DNA of 64,000 nt from Spirochaetales bacterium Spiro_02. Lineage in GTDB: Bacteria; Spirochaetota; Spirochaetia; Sphaerochaetales; Sphaerochaetaceae. How positions within the stretch are numbered: the first letter of the stretch is position 1; every line of letters starts with the position of its first letter. Location of the stretch: the NCBI GenBank assembly GCA_001604275.1, contig LVBD01000003.1, positions 1-64,000 on the forward strand, written 5' to 3'. The notes under the pieces are model-generated. The model had not been told where the DNA came from, searched no databases, and saw nothing but the letters and a program-made list of their open reading frames with translations. Made by a program: the position numbers and the translations under genes. Of this stretch, positions 1-64,000 are shown in pieces.

Positions 1-94
1 AGACAATACTCCGAGGAACAAGGAAGATGCAACCGGCGATATTCACCAAGACGCGGAAAAAACGTATCATCATCCAAAAGAAATGGAGACTGAC

Positions 95-367
95 ATGCAG
101 AAATCAATCATCACGGTAGTGGGGAAGGACCAGGTTGGCATCATCGCGAAGGTGTGCACATATCTGGCCCAGAATAATGTGAACATTCTCGATATCAGTC
201 AGACGATCGTCGACGGGTATTTCAATATGATGATGATCGCCGACACCAATGCGGCGACAAAAGCGTTCCTCAAGCTCTCGGACGAGCTTGAAGATCTGGG
301 CAAGGGGGTCGGCTGCATCATCAAGCTGCAGCGCGAGGACATCTTCAACCAGATGCAGCGCATCTGA
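95..367 (+). CDS. ACT domain-containing protein (GcvR-like/UPF0237)
   Basis: A 90-residue protein made almost entirely of one ACT domain, a small ligand-binding fold that usually senses amino acids. It opens with a beta strand (SIITVVGKDQVGIIAKV) typical of the family, followed by the helix ending in LAQNNVNILDISQT. I chose the ATG at 95 over the in-frame ATG at 83 because GGAG at 85-88 sits 6 bases before it. The stop lies 9 bases before the PFL-family gene, so the two are almost surely co-transcribed; this pair is conserved together in many bacteria. The ligand is unknown. A regulatory or sensor role for the partner is inference. Confidence 0.85.
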   Translation: MQKSIITVVGKDQVGIIAKVCTYLAQNNVNILDISQTIVDGYFNMMMIADTNAATKAFLKLSDELEDLGKGVGCIIKLQREDIFNQMQRI

Positions 368-376
368 GGGGCGGCC

Positions 377-1741
377 ATGATCAACATCAACGAAGTCATC
401 GAGACGAATCAGATGATCGAGAAGGAAAATCTCGACGTACGGACGATCACCCTCGGAGTCAGTCTGCTGGACTGCGTCTCCTCCGATCTCGCTTCGCTTT
501 GCGACAACATATACGACAAGATCACCGCGGTAGCGAAAGATCTGCTGAAAGTCGGGCGCGAAATCGAGCGTGAGTATGCGATTCCGATCGTCAACAAGCG
601 CATCTCGGTTACGCCGATCGCGCTGGTGGGAGCCTCTGCCTGCAAGACGACCGACGACTTCGTGAAGGTGGCACGTACGTTGGACAGGGCTGCCAAGCAG
701 GTGGGAGTGAACTTCATCGGCGGATTCTCCGCTTTGCCTGCAAAGGGGATGAGTCGCTCCGACGAATTGCTGATTCGCTCGATTCCTCAGGCGCTTGCCT
801 GCACCGACCATGTCTGTTCTTCGGTGAATCTCGCTTCTACGAAGACGGGGATCAACATGGATGCGGTCAAGCTGATGGGCCAGGTGATCGTAGAGACCGC
901 CATGGCGACGCAAGATCGCGATTCGATCGGGTGCGCCAAGCTGGTGGTGTTCTGCAACGCTCCGGACGACAATCCGTTCATGGCGGGGGCGTTCCACGGG
1001 GTGACGGAGACCGATGAGGTGATCAATGTCGGCGTCAGCGGTCCGGGAGTGATCAAGACGGCGTTGCAAGGTGTCCAGGGCGCTGATTTCGGCACGCTGT
1101 GCGAGACGATCAAGAAGACGGCGTTCAAGGTGACTCGTCTCGGCCAGTTGGTCGCTCAGGAGGCGAGCCGGCGTCTTGGCGTTCCGTTCGGTATCGTCGA
1201 TCTATCTCTCGCCCCTACTCCGGCCATCGGCGATAGTATTGCGGAGATCCTTGAGGGAATGGGGCTGGAGCGGACCGGAGCGCCCGGGACTACGGCGGCG
1301 CTTGCGCTGCTCAACGACCAGGTAAAGAAGGGGGGGATCATGGCTTCCTCCTATGTGGGAGGGCTCTCAGGTGCGTTCATTCCGGTCAGCGAGGACCATG
1401 GCATGATCGATGCGGTGAGGACGGGGGCTCTGACGCTCGAGAAGCTCGAGGCGATGACGTGCGTCTGTTCGGTCGGGCTGGACATGATCGCGATTCCTGG
1501 CGACACTTCCCCTTCGACGATTTCGGGAATCATCGCCGACGAAATGGCGATCGGTATGGTCAACCAGAAAACGACAGCGGTACGGATCATTCCGGTCATC
1601 GGCAAGGGTGTAGGCGACGAGGCTCAGTTCGGCGGGTTGCTTGGCTATGCGCCGATCATGCCGGTCAACGGGTACTCCTGCGAGGCGTTCATCGCCCGAG
1701 GAGGACGCATCCCCGCTCCAGTGCACAGCTTCAAGAATTAG
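377..1741 (+). CDS. PFL family protein (DUF711/UPF0210)
   Basis: A 454-residue cytoplasmic protein of the DUF711 (UPF0210) family, which is structurally related to glycyl-radical (PFL-like) barrels but has no proven reaction. It matches the family in length and in conserved stretches such as [12 protein letters not shown] and the C-terminal [15 protein letters not shown] purine-rich GAGGGGCGG precedes the ATG. It is encoded directly after the ACT-domain gene, the usual arrangement. A minisatellite starts at its stop codon. Family assignment is firm; function is unknown. Confidence 0.85.
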
Positions 1742-1807
1742 GGTCATTGCAGGGTCATTGCAGGGTGCGCAGGGTGCGCAGGGTGCGCAGGGTGCGCTGG
1801 GTGTGCG
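1741..1807 (+). repeat. Short GC-rich tandem repeat
   Basis: Starting on the last base of the PFL-family stop codon there are two copies of GGGTCATTGCA (1741-1762), then three exact copies of GGGTGCGCA (1763-1789) and two decayed copies (GGGTGCGCT, GGGTGTGCG). The two unit types share the GGGT start and GCA end, so the 9-mer may derive from the 11-mer. It is non-coding and lies between two plus-strand genes. Confidence 0.9.
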
Positions 1808-1913
1808 GAGATACGGACAAGCATAAGGACGACAAGGACATGGGGGCGCAAGAAACAGATATGAGGGAACCAGGATTCCATGTTCGTTTTCAAACCGCAT
1901 GGAGAGAATTGAC

Positions 1914-2738
1914 ATGAACTGCAGTATCACATTCTCAGGCCGATTCCATTACCGCAAGGGAGGGGGAGTCTGTCTCCACCGTCACACCAACGACTATCAG
2001 ATACAACTGGTATACGGCGGAAAGGGAACGGCGACGATCGATGGAAAGTCGGTCAGATTGGAGACCGGCGACGTCGTGTTCATCAAGCGGAACAACACAC
2101 ATGAGTTCTCTGCGGACAGCATCGAGGGCATGAAAACCTTGGAAGCGAAGTTCGTAGCGTCTCAGGCAGACGAAGAAATCCTTTCGTCCATCGCATTGGT
2201 GTTCCCAGACCAGGACAAGCAGATTTTTTCAGATCTCCAGCGCATCGTCATGGAAGGGCATCGCAAGGCGCTTGCGTATATCGACATGTCCAACGCATAT
2301 CTTGTCGAGTGCATCGTCCATATGGCGCGAATCTGCTCCGCACGAGGGGGCGGCCTGAAGGAAAGGCCCGACATCCGGGAAGGCCGGTGCGAGAGCTCTC
2401 CGGTCATGGAGGCTGTCACCGACTTCATCTACAAGAACATGAACAAGAACTTCACCCTCGCCCAGCTTGCCGCCGGTTGTGGATACAACCAGGACTATAT
2501 CTATCGGACAGTCAGGAAACAGGCAGGATGCTCCACGATTCAGTACATCAACAAGCTGAAATTCGAACAGGCGAAGGAGTGGATCCAGCATACGGAATTG
2601 TCCATCTCGGAAATTGCGTGGAATGTAGGATTCGACAGCCGTCAGTATTTCTCGAAATTCTTTCGCCTCCATGCGGGAATATCTCCTTCCGAATATCTGG
2701 AACAGACACGGGACACAGTGAAGACGCAATATATCTGA
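1914..2738 (+). CDS. AraC family transcriptional regulator with N-terminal cupin domain
   Basis: A 274-residue regulator. Residues about 1-100 form a cupin-like sugar-sensing domain (HRHTNDYQIQLVYGGKGTA, GDVVFIKRNNTHEF). The C-terminal 100 residues carry two helix-turn-helix motifs of the AraC type (FTLAQLAAGCGYNQDYIYR and the signature ISEIAWNVGFDSRQYFSKFF). The ATG at 1914 is preferred to the one at 1899 because GGAGAG at 1901-1906 is well spaced from it. The following gene, 107 bases downstream on the same strand, is the likely target, so the inducer is probably a plant cell-wall sugar; that is inference. Confidence 0.9.
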   Translation: MNCSITFSGRFHYRKGGGVCLHRHTNDYQIQLVYGGKGTATIDGKSVRLETGDVVFIKRNNTHEFSADSIEGMKTLEAKFVASQADEEILSSIALVFPDQDKQIFSDLQRIVMEGHRKALAYIDMSNAYLVECIVHMARICSARGGGLKERPDIREGRCESSPVMEAVTDFIYKNMNKNFTLAQLAAGCGYNQDYIYRTVRKQAGCSTIQYINKLKFEQAKEWIQHTELSISEIAWNVGFDSRQYFSKFFRLHAGISPSEYLEQTRDTVKTQYI

Positions 2739-2766
2739 CCTACGAAAAATAACAACACATATCCGT

Positions 2767-2804
2767 GTTCATGGCAAGCATGTCCGTTCATGAAAGCGTA
2801 TACT
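2767..2804 (+). promoter_or_regulatory. Candidate AraC operator and promoter for the beta-propeller gene
   Basis: GTTCATG occurs twice as a direct repeat (2767-2773 and 2786-2792), 19 bases apart, just upstream of a -10-like TATACT at 2799-2804. No good -35 box is visible. Direct repeats about two helical turns apart over the -35 region, with a poor -35, are typical of AraC-activated promoters. Assignment to the AraC gene next door is inference. Confidence 0.4.
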
Positions 2805-2844
2805 TGATACAGTCAGGAACCTACTGGCGAAGGAGTTGGCGAAC

Positions 2845-4866
2845 ATGCAGGACATCCATGTGATGCTCGATGAAGATTTCTCGGATTTTTCAATCGGCGA
2901 TTTCCCATACGACCATGAACACTCGGCTATGGGGGAATATCATTTTTTCCCTGAAAAGGGATATAAGGGCAATTGGTTCGATCCGATCTCCCATTGGGGG
3001 TACCGAGGACCTTCATGGCTGATCACCGCGCCGTTCATGGACGGATCGCATTGCATGGAGCAGATGCGGGTGACCGAACCAATGGAAAAGAGCGCCGTAC
3101 CGATCCTCAGAAGCGGCGATACGGACTGGACCGACTACACGGTCACCGTAGTCATGCGGGCCTGCACGAAGACCCAGATAGCAGGCATTGCGTTCCGCTA
3201 TCAGACCAGCATGATGCACTATGGATTCTTCTTCAAGGGCGACAGCGTCGAGCTGCATCGCGTAAACAAGCTGGAACGCACCGTCATCGCACGTTGTCCG
3301 TATACCTGGGATCCCGATAATTTCTACGAACTGACCGTACGGGTAGCGGGGAGCGATATCAGCTGCTTCATCGATGACAAACAGGTTCTGGAAGCTGTCG
3401 ATGACACATGGTCGCACGGATGCATCGCTCTGTGCTCCTGTATGCCTGCCCAGTATGCGAGTGCGAAAGTCGTCATGGACGATGCGGCGTTCGCCACATA
3501 CAACTGTGCGAAGGAGACGCATGCAGCGATCGTCGCAGGCAAAACCGACGCGTTGCCGAAGATGAAACTCTGGAAAACGTTCGATCTGAAGAATTTCGGC
3601 GCCGGACGTCAGATCCGGTTCGGGCATCTGACGGGAACGGACGAACTATTCTTCATCATCTGCCAGAATCAGAAACGGGTATTCAAGGACCGCTATCCGG
3701 CCATTTCCTGCATGACCGCCGTTAGTTTCAGAACGGGGGAAATCCTGTGGCAGATCGGAGAACCGCGCGATGACGAAAACGTTATCCAGTTGACTACGGA
3801 TCTGCCGATCCAAGTATATGACATCGACAACGACGGCATCGACGAGGTGATCACGTCCTGGGATTTCCGACTCAGGATCCTCGACGGAAGGACGGGACAG
3901 GAGAAAGCGAGCATCCCGACTCCGGAAAATGTGGAGCCGCCGGAGAGCGTAACCAGTCTGGAATACGGCAAGTACGCCTACAAACGGCTGAACGTGGACG
4001 CAATCAGAATCGTCAACGTATCCGGCAATGACCGTCCTTCGGACATCATGATCAAGGATCGGTATTCCAGAATCTGGATATACGACAAAGACTTGCATTT
4101 CAAGTGGAAGTTCCAGAAGTACAATACCGGGCATTTCCCGTACGGGTATGATTTCGACAAGGATGGTAAGGATGAGATTTTCAGCTGCTACAACATGATC
4201 GATGACGACGGCAAGCTGCTGTGGTCGCTTCCCATCAATACCGACCATACCGACGAAATCATCATCGGAAAGATGGATCCAGAGAGGGATGAATTTTTGG
4301 CCATCGTTTCCGGGTGGGAAGGATTCATGTTGGTAGACAAAGCGGGGAATATCATTGCGCGAGACATCAACGGGCATGGACAGAGAATCAGCACCGGAAC
4401 CTATCGCCCCGGCGAGCATGGACTTCAGATATGCACCACGACCTATTGGGGCTGCAACGGTATCGTCTACATGTACGACTGCAAAGGGAACGAGCTGTGG
4501 CATCAGGAACGGCTCTCGAACGGCAATGTGATCGCTCCGGTGAACTGGGATGGATCGGGGCGGGATCTGATTCTGCTCAATGGCGACCCCGAACGTGGCG
4601 GTCTGATGGATGGGGACGGCGATGTCGTCGTACGATTCCCCGACGACGGACATCCGACGCTCTGCGCCGAAGTGCTGGATCTGACCGGAGACGAACGGGA
4701 CGAAATCCTCGTCTGGGATCGGAAACGACTGTACGTCTATACGCAAGACCGGGAACAGGACCAGACCCGATCGGAAACATATGTACCGCGTAAGTACGAA
4801 GCGTACAATGCGTCGAACTATCGAGGAGAGTTCCACTTCCCTCGCTGGGAAAAGAAACCGAAATAA
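2845..4866 (+). CDS. Cytoplasmic lectin-like plus FG-GAP-type beta-propeller protein, possible polysaccharide-active enzyme
   Basis: A 673-residue protein without a signal peptide. The first ~220 residues look like a concanavalin/laminin-G type sandwich (WTDYTVTVVMRACTKTQIAGI, GSDISCFIDDKQVLEAV). The rest carries repeated acidic loops of the FG-GAP/VCBS kind: DIDNDGIDEVIT, DFDKDGKDEIFS, NWDGSGRDLILLNGD and DLTGDERDEILVWD, probably calcium-binding blades of a propeller. Rhamnogalacturonan lyases of family PL11 have a similar propeller, and the neighbours are pectin genes, but I see no decisive catalytic signature. The ATG at 2845 is chosen because AAGGAG at 2830-2835 lies 9 bases away; a TTG at 2836 is possible but abuts that site. 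Confidence 0.6.
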   Translation: MQDIHVMLDEDFSDFSIGDFPYDHEHSAMGEYHFFPEKGYKGNWFDPISHWGYRGPSWLITAPFMDGSHCMEQMRVTEPMEKSAVPILRSGDTDWTDYTVTVVMRACTKTQIAGIAFRYQTSMMHYGFFFKGDSVELHRVNKLERTVIARCPYTWDPDNFYELTVRVAGSDISCFIDDKQVLEAVDDTWSHGCIALCSCMPAQYASAKVVMDDAAFATYNCAKETHAAIVAGKTDALPKMKLWKTFDLKNFGAGRQIRFGHLTGTDELFFIICQNQKRVFKDRYPAISCMTAVSFRTGEILWQIGEPRDDENVIQLTTDLPIQVYDIDNDGIDEVITSWDFRLRILDGRTGQEKASIPTPENVEPPESVTSLEYGKYAYKRLNVDAIRIVNVSGNDRPSDIMIKDRYSRIWIYDKDLHFKWKFQKYNTGHFPYGYDFDKDGKDEIFSCYNMIDDDGKLLWSLPINTDHTDEIIIGKMDPERDEFLAIVSGWEGFMLVDKAGNIIARDINGHGQRISTGTYRPGEHGLQICTTTYWGCNGIVYMYDCKGNELWHQERLSNGNVIAPVNWDGSGRDLILLNGDPERGGLMDGDGDVVVRFPDDGHPTLCAEVLDLTGDERDEILVWDRKRLYVYTQDREQDQTRSETYVPRKYEAYNASNYRGEFHFPRWEKKPK

Positions 4867-4878
4867 CGTGATGGAACA

Positions 4879-4913
4879 GAACGCCGAGGGTTGTTTCGGA
4901 CTCCTCGGCGTTC
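4879..4913. terminator. Bidirectional terminator hairpin
   Basis: A perfect 11-bp stem, GAACGCCGAGG (4879-4889) with CCTCGGCGTTC (4903-4913), and a 13-base loop. It lies between two convergent genes, the beta-propeller gene and the GH28 gene. There is no strong T run on either side. Confidence 0.7.
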
Positions 4914-4927
4914 GTATGTTCCGCTCT

Positions 4928-6250
4928 TCAATAGGCTTCCATCTGCGAAGGAGGATCAATGTTCACGTCGGTATTCTCGAACCGGACATCGGCGTTGATC
5001 AGGCGAATCCCTCTGTACTGGCTTTCAGGTATTCCACGGAACATCTCGACTTCGTATCGGTCGCCGTCGTCAGGAAGGCATGCGATCACGACGTTCTGGA
5101 ACAGGGCATCGCGGATTGGCATTTCCGGCAGCCCTGCGAAGAAGCCTGCGACACGACAATGCGTGGCGACGATGTTCCGATAGCGGAGATTCGAAACGGA
5201 TGGAGTGATGGCAGTCACCGGTTGCGGATGCAGACTGTAGGGCGCGGCGCCATCGTCACCCCATCGATAGTACATGTTCACCGTAAACGGGCAGATGACG
5301 TGATCCATCGTCACGCCGTCCACTTCGATTCGGGAAATGTCTCCGCCACGACCTCTGCGGGTCTTGATCCTCACGCCGCGGTCGGTACCGGAAAAGCGGC
5401 AGTTTCTGACACGGACATCGTGGACACCACCCGAGGTCTCGCTACCGATGACAACACCACCGTGCGCATGCAGGACGGTACAGTCCTCGACCAGGATATG
5501 TTCCGATGCGGCGACGCTGGAAACATCGCTCCCGCTTTTGATGGCGATACCATCGTCTCCCACATCGACCACGCAACGGCGAACCGAAACAGAAACGGAG
5601 GATTCTATATCGATGCCGTCCGTATTCGGAGAATCATATGGATTGGCGATGGAAACATCTTCCAAAGAGACACGGGAAGACCGTAGGATATGGCAGGTCC
5701 AGAACGGACTGTTCCGCAAACGCACTCCCCGCAGCGATACTTCCCGGCTGTTTTGCACCTGTAGCAACGGTGGGCGCAGGAACTGCGTCTGCCGCCCCCC
5801 TCCCCCTCCGGGTTGCGATTCGAATCCTGGATTCAGCGCAGCGAGCCGCTTTTCCACATCCAGTTCGGGTTCCGTCTGCACAGCTCTCCGTTCGAAAATA
5901 TATTTCCACCAAGCCGCGCCGGAACCATCCAGCGTGCCTTGGCCTTCTATCGTCACATCGTGGCTATCGTTGATCCATAGCAACGGATGCATCGCATGGC
6001 AGTCGATTCCCTCCCAGCGGGTAAGAACCGGTTCATACACGGAGAAATCGTCTAGGAACCGGATTACCGCACCCTCTTCAAGAACGAGATGAGTATGAGA
6101 CGGAAGAGAGAGACTTCCCGTCCGATATGTGCCCGCAGGAACGACGAGTGTGCCGCCAGCGCATTCTACAAGCGCCCTGCCGAAGATCTCGGAATAGTCC
6201 TCCCCTGAGAATCCCTGAGGAACGAATTCCATGAAATTCATTTTTGCCAT
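4928..6250 (-). CDS. Glycoside hydrolase family 28 (exo-polygalacturonase/galacturonidase)
   Basis: A 440-residue right-handed beta-helix enzyme that hydrolyses galacturonide or rhamnogalacturonide linkages. The GH28 motifs appear in order: NTDGID, DDGIAIKSG (catalytic aspartates), HGGVVIGSETSGG (the G-H-G block) and RGVRIKTRRGRGG (the RIK block). There is no signal peptide, so it acts in the cytoplasm on imported oligosaccharides. Its start has AAAGGT 7 bases upstream. It follows the galactarate operon and IclR gene on the same strand after a 99-base gap that may hold its own promoter. Family is firm; exact substrate is inferred from the pectin context. Confidence 0.88.
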   Translation of the reverse strand: MAKMNFMEFVPQGFSGEDYSEIFGRALVECAGGTLVVPAGTYRTGSLSLPSHTHLVLEEGAVIRFLDDFSVYEPVLTRWEGIDCHAMHPLLWINDSHDVTIEGQGTLDGSGAAWWKYIFERRAVQTEPELDVEKRLAALNPGFESQPGGGGGRQTQFLRPPLLQVQNSREVSLRGVRLRNSPFWTCHILRSSRVSLEDVSIANPYDSPNTDGIDIESSVSVSVRRCVVDVGDDGIAIKSGSDVSSVAASEHILVEDCTVLHAHGGVVIGSETSGGVHDVRVRNCRFSGTDRGVRIKTRRGRGGDISRIEVDGVTMDHVICPFTVNMYYRWGDDGAAPYSLHPQPVTAITPSVSNLRYRNIVATHCRVAGFFAGLPEMPIRDALFQNVVIACLPDDGDRYEVEMFRGIPESQYRGIRLINADVRFENTDVNIDPPSQMEAY

Positions 6251-6349
6251 AGTTGTACCTTTGTACTTATTTTACAATATTATAAAGAATTAGTCACTAC
6301 TATCAGATATTTCTAGGCGCTGTTATTTTATGAAGGAGCTCACTTGCGA

Positions 6350-7141
6350 TCAGGAATAATATCCGAGTAGACCGCTGATCCGAGCGGCCGCCTGCCGCAA
6401 CCCTGGTATCGTCTTCTCAATCTCGTCAGCGCTCATGTTCGGTTCGAGGGCGCTTGCGGAAATCGCCGCGATGATATGGCCTTGCGCGTCGCGCACCGGC
6501 ACTGCGGAACAATTGTCCCCGACGATGTATTCGTTTCGATCCCGCGCGACGCCTTGCTCCCGGGCTTGCGCCAGTTCGGCAAGGAGCGAGGCTCTATCGG
6601 TGATCGTTTTCGGCGTAAAGGCCTTCAATCCTCCGGCGGACAGAATCATCCGATCGATGTCGGACTCCGGAAGTTCGCAGGAAAGCACTTTCCCCACCCC
6701 CGAACAGTAGAACGGAATCAAACGGCCGGGAGTAAAATACGTCCTCGGAAGACTCTGACCATCGATCCTGTCAATGATCATGATATCGTCTCCATTGCGA
6801 ACCGCCAGATTCATATTTGCTCTCGGGAACTGATGCCACAGCATTTCAAGATACGGCATGGCAAGCTTGCGGATTTCCAGAGACCGGAGGGCGGAAGACG
6901 ACAGACTCAGACACCGAAGCGAAAGAGAGAACAATCCGGTATCGGGATCCTTGTCCATGTACCCAGCATTCTGGATGCTGGTAAGCAAACGGAACGCCAT
7001 GTTGACATTGACATCCAGCGCGATCCTGACATCCTGCACCGATATGGGGGCATGCCGGGAAGCCGCCAGATCGAGAATCTGGAAGCACCGCTCCACCACC
7101 TTGATGTTATACTTATCGCCTTCTTCAGCCATTTGGTTCAT
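6350..7141 (-). CDS. IclR family transcriptional regulator
   Basis: A 263-residue regulator with an N-terminal winged helix (VVERCFQILDLAASRHAPIS... MAFRLLTSIQNAGYM) and a C-terminal IclR ligand-binding domain (ARDRNEYIVGDNCSAVPVRD, ISASAL). It begins 17 bases after the garD-like stop and is therefore the last gene of the aldolase-GarR-GarD unit. Such regulators commonly repress the sugar-acid genes beside them; the effector, perhaps a keto-deoxy sugar acid, is not known. Confidence 0.9.
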   Translation of the reverse strand: MNQMAEEGDKYNIKVVERCFQILDLAASRHAPISVQDVRIALDVNVNMAFRLLTSIQNAGYMDKDPDTGLFSLSLRCLSLSSSALRSLEIRKLAMPYLEMLWHQFPRANMNLAVRNGDDIMIIDRIDGQSLPRTYFTPGRLIPFYCSGVGKVLSCELPESDIDRMILSAGGLKAFTPKTITDRASLLAELAQAREQGVARDRNEYIVGDNCSAVPVRDAQGHIIAAISASALEPNMSADEIEKTIPGLRQAAARISGLLGYYS

Positions 7142-7158
7142 TATATCCTGATTCCTCG

Positions 7159-8670
7159 TTATGTGATAGGGGCGGGATTGTCGATGATCAGGTCGTTGTA
7201 GAGGCCGAGCTTCTCTGCCTCGCTTTCCCTACCGCTCGCGACATCGAGAATCATATCATAGAGTTCCATGCCGACTTCGGGAATCGTTTTCTCACCGGTG
7301 ATGATGAATCCGGCGTCAACATCGAATAAGTCCGGCCACCGCTCGAGCAGCTCATGTCGCGTAGCTATCTTGATTACGGGCGCTTCCCGAAGACTGTAGG
7401 GGGTACCGCGCCCGGTGCTGAACACCTGCAACGTAATGCCGGAAGCCAGCTGGGTCGGTCCACAGACAATATCGCTAGCAGGTGTAGCGGCGAACACTAG
7501 GCCGCCTTTCGAAGGAATCTGCCCCGGGCCGACCACTTCGCAAATAGGCGCATGGCCGCTTTTCGCAATCGACCCCATGGCTTTTTCCACGATATTGCTC
7601 AACCCTCCGGCATGGTTTCCTGGGGTCGGATTCGCAGAGCGATCGGCGCCGCCTCGCGCAAGATACGCATCGTACCATCCGATTTCTCGCTTCAGATTCT
7701 CAACGGTTTCCTGGCTGGAGCACCGTTGGGCGAGCAGATGTACACCGTCGCGAACTTCGGTTACTTCGGAGAACATGACGGTGGCGCCGCCAGCGGCGAG
7801 CAGATCGAACGCATAGCCGATGGACGGATTTGCGCTGATCCCGCTGAATGCGTCGGAACCTCCGCACTGGGTACCGATGCAGAGTCTGGAAAGCGGAAGT
7901 TCGGTCCGACGCCGCTCATCGAGAATCGCTAGCTTTTTCTCCGCCAACGTGCAGATAGCGTCGATCATTCCCGAAAAGCCTCTGCATTCCTGCAGCACGA
8001 TGACATTGTCCGGGGCAATCTCTTCGGAGGAGAGCAGTCTGTCCACCGTCAGTTTCTCGCATCCCAAGCTCACGAGCATGATCTCCCCGCCAAAATTCGG
8101 GTTCCTGATGAGATTCCTGATACTTCGGATCGGGATATATGCGTCTGGGGCGTCGATCGCAACGCCGCAACCATACGGGTGGATCAGCGGAGAGACATCG
8201 TCGACATGTGGATATTTCGGAAGAATCTCGCGCCGGATACGATCCACGGCGACACGCAACGGCCCTGCCACGCATTGCACAGTGGTGGAGATTCCCAGGA
8301 TGTTCCTCGTTCCGGCATAGGGGTATCCGGGGATCTCGAAGCCCATCCAGGTCCTTCGTTCAGGCAACCGCGAAGGATATGCCCCCTTTCCTCCGGCCTT
8401 CAGGTCCGAAAGAGCCGGTGACGGCGGAAGTTCGAACAGATCATCGACGACCCAGGTACCGGCTGGTATGTCGCGAACAAGATTCCCAAGTTCGACGCCA
8501 TATCGAACGACGGGCTCCCCGTGTTTCAAGTCACGAAGCGCAATCTTGTGTCCCTGCGGGATATCCTGCAGGGCGTGGATGCCGAACGCCGGCAATAGCT
8601 CTCCGCGCCCGATCGCGGAGACCATGACAGCTACATTGTCGTTTTCATGTATCCTGATCGCTTCCGACAT
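7159..8670 (-). CDS. garD: Galactarate dehydratase (UxaA/GarD family)
   Basis: A 503-residue protein with an N-terminal SAF domain (IHENDNVAVMV ... IPQGHKIALRDL) and a long C-terminal dehydratase domain. It shares diagnostic stretches with GarD rather than UxaA: NILGISTTVQCVAG, HPYGCGVAIDAP, TQCGGSDAFSGISANP, ADRSANPTPGN and ATPASDIVCG. GarD dehydrates galactarate to 5-keto-4-deoxyglucarate with a metal cofactor. It lies 21 bases downstream of the GarR-like gene in a unit that would carry the product to pyruvate and glycerate. Altronate dehydratase is the alternative. Confidence 0.85.
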   Translation of the reverse strand: MSEAIRIHENDNVAVMVSAIGRGELLPAFGIHALQDIPQGHKIALRDLKHGEPVVRYGVELGNLVRDIPAGTWVVDDLFELPPSPALSDLKAGGKGAYPSRLPERRTWMGFEIPGYPYAGTRNILGISTTVQCVAGPLRVAVDRIRREILPKYPHVDDVSPLIHPYGCGVAIDAPDAYIPIRSIRNLIRNPNFGGEIMLVSLGCEKLTVDRLLSSEEIAPDNVIVLQECRGFSGMIDAICTLAEKKLAILDERRRTELPLSRLCIGTQCGGSDAFSGISANPSIGYAFDLLAAGGATVMFSEVTEVRDGVHLLAQRCSSQETVENLKREIGWYDAYLARGGADRSANPTPGNHAGGLSNIVEKAMGSIAKSGHAPICEVVGPGQIPSKGGLVFAATPASDIVCGPTQLASGITLQVFSTGRGTPYSLREAPVIKIATRHELLERWPDLFDVDAGFIITGEKTIPEVGMELYDMILDVASGRESEAEKLGLYNDLIIDNPAPIT

Positions 8671-8691
8671 ATCCCATCCCGTCGCTCGGCA

Positions 8692-9573
8692 TCATTCGAT
8701 CACGATGCCGCTCATCTTTTCGAAATACTTGGCGAGAGCGCTATGGTCCTCTTTTTCACAGCCATCCACTTTCAATGCCTGCATCATTTCCATGATCTGG
8801 CTGGTAAGCGGTACGGGACTGTCGATCGAATGGGCTGCGTTCAGCGCATTGGTGAGGTCCTTGATATGGAGCTCGAGGCGGAATCCAGGCTTGAAGTTCC
8901 GGGAGAGCACCATGGGAGCCTTCGCATCAAGCACCGTAGATCCGGCAAGTCCGCCACGGATGGCCTGATAGACAAGATTGGGATCGGCACCCGCCTTCTT
9001 GCTGAATGCAAGCGCTTCACCCATGGCTGCGATATTGCAGGCGACGATGATCTGATTCGCCAGTTTTGTGATATTTCCTGCCCCCAGTTCTCCGACATAC
9101 ACCACCGAACCAGCCATGACCTTGAGCAATGCGCTGAATCGATCGAAGGTCGCCCTATCCCCGCCGACCATCACGGACAACGTTCCATCCACAGCTTTCG
9201 GCTCGCCGCCGGAAACAGGGGCGTCAAGCATGTCGATTCCTTTCTTCGCCAGTTCGGAACCGATCTTGCGGCTTTCGACCGGATCAATGGAACTCATATC
9301 GATCAGCACGGTTCCGACCTTCGCTGTTTCCATGATTCCACCTTCGCCGAGCGCGATCGCCTTGACCTGCGGACTGTTCTGGACCATCGTGATGATGACA
9401 GAACAATCTTTCGCGACTTCGGCGGCAGTACCTGCGGCCTTCGCTCCCAGCGACACCAACTCTTCGACCGATTCGGGATTGTGGTCACAGACGACAAGTT
9501 CATGTCCAGCCTTGATCAGATTCTTGCTCATGGGCTTTCCCATGATGCCCAGACCGATAAAACCTACTTTCAT
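8692..9573 (-). CDS. garR: 2-hydroxy-3-oxopropionate (tartronate semialdehyde) reductase
   Basis: A 293-residue beta-hydroxyacid dehydrogenase. It has the N-terminal Rossmann motif GLGIMGKPMSKNLIKAG, the substrate loop DAPVSGGEPKAVDGTL and the catalytic lysine in GAGNITKLANQ. Family members reduce tartronate semialdehyde to D-glycerate with NAD(P)H. It sits between the aldolase gene (15 bases) and garD (21 bases), which supports this substrate over 3-hydroxyisobutyrate. The specificity is inferred from context. Confidence 0.8.
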   Translation of the reverse strand: MKVGFIGLGIMGKPMSKNLIKAGHELVVCDHNPESVEELVSLGAKAAGTAAEVAKDCSVIITMVQNSPQVKAIALGEGGIMETAKVGTVLIDMSSIDPVESRKIGSELAKKGIDMLDAPVSGGEPKAVDGTLSVMVGGDRATFDRFSALLKVMAGSVVYVGELGAGNITKLANQIIVACNIAAMGEALAFSKKAGADPNLVYQAIRGGLAGSTVLDAKAPMVLSRNFKPGFRLELHIKDLTNALNAAHSIDSPVPLTSQIMEMMQALKVDGCEKEDHSALAKYFEKMSGIVIE

Positions 9574-9588
9574 GATCGAACCTCCTCG

Positions 9589-10497
9589 TTACGAATTCAG
9601 ATATCCTGCGTTCTTCAGCACGGACGCCATTCCGTCCATCTGCACCGGCGTAGACGGGAGATTGGGCAGATACGGACGGGAAAGATCGCGTCCCAGCAGA
9701 TTTCCCATATCCTTAGTCGCCACAGGAAACGATGACCTGTCCATCTGGAGCCGGATCGGGTTCAATGCGAACTGCGCTTCGCGCGAGGCTTCAAAATCTC
9801 CCGCGACGAACGCATTATAAATAGAGCATACCAGACCAGGCAGGAAATTCGCCGTACAGCACACGGCGCCCACGGCCCCAATGCAAAGTCCGGCATAGAT
9901 CAACGTGTCCTTGCCGCACATGACGCGGAACCCGACGTCGCGGTTTCTTCTAATGAACTCTTCGGTCTGGGTAAGGTCGCCGCTACTGTCTTTCATGCCG
10001 ACGACATTCCCGACCTCATGGGCCAATCGCTGGACCACATCCTGCGAAATGCCATAGCCGGTACGCCCTGGGTTGTTGTACAGTAGCATGGGGACATCCG
10101 GACCGATGCTTTTCGCAATCGTCTCGAAATGTCGGAACAGTTCATCTTCGGAAGGCTTGATGAACATCGGCTGAAGGACGGAAATTCCCGAGCACCCCAT
10201 CGAAACCCCCATTTCGGCGAGACGGATGCATTTTTTGGTCCGGATCGCTCCGATGCCGAAATACACGGGAACTCGACCGGCGACATGGTCGATGACGATG
10301 GACAGAATCTCCTGTTGCTCGTCATCTTCCTGCATATAGAATTCACCGTTCGAACCGGAGACAAGGAGGCCGGACACACCGCCTTCCAATACAAAGTCGA
10401 TGTGCCTGCGCAAAGCTGATTCCAGCACCCGTTCCTGCTCATCGATCGGAGTGACGAGCGGGGGAATGATTCCCCGAAAATTTTCAATAGTATTCAT
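9589..10497 (-). CDS. DHDPS/NAL superfamily aldolase, probably for a keto-deoxy sugar acid
   Basis: A 302-residue TIM-barrel lyase of the dihydrodipicolinate synthase/N-acetylneuraminate lyase superfamily. Visible are GGVSGLLVSGSNGEF, the tyrosine of LLYNNPGRTGYGI and the Schiff-base lysine of VVGMKDSSGD. It is first in the unit with garR and garD, so a plausible job is cleaving 5-keto-4-deoxyglucarate to pyruvate and tartronate semialdehyde, replacing GarL; decarboxylating KdgD is the alternative. I use the ATG at 10497; a GTG three codons upstream is possible. Confidence 0.75.
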   Translation of the reverse strand: MNTIENFRGIIPPLVTPIDEQERVLESALRRHIDFVLEGGVSGLLVSGSNGEFYMQEDDEQQEILSIVIDHVAGRVPVYFGIGAIRTKKCIRLAEMGVSMGCSGISVLQPMFIKPSEDELFRHFETIAKSIGPDVPMLLYNNPGRTGYGISQDVVQRLAHEVGNVVGMKDSSGDLTQTEEFIRRNRDVGFRVMCGKDTLIYAGLCIGAVGAVCCTANFLPGLVCSIYNAFVAGDFEASREAQFALNPIRLQMDRSSFPVATKDMGNLLGRDLSRPYLPNLPSTPVQMDGMASVLKNAGYLNS

Positions 10498-10514
10498 TTT
10501 CCGCACCTAGCTGA

Positions 10515-10543
10515 AGTCTAGTTCAATGGCACAAAAAAGTCAA
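10515..10543 (-). promoter_or_regulatory. Promoter of the aldolase-garR-garD-iclR unit
   Basis: On the minus strand TTGACT (10543-10538) and TAGACT (10520-10515) are separated by 17 bases and lie 18 bases before the aldolase ATG, in an AT-rich stretch. They match the sigma-70 consensus at 5/6 and 4/6 positions. The AT-rich bases up to 10617 hold no gene. Confidence 0.5.
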
Positions 10544-10617
10544 ATACAATTTGATTTATATTGATAATTAAATAAAAAATATAATAGTTTTATAAATTAA
10601 TACTTTCATTTCCGATG

Positions 10618-11682
10618 CTATACAGAAGCACCGGGAAACTGAATGATCGTCTTCAGCATGTTCGCACCATCGCTATCGAATTCGGCAAAAGCCTGCGGAG
10701 CCTTCTGGTAGGGGTATCTGTCGGTGATGATCCCGTCCATACGTAGCTGTCCCGAAGAAATCCGCGAGATCAGCTCTTCGAAATCCGCAGTCAATGCATT
10801 GCGGCTGCCGTAGATGTTGAGTTCCTTCTTCTGGATAACCGTAAAATTGAAATCGAGGGAACGCTTGCTCACTCCGATCAGCACCACCCGACCGCCATAT
10901 GCCGCGGCATCGATGCTCGCCTGGAACGTGGAAGGCAAACCGACCGCCTCGATGACGACATCGAAGCCTCCTGTCTCGGCGGCTCTGTTCTTGAACGAAT
11001 AGATACCGGTAATGTCCCCCACCGCACGTCCCATCGCTTCGGGAGAGGAATTGAGGATCGTTCCGGCATAGGAAAAATGTTCCTGCGCATAATCCAGCTT
11101 GGATTGCATCACGTCGGAAATATAGACCTCGGCGCCGAAAGAGAGCGCCGCATTCGCGGCCAGAACTCCGATGGTTCCCGCTCCGATGACCAGCACCCTG
11201 TCGCCTTGCTTGACGCCTGCACGCTTGACGCCATGATACCCGATGCAGAATGGCTCGACAAGCGCCAGGATTTCCGGAGAAAGTCCTTTGCCGTCGCACA
11301 AGCGATCGATCGGCATGGAGATGTATTCGCACATGGCGCCATCACGCTGACAGCCCATCGTCTGGTTGTCCATGCAAGCGTTCACCAGGCCGCGCTTGCA
11401 ACTGGAGCATGCGTTGCAGTTGAAATAGGGATTGCCGGTCACAAGCATCCCCCTGCGCAGACCTCGATCATTTTTCGGCACGCTCACGATCTCGGCGCTG
11501 AATTCGTGCCCCGGAATGCGCGGATAATCGAAATATGCGAACGTCCCGCGATAGGAGCCGAGGTCGCTGCCGCAGATTCCCACATTGAGGACTTTCAGAA
11601 GGGCCTCTCCTTCCCGAGGTTCCGGCATCGGAATATCGCGGACCTCGATCTGTTTCGGATTTACAATGTATACGGCCTTCAT
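10618..11682 (-). CDS. Zinc-dependent alcohol dehydrogenase (sugar or sugar-acid oxidoreductase)
   Basis: A 354-residue medium-chain dehydrogenase. It has the catalytic-zinc motif PGHEFSAEIV, four structural-zinc cysteines in CNACSSCKRGLVNAC, and the NAD-binding motif VIGAGTIGVLAA. Closest in style to galactitol-phosphate or L-galactonate/L-gulonate 5-dehydrogenases. It lies downstream of the GH105 gene with a strong hairpin between them, so it is probably in the same transcript or partly terminated. A role in oxidising or reducing uronate-derived hexonates is inferred from context only. Confidence 0.75.
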   Translation of the reverse strand: MKAVYIVNPKQIEVRDIPMPEPREGEALLKVLNVGICGSDLGSYRGTFAYFDYPRIPGHEFSAEIVSVPKNDRGLRRGMLVTGNPYFNCNACSSCKRGLVNACMDNQTMGCQRDGAMCEYISMPIDRLCDGKGLSPEILALVEPFCIGYHGVKRAGVKQGDRVLVIGAGTIGVLAANAALSFGAEVYISDVMQSKLDYAQEHFSYAGTILNSSPEAMGRAVGDITGIYSFKNRAAETGGFDVVIEAVGLPSTFQASIDAAAYGGRVVLIGVSKRSLDFNFTVIQKKELNIYGSRNALTADFEELISRISSGQLRMDGIITDRYPYQKAPQAFAEFDSDGANMLKTIIQFPGASV

Positions 11683-11738
11683 ATGCAGTAAATACTCCTA
11701 TATTTTCCGTTTCCCGGGCTTTCGTATCGGACGACCTG

Positions 11739-11764
11739 CGTCCCTCGCGCAATGCGCGGGGACG
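11739..11764 (-). terminator. Strong intercistronic hairpin
   Basis: CGTCCC + CGCGC (11739-11750, one bulged T) pairs with GCGCG + GGGACG (11754-11764) across an AAT loop. It lies between the GH105 gene and the dehydrogenase gene. No T run follows, so it may be an attenuator or an RNA-stability element rather than a full terminator. Confidence 0.5.
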
Positions 11765-11799
11765 TAGTCTACAAGGGGGACGATCGATCGTTTCATCAA

Positions 11800-12984
11800 T
11801 TAGGGAACGAAATCAGGGTCCGTCGGAAGAATGGCGGGGTATTTCTTCTTGAATATCCGCACCTTGGGATAGTCTTGCAGGAGCGCCCCGGCGCTCTGCG
11901 CTTTCAGGTATTCGGCGTACGCCATCATCGCCACTCCGGCTCCTTTCTGTTCATCGGGGACCACCGCTTCGGACAGATAGTACCGTACGCTTCCGTCCCG
12001 CTTGAAATTCCCGTCAGGCCCGAGCCCGGCCCCGACGCACATGCCGTCGAGCGACAGGCAACCGTCCTTGAACACGAACTTGCGGCTTTCCGTTCCAAGC
12101 AACGCTTTCATGGCAGCTTCGGCGTAGCCCTCCGGAAAAAGCCCGAACCTAACTCCTTTCAGCGAGCTGAAGGCAGTCATCAGCGTACCGGTCGTCTCAA
12201 GATAGTTGCCCGGCTCGTCCTTGAGCGCCGTCAGCTGGTAGAACATCCCGCTTTCCGCATCCTGGTACGCCAGCATGCCGTCCATGGCTTTCTTCCACAC
12301 CGCGAACAGCCGATCCTTCAGTGGTTGCCGGTCGGAAGGAAGCAGTTCGTAGACATCCGCCGCGGCCATTAGAAACCAACCGATGGAGCGGGACCAGAAA
12401 TTCGGAGAAAGCCCGGTCCGCTTGTCCGCCCAGAATATCTTTCGGCTTTCATCCCATGCATGGTAGCAGAGTCCGGACGCATCGTCATACAGGTGCCGCA
12501 TGACGGATTCGAACTGGCTGACGATATCCTCATAGCCGTCACCCGAACCAAAATCCCGCTCGTACAAGGCATAGAACGGCAACGCCATGTACAGGCCGTC
12601 GAGCCAGACCTGGTCGGGATAGATCGCCTTATGCCAATAGTTGCCCGCTTTCACCCGCGGCTGTGCCCTCAGCTGATCCATCAGATGGGTCGCCGCGACA
12701 CGATACCTCCGCTCGCCGGTCGTGCGATACAGTAAAAACAGCACACGACCGTTCGGGATGCGATCCAGATTATATTCCGAGCTGTCATAGCCCCGGATGG
12801 AACCGTCAGCTTCGATGTAGCGATCCATGAAAGAGCAAATCGCATCATAATAGAAGCGATCGCCCGTTGCCTCATACATCGCCTGCAAACCGATCAGGAC
12901 ACATCCGTCCTCATAGTTCCACATATTTCTGTCGAACGTTCTGAAAAGCCGTGCATATTCACGGACATACGATTCATACAACAT
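11800..12984 (-). CDS. Glycoside hydrolase family 105, unsaturated rhamnogalacturonyl/galacturonyl hydrolase
   Basis: A 394-residue (alpha/alpha)6-barrel enzyme of the YteR/YesR type, which hydrates and releases the 4,5-unsaturated uronic acid left by pectin lyases. The family hallmark DQVWLDGLYMALPF, with the catalytic aspartate, is present, as are FWSRSIGWFLMAAADV and the barrel helices. There is no signal peptide, so it is cytoplasmic. It starts 58 bases after the binding-protein gene of the ABC importer, which suggests the importer carries unsaturated pectin oligosaccharides. Confidence 0.87.
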   Translation of the reverse strand: MLYESYVREYARLFRTFDRNMWNYEDGCVLIGLQAMYEATGDRFYYDAICSFMDRYIEADGSIRGYDSSEYNLDRIPNGRVLFLLYRTTGERRYRVAATHLMDQLRAQPRVKAGNYWHKAIYPDQVWLDGLYMALPFYALYERDFGSGDGYEDIVSQFESVMRHLYDDASGLCYHAWDESRKIFWADKRTGLSPNFWSRSIGWFLMAAADVYELLPSDRQPLKDRLFAVWKKAMDGMLAYQDAESGMFYQLTALKDEPGNYLETTGTLMTAFSSLKGVRFGLFPEGYAEAAMKALLGTESRKFVFKDGCLSLDGMCVGAGLGPDGNFKRDGSVRYYLSEAVVPDEQKGAGVAMMAYAEYLKAQSAGALLQDYPKVRIFKKKYPAILPTDPDFVP

Positions 12985-13042
12985 AGCAAATATTCCCTAC
13001 AGTCGATTCGGCCGGATTTCTCCGGCCGGGTACAGATGTTCG

Positions 13043-14425
13043 TTATTTCAAAGAGGACAAGTACTCCGCCTGATATCCGTCGATCAGGTCGGCCCATCCT
13101 TTCAGACAAGCCGCAGCGCTCTTGTCGCCCATCAGCACGGCCTGGAAATCCGCGGTCATGGTATCGGTGATGAACGTCGAGAACTCGGCGAGCCAGTACG
13201 GATTATCGATCTGCTTGTAGTTGGGATCGGATAGATAGCTCATGTAAAGCTTCATTTCCGGATCTTCCTTGAACCACTGCTCCTGCTGCACGCCCATGTT
13301 CACGGGCACGCGGCCCTGGACCTGGCACAGCTCGCTTTCAGCCTCCACATCCGTCAGCCGGGACAGCAGCCACAGCGCTCCGGTATAATCCGCATTCGCG
13401 CCCTTGTTCGTGATGCAGTAGATGTTAGGCTGGATTCCGGAAGCGAAATAGTTCCCCTTGTCGTTGGCAAGTACCCGAGCCGCGGCGAAGTTACCCGCGC
13501 CAAGATTCTTCAGATGGGTAGGTTCTGAGGACGAATTGTGGATGATGTACGCAGAAACGCCGGAACCGAATTCGGCTACGATCTGCGAGAAGTTGTTGTT
13601 GACGGAATCGCCGGACACTTCCTTGTTTTTGTAGATATCGGCATATGCATTGAGCGCGTCCACAAATTCGGAACGACGGAGAATGCATTTACCGTTTTCG
13701 TCGAACCAGCTCCCCTCATAGCCGAGACCATCGGTATAGGTCCACAACCACGCCACCAAACTGTCGTACGGACGGACGCCTCGCAGGCTATAGAAATACC
13801 TGGACGAAGCGGGATCTGCGTATTTCTTGCAGTACTCGAGGAATTCGGTCTGCGTCATGGGAGGGTTCCCGATACCAAGCTCGGCGAAGCGCTGCGTGTT
13901 GTACCAAGCGACTTCCTGATTGTAAGCGAAGGGGATTCCATAAAGCTTGCCGTTGCCGATCTTCCGCATGCCGACAAGCAGATTTTCATCGATGCTGTCG
14001 AAATCGGTGATCTGATCCGTATAGTCGTCAAGCGCGATGATCGAATTCTGGGAGATGAACGTCGCGGCGTTGGAGAACCCGAGGCTGACCATGTCGGGCA
14101 TTGTGTCGGTCATGACGGCCATCTGGAACTTCGACTGGAAGTCCGCGAAAGCAAAGCTCGTGTACACCACTTCGTACTTGTCCTGAGAAGCGTTCAGCTT
14201 GGCGAAATACTTCTGGAAGAACGCATCGGACGCAGCATCGGCCGAATGGTACCAGAACTCGATCTTCTGCCGCTTGGCGGTGCTTCTCGCCGGAACGGCG
14301 TTTTCAACCGTGGCGGCTGCGGAAGAAGACCCTGACGTACCGCTCGTCTCGCCCTTGCCGCAAGAGGCGCCCAAAACAAGCAGGACTGCGCAAAGCAACA
14401 TGGTCAATACATGTTTCAATTTCAT
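13043..14425 (-). CDS. Carbohydrate ABC transporter substrate-binding lipoprotein
   Basis: A 460-residue family-1 extracellular solute-binding protein. The N-terminus is a lipoprotein signal (hydrophobic run, then LVLGASC with the lipidation cysteine at residue 23), followed by a Ser/Thr/Ala linker. The mature part shows IEFWYHSADAAS and FNNFSQIVAEFG-like solute-binding features. It follows the two permease genes and precedes GH105. The likely ligand is a pectin-derived oligosaccharide. No ATPase is encoded here, so a shared MsiK-type ATPase is likely. Confidence 0.87.
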   Translation of the reverse strand: MKLKHVLTMLLCAVLLVLGASCGKGETSGTSGSSSAAATVENAVPARSTAKRQKIEFWYHSADAASDAFFQKYFAKLNASQDKYEVVYTSFAFADFQSKFQMAVMTDTMPDMVSLGFSNAATFISQNSIIALDDYTDQITDFDSIDENLLVGMRKIGNGKLYGIPFAYNQEVAWYNTQRFAELGIGNPPMTQTEFLEYCKKYADPASSRYFYSLRGVRPYDSLVAWLWTYTDGLGYEGSWFDENGKCILRRSEFVDALNAYADIYKNKEVSGDSVNNNFSQIVAEFGSGVSAYIIHNSSSEPTHLKNLGAGNFAAARVLANDKGNYFASGIQPNIYCITNKGANADYTGALWLLSRLTDVEAESELCQVQGRVPVNMGVQQEQWFKEDPEMKLYMSYLSDPNYKQIDNPYWLAEFSTFITDTMTADFQAVLMGDKSAAACLKGWADLIDGYQAEYLSSLK

Positions 14426-14471
14426 TTTCTACTCCTCCATTTTCACTTGCGTGAATAATAGTTCCTCGATA

Positions 14472-15326
14472 TCAACCTTTGACCGCGCCGGCTGTCGCAC
14501 CGCCGGTCAAATGTTTCTGTATGAAAGCGAAAATCACGACTACGGGAATCAAGGCGATCACGCATCCGGCGGCCAGCGCCCCGTAATCGGTTCCGTACTC
14601 TCCCTGCAGGACCTTCAGCGCAAGCGGAAGGGTATATTTCTCCTTTCGGGTGATGAACGCGGTCGCATATACATACACGTTCCATGCATTGATGAACGCA
14701 TACGCTCCGGTGGCCACGATGCTAGGCTTCATGACAGGAAGCAGGATGCGGAAGATCGCGCCCAGCAAGGATACGCCGTCAATCATCGCCGCCTCCTCCA
14801 GTTCACGGGGAACTGCGTTGAAGTATCCCATCATCATGAACATGCAGTAGGCCAGATTGGTGCAACTACAGATGATGATGAGGCTCCAGAGATTGTTGAT
14901 CAGATGGAGCTGGTTCATCGTCTGGAATAGCGGAATCATCAAGACAACCGCCGGCAGCATCTGCGTAACCAGCATCAGCACATAGAAGACGCCCTTGCCT
15001 CGGAACTTGTAACGGCTCATCGCATAACCGCTGAGCAGGCTCAGCACGGACACGATCAGCAATGTCGCCACCGCCACGATGGCTGAATTAACGAAGTTGC
15101 GGTCCAACCCGAGGACGGTGAACAGATAGACGAAGTTCTCGAGCGTCGGATGCGACGGCCAATACTTGATCGGAAGCGCGAAGACCTCCGTACTTCCCTT
15201 CAGAGACGTATTGACGATCCAATAGAATGGAAAGAGCATGAAACACAGAAACAGGATCAAAGGAATGCGGAACAGGAAAATCCGGCTTAACCGCTCCCTC
15301 CTCACTCTAGCCAAGGCTCCGGTCAT
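14472..15326 (-). CDS. Carbohydrate ABC transporter permease, MalG type
   Basis: A 284-residue inner-membrane permease with about six membrane segments, starting IFLFRIPLILFLCFMLFPFY, and the cytoplasmic EAA loop (PRELEEAAMIDGVSLLGAIF) that contacts the ATPase. I place the start at the ATG at 15326, which overlaps the stop of the MalF-type gene by four bases (ATGA); longer upstream reading is out of character for the family. It forms the channel together with its neighbour. Confidence 0.88.
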   Translation of the reverse strand: MTGALARVRRERLSRIFLFRIPLILFLCFMLFPFYWIVNTSLKGSTEVFALPIKYWPSHPTLENFVYLFTVLGLDRNFVNSAIVAVATLLIVSVLSLLSGYAMSRYKFRGKGVFYVLMLVTQMLPAVVLMIPLFQTMNQLHLINNLWSLIIICSCTNLAYCMFMMMGYFNAVPRELEEAAMIDGVSLLGAIFRILLPVMKPSIVATGAYAFINAWNVYVYATAFITRKEKYTLPLALKVLQGEYGTDYGALAAGCVIALIPVVVIFAFIQKHLTGGATAGAVKG

Positions 15327-16261
15327 ACGATGCCTCCTTTCCCGAGTTTTCCGTAGCGGATATAGAAGAACGCGCCCAACATCATCAGCAATGTCGAGAT
15401 CGTAGCGAGCGCCGACGCATATCCATAGTTGAAGCTCTCGGAGAAAGTGCGCATGATGTAGAGCGCCAACGTGGTCGTGCCGCGGTTCGGTCCGCCGTCG
15501 GTCAAAGAGATGATCAGGTCGACGGCATTGAAAGTCCATATCGTCCTGAGCAGCGTGGTGATGATGATCGTGTCCTTGATCATGGGGATCGTGATCGCGA
15601 ACATCGTCCGGACGGCGCCCGAACCGTCGATCTTGGCTGATTCATAGATATCCCCGGAAATACCGGCCAGAGCGGACATGTAGCTGATCGTAAAGAACGG
15701 GATCCCGCGCCAGACGTTTGCGATGACCACGGCCGTCAACGCGAGATTCCTGGTGGCGAACCATGAAAGCTTGGTGTCGACCAGTCCGGTCTTCATCAGC
15801 AGGTCGTTGATGACGCCATACGTCTGGCCGAACATCAAATTCCAGATGATACCGACCATCAGCCCGGCCACCGCCCAGGGGATTAGCGCTAGGGCACGGA
15901 CGATCCCTCGCCCACGGAATCTCTTGACCAGCAGATACGCCAGCCAGAATCCGAGAACCGTCTGGATCGCCACACTGAGCAAGACATAGACGATCGTCGT
16001 GCTGATGGTCTTCCAGAACACGGGATCCTGCGTAAAGATCTTAATGAAATTCTCAAATCCAATAAAATGACGCGCGGCCGGCTTAATGGCGTAATACGAT
16101 TCGAAACTCATCCGGAACACGTTGAAAATCGGCCAGAGCATGAAGCAACAGACGAAAATGACGACCGGCGCGAGCAGCAAATACGGCACTGCCAGTCGTT
16201 TGATTCTCTGCAGATTCTGCTTCCGTCGGGCGCCCTGAGCCAAATCCTGGCTGCAATCCAT
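15323..16261 (-). CDS. Carbohydrate ABC transporter permease, MalF type
   Basis: A 312-residue inner-membrane permease. Its first membrane segment is YLLLAPVVIFVCCFMLWPIF and the EAA loop is GDIYESAKIDGSGAVRTMF. GGGGAGG lies 6 bases before the ATG. It is the first gene of the importer-GH105 operon and diverges from the GntR gene across a 363-base AT-rich region with operator-like palindromes. Confidence 0.88.
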   Translation of the reverse strand: MDCSQDLAQGARRKQNLQRIKRLAVPYLLLAPVVIFVCCFMLWPIFNVFRMSFESYYAIKPAARHFIGFENFIKIFTQDPVFWKTISTTIVYVLLSVAIQTVLGFWLAYLLVKRFRGRGIVRALALIPWAVAGLMVGIIWNLMFGQTYGVINDLLMKTGLVDTKLSWFATRNLALTAVVIANVWRGIPFFTISYMSALAGISGDIYESAKIDGSGAVRTMFAITIPMIKDTIIITTLLRTIWTFNAVDLIISLTDGGPNRGTTTLALYIMRTFSESFNYGYASALATISTLLMMLGAFFYIRYGKLGKGGIV

Positions 16262-16306
16262 AACGATCCTCCCCTTGCTTGTTCGCCGTCAGAAAAGTTG
16301 GGTAAT

Positions 16307-16350
16307 TGTTGTATACAACATATGATTAATTACAAACGAAAATTTGTCAA
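16307..16350 (-). promoter_or_regulatory. Promoter of the ABC/GH105 operon with overlapping GntR-type operator
   Basis: On the minus strand TTGACA (16350-16345) is followed after 17 bases by a weak -10, AATCAT (16327-16322). Immediately downstream, over the expected start site, is a perfect 14-base palindrome TGTTGTATACAACA (16307-16320). TTGTATACAA cores are typical for FadR/VanR-branch GntR repressors, and such a gene is encoded divergently. A repressor site covering the start point is the simplest reading. Confidence 0.55.
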
Positions 16351-16483
16351 CAATTTTTTGCTTTTTTTTATGACAATCGCTATTTACATATATATTCAAA
16401 TTAATTATTTATAATATATATAAATATTATTACTATAAGATTTTTTTAATATACAAAGAAAGAAGCAAACTACCATTTTTTAT

Positions 16484-16491
16484 TGTATACA
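16484..16491. promoter_or_regulatory. Second GntR operator core
   Basis: TGTATACA, with flanking TATT and TCA, repeats the core of the palindrome at 16307-16320 and lies 134 bases before the GntR start, upstream of a possible promoter (TTGCTT and TAAGAT). Two matching cores in one divergent region support looping or separate autoregulation. The rest of 16351-16624 is very AT-rich and holds no gene I can see. Confidence 0.45.
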
Positions 16492-16624
16492 TCAGTGAAT
16501 AATTATTTTTTTATTTGCTTTTCGGGGAAAAACCTGTAAGATGGGTCTATACATCGCACGCAACACATAAAAATCAAAAACAGCGGGAACATGTCGGATC
16601 GGCTCGCCATCGGACGGTAATGGT

Positions 16625-17284
16625 ATGACTAGAAAAAAAGATCTCCAATCAATGGTATATGAGAAAATCAGGGACAAAATCATCAACTGCGAATATTCAC
16701 CGGGAACGCTTTTGAAGGAAGATATCCTGAAAGAAGAGTACGCGGTCAGTCGCACCCCCGTGCGAGAGGCATTGGCGAGACTGGAGAACGAGGGGCTGAT
16801 CGTCATCAAACCGAAAAAAGGGATACTCGTTTCACCGATCACGATCGAGGAAGCAAACGAAATCTTCGAAATCCGCGAGCTATTCGAGACATACGCCCTT
16901 CGCGCCTATGGCAGGCAGATCCAATTCTCGATCCTGAAGGACTTCTACGTGCATACTTCCCTGTGCGATCCTGCAACCATCGACAGATTCGAATTCTTCA
17001 AGCTCGACGACGAGATACACCAGATGCTGCTCGATCCGGTCAAGAACACGTACATCCACAGGACGTACGAAACGATCCTGGCGCAGAACAACAGGCTCAG
17101 ATATATTACCGGCAGCATAGACGAGAACAGGATAGCCGAGACGAAGAAAGAGCATCTCCTCTTTCTCAAATCTTGCATCGACAACGACTGGGAGAGCGCC
17201 GAGTACTATCTCAGGGATCATTTGAGGAAATCGAGGACCACAGTATTCAACTATCTGCTAACGAATCAGGGCAGCGAGGGATAG
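16625..17284 (+). CDS. GntR family transcriptional regulator (FadR/FCD subfamily)
   Basis: A 219-residue regulator. The N-terminal winged helix is clear (MVYEKIRDKIINCEYSPGT ... VSRTPVREALARLENEGLI), followed by an all-helical FCD ligand-binding domain (EIFEIRELFETYALR ... HLLFLKSCIDNDWESAEYYL). It is transcribed divergently from the importer operon and probably represses it from the TGTATACA sites. Its last 19 bases overlap the end of the convergent serine hydrolase gene. Ligand unknown, likely a sugar acid or oligosaccharide. Confidence 0.9.
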   Translation: MTRKKDLQSMVYEKIRDKIINCEYSPGTLLKEDILKEEYAVSRTPVREALARLENEGLIVIKPKKGILVSPITIEEANEIFEIRELFETYALRAYGRQIQFSILKDFYVHTSLCDPATIDRFEFFKLDDEIHQMLLDPVKNTYIHRTYETILAQNNRLRYITGSIDENRIAETKKEHLLFLKSCIDNDWESAEYYLRDHLRKSRTTVFNYLLTNQGSEG

Positions 17285-18660
17285 CAACCGGACAACGCTT
17301 CAGTGCCGAACTCACCGACCACTTTGAGGTAGAAAGTCGGAAGTTCATGACGGCAAGCGACTTCGAACACAACCTTTCCAAGGATCCTTCCAAGGCTCTG
17401 TACCTCGATGACGCAGGTAGCCTCGTCGGACCATGCGCAGGAGGCCACGCATTCCTGCCCTGCCAGCAACTCACATCGTGTCGGAACGTTGCGGCCGAGG
17501 CCGAAGGTAATCCGATCCTCCGACCCGTCGCGAAAAAGGAGCGTAGCCTCCCCGCTATCTATTCCGAACGACAGGCGAACGCTCGCAAGAGCTCCGTCGG
17601 TACGATACGTCCGGCCGGAGAGGTTCGTCTCCCGCTTCGCATGCGACAGGCCGGAGCGATGCCGCAGCATCCGCTCCTTCGGTTCCGCTTGCGTGCCAGC
17701 CTTGCCGGCGGACAGGGAAATCACCGTCTCGAGCAACAAGCTTTCATCTCCCTGCAATCCTTCCGTATCCGCCGTCGTCACGGCCAGAAAATTCCGATCG
17801 GGCATGGCGATCGCGAACTGCCCGCCCATGCCGTACATGCACCAGCCACCGTCCGCAAGCGTCCAGAACTGCCAGCCGTATCCGGAAAAAGCGGGAAGCC
17901 GGAAGTCGCCGGTAGAGATGTCCATCCGTCGGGAACAAGCCGAGGCGAGATAGGTTGCCGGGACGATATTACTGTAGGCGATCGCATGGAGAACCTTCAT
18001 CAAATCGTACGGACGAAGACTCAATCCCGAGCCGCCCATCGGAAGTCCTTGCGGATCCGCCATCCAGGATATGTCATGGATTCCCAGCGGGGAAAACAAC
18101 TTGAGCGACAGATATTCCACAAGCGGCATTCCTCCCACCCGTTCGACCAATGCGGCGAGTACATGACTGGAACTCGTGTCGTACTTGAAAATCGTGCCGG
18201 GCCGATGATCCGGCGGCACGGTGAAAAACGATCCCGCATAGTCATCTGCATAGACCGTGCGACCATCCAGAAATCGCTTGTATGTCGTCCTGCTATGGCA
18301 GGTGGACATCGAGAGCATGTGCTCGATCGTAGTCTCGTTCAGCCATGGATGAACATTTTCCGGCACCTTGTCAGGAAAATAGTCCACGATTCTATCAGAA
18401 AGCCGTAGCGATCCGTCCTCCAGCAGGAAGCCGATGGCCAGCGAGACGAAACTTTTCGAAATCGAATACAGCCGATGGAGATTCTCCCGCTTCCAAGGAG
18501 CGTAGTAGTTCTCGTATACAAGTTTTCCATTCCGAGCGATCAAGAGCGCATGCAATGGCACGCCTCTGGAATCGAGATAATCCAGCGCATGTTCGATGTC
18601 AAAGGATGAAAGGCCTTCCTGTTGCGGAGTGCTTCGTTCCATGTCGTATTGTGCGGCCAT
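17266..18660 (-). CDS. Serine hydrolase, beta-lactamase/class C esterase family
   Basis: A 464-residue protein of the beta-lactamase superfamily. The S-x-x-K motif is SISK within YSISKSFVSLAIGF, and YDTSSSHVL provides the expected second motif. There is no signal peptide. Its AAGGAG site overlaps the stop of the preceding enolase-superfamily gene, so translation is coupled. Family members are mainly esterases or amidases; with these neighbours removal of ester groups from plant oligosaccharides is possible but not shown. Its C-terminal ~130 residues are outside the core fold and unrecognised. Confidence 0.75.
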   Translation of the reverse strand: MAAQYDMERSTPQQEGLSSFDIEHALDYLDSRGVPLHALLIARNGKLVYENYYAPWKRENLHRLYSISKSFVSLAIGFLLEDGSLRLSDRIVDYFPDKVPENVHPWLNETTIEHMLSMSTCHSRTTYKRFLDGRTVYADDYAGSFFTVPPDHRPGTIFKYDTSSSHVLAALVERVGGMPLVEYLSLKLFSPLGIHDISWMADPQGLPMGGSGLSLRPYDLMKVLHAIAYSNIVPATYLASACSRRMDISTGDFRLPAFSGYGWQFWTLADGGWCMYGMGGQFAIAMPDRNFLAVTTADTEGLQGDESLLLETVISLSAGKAGTQAEPKERMLRHRSGLSHAKRETNLSGRTYRTDGALASVRLSFGIDSGEATLLFRDGSEDRITFGLGRNVPTRCELLAGQECVASCAWSDEATCVIEVQSLGRILGKVVFEVACRHELPTFYLKVVGEFGTEALSGCYPSLP

Positions 18661-18662
18661 GT

Positions 18663-19796
18663 CTACTCCTTATTGTCTTCGATATATTCCCAGTTCCAGT
18701 CCCATCCCAATCCGGGAGAAGATGGAACGAACACGCAACCGTCGTCGTCCATCGGGTCGTAGATGGAATTCAGCCAGGGCTTCGGCTGTTCATAGTCCAG
18801 ATACGGATGCAACAGACCGCGTTCAAAGTATCTGCCGTTCCTGATCGCGGCAAGAATGTGGAGGTTGCCGATCGAGTTCCCATGCAGTTCCACGGTCATT
18901 CCGAACGAATCGTACAGGTGGACGCAACGCATCGCGCTTGTTATCCCCCCGCTGGTCAGCGCACCGGTCCGGCCGATATGAGAGGCGCCCGCGGAAATCC
19001 AGTCCGCCCGTGAATGATATTTTCCCGGCGCAGTCTCAGGCCCGCAGATGGGGACCGGGGACGCTTCCGTCAAGAACCGATAGGATGCGATGGAATGTTC
19101 GTCCATCGGCTCCTCCAGCCAGAGAAAGTCCAGTTCTCCCAGCCCTTTTGCCAATTCAAGCGCCTCTTCCCGCGAATAGTAATGATATGGGTCAAGCATC
19201 AGCGGGATGTCCGGTCCGACGGCCTCGCGAACCATCCGGCAAGCCTCGAGATCCAGCTTGACGGAAGCTTCTGGCACCGCGGGGGGCATCCACGTATGGA
19301 GTTTGAGCGCATGATATCCTTTCGCGACCAATTTCTGTGCGTAATCTGCATAGGCCTGAGGGGAATCGAGACCCCCTTCAAGCGTATCACCCACCATGAT
19401 GGAACCATAGCAGGGTACTTTCGTCCGATAGCCGCCGAGGATCTGCCAGATAGGAATCCCTAGCGTCTTTCCCAGCGCGTCGTACAGGGCGAGGTCGATG
19501 GCGCACAGTACATAGTCGCTGAATTCGGTCTTGAGGCGCTGCAGATGGATCAGACGCTGCCAGATCCGCTCTCTCATGAAAATGTCCTCGCCTACGAGTA
19601 CCGGTCTGACCGCCGACAGGACCAGGTCTTGGTAGATCGGGCCCATATAGCATCCCTTGACACCGTTTTCCAGTGTGATTTCAAGCATATGTTCCACTGC
19701 GTCATGGCCCGGACCCGGATGCGAGTGGTATTCCGAATCCCGAACCATGAAGGACTGATAATGCACTTTGTATACGGCTACGTCTGTGATTTTCAT
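18663..19796 (-). CDS. Mandelate racemase/muconate lactonizing enzyme family (enolase superfamily) dehydratase
   Basis: A 377-residue enolase-superfamily enzyme with an N-terminal capping domain and a C-terminal barrel. Metal-ligand blocks can be seen in order: LMLDPYHYY (Asp), WLEEPMDEHS (Glu) and PICGPETAPG (Glu); candidate general bases are in YHALKLHTW and VELHGNS. Such proteins dehydrate or epimerise sugar acids after removing the alpha proton. It is co-transcribed with the serine hydrolase (2-base gap) and diverges from the MBL hydrolase. The exact acid sugar cannot be named. Confidence 0.8.
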   Translation of the reverse strand: MKITDVAVYKVHYQSFMVRDSEYHSHPGPGHDAVEHMLEITLENGVKGCYMGPIYQDLVLSAVRPVLVGEDIFMRERIWQRLIHLQRLKTEFSDYVLCAIDLALYDALGKTLGIPIWQILGGYRTKVPCYGSIMVGDTLEGGLDSPQAYADYAQKLVAKGYHALKLHTWMPPAVPEASVKLDLEACRMVREAVGPDIPLMLDPYHYYSREEALELAKGLGELDFLWLEEPMDEHSIASYRFLTEASPVPICGPETAPGKYHSRADWISAGASHIGRTGALTSGGITSAMRCVHLYDSFGMTVELHGNSIGNLHILAAIRNGRYFERGLLHPYLDYEQPKPWLNSIYDPMDDDGCVFVPSSPGLGWDWNWEYIEDNKE

Positions 19797-19911
19797 TGTT
19801 CTTCCATCTCCTGTCGCACTGCGCTTTGTTTTTTACCGACTTTCCCCATTATTGCGTACTATCGGATATCTATTCCAGTGATTGGTGACAAAAACCTAGG
19901 AAACAGCATGT

Positions 19912-19939
19912 TTGTTACGGCTCTTCCATCTGATATACT
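19912..19939 (+). promoter_or_regulatory. Promoter of the MBL-fold hydrolase gene
   Basis: TTGTTA (19912-19917) and TATACT (19934-19939) are spaced by 16 bases and lie 51 bases before the ATG. The 194-base divergent region with the enolase-superfamily gene shows no further clear site. Confidence 0.45.
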
Positions 19940-19990
19940 TGTCTGTAGCGGGCAGGAGTTGTCCGTAAAAGTGAAAGAGGCGGGAACGTT

Positions 19991-20719
19991 ATGGACATCA
20001 GGATTCATGAAATCGGTAGCTACGTCGTCAGGAACTACCTGCTTGAGACGCCGAGAGGCATCATCGCCATCGACACCGGGTATCCCGGGGATTGCGATCG
20101 GTTCGTTCGCCGTTTTGAGAAGGTCGCTCCGTTGAGCGCTTTGACATACATATTCATCACGCACCACCACGATGACCATGCAGGCTTCCTCGCCGACTTG
20201 CTGGCTCGATGTGATGCCAAGGTCGTGCTCCATCCTTTGGCTATCGAACCGTTGTCTCGCGGGGAAAGTCTAGATTACCCGGATGGAGGATATTCGTCGG
20301 TCCCGGCGTCCTGGTTCGGCAAGTTCAAATCCGATTTCACATTCCCGAAAGTGAATTTGGGAGATAAGGCCGTCATTGTCGGTCAGGAAACCGACCAAGT
20401 GTTCGAACGACTCGGACTGCCGATCAGAATCCTGTTCCTACCAGGGCACACCGCCGATTCGATCGGTCTGTTTCTTACTGAAACAGGACAGCTATTCTGC
20501 GGTGATGCAGCGATGAATGCGATCATCAGCGTCGCGAAGCATACTATTTGGATCGATGACGCCGATGCGTTCGGGCAGTCATGGGATGCGATGCTGGCGA
20601 CTCGTCCGACAAGGATATATCCTTCCCATGGTGGCTCTTTCTCCCCAAAAGCACTTGTCAGGCACCGCCATTATATGAAGGGAAGGAAGTTGATCCAGCT
20701 TGATAAGAAATCGAAGTGA
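19991..20719 (+). CDS. MBL-fold metallo-hydrolase
   Basis: A 242-residue cytoplasmic metallo-beta-lactamase-fold protein. The metal motif H-x-H-x-D-H is present in FITHHHDDHAGF, with further ligands in FLPGHTADSIGLF and LFCGDAAM. GAGGCGGGA precedes the ATG. Family members hydrolyse thioesters, lactones or phosphodiesters. It lies alone between the sugar-acid genes and the trailer end of the CRISPR array; its substrate is unknown. Confidence 0.85.
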   Translation: MDIRIHEIGSYVVRNYLLETPRGIIAIDTGYPGDCDRFVRRFEKVAPLSALTYIFITHHHDDHAGFLADLLARCDAKVVLHPLAIEPLSRGESLDYPDGGYSSVPASWFGKFKSDFTFPKVNLGDKAVIVGQETDQVFERLGLPIRILFLPGHTADSIGLFLTETGQLFCGDAAMNAIISVAKHTIWIDDADAFGQSWDAMLATRPTRIYPSHGGSFSPKALVRHRHYMKGRKLIQLDKKSK

Positions 20720-20784
20720 CAGTTCCTTCGGGTATTGTACATCCCTCGTTCGATGATTCAGGTCTCCATGAGCGTCCACCATTT

Positions 20785-20816
20785 TTTCTGTTATTATCAC
20801 CCGCGGAGGGTGCGAC
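20785..20816 (-). repeat. Degenerate terminal CRISPR repeat (trailer end)
   Basis: The last 19 bases match the array repeat with one change (CACCCGCGGAGGGTGCGAC), while the first 13 are scrambled. It is separated from the first full repeat by a 34-base spacer-like stretch (20817-20850). A decayed terminal repeat at this end fits a leader at the opposite, high-coordinate end. Confidence 0.8.
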
Positions 20817-20850
20817 TGTGGCAGTTGCTTGCTGATCTTGCGATCCTCTG

Positions 20851-23800
20851 GTTTCAATCCACGCACCCGCGGGGGGTGCGACGGTAAGCAAGAAGGAGGC
20901 CTAGGGTGCTGGTGAAGTTTCAATCCACGCACCCGCGGGGGGTGCGACGAGCCTTCGCCATGTCGTCGAACACGCCGATAGGGGTTTTAATCCACGCACC
21001 CGCGGGGGGTGCGACGGCGTTCTCTGCGGCGATTGCCACGACGTTATCCTGTTTCAATCCACGCACCCGCGGGGGGTGCGACTAGCGTCAAGCTTTGCTG
21101 TGTTGGAAGCCGACGCAGTTTCAATCCACGCACCCGCGGGGGGTGCGACGCGAGGCTCTAAACCAAAACGTACACGCTTGATAAGTTTCAATCCACGCAC
21201 CCGCGGGGGGTGCGACTCAGCTTCATATGGTATCGCGAGATAGTTGTTGCAGTTTCAATCCACGCACCCGCGGGGGGTGCGACAAATGGGTTCTCGGTGT
21301 GTGTCACATGGATATAAAGTTTCAATCCACGCACCCGCGGGGGGTGCGACGATGGTATTGCCGTACAGCTTCTCAAAGGTATCAAGTTTCAATCCACGCA
21401 CCCGCGGGGGGTGCGACGTGGGCATCCTGCAAACAAGATTGAGATAACACAAGTTTCAATCCACGCACCCGCGGGGGGTGCGACAGGCGTTCGCACCCGT
21501 GGCGATCATCGGGCAGGAGTTTCAATCCACGCACCCGCGGGGGGTGCGACCGCAGTTTCCTTGAGTACACCCTGCCTTCAAGGAGTTTCAATCCACGCAC
21601 CCGCGGGGGGTGCGACGGGGGGCGCGGTACAGTATAGGGGCTTTCTTGGGTGTTTCAATCCACGCACCCGCGGGGGGTGCGACGGACACTCTGGATGTGC
21701 TTCTTCGGCGATCTTCTGGTTTCAATCCACGCACCCGCGGGGGGTGCGACGCCCTGGTGGTTATGCGATACTAGGCCGCTTGCCTGTTTCAATCCACGCA
21801 CCCGCGGGGGGTGCGACCAGGCGTTCGCACCCGTGGCGATCATCGGGCAGGAGTTTCAATCCACGCACCCGCGGGGGGTGCGACCTTCTTCTGACGCTTG
21901 TTCATTATGCCTCCTCCTTGTTTCAATCCACGCACCCGCGGGGGGTGCGACCCCAATGAGGTCGATATAGTCAACATATGGGGTGAGGTTTCAATCCACG
22001 CACCCGCGGGGGGTGCGACCGGGCGGATTGCCCTTGGTTTCCTTGATCGACCAGTTTCAATCCACGCACCCGCGGGGGGTGCGACAGGGCAAGGAGCAAG
22101 GTCACAGCCCACGGATTCTTGTTTCAATCCACGCACCCGCGGGGGGTGCGACTTGACCACGGTGATGTCGTCCCGCGACAGGGCGCGTTTCAATCCACGC
22201 ACCCGCGGGGGGTGCGACCCCGATGTCCGCAAACTCCTTGCAGAACCCAGCTAGTTTCAATCCACGCACCCGCGGGGGGTGCGACATAGCTGGATCGGAT
22301 TTATTCATATAATGCCCCCTAGTTTCAATCCACGCACCCGCGGGGGGTGCGACGGTTTTCTCTGACGATGACGACACGGTTACGCCTGTTTCAATCCACG
22401 CACCCGCGGGGGGTGCGACAAAATGGTTTAACGCTTATACAAGCGCCTTATATGGTTTCAATCCACGCACCCGCGGGGGGTGCGACGCCTTATTATCATG
22501 ATCCCAATAACCCAATGTTAGGTTTCAATCCACGCACCCGCGGGGGGTGCGACTTTTCCTTGATGTAATGGTCCATATCGCTCAGATAGTTTCAATCCAC
22601 GCACCCGCGGGGGGTGCGACGTGCGGCATACTTGATGTTTGTTCCTATTTGGCCGGTTTCAATCCACGCACCCGCGGGGGGTGCGACAATAAACAAAGGA
22701 CTGATAATAATATATATAATGTTTCAATCCACGCACCCGCGGGGGGTGCGACTTGATGCTTGCTCTATGGACTCAACCGCCTTGTATGGTTTCAATCCAC
22801 GCACCCGCGGGGGGTGCGACGAGCGTCAATCACAGTGGGTAAAAGAGAACAACGTGTTTCAATCCACGCACCCGCGGGGGGTGCGACTTGAATAAATGGA
22901 ATCATGGCTTTGCTGATATCTTCGTTTCAATCCACGCACCCGCGGGGGGTGCGACGCGTTCGACCTTGAAGCGTATCGGTATGATGTTGTTTCAATCCAC
23001 GCACCCGCGGGGGGTGCGACACAGCCTTGTCAACCAGGATGTTCACCATCTGGTTGTTTCAATCCACGCACCCGCGGGGGGTGCGACGGTTAGGCACAAC
23101 CTTATCAGTCAACTTTGCTGTGTTTCAATCCACGCACCCGCGGGGGGTGCGACGATTTGCTCCCCCATTGCGTAGCGTTCACTCTTGGGTTTCAATCCAC
23201 GCACCCGCGGGGGGTGCGACGTCAGAGCGGTGTACACAGGGTTCCAAGCGTAGCCGGTTTCAATCCACGCACCCGCGGGGGGTGCGACATGTACACGGAG
23301 CCGTCCGCAGGGCTACCGATTATTGTTTCAATCCACGCACCCGCGGGGGGTGCGACACCATCCTTGATGAAACATTCGGTGCTATGAACTGGTTTCAATC
23401 CACGCACCCGCGGGGGGTGCGACACGATGCTGTTTTCACTTTTGCCGAAACGCTCCTGTTTCAATCCACGCACCCGCGGGGGGTGCGACAGCAATGGGAC
23501 GCTGATCCACAATCTTGTACGTTTGTTTCAATCCACGCACCCGCGGGGGGTGCGACACTGCAGGACCGTCAAGCAGGTTGAGGCTGTGTTGTTTCAATCC
23601 ACGCACCCGCGGGGGGTGCGACGACCCATGAGGTGAGGGGCACAAAATGCTCTGTTATGTTTCAATCCACGCACCCGCGGGGGGTGCGACGGTGTCAAAT
23701 TCACCATCGTTGGAGAGTACAACAGTTTCAATCCACGCACCCGCGGGGGGTGCGACGTTTGTCGAGCTTAACCCTAACGCTGCTATATATGGTTTCAATC

Positions 23801-26800
23801 CACGCACCCGCGGGGGGTGCGACCTACACCCAATGAGTAGGTGGTGACACCCGAAAGAGTTTCAATCCACGCACCCGCGGGGGGTGCGACTTGATGCCTG
23901 CTTGGTGTTGATGATCAGCTTAGGTCTGTTTCAATCCACGCACCCGCGGGGGGTGCGACTTTATCACATGCTTTTCAGCACATGGGGTAAGTGGTTTCAA
24001 TCCACGCACCCGCGGGGGGTGCGACTAGAGAAGGTCAATTAGTTGGTTGCTGTTTTAATGTTTCAATCCACGCACCCGCGGGGGGTGCGACATGCGTTCG
24101 ACCTTGAGGCGTATCGGGCAGACGTAGTTTCAATCCACGCACCCGCGGGGGGTGCGACAGCAAGATTTTGACGGTGGTAACGGCTGACCAAGCGTTTCAA
24201 TCCACGCACCCGCGGGGGGTGCGACTGGATGCAACATCGTCCAAGACTGCGGTGATAACAGTTTCAATCCACGCACCCGCGGGGGGTGCGACGCGATTAT
24301 TTTGTAATCCTTGACACGAGCACAGGGTTTCAATCCACGCACCCGCGGGGGGTGCGACATCAGTGGGGCGAGTATCGACACCGGCTATGGTGCGTTTCAA
24401 TCCACGCACCCGCGGGGGGTGCGACATCTTTCTGGCGTTCCTGGATACATCAACAACAGTTTCAATCCACGCACCCGCGGGGGGTGCGACCTACGATGAA
24501 ATACAGGTTTGTCGCATCGGTGTAGTTTCAATCCACGCACCCGCGGGGGGTGCGACTGTTACATCGTGAGTTGCATTAGGATGTGATGGAGTTTCAATCC
24601 ACGCACCCGCGGGGGGTGCGACCACAAATCCATCATCATCTGCCCTTATAGAAAGGTGTTTCAATCCACGCACCCGCGGGGGGTGCGACGCGGCTATGGG
24701 AAACTCGGTTATCTTGTATGGGGTGTTTCAATCCACGCACCCGCGGGGGGTGCGACTCCGGCATAGGTTACATCTGTTCCGTTCTCGGGTGTTTCAATCC
24801 ACGCACCCGCGGGGGGTGCGACTTCGTCCTTGTGGACGGTAGCGGTTTGCGTTTCTGGTTTCAATCCACGCACCCGCGGGGGGTGCGACTCTACAAGCCC
24901 TTCATAGTTGCCAGCGTCAAGGTAGTTTCAATCCACGCACCCGCGGGGGGTGCGACATTGTCTTTGCTTCGATGTCCTCGCAATGGTCGATGTTTCAATC
25001 CACGCACCCGCGGGGGGTGCGACATTGTCTTTGCTTCGATGTCCTCGCAATGGTCGATGTTTCAATCCACGCACCCGCGGGGGGTGCGACAGGCATATTC
25101 ACTTCAGCAATAGAGACACTGATAGTTTCAATCCACGCACCCGCGGGGGGTGCGACAACATCTTTCTGGCGTTCCTGGATACATCAACAACAGTTTCAAT
25201 CCACGCACCCGCGGGGGGTGCGACAGCACCATTTGGGGTTCCATCAACCAAGTGCAAGAGTTTCAATCCACGCACCCGCGGGGGGTGCGACTCGTGTTAC
25301 CCGGCCCAGTGCTACCATTCCAGTAGGTTTCAATCCACGCACCCGCGGGGGGTGCGACCAACAGGTGTCGACGATTGATAGTCGTCTCTGTTGTTTCAAT
25401 CCACGCACCCGCGGGGGGTGCGACTTCGTGATACCCGGCCCACTGTTACCATTCCAGTAGTTTCAATCCACGCACCCGCGGGGGGTGCGACCGATGTCCG
25501 CAAACTCCTTGCAGAACCCAGCTAGTTTCAATCCACGCACCCGCGGGGGGTGCGACTCCCTCACGGCTAGGTATCTCGATGCCTTGGCTACGTTTCAATC
25601 CACGCACCCGCGGGGGGTGCGACTCAGGATGCCCATTAACTATAGGTGTCACAGCTTTGTTTCAATCCACGCACCCGCGGGGGGTGCGACGTGGACGGCA
25701 CGTGGTTCGCATGCAGATACGCCTTGTTTCAATCCACGCACCCGCGGGGGGTGCGACATGGAACAAGGGTATTCGGAGCAGTTCAAAATAGTGTTTCAAT
25801 CCACGCACCCGCGGGGGGTGCGACCAAGTGCGATGGTTACGTAGCTCATCTTCAAGATGTTTCAATCCACGCACCCGCGGGGGGTGCGACACGCCAGTGT
25901 TGGGGTCATAGCTTGTCGTGTGCTGGTTTCAATCCACGCACCCGCGGGGGGTGCGACGGATATATAACACTTGATTGACACTATCAAAGTAGTTTCAATC
26001 CACGCACCCGCGGGGGGTGCGACATAGCCCCAACGCTTGTCAATGTGTTGCACGTAGGGTTTCAATCCACGCACCCGCGGGGGGTGCGACGACCCATGAG
26101 GTGAGGGGTGTGAAGTGCTCTGTTAGGTTTCAATCCACGCACCCGCGGGGGGTGCGACGCCAAGATTGACGCTGGTGCATCGTTTAATTTCGTTTCAATC
26201 CACGCACCCGCGGGGGGTGCGACGTTGCGTGGGGTGGCACGATTGACTACAACCAAGAGTTTCAATCCACGCACCCGCGGGGGGTGCGACAGCAGTCAAC
26301 GATTGACGGTTTGTTTGACGCACTGGTTTCAATCCACGCACCCGCGGGGGGTGCGACTTCGTGTTACCCGGCCCATTGCTACCATACCAGTAGTTTCAAT
26401 CCACGCACCCGCGGGGGGTGCGACGCCCCAACCCCGGCTCCTCCTGTCGTTTTCGGCAAGGTTTCAATCCACGCACCCGCGGGGGGTGCGACAGATGCCA
26501 CGGAGCAACTCGCCGTTCATCCCAATGTTTCAATCCACGCACCCGCGGGGGGTGCGACGGAGAAACCCTTTCATCATTGCGACTTCTGCTGGGTTTCAAT
26601 CCACGCACCCGCGGGGGGTGCGACGCGATGCACCATCCCCACGGCATCACCGATACGGACGTTTCAATCCACGCACCCGCGGGGGGTGCGACGGACATCA
26701 TCGTTGACCTCAACGCACGACTAGCGTTTCAATCCACGCACCCGCGGGGGGTGCGACAATCCCACGGTATCACTTGCACCTTCGGCCATTTGGTTTCAAT

Positions 26801-29800
26801 CCACGCACCCGCGGGGGGTGCGACTTCAATAACAAGTTGTAAAACCGTTCCGACAAGGGTTTCAATCCACGCACCCGCGGGGGGTGCGACCCATCGCACT
26901 TGAGGATGCAGACTACGAGGTGGCAGTTTCAATCCACGCACCCGCGGGGGGTGCGACAGCAACAGGTGACTCCCACTTGATGATTGCAATTGTTTCAATC
27001 CACGCACCCGCGGGGGGTGCGACGTTCCCGCTTCGGGGGTGGATGCGGCCGCTGAGGTGTTTCAATCCACGCACCCGCGGGGGGTGCGACTTTCAGCCTC
27101 GGCGGCAGTGTTTCTCCTTTCTACTGTTTCAATCCACGCACCCGCGGGGGGTGCGACAGTAAGAGCATGAACTCATTCAACACCGACCTGCGGTTTCAAT
27201 CCACGCACCCGCGGGGGGTGCGACTCGATTTCAACCGAGCCTTCAATATATTTCAGGTAGTTTCAATCCACGCACCCGCGGGGGGTGCGACAAGCGTTGA
27301 CACAGTTGGACATCTTCGGTTCACTGTTTCAATCCACGCACCCGCGGGGGGTGCGACTTCATTGGGGATGATTGCACGGTTGACGCTGTACGTGTTTCAA
27401 TCCACGCACCCGCGGGGGGTGCGACGCCTTCCTCTTTGCCATCCTCGGCCTTCAGCGAAAGTTTCAATCCACGCACCCGCGGGGGGTGCGACTGCATGTG
27501 CCAACTGCATTGCGACTACATGCCGTTGTTTCAATCCACGCACCCGCGGGGGGTGCGACACTTCACCCCGAGCACCTCCTTGACATAGTGGTCGTTTCAA
27601 TCCACGCACCCGCGGGGGGTGCGACACGCTACAGCGTAGGAAACATGCTTCCGTCGGGTCTGTTTCAATCCACGCACCCGCGGGGGGTGCGACATGATGA
27701 CGATTGACACCATTCTTTCCCTATTCAAGTTTCAATCCACGCACCCGCGGGGGGGTTTCAATCCACGCACCCGCGGGGGGTGCGACGCCCTGACGCTCAC
27801 CGACGCCCGTAGCCCACTCATGTTTCAATCCACGCACCCGCGGGGGGTGCGACCAGACCGATGCCGACCTCATGTACAACTCGCTGGTGTTTCAATCCAC
27901 GCACCCGCGGGGGGTGCGACAACGATGGTTGATGACCCTGCCGCCGTTGCACAGGGTTTCAATCCACGCACCCGCGGGGGGTGCGACAAGGCCCTTTTAT
28001 TTTCCTTCCATCAGAAGATGTGTTTCAATCCACGCACCCGCGGGGGGTGCGACGAGTGGCGTTTGCATTTCATTTTTTTTCCTCTCCGGTTTCAATCCAC
28101 GCACCCGCGGGGGGTGCGACTTTCGTCGTTGTTCGGGTCGGTCAGATTGCCCCTCTGTTTCAATCCACGCACCCGCGGGGGGTGCGACCTGCGCAACTTG
28201 CGGGCATTCTTTCGGAGAGGAGTTTCAATCCACGCACCCGCGGGGGGTGCGACAATGCCTCTGCGGCCTTTCCCCATATGCTCATGTTGTTTCAATCCAC
28301 GCACCCGCGGGGGGTGCGACGGAATACGGCACTGATGGTGATGTTACCGCCGTAAGGTTTCAATCCACGCACCCGCGGGGGGTGCGACGTCAATAAGGTT
28401 GTTATTCTCGTCGTACAGATACAAGTTTCAATCCACGCACCCGCGGGGGGTGCGACTGTCACTCGGACGCAACACAGTCCTGTTCGACGCGTTTCAATCC
28501 ACGCACCCGCGGGGGGTGCGACACGGTGGATAAGCTGAGTTTGCGCATCGAAAACGTTTCAATCCACGCACCCGCGGGGGGTGCGACGAGGTTGGCAGGG
28601 TGTGGGTCGATAACGGAGTATTGTTTCAATCCACGCACCCGCGGGGGGTGCGACGCCCCTTCCTCCAGCACGCCGTAGAGATATTTGTAGTTTCAATCCA
28701 CGCACCCGCGGGGGGTGCGACTGCTCAGGCTTTCTGTGATTATCAAAATCAGAGAGTTTCAATCCACGCACCCGCGGGGGGTGCGACGATCGACGATATG
28801 GGCAGGTCGAGGTGGTCCGCAGTTTCAATCCACGCACCCGCGGGGGGTGCGACTCTAGGCCATTTACGAGTTCATTGCCAATACGTTTGTTTCAATCCAC
28901 GCACCCGCGGGGGGTGCGACGAAGCGCGTTCGGCTGAGTACACCAAGATACAGGTGTTTCAATCCACGCACCCGCGGGGGGTGCGACGCGAAGATAACCT
29001 TGCCGGACTCACGTGCAATCTGTTTCAATCCACGCACCCGCGGGGGGTGCGACTGGCAAGGAGGAGTAAAGATGCCTACTATTTTCGTGTTTCAATCCAC
29101 GCACCCGCGGGGGGTGCGACGTTCATCCTTGCCGCATCCCCTGCGACTACCATAGAGTTTCAATCCACGCACCCGCGGGGGGTGCGACGTAATGTTTGTC
29201 GCCTCTACCCTCCCGTTCGCATGTTTCAATCCACGCACCCGCGGGGGGTGCGACTCCAACAGGGGCAGGATCAAATTCTCTCATACATGTTTCAATCCAC
29301 GCACCCGCGGGGGGTGCGACTAGGCCCATTCGTTCGCAGTTTGTCCAGTACCGTTGTTTCAATCCACGCACCCGCGGGGGGTGCGACGGAAATCGGGACG
29401 GGGTTTATAGCTATATTCGTGGTTTCAATCCACGCACCCGCGGGGGGTGCGACGACATATCATCGCCCCACCGAGTTCCACTCACGTCCGTTTCAATCCA
29501 CGCACCCGCGGGGGGTGCGACCTGCTCCAAAGGGTTGTTGCCAAACAGAGTTCGTGTTTCAATCCACGCACCCGCGGGGGGTGCGACATGACGGGTATCT
29601 TTTCAGCAACGGAAGCTACCAGGTTTCAATCCACGCACCCGCGGGGGGTGCGACGTCACCCTTTCCCTGTAGTAGCAGACTTCTCTAGTTTCAATCCACG
29701 CACCCGCGGGGGGTGCGACAAGTGTGTATCATCGCAATTAAAAACGCAAAACAGTTTCAATCCACGCACCCGCGGGGGGTGCGACGTCCAAGTAGGTGGT

Positions 29801-30915
29801 AATAGCCATTCAATCTAAAGTTTCAATCCACGCACCCGCGGGGGGTGCGACACCATAGCACCAAACAAGGCTAGTGGAAACAGCGTGTTTCAATCCACGC
29901 ACCCGCGGGGGGTGCGACTTGAGATTCGCAATTCGGACATCCCGATTGACCAGTTTCAATCCACGCACCCGCGGGGGGTGCGACATGGACGATGGGGATT
30001 ATTTTGCAATCCTTGATACGTTTCAATCCACGCACCCGCGGGGGGTGCGACATCAGCATACCCAAGTGGTCTAGCATTTGATGGTACGTTTCAATCCACG
30101 CACCCGCGGGGGGTGCGACCCGACATCATCGTTGACCTCAACGCACGACTTGCGTTTCAATCCACGCACCCGCGGGGGGTGCGACAGCAAGTAATATCTG
30201 GTATACAAGTTGTGGTGGTAGTTTCAATCCACGCACCCGCGGGGGGTGCGACATCAATAGCTCGATATGATAACCATGCCATGCATTGTTTCAATCCACG
30301 CACCCGCGGGGGGTGCGACTCGCACGTTAGAGAGTACATCAGAGTCTATAGTTGTTTCAATCCACGCACCCGCGGGGGGTGCGACACCAGTCTTTTTTTT
30401 TATGTTCAACCACAACGCTTGTTTCAATCCACGCACCCGCGGGGGGTGCGACACCGATATTGTTATGCAAACTTTGTCATCAATAGTTTCAATCCACGCA
30501 CCCGCGGGGGGTGCGACGCTTGCATGAGTGTTTAATCTCTACTATCAAAAGGTTTCAATCCACGCACCCGCGGGGGGTGCGACATGACAACCGATAACAA
30601 AGAACCATGGTACAAGGTGTTTCAATCCACGCACCCGCGGGGGGTGCGACGTTGTCATATATCCGGCGCCGTCTGGGTTGTTGGTGTTTCAATCCACGCA
30701 CCCGCGGGGGGTGCGACGTGTGACGATTGCGGCGCGGTAGTTGCGACGGAGGTTTCAATCCACGCACCCGCGGGGGGTGCGACTGGGAAGTCAATTTTAG
30801 CAACAACGTGCGACAGTGTTTCAATCCACGCACCCGCGGGGGGTGCGACTGAGGACTGGGCGAGAAAGTCAGATACTGGTATTGTTTCAATCCACGCACC
30901 CGCGGGGGGTGCGAC
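20851..30915 (-). CRISPR. Type I-C CRISPR array, about 152 repeats
   Basis: The 32-base repeat begins GTTTCAATCCACGCACCCGC and ends GGGGGGTGCGAC on the plus strand. In the transcribed minus orientation it begins GTCGCACCCCCCGCGGGTGC and ends GTGGATTGAAAC, the classic I-C form with a central stem. I count 152 copies by hand at intervals of about 65-68 bases, so spacers are 33-36 bases. The repeat is almost invariant: one copy at 20984 reads GTTTTAATCC, and one at 27729-27754 lacks its last six bases and is directly followed by a full repeat. Leader-side (newest) spacers are near 30,900 and the oldest near 20,850. Open frames within it are artefacts of the periodic repeat. Confidence 0.99.
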
Positions 30916-31096
30916 TGTATGCTCCATATCTTACTTCAAACAAAGAAAATAAATCAAGTAAAACGCGAACCGCGAAAGCCTTAGTGCGTTTTGTGCATTA
31001 TCAGTCCTGCGCTCAATTGATAAAGATCAGAACCACCAAGAGTTGATGTATTTGCGAACATACTCGCATTTTCTGTTTCTTTGAGGTTCGCGATCG
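30916..31096 (-). promoter_or_regulatory. CRISPR leader with candidate promoter
   Basis: These 181 bases lie between the newest repeat and the cas2 stop. Near the repeat the minus strand has TTGATT (30957-30952) and TAAGAT (30933-30928), 18 bases apart, which would start the precursor crRNA roughly 10 bases before the first repeat. CGCGAACC (30964-30971) and GGTTCGCG (31085-31092) form an exact inverted repeat at either side. No gene is seen here. Confidence 0.7.
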
Positions 31097-31387
31097 CTAT
31101 ACGATCAACGGACCATCAATATCTACATCGATCCTAGCTCCTACATGCTCGACTTTGTTCTGCCATTTGGCCCCAAGATAATAATACCGCAGACTATCAG
31201 TTCGCAGGTCAATGATTTTCTCCAGTTTCGCTTTGAGGGAGACCCATTGGGCTGGTTCGACAACACATTCGAATACAGAAAACTGGACACGTTGCCCAAA
31301 ATCGGTACAAGCTTTCGCAACTTTCCGCAACCGTTTTGCCCCATCTTCATGAGTAACCATCACATCATAGCTTACAAGAACCAGCAA
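31097..31387 (-). CDS. cas2: CRISPR-associated endonuclease Cas2
   Basis: A 96-residue ferredoxin-fold protein of the Cas2 family. It has the N-terminal strand MLVLVSYDVMV with the conserved aspartate, and FGQRVQFSVFECVV. With Cas1 it forms the spacer-integration complex. I use the TTG start at 31387: GGAGG lies 6 bases upstream and overlaps the last two codons of cas1, so the two are translationally coupled. It is the last gene of the cas operon, next to the leader. Confidence 0.95.
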   Translation of the reverse strand: MLVLVSYDVMVTHEDGAKRLRKVAKACTDFGQRVQFSVFECVVEPAQWVSLKAKLEKIIDLRTDSLRYYYLGAKWQNKVEHVGARIDVDIDGPLIV

Positions 31388-31390
31388 GGC

Positions 31391-32422
31391 TCACCTCCAG
31401 AAGAAAGGGGGGTATCCATCGATATCACCCCGGATATATCGAGAGAGCAAGGTCGCCTGGACATGGAACAGCAATCCTATCGGAACTGTTTCCTCTATGT
31501 AGGGATGCATGACGGTCTCCTGCTTTCTCCTTTGATATTCAACTAAAACAGTCTTTCTTGTCTCATCGTCCATAGTCACCGCACCATGCAGTGCTTTTAC
31601 AAACCCTTTCCGTGAAACCTGCTTCCGGTTGACCATCGACAACACCAGACGGTCAGCGATAACTGGACGAAATTCTTCCATGATATCGAGCGCAAGACTT
31701 TGACGACCAGGCCGATCGCGATGCAGATATCCGACATATGGATCCAATCCTACAGCCTCCAATGCAGACTGGACATCGTGCATCAGCAAAGTATATACAA
31801 ACGAAAGCAACGCATTCACAGCATCCATGGGAGGACGCCGATTACGATCAGAGAAAACAAAATCTTCTTTTTGACTCGTAATCAAATGATCGAACACAGC
31901 GAAGTATTCCGCTGCGGCAAGCCCCTCGATCCCCCGCACGGCATCAACGGTTTGCGCATAAGGAATCGTATCAATGATACGTCCAATAGCTTGAGAAGCG
32001 ACTATGACTGCTTCTCTGTCTATCTTATCGCCATGGTCGCGCATAGCTCGGTTGAGCACCACACGGGAGTTCACCAGTTTTCCAGTGACGATATTCGCCG
32101 CGATATCACGGGAAACAGCGTCATCATCGGCCATCCGGTATTGCTGCCGACGAACCAGAACGTTTCCTGATACAGGCCCCCGGACAGCAGCGAGGAATCG
32201 CCCATGCTCGCTGAGGAAAGAAATCGAAATGGCATGCTCTGCACAGAACCCAAGAAGAAAGGGAGAACACAAGACGTTGCCGAAGCAGACGATGCCCTCG
32301 ATGTTGTGGATCGGCAATTGCAGGATCTTCTTCTGTTCGACCTCGACGACAACCGTTTCCCCTTCTTTATGCAGATAGGCTCCTTGCGTCCTGACATACA
32401 ACGTATTCAGCAGTTTTTTCAT
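31391..32422 (-). CDS. cas1: CRISPR-associated integrase Cas1 (type I-C)
   Basis: A 343-residue protein. The N-terminal beta domain is followed by the helical catalytic domain with the metal residues in GIEGLAAAEYF (Glu), GLDPYVGYLHRDRPGRQSL (His) and ALDIMEEFRP (Asp/Glu). It cuts and joins new spacers into the leader-side repeat. The ATG at 32422 overlaps the cas4 stop by four bases; a longer in-frame extension upstream would run through cas4 and is rejected. Confidence 0.96.
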   Translation of the reverse strand: MKKLLNTLYVRTQGAYLHKEGETVVVEVEQKKILQLPIHNIEGIVCFGNVLCSPFLLGFCAEHAISISFLSEHGRFLAAVRGPVSGNVLVRRQQYRMADDDAVSRDIAANIVTGKLVNSRVVLNRAMRDHGDKIDREAVIVASQAIGRIIDTIPYAQTVDAVRGIEGLAAAEYFAVFDHLITSQKEDFVFSDRNRRPPMDAVNALLSFVYTLLMHDVQSALEAVGLDPYVGYLHRDRPGRQSLALDIMEEFRPVIADRLVLSMVNRKQVSRKGFVKALHGAVTMDDETRKTVLVEYQRRKQETVMHPYIEETVPIGLLFHVQATLLSRYIRGDIDGYPPFFWR

Positions 32423-33075
32423 GCTGGATTCTCCGTCTGAATGATTCTCGTCTGATTCTGGACGTATCGCGACACTTGCTTTCCGCCCGCTCCGAAATGC
32501 TTCGGCCCGCATAAATCGAACAAAGAGCAGGCGTTGCATTTCTTCGGTTCATACACCGCTTTCGGTGTCTCTTCGCCGGCCATCAGCGACCTGCATCGCT
32601 CTACCAAGATCAGCGTCTGTGAAACAAGCGGATCATCAATCTCTATGGTCTTTCGCCGGTGTTCCTGCAGATAATATATCTGCCCGCACGGTACATCCAT
32701 TTCGAACATCTCTTGCAGGCAAATGGCTTGGGCGCACAACTGGACGAGATCGACATCCGTCTCTTTGGTTTTCCCGCGTTTGAACTCGACGGGAGTGATG
32801 CAGACCGGAGTCTTGCGATCTTGCAACTGAATTTCCACAAGATCGCAGATACCGATCAAACCATACGTTGTGGAGCGGATGGCGAAACCAAATTCCTGGC
32901 GTACGGTGCGCCGTGATTCATGATGCTCGGCATGTACCCGTTCATGCAATATCCGACCTTCCGCCGTGAACCGGTTCTCCGACCACATCCGTTCGACATG
33001 AATCAGGGAAAACTGACGTTCGCAGAACAATACGTGCTGCAAAGCGGAAACGGGAATGAGCAATCCATCGTCCAT
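32419..33075 (-). CDS. cas4: CRISPR-associated exonuclease Cas4
   Basis: A 218-residue RecB-family nuclease with an iron-sulphur cluster. One cluster cysteine is in LFCERQF near the N-terminus and three are in CNACSLFDLC near the C-terminus. Nuclease residues lie in LIGICDLVE (Asp) and TPVEFKRGK (Glu, Lys). In type I-C it trims prespacers at the PAM side and so fixes the spacer boundary and orientation; the array shows just such a fixed boundary. It starts 3 bases after cas7. Confidence 0.95.
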   Translation of the reverse strand: MDDGLLIPVSALQHVLFCERQFSLIHVERMWSENRFTAEGRILHERVHAEHHESRRTVRQEFGFAIRSTTYGLIGICDLVEIQLQDRKTPVCITPVEFKRGKTKETDVDLVQLCAQAICLQEMFEMDVPCGQIYYLQEHRRKTIEIDDPLVSQTLILVERCRSLMAGEETPKAVYEPKKCNACSLFDLCGPKHFGAGGKQVSRYVQNQTRIIQTENPA

Positions 33076-33078
33076 GCG

Positions 33079-33960
33079 TCATACTGACACAACCGTCTGC
33101 AATCGTGACAACGGAGAGCCGTCGAGCAAGACGTTGTAATCCGAAAAATCCCTTGGAGGGGTATCCGATGCTGTCGTCCGGCGTACTGCTACGCGGGAAA
33201 ATAGATCCTGAGCAGGAACATCGCCCATCAATGAATCGTGCTGGAAAATGATCAGGCGCTGAGAACTCATCAATCCTCTGGCTGCGGAACGATCCTGCTC
33301 GAACATACGCTCCAGCGCATCCCAGAACAGGTCAAGGTCTTCCACTGAGAATCCGGTCTGGCGGGCAAGGGGCGCTGAAACGAATCCATAAACCTTGTAC
33401 AGACCGTACGGAATAGTGAATTTCCTCCCCATTGTCCGGTTGTCACCGGACTGCGCTTCGGCTTCCTTCTGCGTCGTGACCGCCATCCGCGTAATACTGT
33501 GCTCGGCCGTCACTACAGGATCGACGGAACGAGCGAACGTCAGCTGAACCGGACCGCGCACCTGCCCGCAGTTGACACCGGTCGACATAACGGCACCGAA
33601 CGTTCTGACATCGAAGAAATTCTTGCACATCCAGGCTCTTGCCTCATCGACCCGATCGCCACCCTTCCGTTTGCCGGTATCCTTGCTCAAATCCTCTCCC
33701 AATGCCTCATATGCGCGAGCTTGTTCATCGTTGAGGATCGCTTTCTCCCGTACGAAGATCTCATATGGAGGCTTGTTGCCTTTCGCAAGCTCCACATAAT
33801 TCCGTACCTTCCGCTTCAGGCAGACATCGGTAACCAGTCCGTTTCCTGTTTCCGGATCGATCCGGGGAAGATTGCCCGCATCAGGATCCCCGTTGGGGTT
33901 TCCGTCCTTCACGTCGAAATAGAGAATAAAGTCGTAGCGTCCCTGTATGTCCATCGTCAT
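33079..33960 (-). CDS. cas7: Cascade backbone protein Cas7 (Csd2)
   Basis: A 293-residue RAMP-type protein of the Csd2/Csh2 family that coats the crRNA in the type I-C effector. The typical N-terminus [21 protein letters not shown] and the glycine-rich region [11 protein letters not shown] are present. The ATG overlaps the cas8c stop by four bases. Confidence 0.95.
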
Positions 33961-35741
33961 GCCTCCTGTGCTCCCATTGTTTTTGGTTCTGAAGATTCTT
34001 TTTTAGTATAGAACGCCTGTTTCTGATGATAGTATCCGATGGCGAACCTCCCCTGTTCCTGTAAATTCAGATGCGTGGGGAAATCGCCGACATGGCCGAG
34101 AATCTCGCTCAAAAGCTGATTGTAATAGACAACCGACGGTTTGCTGTCGATCTTGGCAAGATGGAATTTCATCAACCGCAGCAAAGTACCGAATACCGTG
34201 ACGGGAGAACTGCTTGCGGCGCTATAGTATCGTTCCGTAATCGTAGCGTTCAAAGTACCTCCACTGGCGTCTTTCTGGATTTTTTCCAATGTGGCGAACA
34301 GCCGTCCCAACTGATATCCGATCGAAGGATGATCGGTATCCAACGCTATGCCCATTTCTTTGTCCTCCTTATGTGGATGCATTCTCATATAACGGTTCAG
34401 GTATCCTTTGATAATAGCAGCTCTCGCAGGCGTTATCCGTTCGGATACATCGGCATGCACTCTGCGCAAGGCCCCTTGCAGGATGCTGAGAGGAAACGGA
34501 GCCCCATCTACAATTGCCGAAAACAGGTCTCCCGCTATATTCGGCGGAATGTTCTCGCTCTTGCCTTGGACGGCGATGTTGACCAGCAATCTCCACAGCG
34601 AATAGTACTCTGGTTCCCGCGGCGGCTTAACGATCCTGAGGTCTTCGAAATACTGACGGATATTCGTGGCGAACTGCGATACAGGACCGCATCTCCAGAA
34701 CCGGACGGCGATCCTTGCCGCATTGGGGGTCAGTCCGAGCACATAGAACTCGGTCATGTCATCGGTTGCGTCATATGCCCCTGTCTTCGGAGCCTCAAAC
34801 AGAGCTCTGATGCGCTCGGTACCGTCGCGAGGGTCGTCTTTCGGCGGTTCACTAAAATAGAAGGAGAAATCGGCTTCGAATTCCGTATCCTCCGCAGCCC
34901 AAAAGACCAGGGTCAGGTCTCCGTAGGACAACTTTTGTCTCGACTCGGAACCGAGCAGTTCATTCAGCGCGGTGGTATAGGCGAACATTCCTTTTCGTCC
35001 GATCGGTGCATTGTATCCCTGTTTCTTGCCATACGAACAGAAAGGATCCAGATTGAACGATACAATGCTGGCTCCGCTGGATTGCGCCCCCCGTACTCCT
35101 TTGATCGACGTATGGAGCTTGCTGATGCCGTCGTTTCGGCCGGTCACCAGGCAGAAACCGTCATCTTCTCCGCTCATGGACAAGCGGTCGACCGCAGACT
35201 GGACGGCCGGTCCTTCGCAATACAGCTGGAACTCTCCCTGGAACCGAAAGCTGACTACCGCCTTCAACTGCTTCATCTCGTTCCAAACGGGAAACTGTGC
35301 CAGATCCGGTTCTTGAACCGTCCTCAGAAAAGTGACGATCATATGTGCTTGTGGATCGTCAGGGAGCGTATTCTCGATTTTTTCAATGAACTGACGTTGC
35401 TGGTCCCGCGCCCGATCCAACGTTTTCTCCAATTTCCCAGAGTCCTCGTCGTCGGGTGGTCGGTCGATTCCGATTTCCCCGAATACATACGGCACCGTAT
35501 CCCACAGCAGGTTCGCCTCGATCCCCGAAGATCGCTTCACCCCTAGCGGAACCAAAAAGGATTTCGCGCCATTGTTCTTTTCCTTCATGTCTCGGGTATC
35601 TTCGATCTGTATCAGACGCCCTTCGCGATCAAGGACGATGATGAACGGGATCGGCTTGCGCTCCCACCCCTCCGGCGCAATATCACTTGCCGGGTCGGAG
35701 CTTCTGCGGTCATAGTAGGTTGTAAGCGCTTGCAAAATCAT
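33957..35741 (-). CDS. cas8c: Cascade large subunit Cas8c (Csd1)
   Basis: A 594-residue type I-C large subunit that recognises the PAM and recruits Cas3; in this subtype an internal start within the gene can also yield a small Cas11-like subunit. Family hallmarks are the start [13 protein letters not shown], the [10 protein letters not shown] region and [18 protein letters not shown]. Its ATG overlaps the cas5c stop by four bases. A specific internal Cas11 start was not resolved. Confidence 0.95.
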
Positions 35742-36475
35742 GAGCGGACCTCCACCAACCGACGATCCGTGACGACCACCCCGTTTTCCATCCGCGCCCT
35801 GAAGAATTCCGGGCGTATCGCATTCGGATCAGAAAAATCAAGATCATACAACATCCACCCCAGATCCTGCGTCACATTGATCGATGGCGATTCCAAAGCA
35901 AGCGAATCGGAATCCAGCAGCCGGAAATAGCAAGCGAATTCACGGCAACCGAGGTATGGGCGATGGAAGCACTGTCCTTTTCGCGCACGACGTTCGAACA
36001 TGGCGGCATATTTTGCAGGAGTTTCGTCCTGCCGATCCTGCGTTTCGAATTCGGACTGATCGGCCCAATACGCTTCCTCGCTCGACCTGTTGTTCCGTCG
36101 TTCTTCAGGAGGTATAAATTCAAACCATGCATGGAGTCGGTACCGGACATCACGAAGAAGCAAACCAGCGCGTTGCTGTCGATATTCGTCGGCAAAAAAA
36201 CCGAAAGGTTTCGTCGGTGTCCCTCCCAGCTGAGCTTTTGAAGGTTTTCCTGCAATTTTCCCGACTTCATTTCTCCGCACGGATATGAACCTGACGGGAT
36301 TCAGAATCTCGATCTTCGTGACATTCCATCTGATGGCCGGCTTCCAAAGAATCGCCTCGAATATCGCTCGGGCGGCGGAAGGGGTCATGACATCGTAACT
36401 TACCCGCTCGACTTTCATCTCAGGTCGGGTAAAACAGGCAAAGTCACCCCAGACTTCAAGACACCAGTCCTTCAT
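35738..36475 (-). CDS. cas5c: Cas5c (Cas5d) crRNA-processing ribonuclease and Cascade subunit
   Basis: A 245-residue RAMP protein of the type I-C Cas5 group (LEVWGDFACFTRPEMKVERVSYDVMTPSAARAI). No cas6 is present, which fits: in I-C systems Cas5c cuts the precursor in the repeat and holds the 5' handle. It starts 16 bases after cas3. Confidence 0.95.
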   Translation of the reverse strand: MKDWCLEVWGDFACFTRPEMKVERVSYDVMTPSAARAIFEAILWKPAIRWNVTKIEILNPVRFISVRRNEVGKIAGKPSKAQLGGTPTKPFGFFADEYRQQRAGLLLRDVRYRLHAWFEFIPPEERRNNRSSEEAYWADQSEFETQDRQDETPAKYAAMFERRARKGQCFHRPYLGCREFACYFRLLDSDSLALESPSINVTQDLGWMLYDLDFSDPNAIRPEFFRARMENGVVVTDRRLVEVRS

Positions 36476-36491
36476 ATGCGGAACAGCTCCT

Positions 36492-38759
36492 TTATGACGT
36501 TATATAGGCCTCCGGATCGCTACAAATATCGTCTATCAGCAATCCTTTTTCTTCACTATACTCCATTTTGCACTGCAACGCAAAAAAATTTGGAGCAACT
36601 TCCAGCAAGGATCCGCGATGCAACAAGGTAAAAAACTGGTTCTCGTAGACTTGCACGGTATAGCGCTGGAGCTTGCGGAGCAACCATCTTTCGGGCCCGT
36701 TCCGTTTAAGTGTCTCGATCAAGGCAGCGCCGTCGGCATATGGAACGAAAAGAGTCTTCATCATACTGTCGTCCACCACGTGGAACGCTTCGGAAGCCGA
36801 TCTGAACTGGATGCCGAGATTCGGCCTGCCGGGGCGTAGGAGTTCACAAATATGGTTTGCATCCAGCGAGTTAGCTTTCCAATACAGCTCAGAAAAGAAC
36901 GCGGTGAAATTCTCCGGCGACAGGGGATCGGACAAACCGCCTCGTATCATTCCGGCTGTCGTCTCACAGGCTTTGCGTAAAATGCCGACTGGAGGCTTTC
37001 GCGGGCCGACGAACACCACGACACGTCCTGTTCTCCCCTGAGCGGACAATAGTCCTTCCCGATTGCAACGGCCTGCGGCTTGGGCGATGGAATCCAATCC
37101 CGCAAGTGAGCGATATACAATAGGAAAGTCGATATCCACCCCTGCCTCCACCAGCTGGGTGCTGATCACCCGGACCGGCCCGTCGCCTTTGAGATCCGCT
37201 TTGATCCGGGATATCATTTCACTCCTGTGTTGGGGGCACATCAGTGCGGAAAGATGGTACGTTCCTTTCGGCATCAGCGTATGCAGATCCCGACAGCTTT
37301 TCCGGTCTGACACGATGCACAGGATTCTGTCGTATCCGGACAGTTCCCGTGCGATCTCTTCCCACGATCTGACCGTATCGACATCTATCGGGGCTATCTC
37401 CACCCTTCGCAGTCCGCGATATAGTGCGGAGACGTCCTGCACAATCTCCCGTACGCTTCCTTGCGGAAGGCCGGCGAATTGAGGGAAGCGCTGTTGTTTC
37501 TCCAACACCGGCTGCGTAGCGGTACAAATGACGATGCTGGTTCCGAAATGTTCCGTCAGAATCCGCAATGTTTCAAGAATCGGCTTGAGATACTCCACCG
37601 GCATCAGTTGGGCTTCGTCAAGAATCACGACGCTATCGACGATATTGTGGAGCTTCCTGCATCGTCCGGGTTTTGCGGCGAACAACGATTCGAAAAACTG
37701 CACCGTCGTGGTGACGATCAGTGGTGCGTCCCAGTTTTCCGTAGCGAGACGGGCGGGATCATCATCCGAAACATCGCGCTCTTCGATATTGCAATGATGC
37801 TCCACCACCTGGTCATCGCCCAGCACTCGGCGGAACACGTCGGCGTTCTGTTCGATGATGCTTGTGTACGGCATCACGTAGATGATCCGTTGTTTTCTGT
37901 GCACGAGGGCATGGTCGAGTGCGAAAGCAAGGCTGGAGAGCGTCTTGCCGCCCCCTGTGGGAACCGTGAGGGAAAAGAAGCCCGGGGGCATCGAAGCTGC
38001 GGCTCTGCAATCAGCCAGCACGGTCCGTCGGATCCTGTTGACCGGAGTGTCGGCGTTGCGCATGACGGTCTCGGTCAGGTCTTTCATGTAGGCGTCGTAT
38101 CGCTGTCGTAGCAGCTCCAGCGATGCATATTCGTGCCGTTTGTTCGCAGTTTCCGGTTTCATGTATCGTTCTGTATCCAGATAGTCGGCATCGACCAGAC
38201 AGGAAAACAGCATCCTGATCCACAGGGACATGTCAAGTCCGTCAGGGCTGAATCGCCAGGGTACGGTACGCAATGCATCCGCATCGGATCCGAGTAGTTG
38301 ACGGAATTGCCGCGGGATATGGTCGGTTTCGGTCTGTTGCATCCGGAACTGGAGGGAACTTTGCGTGCCGGACCAGTCGGGAAGTCCAGTATGGTGGCCG
38401 GCTATCAGATATGAGAGGATACGTCCGGGACCTTTTCCGATCGCTTCCTCGACGGCTTTCGCCCCCGGCGCGGAATGTTCGATCTTCCGGCTTCCGGTAG
38501 TCTCATATCCATCCTCGGTTCCATAGCCGCTGACTTCAATAAGATAATTTTGCCACTCCTTAGTACTTTTTCCCAAGTCATGGCCAATACCAGCTTCGTA
38601 CGCCCAAGCTGCGGATTTGAATGGTCTTGCGAACTCAGACGCTATCTTCGCTACATGCTCAAGATGCTCCAGCAGCGATTGCGGTTCGTCCCACAGCCCG
38701 GCTTCCGTCTGTCGCACATGTGCGGCCGGTTCAGGAAATACGGATGATGTCGTGTCCAT
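36492..38759 (-). CDS. cas3: Cas3 HD nuclease-helicase
   Basis: A 755-residue effector that unwinds and degrades DNA marked by Cascade. The N-terminal HD domain shows LEHLEHVAKIA, GHDLGKS, IEHSAPGA and AGHHTG. The helicase part has Walker A VPTGGGKTLSSLAFALD, the DEAQ box VVILDEAQLMP and motif VI region QAAGRCNREG. The ATG at 38759 is preferred to a GTG six codons upstream. No ribosome site precedes either; a promoter lies so close that the message may begin at the ATG itself. Confidence 0.96.
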   Translation of the reverse strand: MDTTSSVFPEPAAHVRQTEAGLWDEPQSLLEHLEHVAKIASEFARPFKSAAWAYEAGIGHDLGKSTKEWQNYLIEVSGYGTEDGYETTGSRKIEHSAPGAKAVEEAIGKGPGRILSYLIAGHHTGLPDWSGTQSSLQFRMQQTETDHIPRQFRQLLGSDADALRTVPWRFSPDGLDMSLWIRMLFSCLVDADYLDTERYMKPETANKRHEYASLELLRQRYDAYMKDLTETVMRNADTPVNRIRRTVLADCRAAASMPPGFFSLTVPTGGGKTLSSLAFALDHALVHRKQRIIYVMPYTSIIEQNADVFRRVLGDDQVVEHHCNIEERDVSDDDPARLATENWDAPLIVTTTVQFFESLFAAKPGRCRKLHNIVDSVVILDEAQLMPVEYLKPILETLRILTEHFGTSIVICTATQPVLEKQQRFPQFAGLPQGSVREIVQDVSALYRGLRRVEIAPIDVDTVRSWEEIARELSGYDRILCIVSDRKSCRDLHTLMPKGTYHLSALMCPQHRSEMISRIKADLKGDGPVRVISTQLVEAGVDIDFPIVYRSLAGLDSIAQAAGRCNREGLLSAQGRTGRVVVFVGPRKPPVGILRKACETTAGMIRGGLSDPLSPENFTAFFSELYWKANSLDANHICELLRPGRPNLGIQFRSASEAFHVVDDSMMKTLFVPYADGAALIETLKRNGPERWLLRKLQRYTVQVYENQFFTLLHRGSLLEVAPNFFALQCKMEYSEEKGLLIDDICSDPEAYITS

Positions 38760-38765
38760 AGGACG

Positions 38766-38793
38766 ATTATATCCCACAAATCGCGAAATTCAA
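38766..38793 (-). promoter_or_regulatory. Promoter of the cas operon
   Basis: TTGAAT (38793-38788) and a perfect TATAAT (38771-38766) are 16 bases apart on the minus strand. The predicted start point, about 7 bases on, is the A of the cas3 ATG, and no Shine-Dalgarno sequence is present. Confidence 0.65.
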
Positions 38794-38860
38794 GAATCCA
38801 TGCGGCGGCATGCGCTATTCTACCTTTTTCTGTTTCTACAGCTCTCAACTTTTCAAGTAT

Positions 38861-38890
38861 TTGACAATAGTACTCCCATAGGAGTATACA
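38861..38890 (+). promoter_or_regulatory. Promoter with internal palindromic operator upstream of the HTH remnant
   Basis: TTGACA (38861-38866) and TATACA (38885-38890), 18 bases apart, flank the palindrome TACTCC-CATA-GGAGTA (38871-38886), which fills the spacer and enters the -10. This layout is typical of XRE-type repressor operators, where bound protein blocks polymerase. It lies about 70 bases from the divergent cas3 promoter. Confidence 0.6.
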
Positions 38891-38909
38891 AATTTTGCTG
38901 AGGCGAGAT

Positions 38910-39156
38910 ATGAAATATACGATATACCATGAGTCAACGCATGCTCGCGACCCTTTCTGGAATCCCACTACGAACCATTCAACAATATGAACAGCGTCAA
39001 AAAGATATCAACAAAGCTCGATTCGATTGTATTCTTGCGTTTTCCCAAGCGCTGATGTGCAAACCTGAAAATCTATACGAGTCGATTCCTGCCCGGCCTT
39101 TTTCCTATTGCATTGTTTCGGATGACGATTCCGTTTCTGCCGTCGCTGAACGTTGA
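38910..39156 (+). pseudogene. XRE-type helix-turn-helix protein, 5'-broken
   Basis: From the ATG at 38929, 75 codons read MSQRMLATLSGIPLRTIQQ YEQRQKDINKARFD and so on, clearly the central and C-terminal part of an XRE HTH domain (SQRMLATLSGIPLRTIQQYE). The usual 8-10 residue first helix is missing and a stop (TGA) lies 18 bases upstream in that frame. An ATG at 38910 begins MKYTIY in the +1 frame, as an intact gene might, so a short deletion or frameshift near 38925 is likely. The operator palindrome in its promoter is intact. A functional short protein is not excluded. Confidence 0.55.
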
Positions 39157-39157
39157 C

Positions 39158-39202
39158 AAAAAACCGCCTCCCCGTCTCGATCGCTCTGAAACAGGAAGGC
39201 GG
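39158..39202 (-). terminator. Rho-independent terminator of thrS
   Basis: On the minus strand CCGCCTTCC (39202-39194) pairs with the complementary GGGGAGGCGG (about 39173-39164), followed by six T (39163-39158). It begins 35 bases after the thrS stop. Confidence 0.8.
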
Positions 39203-39236
39203 CTCGACCTTCTCGGCTAATGCGCTTCGCCGGAAA

Positions 39237-41000
39237 CTATTCCAGCTGCTGCTTGCTGGCTACGATCTCCTGCACCTGCTTGATGAACTCGCCGGTGGAG
39301 ACGGTGGACTGCTTGCCGGTACGGGTACGCACCGCCACCAGATCTCCGGAAGCCTCCTTCTCGCCGATGACCAGCATGTACGGAGTCTTCAGCTTCTGGG
39401 CGTTGCGGATCTTCGCGTTCATCCGGTCGTCTCCCAGATCGCTGCTGACCCGCAGTCCGGCCTGACGCAGACGTCCCTCCAGCTGTTTGGCATAGTCGAA
39501 ATACGCCTCGCCGACAGGGATGATCTTGACCTGTTCGGGAGCGAGCCAAGGAGGGAACGCGCCGGCATAGTGCTCGACGAGCACTCCGAAGAACCGTTCG
39601 ATCGAACCGAGTAGGGCACGGTGGATCATATACGGACGCTTCTCGACGCCGTCCTTGTCTACGAACGTCAGCTTGAAGCGTTCGGGCATGTTGAAGTCAA
39701 ACTGGACCGTGGAAAGCTGCCATTCGCGGCCGATCGCGTCCTTGATCTTCAAGTCGATCTTCGGCCCGTAGAATGCACCACCGCCATTGTCGACCTCATA
39801 GTCCAACCCTTCGGCCTCGATCGCCTTGCGAAGCGCCTCGGTAGCGGCATCCCACCGCTCCTGCTCGCCGACGGCTTTCTCAGGACGGGTGGACAGATAC
39901 GCCTTGATCTCCTGGAACCCGAACGAATGGAGCATGTAGAGCGAGAAACGGAGCACCTCACGGATTTCGCCGTCCATCTGGTCGGGAGTGACGAACAGGT
40001 GGGCGTCATCCTGGGTGAACCCGCGCACCCGCATCAGACCATGCAACGCACCCGCCTTCTCGTACCGGTACACGGTGCCGAGCTCGCACCAGCGGAACGG
40101 AAGATCGCGGTAGCTGCGCTTGCTGTTCTGGTAGATCATGATATGGAACGGACAGTTCATCGGCTTGACATAGTAGTCCATGTTGTCCATTTCCATCGGC
40201 GGATACATGCTGTCCTTGTAGAAACCGAGATGGCCGCTGGTCTCCCAGAGCCACGACTTGCCGACATGGGGGGTATAGACGATCTCGTAGCCGTTCTTGT
40301 AATGTTCCTCGCGCCAGAAGTTCTCGATCTGCTGACGGATGCGCGCACCCCGCGGATGCCAGTACACCAACCCCGGACCGGCCTCCTCATGAAGGCTGAA
40401 CAGATCCAGCTCCTTTCCGAGCTTGCGATGGTCGCGTTTCTCGATATCGGCCAGATGCTCCATGTACAGGCGAAGTTCCTTGGCGTTGTTCCATGCGGTC
40501 CCGTAAATACGGGTCAGCATGGGGTTGGTCTCCTTGCCCCGCCAGTAGGCGCCTGCGATGCTCAACAGCTTGAACGCATCGGCATGCAGTTCCTTGGTCG
40601 ATTCGACATGCGGGCCACGGCACAAGTCGGTGAACCCACCCTGGTTGTACAGAGAAACTTCCTCATCCTCAGGAATCGCATCGAGCAGCTCGAGCTTGTA
40701 TTTCTGATCGGAGAAACGCTTGCGGGCTTCGTCGCGGCTGACGACGGTCCGGACGAACTTCTTGTCCTGGCCGATGATCTTCTTCATACGCTCGGTAATC
40801 TCATCCAAGTCTTCGTTGGTAAGCTGCCGGGGCAGGTCGAAATCATAATAGAACCCGTTCTCGATGGCGGGCCCGATAGCGATCTGGGCGGTAGGGAACA
40901 TCTCCAGCACAGCCTCCGCCATGACGTGGGCCATGGAGTGGCGGACTTTGGCAAGCTGTTCCTGCGCCTTGCGCTCTTTCTCAGTCAATTGTTCAGACAT
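39237..41000 (-). CDS. thrS: Threonyl-tRNA synthetase, TGS-less form
   Basis: A 587-residue class II synthetase that charges tRNA-Thr. The protein begins almost directly with the editing domain (RHSMAHVMAE, the HxxxH site; DLCRGPHV supplies the Cys and His), followed by the catalytic core with PMNCPFHIMIY, LMRVRGFTQDDAHLF and HRALLGSIERFFGVLVEH, and the anticodon-binding domain. The N-terminal TGS domain of the 640-residue form is absent. A T-box leader precedes it, with about 165 bases between its T run and the ATG. The start has GAGAGG upstream. Confidence 0.97.
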   Translation of the reverse strand: MSEQLTEKERKAQEQLAKVRHSMAHVMAEAVLEMFPTAQIAIGPAIENGFYYDFDLPRQLTNEDLDEITERMKKIIGQDKKFVRTVVSRDEARKRFSDQKYKLELLDAIPEDEEVSLYNQGGFTDLCRGPHVESTKELHADAFKLLSIAGAYWRGKETNPMLTRIYGTAWNNAKELRLYMEHLADIEKRDHRKLGKELDLFSLHEEAGPGLVYWHPRGARIRQQIENFWREEHYKNGYEIVYTPHVGKSWLWETSGHLGFYKDSMYPPMEMDNMDYYVKPMNCPFHIMIYQNSKRSYRDLPFRWCELGTVYRYEKAGALHGLMRVRGFTQDDAHLFVTPDQMDGEIREVLRFSLYMLHSFGFQEIKAYLSTRPEKAVGEQERWDAATEALRKAIEAEGLDYEVDNGGGAFYGPKIDLKIKDAIGREWQLSTVQFDFNMPERFKLTFVDKDGVEKRPYMIHRALLGSIERFFGVLVEHYAGAFPPWLAPEQVKIIPVGEAYFDYAKQLEGRLRQAGLRVSSDLGDDRMNAKIRNAQKLKTPYMLVIGEKEASGDLVAVRTRTGKQSTVSTGEFIKQVQEIVASKQQLE

Positions 41001-41164
41001 ATCACACCTCTCTTCCGTACCGCGCTACGAACCTACGCCGTCCCTATGCTGCAGCCGGATATTGATCATTCCGTCCGCGTCATCCTCCCCCGTACGCCTC
41101 GCATAGACTTCATGCGATCATGCTACGCAGGCCTGGCACGGAACCGAATCCTACCTATGCTAAC

Positions 41165-41533
41165 AAAAAGCCTTCGTGTTCCAGCCTCTGCCGGTTCCAA
41201 GCAACCCACCGATCCTGCAAAGAATCGGTTGCTTCCATCCGGCAAGGACGAGAACATGAAGGCTCATGTTTCCGCGGTTCCACCTTGCTTCCCCTTCCGC
41301 TCTGTATCGCGGAGAAGGACGCTCATTGACCCGTAACGCCGGGTTCTGCGGCGACTCGTAGTGGGCGCCTGCATCCTGACGGAGACGGCAAACGCTGTTC
41401 AGAGCGCGGCTCGGAAGGGGTTTTCATCGGGGGATACCGGGCGCCTTCCACCCACCGAAGCCTGTTTCCAAGCGACGGGGACGCCCTCTCTGCGATATCC
41501 GAATCCGACTACTCGTCTTCGTCACAGCCGATA
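41165..41533 (-). ncRNA. T-box riboswitch upstream of thrS
   Basis: On the minus strand the near-invariant T-box core AAGGTGGAACCGCGGA occurs at 41286-41271. Upstream is a stem I-like region with CAGAGAGGGCG and GGTGGGTGGAAGGCGCC. A candidate threonine specifier ACC lies at 41421-41419 in GAAAACCCC. Downstream, GCCTTCATGTTC (41263-41252) can pair with GAACACGAAGGC (41181-41170), followed by five T (41169-41165), forming a long terminator with an inner GC-rich hairpin. Uncharged tRNA-Thr would favour read-through. Confidence 0.88.
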
Positions 41534-41538
41534 GGCAT

Positions 41539-41544
41539 AGTATA
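41539..41544 (-). promoter_or_regulatory. -10 box of the T-box/thrS transcript
   Basis: TATACT on the minus strand lies about 7 bases before the expected 5' end of the leader RNA. No convincing -35 is visible. A T run just upstream (about 41548-41554) could also serve as the end of the ABC operon transcript. Confidence 0.4.
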
Positions 41545-41585
41545 GTGAAAAAAACAGGGAGAGGGAAGAGCCGGTCCGACCGATA

Positions 41586-42698
41586 TTACGTCACCGGCAG
41601 AAACACACAGTTCGCAGCCTCAATGACCAATGAAACCCGACTTCCTTCGCGGCAGATGTCCATGCCGTTGCGATAGGGAACGGACGCTTTCACCATGGAA
41701 CCGTCGGCGAGACGTACTTGGTACTCGACATCGCTCCCGCCGAAAATCGCGGAAATCACCACCGCTCGGATCCCCTTTTCCGCACGATCCGCGAACTCGA
41801 CGCCGACGCTCTCGGGCCGGACGATCAGAGCTGCCACATCTCCCTTGCGCAACGGAGTGCATTCCCCGTCAGATACTGCGCAACGCGCTGTCAATGTCCC
41901 TCCTTCGGGAATCGCGGCAGTCACATTCACATCATCCACCGCCACGACAGGAAGTTTGACGATATTCGCCTGGCCGATGAAATCCGCCACGAACAGGGAA
42001 CGGGGGGCGTTATACAGATCAAACGGAGTACCGACCTGTTCCACCTTTCCCCTATTCATTACGACGATCCTATCGGCCATGGTCAAGGCTTCCGCCTGGT
42101 CATGGGTAACATACATGCAGGTGATACCGAGGTGTTTCTGAAGCTTACGGATTTCCGTCCTCATATGCAGACGCAACTTCGCATCGAGATTGGACAGCGG
42201 TTCGTCCATCAACAGCAATGACGGCTCCATTACGATTACACGGGCGAGTGCGACTCGTTGCTGCTCACCTCCGGAAAGCTGATTCGGGAATTTATCGCCG
42301 GAACCGGACAATCCGACCAATTCCAGGGCGGCGGACACCTTGTTCCTGATAGCTTCGACGCCCTCTCCCCTCGCCTTCAGTCCATAGGATACATTCTTGA
42401 ACACACTCATGTGGGGAAACAACGCATAATTCTGAAACACGAAACCGATGCCCCGTTTGTTCACGGGCACCGTCGTCATGTCCTTGCCCTGGATCCGGAT
42501 AGCGCCGGAGGAAGGGGTTTCGAAACCAGCCACCATGCGAAGCGTCGTCGTCTTGCCACAGCCGGACGGTCCGAGGAACACGACCATCTCGCCTTGACGA
42601 ACCTGAAGGTTCACATTGTCGACGGCGCGGAACTCTCCCCGGTCCTTCGCAAAGATTTTCGTAACGTCTGACAATTCTAGCGCAAATTCACTACTCAT
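41586..42698 (-). CDS. ABC transporter ATP-binding protein (Fe3+/spermidine/phosphonate class)
   Basis: A 370-residue ATPase. Walker A is GPSGCGKTT, the signature LSGGEQQRVALAR, Walker B LLLMDEPLSNLD and the H-loop YVTHDQAEA. A C-terminal TOBE domain follows (residues about 240-370). The ATG at 42698 overlaps the permease stop by eight bases, so the two are coupled. It is the last gene of a six-gene operon that also encodes another ATPase of the same class. Confidence 0.9.
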   Translation of the reverse strand: MSSEFALELSDVTKIFAKDRGEFRAVDNVNLQVRQGEMVVFLGPSGCGKTTTLRMVAGFETPSSGAIRIQGKDMTTVPVNKRGIGFVFQNYALFPHMSVFKNVSYGLKARGEGVEAIRNKVSAALELVGLSGSGDKFPNQLSGGEQQRVALARVIVMEPSLLLMDEPLSNLDAKLRLHMRTEIRKLQKHLGITCMYVTHDQAEALTMADRIVVMNRGKVEQVGTPFDLYNAPRSLFVADFIGQANIVKLPVVAVDDVNVTAAIPEGGTLTARCAVSDGECTPLRKGDVAALIVRPESVGVEFADRAEKGIRAVVISAIFGGSDVEYQVRLADGSMVKASVPYRNGMDICREGSRVSLVIEAANCVFLPVT

Positions 42699-44400
42699 GA
42701 TGGGCAACCTCCCGGACACTCTGATGGAATTTCATGGAGCTGAGCTTGATCAAGCCCCGCATTATGGCATCCCCGGCAAATACGATCAGGATCAGCACGA
42801 TCGAAAAGGCGGACGCCTGGGAAAACTGCAGTTCGGTCATGCTCTCCAGAATCCTCGTCGTGAGCAACGTCCAATGGACTGATACAAGGAAAATGGTGGC
42901 GCTGATGGCGGTCATGCAGTGGATGAAAAGATACCTCGTACCGGACAGAACCGCCGGCATGATCAACGGAATCGTCACATGGGTGAACGTCCTGACAGAT
43001 CCGGCGCCGAGGCTCAGCGAGGCTTCTTCCAAGGCAGGATCGATCTGCTCCAAGGAAGCGGAAACCGCCCGGATACCGGTAGCATAGTAACGGAACACAT
43101 AGGCCGCGACGAGAATCGTCATAGTGCCAGTTAATAACAACGGGCGTTGGTTGAAAGCGATTATATAGGCGATACCGACAACAGTTCCGGGCAACGCATA
43201 GTTGAGAAGACTGCCGAATTCAAAGAATCGCTTGCCGGGAAATGTCTTCCGCTGTGTTACATACCCGATGACAATGCCGAGGATCGAACCGAGGACCGTT
43301 GAGACCAAGGCTATAGCCAATGTATCCAAGATGGCTTTCTTGCCATGCTGGAACACATATGCGTAATGCTCCCAAGTAAACGTATTGTTGACACTCCAAA
43401 CTTTGACGAACGATCCCCACAGGATGATTGCATAGAGATAGATGACAAAGGCCGACACGATGGTGCAGACGATGCCGATGATGACGGACAAAGAAACGGG
43501 CAACCCTGAGAACACGGTCCTGGCACCGCTTTTCCCCGTAACCGAGACGAAGCTTTTCCGTCCCAATACCAATCGTTGCATCAGGAATACGATCAAAGCT
43601 GGGACGAGCAAAAGGAAAGAAAGGGAGGCCCCTCCTTTGAGATCGAACAGACCGGTAATGAGCAGATAGGCCTCGGTAGGCAGCACAGGAAAGGAATGTC
43701 CGCCGAGAATCAGCGGCGTAGCGAAATCGGCAAGACTCGCACCGAAGACAAGCAAGAATGAATTGGCGATTCCGGGAAGGGAAAGTGGTACCGTGACCGT
43801 CCTGAACAGCCGCCATTTCGTCGAGCCCAACGACAGAGCCGCGTCATCGAGATTCGCACTCATCGTATTGAGAATGGCCTCGATGACCATGAACGCGATA
43901 GGGAAATACGTCAGGGTCTCAGACAGCCAAGTCCCCCAAAAGCCGTAGATGGTGAAATTTTCTATGCCGAACAGCTGAAGTAGCATGCCGTTCGGACCCA
44001 AGGCAAGCGTCAAAGAGATACTACTGGTGAACGGTGGGGAGATCAGCGGAAGAATCGTAATGGCGGACAGAATGTTCTTTCCCCACCGTGGCAAAGTGGT
44101 CCGTGTCACCGCCAATGCAAAAATATACCCAAGGACCGTGCCGGATATTCCCACTGTAGTCGCCAGCAACAGGCTTCCATATAACGCCCGTATGTTGTAG
44201 CTCGTCTTCATGACCGCCGCAAGATTGGCGAAAGAAGGCTTGCCGTCCACCACGAACGCCGCAAGAAGCAACCTGAACACCGGAAGGAATATGAATATTC
44301 CGAACAACACCCAGATGATGACAAGCGTAGAAAACAACGCAGGATCCTTTTTTAGCAGGACGAACCGTTGCTTCTTCATGCCGCGATATCCTTCAGCCAT
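42691..44400 (-). CDS. ABC transporter permease, fused two-domain (FbpB/PhnU type)
   Basis: A 569-residue inner-membrane protein with two homologous permease halves and about 12 membrane segments. EAA loops appear twice: LDDAALSLGSTKWRLFRTV and LEEASLSLGAGSVRTFTHV. Such fused permeases serve Fe3+, aminoethylphosphonate or sugar-phosphate importers. The ATG at 44400 is preferred because AAAGGGGGG is well placed before it. It follows the binding-protein gene. Confidence 0.9.
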   Translation of the reverse strand: MAEGYRGMKKQRFVLLKKDPALFSTLVIIWVLFGIFIFLPVFRLLLAAFVVDGKPSFANLAAVMKTSYNIRALYGSLLLATTVGISGTVLGYIFALAVTRTTLPRWGKNILSAITILPLISPPFTSSISLTLALGPNGMLLQLFGIENFTIYGFWGTWLSETLTYFPIAFMVIEAILNTMSANLDDAALSLGSTKWRLFRTVTVPLSLPGIANSFLLVFGASLADFATPLILGGHSFPVLPTEAYLLITGLFDLKGGASLSFLLLVPALIVFLMQRLVLGRKSFVSVTGKSGARTVFSGLPVSLSVIIGIVCTIVSAFVIYLYAIILWGSFVKVWSVNNTFTWEHYAYVFQHGKKAILDTLAIALVSTVLGSILGIVIGYVTQRKTFPGKRFFEFGSLLNYALPGTVVGIAYIIAFNQRPLLLTGTMTILVAAYVFRYYATGIRAVSASLEQIDPALEEASLSLGAGSVRTFTHVTIPLIMPAVLSGTRYLFIHCMTAISATIFLVSVHWTLLTTRILESMTELQFSQASAFSIVLILIVFAGDAIMRGLIKLSSMKFHQSVREVAHHE

Positions 44401-44490
44401 GACACCCCCCTTTCCCTTTGGATAACGAACAGACACATACGGATGCGCCGTGGCTCGACCACGGACGCATCCGCCGAAAGAACCGACGTG

Positions 44491-45525
44491 CTATTGCTGG
44501 ATGACTTCGGCGACCCAGCGGTTGACATACTCGGCCCGTTTCTCGCCTTTCCACTCAGCTTCCGCCTCGATCAGGTTCACCTGGGTCATATCAAGGGCGG
44601 GATTGGTGACTTTCACGTCAGGCCTGGTCGGAATGTAGTTGATCGAATCGGCGACCATCACTTCGCCAAGCCTCTTGGAAGCAGCCCAGTCCATCAGGGT
44701 CTTCGCAGCCTCGAGGTTTTTCGCCCCGTTGATGATTCCGGCGGCTTCGACGCCATACGTCACTCCTTCCACAGGATAAGAGACAGTCAGAGGATACCCT
44801 TGCTGCTGGATGTCCAGTGCATCGACGATATAGAACACGCCGGAAGCGGCCTGTCCGGTAGCGATCGGCATCGCTCCGCCTGCACCGCTCTTCGTGTAGA
44901 GCTGCACATTGGAGTTCAACTTCTTCTGGTATGCGAACGCCTCGTCTTCACCCATGATCTTCACCAATGTATAGATACGTTCCGTCGCAGTTCCAGATGT
45001 CCGTGCGTCGGCCATCTGCAAACCGTTCCTGTAGGCGGGATCAAGCAGATCATACCAGCTGGTCGGAGCCTTCAGTCCGTTTTTCGCAAGAAAATCGTCG
45101 TTGGTAAGGAAACACAGGGGAATGATCCCGATACCCGTCCAATACCCTTGTGCGGAACGATACTTGGCAGGAACCTTGTCGGCCTCCGCCGGAACATACG
45201 TGGCGAACACCCCTTCCAGGACACCGGCTTCATACGTGTCCGATGGACCGCCCCACAGGCAATCGACCTGAGGATTGCCTTTCTCCGCGATCAAGCGGGC
45301 AAGCGCTTCTCCGGAGGAAAGTCGGACAAAGTTCACTTTGATTCCGGTATCGGCGGTAAAAGCTTCGAAGACCTTCGTCGCATACTTCTCTGGCATGATC
45401 GAATAGACGTTGACCGTTCCGCCGACAGTACCGGCAACCGTAGGTTCCTTCGCTCCCGAAGAGAAAGCGGAAGCGAGGACGAGACACGAAAGCACACATA
45501 CCATGACGAACATTTTCTTCTTCAT
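44491..45525 (-). CDS. ABC transporter periplasmic substrate-binding protein (AfuA/FutA-like class)
   Basis: A 344-residue binding protein with a signal peptide (MKKKMFVMVCVLSCLVLASAFSS). The mature part has the family start GGTVNVYSIMPEKYATKVFEAF and motifs VDCLWGGPSDTYEAG and TGIGIIPLCFLTND. GGAGG lies 5 bases before the ATG at 45525. Members of this class bind Fe3+, sugar phosphates or phosphonates; adjacency to a two-component system recalls phosphorylated-sugar or tricarboxylate sensing systems, but the ligand cannot be told. Confidence 0.88.
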   Translation of the reverse strand: MKKKMFVMVCVLSCLVLASAFSSGAKEPTVAGTVGGTVNVYSIMPEKYATKVFEAFTADTGIKVNFVRLSSGEALARLIAEKGNPQVDCLWGGPSDTYEAGVLEGVFATYVPAEADKVPAKYRSAQGYWTGIGIIPLCFLTNDDFLAKNGLKAPTSWYDLLDPAYRNGLQMADARTSGTATERIYTLVKIMGEDEAFAYQKKLNSNVQLYTKSGAGGAMPIATGQAASGVFYIVDALDIQQQGYPLTVSYPVEGVTYGVEAAGIINGAKNLEAAKTLMDWAASKRLGEVMVADSINYIPTRPDVKVTNPALDMTQVNLIEAEAEWKGEKRAEYVNRWVAEVIQQ

Positions 45526-45626
45526 GGGAACCTCCTTGCGGGTGGACTTCCAATGGTTCGGGACATAGCCCCTCCACCCGAAGAAAGTGTAGTATGGATG
45601 CCGCACCCCCGCAAGTTACAATACGG

Positions 45627-46349
45627 TTACAGTGCGGAACCATCCTCCGAAGGCCGAACGGATGTATCGGTGAGGATGTAGCCGAAACCCCATTTCGTGA
45701 GCAGGTACCGAGGGTTCGCAGGATCCTGTTCAAGCTTTTTCCGCAACCGGCAGATATTGACTTTGATCATCTCCACGGCACTCTCCCGTTCCTTCGTCGA
45801 GTTCCAGACTTCCTGCAACAAGGTTTCTGTGCTTACTGGGACATGGGCGTGCCTCGCAAGGATTTCAACGATCCTATATTCCGTCGGAGTCAGGCTGACA
45901 GGGACCGAACCGATGGCGACCTCCTGCCCGGAAAAATCCACTTTCAGATCCCCGAGGACAATTTCTTCAGGAAGCTGGGCACGGGGAGAAGTGCGATGGA
46001 TGACCTTCTGGACCCGCAGGACCAGTTCCTTGTAGTTGAATGGCTTGGCGACATAGTCCTCCGCTCCGAGCTCCAACCCCTTGATGACCTGATAGTCCTT
46101 GTCGTACGAACTGAGCACGATGAACGGAATCCCCTCCTTGGTCAGCTCCCGGCACACATCATATCCGCTTTTTCCCGGCAAGCCGATATCAAGGACGACT
46201 ATATCGGGCCGCCATGCGCCGCAATGATCCAGGACTGTATCTCCACGGCTTTCCGTGTGGACCTCGTATCCGGCCTCTTCCATGATAAACCGAAGCATCT
46301 CGCAAATAGCAGGTTCATCATCGACGATCAGGACTTTCCATGCATTCAT
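45627..46349 (-). CDS. Response regulator, OmpR/KdpE family
   Basis: A 240-residue regulator. The receiver domain has VLIVDDEPAIC, the phospho-accepting Asp in IVVLDIGLPG, and AEDYVAKPF with the conserved Lys. The C-terminal winged helix (SLTPTEYRIVEILARH ... LTKWGFGYIL) binds DNA. Its ATG overlaps the kinase stop by four bases. It most likely controls the ABC genes within its own operon. Confidence 0.93.
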   Translation of the reverse strand: MNAWKVLIVDDEPAICEMLRFIMEEAGYEVHTESRGDTVLDHCGAWRPDIVVLDIGLPGKSGYDVCRELTKEGIPFIVLSSYDKDYQVIKGLELGAEDYVAKPFNYKELVLRVQKVIHRTSPRAQLPEEIVLGDLKVDFSGQEVAIGSVPVSLTPTEYRIVEILARHAHVPVSTETLLQEVWNSTKERESAVEMIKVNICRLRKKLEQDPANPRYLLTKWGFGYILTDTSVRPSEDGSAL

Positions 46350-47566
46350 CGTATCGCCTCCGAGGGAAGACTGAAAGACACGATGGTTCCATGGCCGTCG
46401 GTTCCGGAAATACAGACGCTTCCTCCAAGTTTGCCGACCATCACCTTCACGATCGCCAGGCCCAGTCCGAATCCATCTCGTTTCTGCCGGATATCGGCTG
46501 CTTCCTGATAATACTCATGAAACAGGATATCTCTCCCCTCTCCCATCAGACCGGTACCGTCATCGGATACTGAAACAATGACTTGATCATCATCCTGCGA
46601 CGCGGAGATGAGAATATGTCCCCCTGCGTCCAGATGCTTCGCAGCATTGTGGACGAGATTCGTCAAAACCTGCCTGACCCAGACTTCATCGGTAACCGGT
46701 TGAGAAAGCAATGCAGGAAACGCGCAGGAAATCGACTGGCCATGGATGGACAGCATCGGTGAGAACGTCTCGGCCACTTCCGTGGCTATCGCCTTCAGAT
46801 CGACCTTCTCTTCGAGCGACGGCTTCCAACCAGAATTAATTTTCAATCGAGAAAGAAGATTTTCTGAAAAACCGATCAGACGCCGCGTGTTGATCGCCAA
46901 CGATTCCAAGAATCGTTTCTGGGTTTCATTCAAAGGTCCCGGGTGTTCGCCCAGCAACAGCTCTTCGGTAGTCTGCATCACCGACAAAGGGGTCCTGATC
47001 TCGTGGGCGAGCAGGCCGAGCAACGCCAGACGGTCCCCACCGGCAAGACCTTCGGAGGCTTCACGCCGGAACGTCCGACCAGGAAATCTCCAGCGGGAAG
47101 CGGATAGCCAGGCAAGTCCTCCTATGACAAACAGCGGGAAAAGTATCAGAAAATCGCCTCCCAGCATTCGATGGACGAAGACTGCCGTAAGTATTTCTAC
47201 GGCAGACAGGGCGAGGACGACAAAACGGTTCGTTTCGTCGTCATACAAACCGGACTCCAGCATGATCCAAGCTGCGATCATGAGGAGGGAGACCGAATGC
47301 CAACGGGAGCCGAACGAACCACAGGCGACCGGAAGCACCCCCAAAGCAGCGCCGGAGCAAATGGAGAATATCGTTTCCGAGATACATCTCAGAATAGGCA
47401 TCGCAAACTTCGTCAGTGAAGATTGCCTCGCAGCGAATCGGACAAGAAGACCAAGAATCATACCGAACCAGATACTGATATGGAACGGATGGAACGGACC
47501 GAATACCGCTCCGAACAGCAGGGAGGCCGCAAGGACAAGACAGATTCTGAACACGAATCGCTTCAT
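46346..47566 (-). CDS. Membrane sensor histidine kinase
   Basis: A 406-residue kinase. Residues about 1-180 hold several membrane segments with little periplasmic sequence (FGAVFGPFHPFHISIWFGMILGLL, DFLILFPLFVIGGLAWL). The phospho-accepting H-box is LLAHEIRTPLSVMQTTEELL; the ATPase part has VLTNLVHNAAKH (N), SVSDDGTGLMGE (G1) and DGFGLGLAIVK (G2). Having few external loops, it may sense membrane state or transporter activity rather than bind a ligand directly. Coupled by ATGA overlaps on both sides. Confidence 0.92.
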   Translation of the reverse strand: MKRFVFRICLVLAASLLFGAVFGPFHPFHISIWFGMILGLLVRFAARQSSLTKFAMPILRCISETIFSICSGAALGVLPVACGSFGSRWHSVSLLMIAAWIMLESGLYDDETNRFVVLALSAVEILTAVFVHRMLGGDFLILFPLFVIGGLAWLSASRWRFPGRTFRREASEGLAGGDRLALLGLLAHEIRTPLSVMQTTEELLLGEHPGPLNETQKRFLESLAINTRRLIGFSENLLSRLKINSGWKPSLEEKVDLKAIATEVAETFSPMLSIHGQSISCAFPALLSQPVTDEVWVRQVLTNLVHNAAKHLDAGGHILISASQDDDQVIVSVSDDGTGLMGEGRDILFHEYYQEAADIRQKRDGFGLGLAIVKVMVGKLGGSVCISGTDGHGTIVSFSLPSEAIR

Positions 47567-48762
47567 GGCATATCCCTTGTCACGAATATACGTACGGAAT
47601 CGGGATGGAACGAGAGCCCGACCAAATCACCTCTCCGGATGCGGGGAATGTCACCGGGAACCGCCGGCGCGATAGCCCGGATATCGACGTTGCCTATTTG
47701 CACTGAATATTCCAAGGTAGATCCGTCGAACGCCCTGTCGATGACAACCCCGATCGCCTCGATCCGTCCATCATGGAATGCGAATTTCCTTGTCTTGGCA
47801 GTCGGAAGAATATCCAACGATATCCGGAAAGCGGTCGCGGGGATAGAAACGATAGCTGCGTCCCCTTCTTGAGGAGTCCGATCGAACTGTGATCCGGGGA
47901 CAAGAAAATGGAAGGCATCGCCAGAGACCCAGACTGAACCGTCGGGTTCCTTTTCCAGAACGTTTCCGTCGAGGAAATTGGCGTTCTCGATAAAATCGGC
48001 GACGAACGGAGTGGCTGGCCTGGAGTATATCTCCTCAGGAGTCCCTACCTGAACGATCCTTCCCCGATCCATGACGATAACCCGATCGGGCAGCCCCAAC
48101 GCCTCAGACTGATCATGGGTGACATATACCATCGTAATCCCCAAAGCCTTCTGCATGCGACGCAGTTCGTTTCGGGTCCTGATGCGAAGCCGCATGTCAA
48201 GATTCGACAACGGCTCATCGAACAAGATCATCGAAGGCTTGAGGACAAGAGCTCGGGCGAGTGCCACCCGTTGTTGCTGTCCATCGGAGAGCTCCTCGGG
48301 AAATCGATTCTCCAAACCAAGCAGATTCAGCATCTGACATGCGAACAATACGTCATGCCTGATGGCGTCTTCCGGTTTCCGTTGGGCCTTCAGCCCATAT
48401 GCGATATTCCCGACCACGGTCAGATGAGGAAACAGGGCGTAGCTTTGGAATACCATGGGGATCCGTCGTCCTTCCGGCGAACATGCGGTCACATCCTTCC
48501 CATCGATCAGAATCGTTCCGCTTGTCGGCTTTTCGAAACCTGCGATCATCCGAAGTGTCGTCGTCTTACCGCAACCGGACGGACCGATGACCGTCACGAA
48601 CTCCCCCGAAAATATCTCCACCGACATGTCGACCACCGCGGGCACGACATCGGAGCCTCCGTCGCCATTGTGAAATTCCTTTGAGAGATGCAACAACTGT
48701 ACATACGGAACTGTGGAACCGATACCTGCATCGCCGGTCATCATCCCGGAAGCAATACCCAT
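47563..48762 (-). CDS. ABC transporter ATP-binding protein, second of the operon
   Basis: A 399-residue ATPase. Walker A is GPSGCGKTTTLRMIAG, the signature LSDGQQQRVALAR (aspartate in place of the common second glycine), Walker B MILFDEPLSNLD and the H-loop YVTHDQSEA. A TOBE domain with FEDFIENANFLDG-like entry follows. I use the ATG at 48762, which has GGGGGAGG upstream. It heads an operon that already has its own ATPase at the far end, so the complex may be a heterodimer, or one ATPase serves another importer. Confidence 0.9.
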   Translation of the reverse strand: MGIASGMMTGDAGIGSTVPYVQLLHLSKEFHNGDGGSDVVPAVVDMSVEIFSGEFVTVIGPSGCGKTTTLRMIAGFEKPTSGTILIDGKDVTACSPEGRRIPMVFQSYALFPHLTVVGNIAYGLKAQRKPEDAIRHDVLFACQMLNLLGLENRFPEELSDGQQQRVALARALVLKPSMILFDEPLSNLDMRLRIRTRNELRRMQKALGITMVYVTHDQSEALGLPDRVIVMDRGRIVQVGTPEEIYSRPATPFVADFIENANFLDGNVLEKEPDGSVWVSGDAFHFLVPGSQFDRTPQEGDAAIVSIPATAFRISLDILPTAKTRKFAFHDGRIEAIGVVIDRAFDGSTLEYSVQIGNVDIRAIAPAVPGDIPRIRRGDLVGLSFHPDSVRIFVTRDMP

Positions 48763-48788
48763 GGAGCCTCCCCCTATGTGCAAGCACA

Positions 48789-48817
48789 AGCCTACGGGAT
48801 GAGTCGTGAGGTGTCAA
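48789..48817 (-). promoter_or_regulatory. Promoter of the ATPase-kinase-regulator-importer operon
   Basis: TTGACA (48817-48812) and TAGGCT (48794-48789) are 17 bases apart on the minus strand and lie 26 bases before the start codon of the first ATPase. The -10 is poor, consistent with an activated promoter. Confidence 0.4.
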
Positions 48818-48867
48818 GTTCAAAAATGGAGCGGCCATCAAGGTCACGCATCCTCCGTCCTCATCCC

Positions 48868-49704
48868 CTATCCCTTGACCCCGGAGCTGGTGATCCCCTC
48901 CACGAAGTACCGCTGTGTGAAGATGAACAGGAGGATGATCGGGATGATCGCGATCGCCGAACCGGCAAGCTGCACGGGAACATCCGCCCCACCCCGTTCC
49001 TGGAAGTACTTCAATGCGGGGGTGAGCAGCTGTCGGTCGATGGAAGAAATGAACAGGTAGGGATCGAGGAAGTTGTTCCAGATATTGATGAAGGAGAACA
49101 GTACGGTAGTGGCGACCGCAGGCCCAGACAGCGGAACATAGATACCGCAAAGAATACGGAGTTGCGAAGCTCCGTCGATGCAGGCGGCCTCGTTGAGATC
49201 CCGAGGGATCGCTTGGAAGAACTGCGTGAGCAACATCAGATAGAATACTTCGCTCAACTCGGGAAGAATGATCGCGAACAACGAATCGAACAAGCCGAGC
49301 GACTTGTAATAGAGATACCTGGGGACCATCGTCGTTTCGCTCGGAATCACAAGCGTCAGCATGAAGATCATCATCAGCACCTTGCTTCCGCGGAACTGCA
49401 GCCGGGCGAACGCGAAAGCCGCCGGCAATGTCACGATCAGGCGAAAGACGATCGCGACGACGACCGTGACGATCGTATTGCGGCTCCAGTTCAGAAAGTT
49501 CGGATGCGAAACGACCGTCGCGAAGTTATCGAGCACGGGAACGGCCGGATAGAACAGAGGTCGATATGCCAGGCCCGCAGGCCGAAACGCGATGACCACC
49601 ATCGAGACGAACGGATAGAGCGTCAGAAGCCCGAGGATCCACATGAACACAGTGAAGCATATTCGTCCGACAGCGACCTTCTTCGGCAGGGATTCATTGC
49701 TCAT
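48868..49704 (-). CDS. Carbohydrate ABC transporter permease, MalG type
   Basis: A 278-residue permease with six membrane segments (ICFTVFMWILGLLTLYPFVSM near the start) and the EAA loop PRDLNEAACIDGASQLRILC. It ends the operon and overlaps the MalF-type gene by 11 bases. It pairs with that gene and the binding protein at 50623-51939. Confidence 0.9.
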   Translation of the reverse strand: MSNESLPKKVAVGRICFTVFMWILGLLTLYPFVSMVVIAFRPAGLAYRPLFYPAVPVLDNFATVVSHPNFLNWSRNTIVTVVVAIVFRLIVTLPAAFAFARLQFRGSKVLMMIFMLTLVIPSETTMVPRYLYYKSLGLFDSLFAIILPELSEVFYLMLLTQFFQAIPRDLNEAACIDGASQLRILCGIYVPLSGPAVATTVLFSFINIWNNFLDPYLFISSIDRQLLTPALKYFQERGGADVPVQLAGSAIAIIPIILLFIFTQRYFVEGITSSGVKG

Positions 49705-50587
49705 GGCTTCTCCTCTGCACCAGCAAGCTGATAACGAATATGATCGAAGCGAGCAACGCCCCTTCCGCAGAGGCTATCCCAAGCCTGAAATACTTGAACG
49801 CATCGGCATAGATCTGCATCGAAGCCACCTGCGTCGCCGTTCCAGGCCCCCCTTCCGTCAAGGCCATGATCACCGTATAGTTCTTGAACGAATTGATGAT
49901 CGTGATCGTGAGGATGAAGATGAGCGTCGGCTTCAGGGAAGGCAGCAGCACATATCTCAGCCTCTGAAACGCAGAGGCTCCCTCGAGATCCGCAACCTCG
50001 AGCAGGGGGCGCGGAACCTGCTGCAGGGCGGCGAGCAACGTAATGACAGGGAAAGCCAGCCCGACCCATGTATGGATCACCGCCACCATGGGAAGCGCGC
50101 TACCGTTGCCGCCGAGCCAGAGCGGCAGATGGTCCTGCGCCACGCCCAACGCCAGGAGCAGACGGTTCACCGGCCCCTTGTACGGGTTCAGGATATAGTT
50201 CCAGACCACGCCGATGGCGATCAGGTTCGTCACATACGGCATATAGAACATCGTTCTGACAGCGGTACGCCCCCGGAACTGCCTGTTGAGCAAGATAGCG
50301 GCCAGGATGGAGAAGCACATTGTAAAGACAGTGTACATCACGGAGAACAGAAACGTACGGCCGAAGGCTTGCATGGTGGTTGCATTCGAGAACACCTTCC
50401 GATAGTTCTCGAACCACACGAAATCGTTCGAATAAACGTTCCTCAAGGAATTCCTGTCAAGAAAGCTGATCGCCACACCATATATCAGGGGGTATAGCTT
50501 GAATATGGCGAACAGAATCGTAAAGAGGGACAGGAACAGCCATGCGGTACGCTCTTCCGCCTTCAGTCTTCCGCTTGTACGATGCAT
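49694..50587 (-). CDS. Carbohydrate ABC transporter permease, MalF type
   Basis: A 297-residue permease. The first membrane segment is AWLFLSLFTILFAIFKLYPLIYG and the EAA loop is PRPLLEVADLEGASAFQRL. The ATG at 50587 is chosen since GGAGG lies just upstream and the longer frame encodes no family sequence. No ATPase gene is present in this operon. Confidence 0.9.
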   Translation of the reverse strand: MHRTSGRLKAEERTAWLFLSLFTILFAIFKLYPLIYGVAISFLDRNSLRNVYSNDFVWFENYRKVFSNATTMQAFGRTFLFSVMYTVFTMCFSILAAILLNRQFRGRTAVRTMFYMPYVTNLIAIGVVWNYILNPYKGPVNRLLLALGVAQDHLPLWLGGNGSALPMVAVIHTWVGLAFPVITLLAALQQVPRPLLEVADLEGASAFQRLRYVLLPSLKPTLIFILTITIINSFKNYTVIMALTEGGPGTATQVASMQIYADAFKYFRLGIASAEGALLASIIFVISLLVQRRSHEQ

Positions 50588-50622
50588 ACGCGTCCTCCAA
50601 CCCGACCGCCGACAATCGATGT

Positions 50623-51939
50623 TTATGTGTTCCGCAGCGCCTCGTCCATCCGCTGCTTGACCCGCTCGACCGTCACGGCGAGCGTCTGCTGGTCGGTGCA
50701 ATACCGCTCAGCTTCTTCCTTGATGATCTGATTATACTGCGCGGCTTCTGGGCCGACGATATCGACGTTGATGACGTTCAATCCGTTGTCGATCAGCGCC
50801 TTGTTCAGATCCTCGACGGTGATGCTGCCGCCGGAAGCATCGGCGGTGCTCTTGAACACTTCGGCGAGATCCTCGTCGCTGAGGTTCTCCAACGCTGGGA
50901 TTCCTTTTTCGAACCGCCACTGGTTCAGCCCGAGCCAGAGAATATATTCCAGCGCTTCCTGCGGATGGGCGGCGTTCCGGTTGATGCTCGCATACGCCAT
51001 CGAGACAAAATTGTTTGCCCCGTCCTCAGTCCCTGTGGTAGGAATCGCAACGACTCCGTAATCCCAGTCCCGAGGATAGTCGGCAGGGCTGTTGAGCAGC
51101 CTGGTAAACCAGTTGCCCTGGATGAACATGGCCATGTTGTCGACGGTCGCCCAATAGTTCCATGACGCCTTCTCCGCAAGCAGCTGCTTCGTGTCCATCT
51201 GGTATTTCTTCACGCTTCCCAGTTCCTTGAACCAGCGGAGGCTCTCGGCGAACGCAGGATCGTCGAAATTGCTCGTCCCGTCCGCCTTATACAGAGGAAT
51301 CTGTTCCTGCAACGCCTTGATGATGATATGCGGAGTCTCGAGCCGCATCAGCGCTCCATACCGGTCGTTCCCGGCATCGGTGAGCAACCGAGCGGTATTT
51401 TCGAAATCATCCCACGTCCAAGGAGCCTGCGGATACGACACCCCGGCCGCATCGAACATCTTCTTGTTGTAGTACAGGCAATAGATTTCCTGTTTCGTCG
51501 GAAGGGAGTAGAACTCTCCCGATCCGTCATACATGATGTATTTGCCCCAGGTCGTCCCCACGTCGACGCCCGCCGCCGCAACTGCATTCTTCAGCGGCGC
51601 GAAGAACCCTGCGTCCAGTCTGGTGTTCAGGTCGCGTGGACCGAGCGTCGGAATCACATCGACCTTACTTCCCGCAAGTAGATCAAGGTTGACCTTCACG
51701 ACCTGTTCATCGTTCGTTCCGGGAGTGACCTGAACATCCACGCGGATGCCGGTCTCGGCGGTGAACGCTTCGTTCATGGCCTGGTACCAGGCCTCGTTGG
51801 CATACGACGACAACGGAATCGTGGTGACGACCCGTTCCTGCGCACCACCCTTCGCCTGCTGCTCCGACTTGCCGGACGCGAACAGCGAACCGCCGACAAG
51901 AAGGATACCCAGCGCACAGACTAGCAGTTTTCTTCTCAT
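50623..51939 (-). CDS. Carbohydrate ABC transporter substrate-binding protein
   Basis: A 438-residue family-1 solute-binding protein. The signal peptide MRRKLLVCALGILLVGGSLFASG lacks a lipid cysteine and ends in the ...FASGKSEQQ pattern common in spirochaete binding proteins. The mature part shows VTTIPLSSYANEAWYQAM and PWTWDDFENTARLL, as in sugar-binding relatives. AAGGAG precedes the start. Ligand unknown. Confidence 0.88.
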   Translation of the reverse strand: MRRKLLVCALGILLVGGSLFASGKSEQQAKGGAQERVVTTIPLSSYANEAWYQAMNEAFTAETGIRVDVQVTPGTNDEQVVKVNLDLLAGSKVDVIPTLGPRDLNTRLDAGFFAPLKNAVAAAGVDVGTTWGKYIMYDGSGEFYSLPTKQEIYCLYYNKKMFDAAGVSYPQAPWTWDDFENTARLLTDAGNDRYGALMRLETPHIIIKALQEQIPLYKADGTSNFDDPAFAESLRWFKELGSVKKYQMDTKQLLAEKASWNYWATVDNMAMFIQGNWFTRLLNSPADYPRDWDYGVVAIPTTGTEDGANNFVSMAYASINRNAAHPQEALEYILWLGLNQWRFEKGIPALENLSDEDLAEVFKSTADASGGSITVEDLNKALIDNGLNVINVDIVGPEAAQYNQIIKEEAERYCTDQQTLAVTVERVKQRMDEALRNT

Positions 51940-51998
51940 ACTTTCGCTCCTTTCCGTCTTATTTTGGTCGTGGCATGGAAACCACGGAAAACAACACG

Positions 51999-52562
51999 TC
52001 AGCCAATGCCCAGCATACCCCGCAACCGCTCGAGATAGGTCGTGTCCCGATCCTTGAGCTCAGGGACTACGGAAGCTCCTTCGTTATAGAAATCCTTGTC
52101 TCCGCGCCCCATCTCCTGACCGGCCAGCGTGTGCTTGTCCAGCGCATAGTCGGGGATCCGCGGGGAAAGTTCGTTTCTCTCATGCGCTTTCTTGATCCAG
52201 TTCAGCATTTCGTCCGAAGAACGGTCCTTCGTCCTCGAGCAGAGATACCGCACCGCATGGATGGCGAATAGATACCGGTCGTTGCTCTCCGGCTTAGCCG
52301 AAAGCCTCATCCGTTCCAGCGAATGGATGAGGACGGGGGCGAACACATCGCCGAAGCCGACATCCTCGACGCTGATGACCTGTAGCCGGAACCACAGGAA
52401 CTCTTCAAGTTCCCTGCTGGTCGTCAACATTTCATACGCCAGAACCGCAGCGTTATCCACGTTGTTCCGGCGAATCTCCTTTTGAAGGGCGGAAATCACC
52501 TGGTCCGCAGGGAGTCCGCTTTTCGTCGTGCACTGTTGCCATGGATCATACGCTGATGCCAA
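51999..52562 (-). CDS. Stand-alone MgsA/RarA C-terminal domain protein
   Basis: A 187-residue protein equal to the C-terminal helical region of MgsA/RarA-type AAA+ ATPases (VISALQKEIRRNN, LEEFLWFRLQVISVEDVGFGD, YALDKHTLAGQEMGRG), but with no ATPase domain in front. I prefer the TTG at 52562, which has GGAGG 6 bases upstream; an ATG at 52598 has no site. It is first in the sugar ABC operon, 60 bases before the binding protein gene. The full-length relatives act at stalled replication forks; what this fragment does beside a transporter is unknown. Confidence 0.78.
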   Translation of the reverse strand: MASAYDPWQQCTTKSGLPADQVISALQKEIRRNNVDNAAVLAYEMLTTSRELEEFLWFRLQVISVEDVGFGDVFAPVLIHSLERMRLSAKPESNDRYLFAIHAVRYLCSRTKDRSSDEMLNWIKKAHERNELSPRIPDYALDKHTLAGQEMGRGDKDFYNEGASVVPELKDRDTTYLERLRGMLGIG

Positions 52563-52789
52563 GATAATCCTCCAAAGTCTGCCGTCCGTCGATATCATTG
52601 CGATCCGACGATTCGGAACAACCTTATGACCCCTACAAGCCAGTTGTCAATGTCTGATATAAATTATTTTGCATAATAATAAATTTTTATACAAAGACTT
52701 TCCTATATATAAGGAGATATTCGTGATATAATTGACTTATCATTGGCAAAATTATACATAATTATACAAAATCATCGGGAGAATACCCA
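52563..52789. other. AT-rich divergent region between the ABC operon and the transposase
   Basis: A very AT-rich stretch (52650-52770) with TTGACT at about 52731, probably part of the transposase promoter, and GGGAGA 6 bases before its ATG. I could not find a terminal inverted repeat or target duplication that would mark the left end of an insertion sequence. Confidence 0.4.
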
Positions 52790-54391
52790 ATGCACAGAGT
52801 CAAGTTCAAGGCGAAGAACGGAACCACGTATGTCTATGAAGGAACGACTGTATGGGATGACGAAGAAAAGAAGTACCGGACGAAGCGGATCTGCATCGGC
52901 AAGATCGATCCTGCTACCGGGGATCTTGTCCCGTCGAAGCGGCTGAACATGCCGGAGAAAATCGTCCAGGACATCAACAAGAACCGGCTGACGGTCACGC
53001 ATGCGGGGCATGACATGCTGCTATGGAGCATCACGAAGGCTCTGAAGCTCGATACCGTCCTGAAGAACGCCGTACCATCCGACTGGCGGGCAGTGCTGGC
53101 GATGGTCTGGTATCTGGTCGTAGAGAACGAACCGTTGAGTGCCTGCGGCAATTGGCTGCCGTTCAACCGGACTCCGTTCATCGGCAAATTGGACAGTAGG
53201 TACATCGTGGAAATCCTCGATAGACTGCACGAAGACGCCAGGGAGCGTTTCTACCGGCAATGGGGAACCCTGTCGACAGACACCTCGCGGATGCTGTACG
53301 ACCTGAGATCCGTCGCCAGCTACAATGCATGCTATCCGTCGCTGGCTTGGGGCGTGAACATGGAGGGAAACAGTCCCCGGCAGCTACGATACGTCATGGT
53401 TGCGGGAAAGAATTCCATGCTTCCGTTGTATCTGGAATCGACGGACACGGAACTTCGCACGATCGGGCAGGTGTCGGAACTGCTCCGGACGCTGAGGCAG
53501 CGCGGGGTCTGCGTCGAGACGCTCAACATGGATCAGGAATTCTACAGCATCGAAAACATTACCGCAATGTTCGCACGCAGGTACTCGTTCCTACAGGCCA
53601 TCCGCATCCAGGACGCATGGATCCGCAACCTCATCGAACGGAACCGTGACATGACGGGGGATCCTGCGTCCCTCTACCTGCTCGACGGCAGGAACTACTA
53701 TGCGCGTACTATCGAATATACTTGGGAAGAGGAGAAGAAGGCCCGCATCGTCAGACATCCGTGCACGGTGCATCTTTTCTACTCCCAGGACATCATCGGC
53801 AAGGATCGAGACCGGTTCATGTATCGGATCCAGCAGGAGCGCGAGCGTCTCGAGCAGCATCAGGAAGACATTCCCGAAGCGGACCTTGCGAAATTCTTCG
53901 TGTTCGGGCAGCACAAGTACACAGGCCGCAGGACCGTGGGGCTCGACATAGAGGAGCTGGAACGGCATGAGAAAGCCTATGCGGGCTTCTTCGCGTTCCT
54001 GACCAACGACCCACAGCTGAAGGACCCCGTCAAGGTACTGGAGAGCCATCGGATGCAACGGACCATAGAGCGTTCGTTCGACGACTTGCGCAACGATCTC
54101 GACTTGCTGCGGATCAGGATTCACGAAAGCAATAGGATCGCCCCACGACTGTTCGTGCAATTCATTGCGTCGATCTACATCTGCGCCCTTCGCAAGCAGT
54201 TGCAGGATACCGGACTGGACAACGACTATACATACAAGGAAATCCTTGCGCAGCTGAAGAACATCTGCGTCATGTCCAACAAAGAACATAGCCATGAATC
54301 CGTCATGCCGATGAACGAAACGCAACGCAAGCTGGTGGAGATTCTGCTTCCCGGAACTCGGATCGTGGACGACGGAGCCGCCCGGGAATAG
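52790..54391 (+). CDS. IS4/IS1634-type DDE transposase
   Basis: A 533-residue transposase of the IS1634 branch. Candidate catalytic residues are Asp in TLSTDTSRMLYDL, Asp in LNMDQEFYS and Glu in RTIERSFDDLRN, the usual Y/R..E motif. The length is normal and the frame is intact. Its stop is only 6 bases from the stop of the convergent phosphatase gene, leaving no room for a right end. No second copy is seen in the window. It may be immobile or domesticated. Confidence 0.85.
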   Translation: MHRVKFKAKNGTTYVYEGTTVWDDEEKKYRTKRICIGKIDPATGDLVPSKRLNMPEKIVQDINKNRLTVTHAGHDMLLWSITKALKLDTVLKNAVPSDWRAVLAMVWYLVVENEPLSACGNWLPFNRTPFIGKLDSRYIVEILDRLHEDARERFYRQWGTLSTDTSRMLYDLRSVASYNACYPSLAWGVNMEGNSPRQLRYVMVAGKNSMLPLYLESTDTELRTIGQVSELLRTLRQRGVCVETLNMDQEFYSIENITAMFARRYSFLQAIRIQDAWIRNLIERNRDMTGDPASLYLLDGRNYYARTIEYTWEEEKKARIVRHPCTVHLFYSQDIIGKDRDRFMYRIQQERERLEQHQEDIPEADLAKFFVFGQHKYTGRRTVGLDIEELERHEKAYAGFFAFLTNDPQLKDPVKVLESHRMQRTIERSFDDLRNDLDLLRIRIHESNRIAPRLFVQFIASIYICALRKQLQDTGLDNDYTYKEILAQLKNICVMSNKEHSHESVMPMNETQRKLVEILLPGTRIVDDGAARE

Positions 54392-54397
54392 GCTCTC

Positions 54398-55927
54398 CTA
54401 GCGGTATCCTCGAACGGTATACGGAGACGGAGGAATCGATGCGACCGGGGTATGGCTGCGGATATAATCCCTCAGCAGTTGCGGGATCTCCAGCTGGGAG
54501 TCCAGCAGCACCCGACAGTCCGCATACCACGGAAAGCCGCCTCCCCCGGTCGCCCGATAGCTGTTCAGAGCCAGACGGAAGACCTGCTCGTCCCTGACGG
54601 GCGATCCATCGAAGACCAATGCGACGACTCGCTCCCCCACAGGACGGGAGATGTCGACTTCGTAGGTGATGCCGGCGAAATAGTCATAGTTGAAATGCTG
54701 CCGCTCGTTCTGCAGGAACGCGGCGTCGATCGCGGCATGTCCATCGCTATCGCAGACAAAATACGATGCGCATCGTTCCAACGCAAGACGGAGGATCGCG
54801 CCGGTGACCTCCAGCACTTTCAACGTATTGGGGAATTCGTATGTGATCAACAGATCCCGCGCGGTGATTTCCCGGGGCAGGTTCCATGAAACATTGTACA
54901 GGCAGGTCGCAGAAACATCGGCGCTGCCGGCCTCCATCTGGACCTGGTTGATCAGCATGGCGAGCGGACTGCCGTGCAGCGCGCTATCGAGCCGCCCAGA
55001 GAAAACGATCGGAGCCGGCAGCCTTCCGAGAGGTTCGTCGAGCCGACGCTGGATATCCCGTTCGATGCTTTGCAACGCCGGAAGCGAAGGTATCGGGCGC
55101 CGGATCGTCCCGTCAGGCCTCAGCCATTCCGCCCTCGGGCGGACACTCCCATCGTCGTCCACGTCGACCGTGATCTTGCAGACTTCCGAAGCATACGCCC
55201 CCGGCTGGACCGTGAAGGTTCCTCCGATATACGTTCCGTCGGTATGGAGATGCTGATGTCCTGTCAGCAGGATGTCGAAGTCGAGTTCACGAGCTAGCTT
55301 GCATGCGATATCCTCGTTAGAATCCGACAGCTTCCTGCCCGATGCCAGATCCTGTTCATACCCTCCATGATAGATGCATACGAGTACATCGATCGAGCCA
55401 TGGAGCTTCCGGCAGGCCTTCCGGGCGGCTTCGAATGCATCGGTGACGGAAAGGCCCTCGAGGTTCTGCGCGGGTTCCCACACGTTGACGAAATCGGTCA
55501 CGATTCCGACGATGCCGATACGCAGTCCGCTCTCCAGTTTCCTGACGACGTACGGGACGAGCGGCAGTCTCCCCGCATGGTCGACTACGTTCGCACAGAC
55601 GCATTGCGCCGAGCATCCTCCGAGGAATTCTTCCAGTCCACCGTAGCCATAGTTGAAATCGTGGTTGCCGAGCGTCATGCAGTCGTATCCAAGCTCGTTC
55701 ATGACGGCGGCGACGGGAAAACGGCGGCCGATATCGTTTCGGAGGAAATCGAGGAACGGGGAGCCCTGGATGGTGTCCCCTCCGTCGAGGATCAGGGTGT
55801 TTCCGTCCTTGCCCATCAGATGCGAACAGGTCAGCAATCCCATGATGCGGGCGGAATCGTCGGCGTAATTCGTCGGAAACAGGTAGCCATGGATATCCGA
55901 TGTATACAGCAGGGTGCATGTCTTCAT
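54398..55927 (-). CDS. 5'-nucleotidase/metallophosphatase family protein without signal peptide
   Basis: A 509-residue two-domain phosphatase. The metal-binding domain has TSDIHGYL, LDGGDTIQGSP, LGNHDFNYG and LLTGHQHLHTDG; the C-terminal specificity domain has SYRATGGGGFPWY. UshA relatives are periplasmic, but this protein starts directly at the enzyme (MKTCTLLYTSDIHG), so it should act in the cytoplasm. The substrate, perhaps a nucleotide or cyclic nucleotide, is open. It is a single gene, convergent with the transposase. Confidence 0.87.
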   Translation of the reverse strand: MKTCTLLYTSDIHGYLFPTNYADDSARIMGLLTCSHLMGKDGNTLILDGGDTIQGSPFLDFLRNDIGRRFPVAAVMNELGYDCMTLGNHDFNYGYGGLEEFLGGCSAQCVCANVVDHAGRLPLVPYVVRKLESGLRIGIVGIVTDFVNVWEPAQNLEGLSVTDAFEAARKACRKLHGSIDVLVCIYHGGYEQDLASGRKLSDSNEDIACKLARELDFDILLTGHQHLHTDGTYIGGTFTVQPGAYASEVCKITVDVDDDGSVRPRAEWLRPDGTIRRPIPSLPALQSIERDIQRRLDEPLGRLPAPIVFSGRLDSALHGSPLAMLINQVQMEAGSADVSATCLYNVSWNLPREITARDLLITYEFPNTLKVLEVTGAILRLALERCASYFVCDSDGHAAIDAAFLQNERQHFNYDYFAGITYEVDISRPVGERVVALVFDGSPVRDEQVFRLALNSYRATGGGGFPWYADCRVLLDSQLEIPQLLRDYIRSHTPVASIPPSPYTVRGYR

Positions 55928-56062
55928 ATCGTTTTCCCCTCAAACCGGAGAGTCTATAGGCATGGATTCCGTTTGTCAACGAAAGCGGGAGATAGTCGCA
56001 TGAACAAGCATCAAATTCCAGGATTCATCAGAAAAGGCCGCGGGACAACGGACTTGAAGCTA

Positions 56063-57256
56063 CTATACAAGCGTGCCGAGTTCCTCTCCCCCGATCGCCA
56101 TGGTACGACTTGCTGCGGGATCCACAGGATATGGAGCCGCCGTCCGGCAAGCGATGTACCCTTGTACATTCGAAAGCCCGTAACTCGTTGTTTCTGCTTT
56201 GGAGATTTTTTCTTTCAATTGGATGATGGCTTTCGCGGCATCCGCCCCCGGATGCTCGCTCCATTTGGCTTCGATCAACCTAGTTCCGTTTCCAATGACC
56301 AGAAAATCGACTTCCAAACCACTGTTTTCCCGATAGAAAAAGAATTGTCGGTTCAAACCTTTACCAGCCACATGCTTTCGCAACTCCGAAAAAACAAAGG
56401 TTTCCCATATCTGTCCGATCATCATTGAATGTTTCAGCTCTTCGATCTCGCTGATCCCCTGTAGGAAACACAGCAATCCAGTATCGTTGAAATATACCTT
56501 GGGACTTTTCACCAACCGTTTGCTCAAATTCCCGCTCCAAGGCTGCAGGAACGAAATGATGCAGGATGTCTCCAGAACGGAAATCCACGCTTTGATCGTC
56601 GGGAGACTGACCCCGACCCCGGTCGCCAAAGCGGACATATCCAGCTGGCAACCACTGCGAAGCGCGAGCAGGCGCATGAACCGTTCAAAATCCCTCAAGT
56701 TCCCGACGTTCTTCAATTGTCTGACATCACGTTCCAGATACGTCAGCAAGTAGGAACTAAAGAATCGCGTTACATTCATTTCATGGTTTCTCGCAAGTTC
56801 CGGATATCCGCCCCGCAATATCGCTTCCTCGATAGATGCATACCCTGTCTCTTGATAGCACATTCCTTCCATCTGAAGGACTCCGGCACGCCCTGCAAGG
56901 CTTTCCGATACATTCTGCATCAAGGAAAAATGCTGACTCCCGGACAGTACGAAAGCTCCCATGGCATGCCGCGATTCATCTACTTCTTTCTTGACATAGC
57001 GGAACAGATTCGGCGCGTTCTGGATTTCATCGAATATGACCGGTACAGGATGGGAGGCAAGAAAGAGCTCCGGCGTTTCTTCCGCCATCGCCGATACAGA
57101 TGGCAATTCCAATGAAACATACCGATATTGAGGAAGCAGGTGTGTCAACGTACAAGTCTTCCCAGCCTGTCGGACACCAGTAAGGACAAGCACAGGGAAC
57201 ATCCGTAATACCTCGCGAATTTGCGTTTCAATGAGTCGAGAAAGATATTTTTCCAT
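56063..57256 (-). CDS. AAA ATPase with DUF4143
   Basis: A 397-residue ATP-binding protein. Walker A is GVRQAGKTCTL, Walker B VPVIFDEIQNAPN, sensor FVLSGSQHF; the C-terminal DUF4143 region has VYFNDTGLLCFLQG, FYRENSGLEVDFLV and a PD-(D/E)xK-like TRLIEAKWSE, suggesting a nuclease-like fold. These proteins are common, patchily spread and of unknown function. I use the ATG at 57256 (a TTG four codons upstream is possible). Base use is poorer in GC than its neighbours, hinting at recent transfer. Confidence 0.85.
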   Translation of the reverse strand: MEKYLSRLIETQIREVLRMFPVLVLTGVRQAGKTCTLTHLLPQYRYVSLELPSVSAMAEETPELFLASHPVPVIFDEIQNAPNLFRYVKKEVDESRHAMGAFVLSGSQHFSLMQNVSESLAGRAGVLQMEGMCYQETGYASIEEAILRGGYPELARNHEMNVTRFFSSYLLTYLERDVRQLKNVGNLRDFERFMRLLALRSGCQLDMSALATGVGVSLPTIKAWISVLETSCIISFLQPWSGNLSKRLVKSPKVYFNDTGLLCFLQGISEIEELKHSMMIGQIWETFVFSELRKHVAGKGLNRQFFFYRENSGLEVDFLVIGNGTRLIEAKWSEHPGADAAKAIIQLKEKISKAETTSYGLSNVQGYIACRTAAPYPVDPAASRTMAIGGEELGTLV

Positions 57257-57403
57257 CTTTTTTACCAAATCATTATACTTAATATATGTAAATTATAATA
57301 TCTGATTTTAGATTTTACAATATCAGAATAATCAATTCATCATGATATCATGTTCATCGAGCTTCTCCCTGATGGGAACAGGAACCCTCCGCACCTCCGC
57401 GAC
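57257..57403. promoter_or_regulatory. AT-rich region with palindromes upstream of the AAA ATPase
   Basis: TCTGAT (57301-57306) and ATCAGA (57322-57327) form an inverted repeat, and CATGATATCATG (57341-57352) is a perfect 12-base palindrome. They lie between the 5' end of the ATPase gene and the 3' end of ribF. Both could be operators; no protein is assigned. Confidence 0.35.
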
Positions 57404-58102
57404 CTAGTGGTTCGCCCCCATGTACTCCACGACATACCGCACGTCATCGTCCACCTGGCGACGAACCGCCTCGAGATTCTCGAACTTGGTGATCGGACGG
57501 ATATAGGTTTTGATTTCCAGATCGATGTGCTGTCCATACAGATCCCGATTGAAATGGAGCAGAAACGTCTCGACCGTGACGGTCGGCAGGTCATCGACCG
57601 TCGGACGTGGCCCGATGCTCGTCACACCTAGGTATCGCTGGCCGTCGACGATCGTCACGGTACCGTACACCCCATGCCGGGGAAGCAGCTTCTCATCCGC
57701 TGTCTGAAGATTGACCGTAGGCATTCCGACAGTCCGTCCCAGTTGTCGACCGTACACGACCTCACCGCGAAGCGTATAGGGATACCCCAGCATCGCTTCG
57801 GCTTCCTCGACAAGCCCGCCAAGCAAAGCCTGCCTGATACGATCGGAACAGATCGGAACACCATCATAGAGGACAGGAGGAACGGAAATGACCGGGAGGC
57901 CGGCAGGCGGAGCAAACGCATCCACGAACCGCACGGAACATGCTGATCCCGCATATGCGCCTATCAAGGCCCGCTTCTCATCGACGGTCGTCAACACTGG
58001 CCCGCCATCAGGAGGAAGAACGTACACTTCCTCGGGACGACAGGCGAGCACGGCCTGATGCCCGCGATGCACACCGTCGAAAATCCCTGACGCTACGTTC
58101 AT
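57404..58102 (-). CDS. ribF: Compact RibF: riboflavin kinase with shortened FAD synthetase domain
   Basis: A 232-residue protein, against about 310 for normal RibF. The C-terminal riboflavin kinase domain is complete (GRQLGRTVGMPTVNLQ, LPRHGVYGTV, VETFLLHFNRDLYGQ). The N-terminal nucleotidyltransferase keeps the nucleotide loop GIFDGVHRGHQAVL and ICSDRIRQALLGG but lacks the middle, including the usual GxDFxFGxxR block. FMN synthesis is likely; FAD synthesis is doubtful. The ATG at 58102 overlaps the permease stop by four bases and has GGAGA upstream. Confidence 0.82.
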   Translation of the reverse strand: MNVASGIFDGVHRGHQAVLACRPEEVYVLPPDGGPVLTTVDEKRALIGAYAGSACSVRFVDAFAPPAGLPVISVPPVLYDGVPICSDRIRQALLGGLVEEAEAMLGYPYTLRGEVVYGRQLGRTVGMPTVNLQTADEKLLPRHGVYGTVTIVDGQRYLGVTSIGPRPTVDDLPTVTVETFLLHFNRDLYGQHIDLEIKTYIRPITKFENLEAVRRQVDDDVRYVVEYMGANH

Positions 58103-59433
58103 TCCAAAGGTCTCCTGAAATGGTAGAGCAGCATGCCGACCACATAATATGCTACTGTGACAGCCCAGAGCCGCCATCCGCCTTGCAGGATTCCGGGCAC
58201 ATAGCTCGCCACAAGAACCGCAAGCGTCACAATCGGAAGCGATCTTCCGCCGGGGGCCCTGAAACGGCCTTCAGCTCGTTCGGGAAATCTGACCCGAGCG
58301 ACAAGAACCGTCACACAGACGATCGCAACGACGATGACATTGCATAGCGCTCCGAAGTTGATCAGGATATCGGTCAACCGAGGAATCGCGGCGAATACTC
58401 CGACGAGCAGTACAATCGTCAATGTAGAGGAAAACGGTGCGCCGGAAGTCTTTCCTGTTCTCGCCAAGAATGCGGGAAGAATGCCGTTGTCCGCACAGGT
58501 ACGCAGCGTATGGGCGGCCAGCGCCATGGTCACGATCATCGTAGTAAGCAATGCAAGTACGGCGGAAACGGAAATCAGCGGTGGAAGAAACGCCATGGAA
58601 GGGAGAAACGAAGCTGCCGCATAGAGCGGAATATACTGGAGCGCCACGTTGTCCTGAAGATACCGCGCGGAAACCAAGCCCAATGTAGCGATCAGCACGG
58701 CAAGGTAGAGGACTAGCACCACCGACATCGCTATCACCATTGCCTTCGGTACCGTCCTGTTCGGAACGCGGACCTCCCCTACCAGGAACGATAGGGATAC
58801 GATCGCCCCATAGGCGACCATGGCCAACGGAAGTGCGTCAAGAAACCCGGCGACGCCGTCGCTCCCTTGCGTGAAGAACGGAGCGAATGACGTTGCGTCC
58901 CATTCCCCGCTCAAGAAAACGGCGGCGACGAACAACAGCAGCGTCAGGACAAGGAAGGCTGTCAGCAAGGTGTTCGCTCGACCGGTAAGCTGGAACTTCG
59001 CAAGGTTCAGCAGGCCGCATATTACCACAGCGCCCACGCCAAGCGGCACTTGCCAAGAAGCAAGAGCGGGAAATGCAACGCCAAGATAGATGCCGATATA
59101 TATCGCCGAGAACGCCGCGCCCGCTATGCAGCCGAACAGATACGCCCATGCGGAGATCCATCCCCAGAGACGGCCCTGCTCCCGAGTCTTTCCTAGCAGA
59201 TATGCGGGAAACGCAAAGACCCCTCCGCTTTGAGGATACAGCGAAGCAAGCTCCGCCGTCTGCAGGCCATACGCAAGCAGAATGACTGCGCCGAGGATCC
59301 AGGAGAGGATCGCCGCGGGGCCGGCCTGCAGGATGGTGATGCCGGACAATGAAAAGATTGCCGAACCGATCATTCCTCCTACCAGCAGATGGGTGCTGTC
59401 GAACAGTCCAAGCTTGTCGCGTTTCGTACTCAT
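58099..59433 (-). CDS. APC family amino acid permease
   Basis: A 444-residue membrane transporter with about 12 segments. The family start LLVGGMIGSAIFSLSGITILQAGPAAILSW holds the substrate-binding GxG turn, and LASLYPQSGGVFAFPAYLLG follows. GGAG lies 5-6 bases before the ATG at 59433. It is upstream of and coupled to ribF, and downstream of the GH51 gene. The transported amino acid is unknown. Confidence 0.9.
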   Translation of the reverse strand: MSTKRDKLGLFDSTHLLVGGMIGSAIFSLSGITILQAGPAAILSWILGAVILLAYGLQTAELASLYPQSGGVFAFPAYLLGKTREQGRLWGWISAWAYLFGCIAGAAFSAIYIGIYLGVAFPALASWQVPLGVGAVVICGLLNLAKFQLTGRANTLLTAFLVLTLLLFVAAVFLSGEWDATSFAPFFTQGSDGVAGFLDALPLAMVAYGAIVSLSFLVGEVRVPNRTVPKAMVIAMSVVLVLYLAVLIATLGLVSARYLQDNVALQYIPLYAAASFLPSMAFLPPLISVSAVLALLTTMIVTMALAAHTLRTCADNGILPAFLARTGKTSGAPFSSTLTIVLLVGVFAAIPRLTDILINFGALCNVIVVAIVCVTVLVARVRFPERAEGRFRAPGGRSLPIVTLAVLVASYVPGILQGGWRLWAVTVAYYVVGMLLYHFRRPLE

Positions 59434-59508
59434 CGTCACTCCTTCGATGAGTGCATCATAGCGAGAGCAGAGATGCGAATCAACATTTCCAGCCAAGTTG
59501 ACGAGCGG

Positions 59509-61556
<2,048 letters not shown>

Positions 61557-63035
61557 ATGAAAAAGACAATCAGGTTGTTCAGTGTATTCTTGCTTCTGAC
61601 CGCAATACTGTTTTCCATCAGCTGCAGTTCGGGAGAAGACACCCTTACGACTGTTTCAGTCAATGCATTGAACCAGCTCAGGGGAGATGTAACAAGCTCC
61701 TACTCGGGAGGAGGAGACGGAGGAGTGCTCGCCGCCAGGGCAGATAATTCAATCGTCCTATACACTCCCGATTGGTATTCGACGACAATGGCGAACGATG
61801 AAAGCAGTAGTGTCACTACTTGTGAAGTAGTAATCGATCCTTCGACTCCCATCATCAGAAGCGATAGCACCATTACTGCAAAAGTCATCGCTATCTATGA
61901 CGACACCACCACATCGGGAACCACTTCTGAAGCGAATACGGCAAGAGCACCGGGACCTGAATCGCAAGCCACAACATATTACGGTACAGAAATCGATTCT
62001 TCCTATATGGTACTCTCAGGATATGCGGAAGGCGCCACGACCCTTGCAGGCCTGACAGTCGGTCAGACAATTTCATTGACATTCGATATCGATGACGATT
62101 GGGAGGATGTGATCACATCTTTCGGAGGCGGACGTCACGACGGAGGGCCGCTACTCGTAGAGAATGGCGCTGTCGTCCCTGAGGAATCCAGTGACATGCA
62201 ATCTGCATACGGCTCTTCATCCTGGTATGATGACAATCCTCGTACAGCTATCGGCATCAAAGCTGACGGATCCTATTTCCTGTTCACTGTAGATGGTCGA
62301 AATGCCAATAATAGCGTGGGACTTCCTATTGAGAACATGAAACAGCTCCTTGTCGACCTCTGAGCTCAAACGGCCTTCAATTTGGATGGAGGTGGTTCGA
62401 CGCAATTCGTTGCGAATATCAATGGAACATTGACATTGAAAAACACTCCATCGATAGAATCTACCGTAGGGCGCGCCGTTGCCCAGGGAGTTTTCGTTGT
62501 CGCACCGACAAGCACTCTGAATACGAACCAAACCGCAATCACAGGAACCGTGGACTGGAGTTCGTCAAGCGGTTACAGCGGAACGACATCGACCACGAGT
62601 TTGGCAACCGGTATCACATGGACTTATTATGAGCTTATAGACGCTTCGAGCTATCAACAGAACATACATGTCCTTCTGGTTGATCCCAGCATTGCGACAA
62701 AGGCCCGGATAGTACTTGGCGCAAACGGAAACTATCTGTACGGGAAATCGACAAAAACGAATGTGCTGACGAAAGCGAACTTTGTCGCCGCAAATCAGAT
62801 ATATGCATATGAGTCTGTTATCGGAGGAACTAATGGAGACTTCTATGACACGAAATCATATACGCCGGTCGGCTTCACTCAGCAGGACGGTCGATGGCTC
62901 TCTTCCGGTGAATACGGTGTATTCGAAACAAGTACTTCGGGACTGTATACCAAAGCAGGATACGTCTTCGGTGTTACCGATGACGGGACAGTAAAAATCG
63001 GACAACCTACCATGTCCATATCCCTGAGCTATTGA
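61557..63035 (+). pseudogene. Lipoprotein with phosphodiester glycosidase (NAGPA/DUF2233) domain, interrupted by in-frame TGA
   Basis: The start at 61557 (GGGAGG upstream) gives a lipoprotein signal ending LFSISC, then a Ser/Thr-rich part. The NAGPA domain is recognised by PRTAIGIKADGSYFLFTVDG, then LPIENMKQLLVDL, a TGA at 62361-62363, and in the same frame AQTAFNLDGGGSTQFVA. Relatives read DLGA..ALNLDGGGS, so the TGA stands where glycine (GGA) is normal. The frame stays open for 224 codons after the TGA. Thus a nonsense mutation, read-through or sequence error splits an otherwise whole gene of 492 codons plus stop. Confidence 0.78.
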
Positions 63036-63063
63036 TCGGAGACAGATTTCACTAAACTCTTTT

Positions 63064-63097
63064 CTCCCGGTGTTCCGATTGACAACGGGAGATTTTC
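63064..63097 (+). terminator. Rho-independent terminator
   Basis: TCTCCCG (63064-63070) pairs with CGGGAGA (63087-63093), followed by TTTT. It lies 28 bases after the end of the interrupted lipoprotein gene, showing the whole frame was once one transcription unit. Confidence 0.75.
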
Positions 63098-63209
63098 TAT
63101 TTCAGCTTACCATGCCACCATATGAGCAGATACAAGGAAGAGCGGCAATCGTCATCCGGTTTTCCGTCCTTGGCTGTTGTCTTCCACTTCCGCCGATGGT
63201 ATAGTTTCC

Positions 63210-63935
63210 ATGATGAATTCGAAAACAGCTCCATTCAAGCCTGTAGCCACGCGGAAGATATATCAGTATATCCTTGAACAGTTCGTGAATCTGGTCAGCA
63301 CCGGCGTCTTGAAGCCGGGAGATAAAATTCCCAGCGAACGGGAACTGGCCGAAATATTCTCCGTGTCCCGTCCTTCGGTCCGCGAGGCGCTGCGCGTACT
63401 GGAGATCATCGGGTTGATCGACATCCAGCCCGGCGGCGGCGCCTATTTGAAAGAAATGGAGCTTGGCCCGTTCCTTTCCGTCATAGCCCCGTTGCTGTTC
63501 TCTCATGAAAACTTCGAGCTGGAACTGCTAGAACTCCGGGAGCTGGTGGAGATGCGCGCCGCGGAACTCCTTCCCCAGACGCTGACGGAGGAGATGCTGG
63601 TTCCCATGCGCGCCGCGCTGAGCGACATGCGGAAGGCACTGGAAGAAAACGACAAGGAAGCGGGCGCTTTGGCGGATATCGCGTTCCATCGTGCGCTGGT
63701 ATTGATGTCCGACAGCTTCATCCTCCAGAAAACTCTTGAACTGATCGTCAGTCTCTTCGAACATTCCGTGCGCGGAGGACGGTCCGTCGTCCTGGAGCGG
63801 CATGAAGACGCGGAGCAACTGATGAAAGAACATCAGGCTATCTACGATGCCCTGCTGTCCAATGACCGCGAGAAGGCCAGAGGATTGCTTGGCTCCCACC
63901 TGCAGATGGTCAGGAATCTATACATCTGTCCATAA
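63210..63935 (+). CDS. GntR family transcriptional regulator (FadR/FCD subfamily)
   Basis: A 241-residue regulator. The winged helix reads YQYILEQFVNLVSTGVLKPG then SRPSVREALRVLEIIGLI; an FCD domain follows (LELRELVEMRAAELL ... DIAFHRALVLMSDS). I prefer the ATG at 63210 or 63213; a longer start at 63177 (TTG) is possible, and no clear ribosome site is seen. Targets lie beyond the window. It is preceded by a terminator, so it has its own promoter. Confidence 0.88.
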   Translation: MMNSKTAPFKPVATRKIYQYILEQFVNLVSTGVLKPGDKIPSERELAEIFSVSRPSVREALRVLEIIGLIDIQPGGGAYLKEMELGPFLSVIAPLLFSHENFELELLELRELVEMRAAELLPQTLTEEMLVPMRAALSDMRKALEENDKEAGALADIAFHRALVLMSDSFILQKTLELIVSLFEHSVRGGRSVVLERHEDAEQLMKEHQAIYDALLSNDREKARGLLGSHLQMVRNLYICP

Positions 63936-64000
63936 AGTTGCATACCCGCCGTTCCAGGCTCTCTCCGACTCATTGGAAAACGGTCGGAACAAACAAACCT

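Follow-up and report, generated by a model that had tools for sequence, protein, structure and literature searches.

Does a spacer that occurs twice in one CRISPR array at two different lengths record a copying event within the array, or a second capture of the same protospacer? This question is raised by an array of Spirochaetales bacterium Spiro_02, which we analysed within a window of 64,000 nt (contig LVBD01000003.1, positions 1-64,000, forward strand; all coordinates below are those of the window). The system is type I-C, having the Cas8c/Csd1 signature together with Cas5c, Cas7 (Csd2), and Cas3, and the 32-bp repeat with its ATTGAAAC end and the spacers of about 33-37 nt are likewise those of type I-C. 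The repeat reads GTCGCACCCCCCGCGGGTGCGTGGATTGAAAC in the crRNA sense, i.e. on the minus strand, so that the high-coordinate end is that of the leader and of the most recent spacers; numbering therefore starts there, with #1 as the newest and #150 as the oldest. Spacers of 33, 34, 35, 36, and 37 nt occur 10, 44, 76, 19, and 1 times, respectively. No second array with this repeat was found in the genome, a draft of 74 contigs. At 27694-27787, a truncated repeat of 26 nt carries no spacer and directly abuts the next repeat, so that this unit lacks its spacer and 6 nt of its repeat.

The gene set cas3-cas5c-cas8c-cas7-cas4-cas1-cas2 lies beside the array on the minus strand (Table 1), and the adaptation genes for Cas1c, Cas4, and Cas2 adjoin the array, Cas2 being recognized by position and translation only. 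The Cas4-assisted I-C setting which the first-pass annotation of this DNA had invoked is thus borne out by the I-C signature genes and by the Cas1c/Cas4/Cas2 set next to the array.

Table 1. Features of the type I-C locus of Spiro_02 and of the spacers discussed in the text
Feature	Coordinates	Strand	Length	Remarks and basis
Type I-C CRISPR array	20851..30915	-		150 spacers (33-37 nt) between 151 complete repeats of 32 bp
Leader region	30916..31096	-		between array and cas2; sequence, inferred from gene order
cas2	31097..31387	-		translation, position, size; start codon uncertain
cas1 (Cas1c)	31391..32539	-		TIGR03640, 514 bits
cas4	32419..33075	-		TIGR00372, 114 bits
cas7 (Csd2)	33079..33960	-		TIGR02589, above cut-off
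cas8c (Csd1)	33957..35741	-		TIGR01863, above cut-off
cas5c	35738..36475	-		TIGR01876, above cut-off
cas3 (HD + helicase)	36492..38777	-		HD above cut-off; helicase TIGR01587, E=1e-26, just below cut-off
Spacer #141	21485..21518	-	34 nt	pair 1, short form
Spacer #136	21818..21852	-	35 nt	longer copy of pair 1; one more G at the crRNA 3' terminus
Spacer #130	22219..22253	-	35 nt	longer copy of pair 2; GG added at the crRNA 3' terminus
Spacer #81	25492..25524	-	33 nt	pair 2, short form
Spacer #97	24426..24458	-	33 nt	pair 3, short form
Spacer #86	25157..25192	-	36 nt	longer copy of pair 3; GTT added at the crRNA 3' terminus
Spacers #89 and #88	24957..25058	-	35 nt each	adjacent, identical, with the repeat between them
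Spacer #84	25292..25326	-	35 nt	family #84/#82/#68; begins with an additional C, 1 nt upstream of the other two
Spacer #82	25425..25459	-		family #84/#82/#68
Spacer #68	26358..26392	-		family #84/#82/#68
Spacer #119	22956..22988	-	33 nt	homologous to #102 but diverged; PAM end in common, 2 nt less at the distal end
Spacer #102	24092..24126	-	35 nt	partner of #119
Spacer #63	26693..26725	-	33 nt	diverged homologue of #12
Spacer #12	30120..30153	-	34 nt	partner of #63
Spacer #109	23623..23658	-	36 nt	diverged homologue of #72
Spacer #72	26091..26126	-	36 nt	partner of #109
Spacer #28	29054..29088	-		protospacer matched exactly, with 5'-TTC, in two IMG/VR contigs and a prophage of a same-family genome
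Spacer #150 (oldest)	20883..20916	-		protospacer matched exactly, with 5'-TTC, in an IMG/VR contig (L096); two relatives have 1-2 mismatches

Three pairs of spacers, all found exactly at the coordinates and lengths which the first-pass annotation had reported, are identical over 34/34 (#141/#136), 33/33 (#130/#81), and 33/33 (#97/#86) positions, an identity that cannot be chance. The annotation had also described the members of each pair as matching from the crRNA 5' end and differing by 1-3 nt at the 3' end, and this proved accurate: the 5' offset is 0 in all three pairs, and the 3' ends differ by 1, 2, and 3 nt, with G, GG, and GTT as the extra bases. The members of these pairs are 5, 49, and 11 spacers apart, respectively, and have no neighbouring spacers in common, which indicates that the three pairs are not block duplications.

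Other related spacers are also present in the array. Spacers #89 (24957-24991) and #88 (25024-25058), which had escaped the first-pass annotation, are probably a tandem duplication. In four near-identical families (#84/#82/#68, #63/#12, #109/#72, and #119/#102), likewise absent from that annotation, the members differ from each other by two to six scattered substitutions, and these families therefore represent separate acquisitions from the same site of related phages. Repeat acquisition of one protospacer certainly occurs in this array. The 5' end is common to the members in four of the six family comparisons (#63/#12, #109/#72, #119/#102, and #82/#68), and among the two-member families, two differ in length at the 3' end (33/34 and 33/35 nt) and one does not (36/36 nt). 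The extra 5' C of #84, the predicted last base of TTC, is what a cut that slipped into the PAM would leave. The sites from which #99 (24293-24326) and #14 (29985-30019) were taken in related phages overlap, with an offset of 9 nt; spacers with such overlaps were so few and so divergent that they could not serve as internal evidence for the PAM.

To place the window in a wider frame, type I-C arrays adjoining Cas1c (TIGR03640) were collected from genomes of the same phylum together with one locus from a scan of public genomes, which, with the window counted, amounted to 1,789 spacers in 42 arrays. The survey covers one phylum, and most of its informative pairs come from the window and three other loci (L056, L082, and L086). 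Where an array contained similar spacers, these were assigned to one of three classes: block copies (neighbours copied too), adjacent copies, or isolated pairs. None of the 39 block-copied pairs, which are partly non-independent, has a changed end or length, whereas the length differs in 9 and is kept in only 7 of the 16 isolated identical pairs (Fisher p = 1.8e-6). The earlier premise that recombination copies length exactly is thus supported, with both ends kept in 39/39 block pairs. The isolated identical pairs differ at the distal end in nine cases and at the PAM side in two. When all 37 isolated pairs are considered, 16 differ at the distal end only, three at the PAM side only, six at both ends, and 12 at neither (p = 0.004 for 16 vs 3). 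The PAM-side end is therefore fixed and the distal end variable, as in Cas4-assisted processing, with occasional slips of 1 nt at the PAM side. The fixed PAM cut that had been claimed holds as the prevailing pattern but not as an invariant rule, since #84 in the window and 9/37 survey pairs, mostly by 1 nt, are offset at the 5' end. For the 28 pairs with a fixed 5' end, the mean length difference is 1.00 nt, compared with 1.01 nt expected for random spacers of the same arrays, which suggests that the position of the distal cut is not dictated by the protospacer. That copies of the same protospacer vary at the distal end as much as unrelated spacers do speaks for a ruler that measures loosely, and against a signal in the sequence.

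Taken with the survey, the three pairs of the window are very probably independent re-acquisitions in which Cas4 set the PAM-side cut and the distal end was trimmed stochastically. The proposal of independent acquisitions with ragged distal trimming is supported by the isolated position of the pairs and by the change of length in 9/16 isolated as against 0/39 block-copied pairs.

The strongest challenge to re-acquisition is that each pair might go back to a single acquisition that was copied by recombination within the array and then altered by replication slippage where spacer and repeat meet, with G, GG, or TGT lost or gained. All three length differences in the window fit the contraction of such tiny repeats, with a joint chance of 0.003 as judged from the window's own spacer ends, and slippage-compatible cases are more frequent in the window (4/5) than in the other arrays (2/11, p = 0.036). 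This fit is the best argument against the re-acquisition reading. However, the G6 run is intact in all 151 repeats, with no change of length, and it is implausible that slippage would strike runs of G2-G4 only beside duplicated spacers. Moreover, the constant length of block-copied spacers speaks against slippage after copying, the pairs lack the common neighbours of a copied block, and 10 of the 16 distal-only pairs, including #119/#102 of the window (22956/24092), are incompatible with slippage. The distal extras elsewhere are also mostly of another kind (A, C, CAC, CG, and GCG). Considering these points together, we regard copying followed by slippage as improbable.

Two other explanations are weaker still. 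One is that the integrase, rather than trimming, makes a real ragged end: where a spacer has a terminal G, either side could supply the G with which the repeat begins, and the register of integration would shift by one base. The extra bases do start with G in 3/3 pairs, and G is depleted at the crRNA 3' base of the window spacers (17/150, p = 8.5e-5). A one-base shift, however, leaves differences of 2-3 nt unexplained, pairs in other arrays have extra A, C, CAC, or GCG, and the other arrays have no depletion of 3' G but a slight enrichment (416/1596), so that a register shift appears very unlikely. Errors of assembly, which the first-pass annotation had named as what might overturn its reading, or of sequencing are conceivable in a 74-contig draft, as assemblers struggle with duplicated spacers. 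Yet 150 of the 151 repeats are exact, the single exception being a substitution, the duplicated spacers contain no internal indels and differ at one end only, and the same pattern is seen in independent assemblies, including single-contig genomes (L043 and L056). We give this explanation hardly any credence.

For the preferred reading, independent re-acquisition, the following course can be proposed. A Cas4-Cas1-Cas2 complex would capture one protospacer on separate occasions, the source each time being one and the same phage or a close to identical one. Cas4, as the presumed maker of the PAM-side cut in Spiro_02, would cleave the overhang precisely beside TTC, leaving identical 5' ends. The distal end would be trimmed to a ruler of ~35 nt with a random scatter of ~1 base, independent of the protospacer, to yield spacers of 33-37 nt; either a host exonuclease or imprecise measuring may produce this raggedness. 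Three exact re-acquisitions, or nine pairs if the diverged families are included, among 11,175 pairs correspond to ~3,700 or ~1,200 equally likely PAM sites, respectively. As TTC occurs once per 30 bp, both strands counted, in a phage contig of the target group, these numbers translate into target DNA of roughly 40-120 kb. Hot spots may thus not be required for repeat capture, if a few phages mainly fed the array.

Protospacers locate the PAM on the shared side. Those of #28 and #150 were found in a prophage of a same-family genome and in two IMG/VR contigs (L094/L096 and L095/L097), and in three phage sequences TTC lies directly 5' of the protospacer in crRNA sense, while the other end has no common motif. 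This puts the PAM at the end common to the pairs. The expected TTC is thus present at the 5' end of #28 and #150; for the three pairs themselves, no protospacer was found in the GenBank phage collection, 196 related genomes, or, for one pair, an exact scan of IMG/VR, and we infer the TTC next to them. A search of the GenBank phage collection with the other half of the array gave no match, nor did degenerate patterns of the other spacer families find one in IMG/VR. Spacer #147 (21083-21117) resembles a tail-fibre-like gene of the own prophage (L072), with five mismatches and CTC instead of TTC. A relative carries a type II-like array with 36-bp repeats and 30-nt spacers (L090; G066:C38, ~9000-11000), which holds a spacer against the same phage site as #28 and also a spacer pair differing by one base.

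The phages targeted by the array bring in a second subject, diversity-generating retroelements (DGRs). The prophage matched by #28 and #150 (L069, positions 15122-19355; genome G002, same family) is contractile-tailed with a tail sheath and has a complete DGR. This comprises a reverse transcriptase and two repeats, template and variable, which differ from each other at template adenines. Two IMG/VR contigs likewise matched by these spacers (L096 and L097) also represent a tail-sheath phage with a complete DGR. Spacer #28 covers the start of the DGR target gene and #150 matches a neighbouring tail-fibre gene, and #50 (27560-27593) and #125 (22554-22588) match, at the protein level, adjacent parts of the DGR reverse transcriptase of this phage (DHYVKEVLGVK and YLSDMDHYIKE, respectively). 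DGR-type reverse transcriptases are present in 47/118 genomes of the family, including Spiro_02's own prophage, whose region (C63:16501-36500) holds a retroelement with template and variable repeats; the only relative of this reverse transcriptase in IMG/VR was one contig with an identical copy.

In the trio #84/#82/#68, all four variable sites fall in AAY codons of one frame (YW[N/Y]G[N/S][S/T/N]GPG[I/N]T). Random placement would give this confinement at a rate of 3.5e-4, and the three control families (#63/#12, #109/#72, and #119/#102) do not show it. A second frame (TGMVAMGRVT and variants) is also open, with conservative changes, and codon usage gave no choice between the two. Neither a protospacer nor a DGR template for the trio was found in IMG/VR or 297 genomes, and searching both frames in the 297 genomes returned only the array itself. 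It may be that #68, #82, and #84 stem from one protospacer in three DGR output variants, the memory being renewed as a receptor-binding gene mutated; as no target was found and the second frame is open, we hold this reading tentatively, at slightly less than an even chance. Published work on DGR phages has used CRISPR spacers for host assignment, and our incomplete literature search found no report of spacers that match different versions of a variable region. If the DGR reading is true, arrays would also record the tracking of hypermutating phages.

In summary, the view of the array as a natural record of prespacer processing is supported, and other I-C arrays in the 42-array survey show the same pattern. 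The mechanism is of a kind already known, and what the array adds is a record from nature, with length serving to mark re-acquisition. A fixed PAM end with a length difference is a simple mark by which re-acquisition can be told from duplication, and the trimming of memory fragments can be read from type I-C arrays. The origin of the PAM-distal end of the type I-C prespacer has been stated as open (PMC6519985), and spacer pairs from the same protospacer isolate, in nature, the step that makes this end. In the Cas4-Cas1-Cas2 system of Bacillus halodurans I-C, cutting at the PAM side is precise and the distal cut is unassigned (PMC6519985). The two systems are alike in their cas1/cas2/cas4 set, in the precise PAM-side end, and in a distal end independent of the PAM cut, but the B. 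halodurans data come from purified proteins, whereas the window offers the read-out of a natural array with predicted enzymes. During I-C priming in Legionella pneumophila, two spacers were independently acquired from one protospacer (PMC5071653); that re-acquisition occurred under laboratory priming with a plasmid, whereas the window represents one array lineage in nature. SpacerPlacer (PMC11472070), which takes multiple independent acquisitions as rare and classifies them by reconstructed position, also deals with repeated spacers in one array; unlike its position-based classes, it is length polymorphism that separates copying from re-acquisition here.
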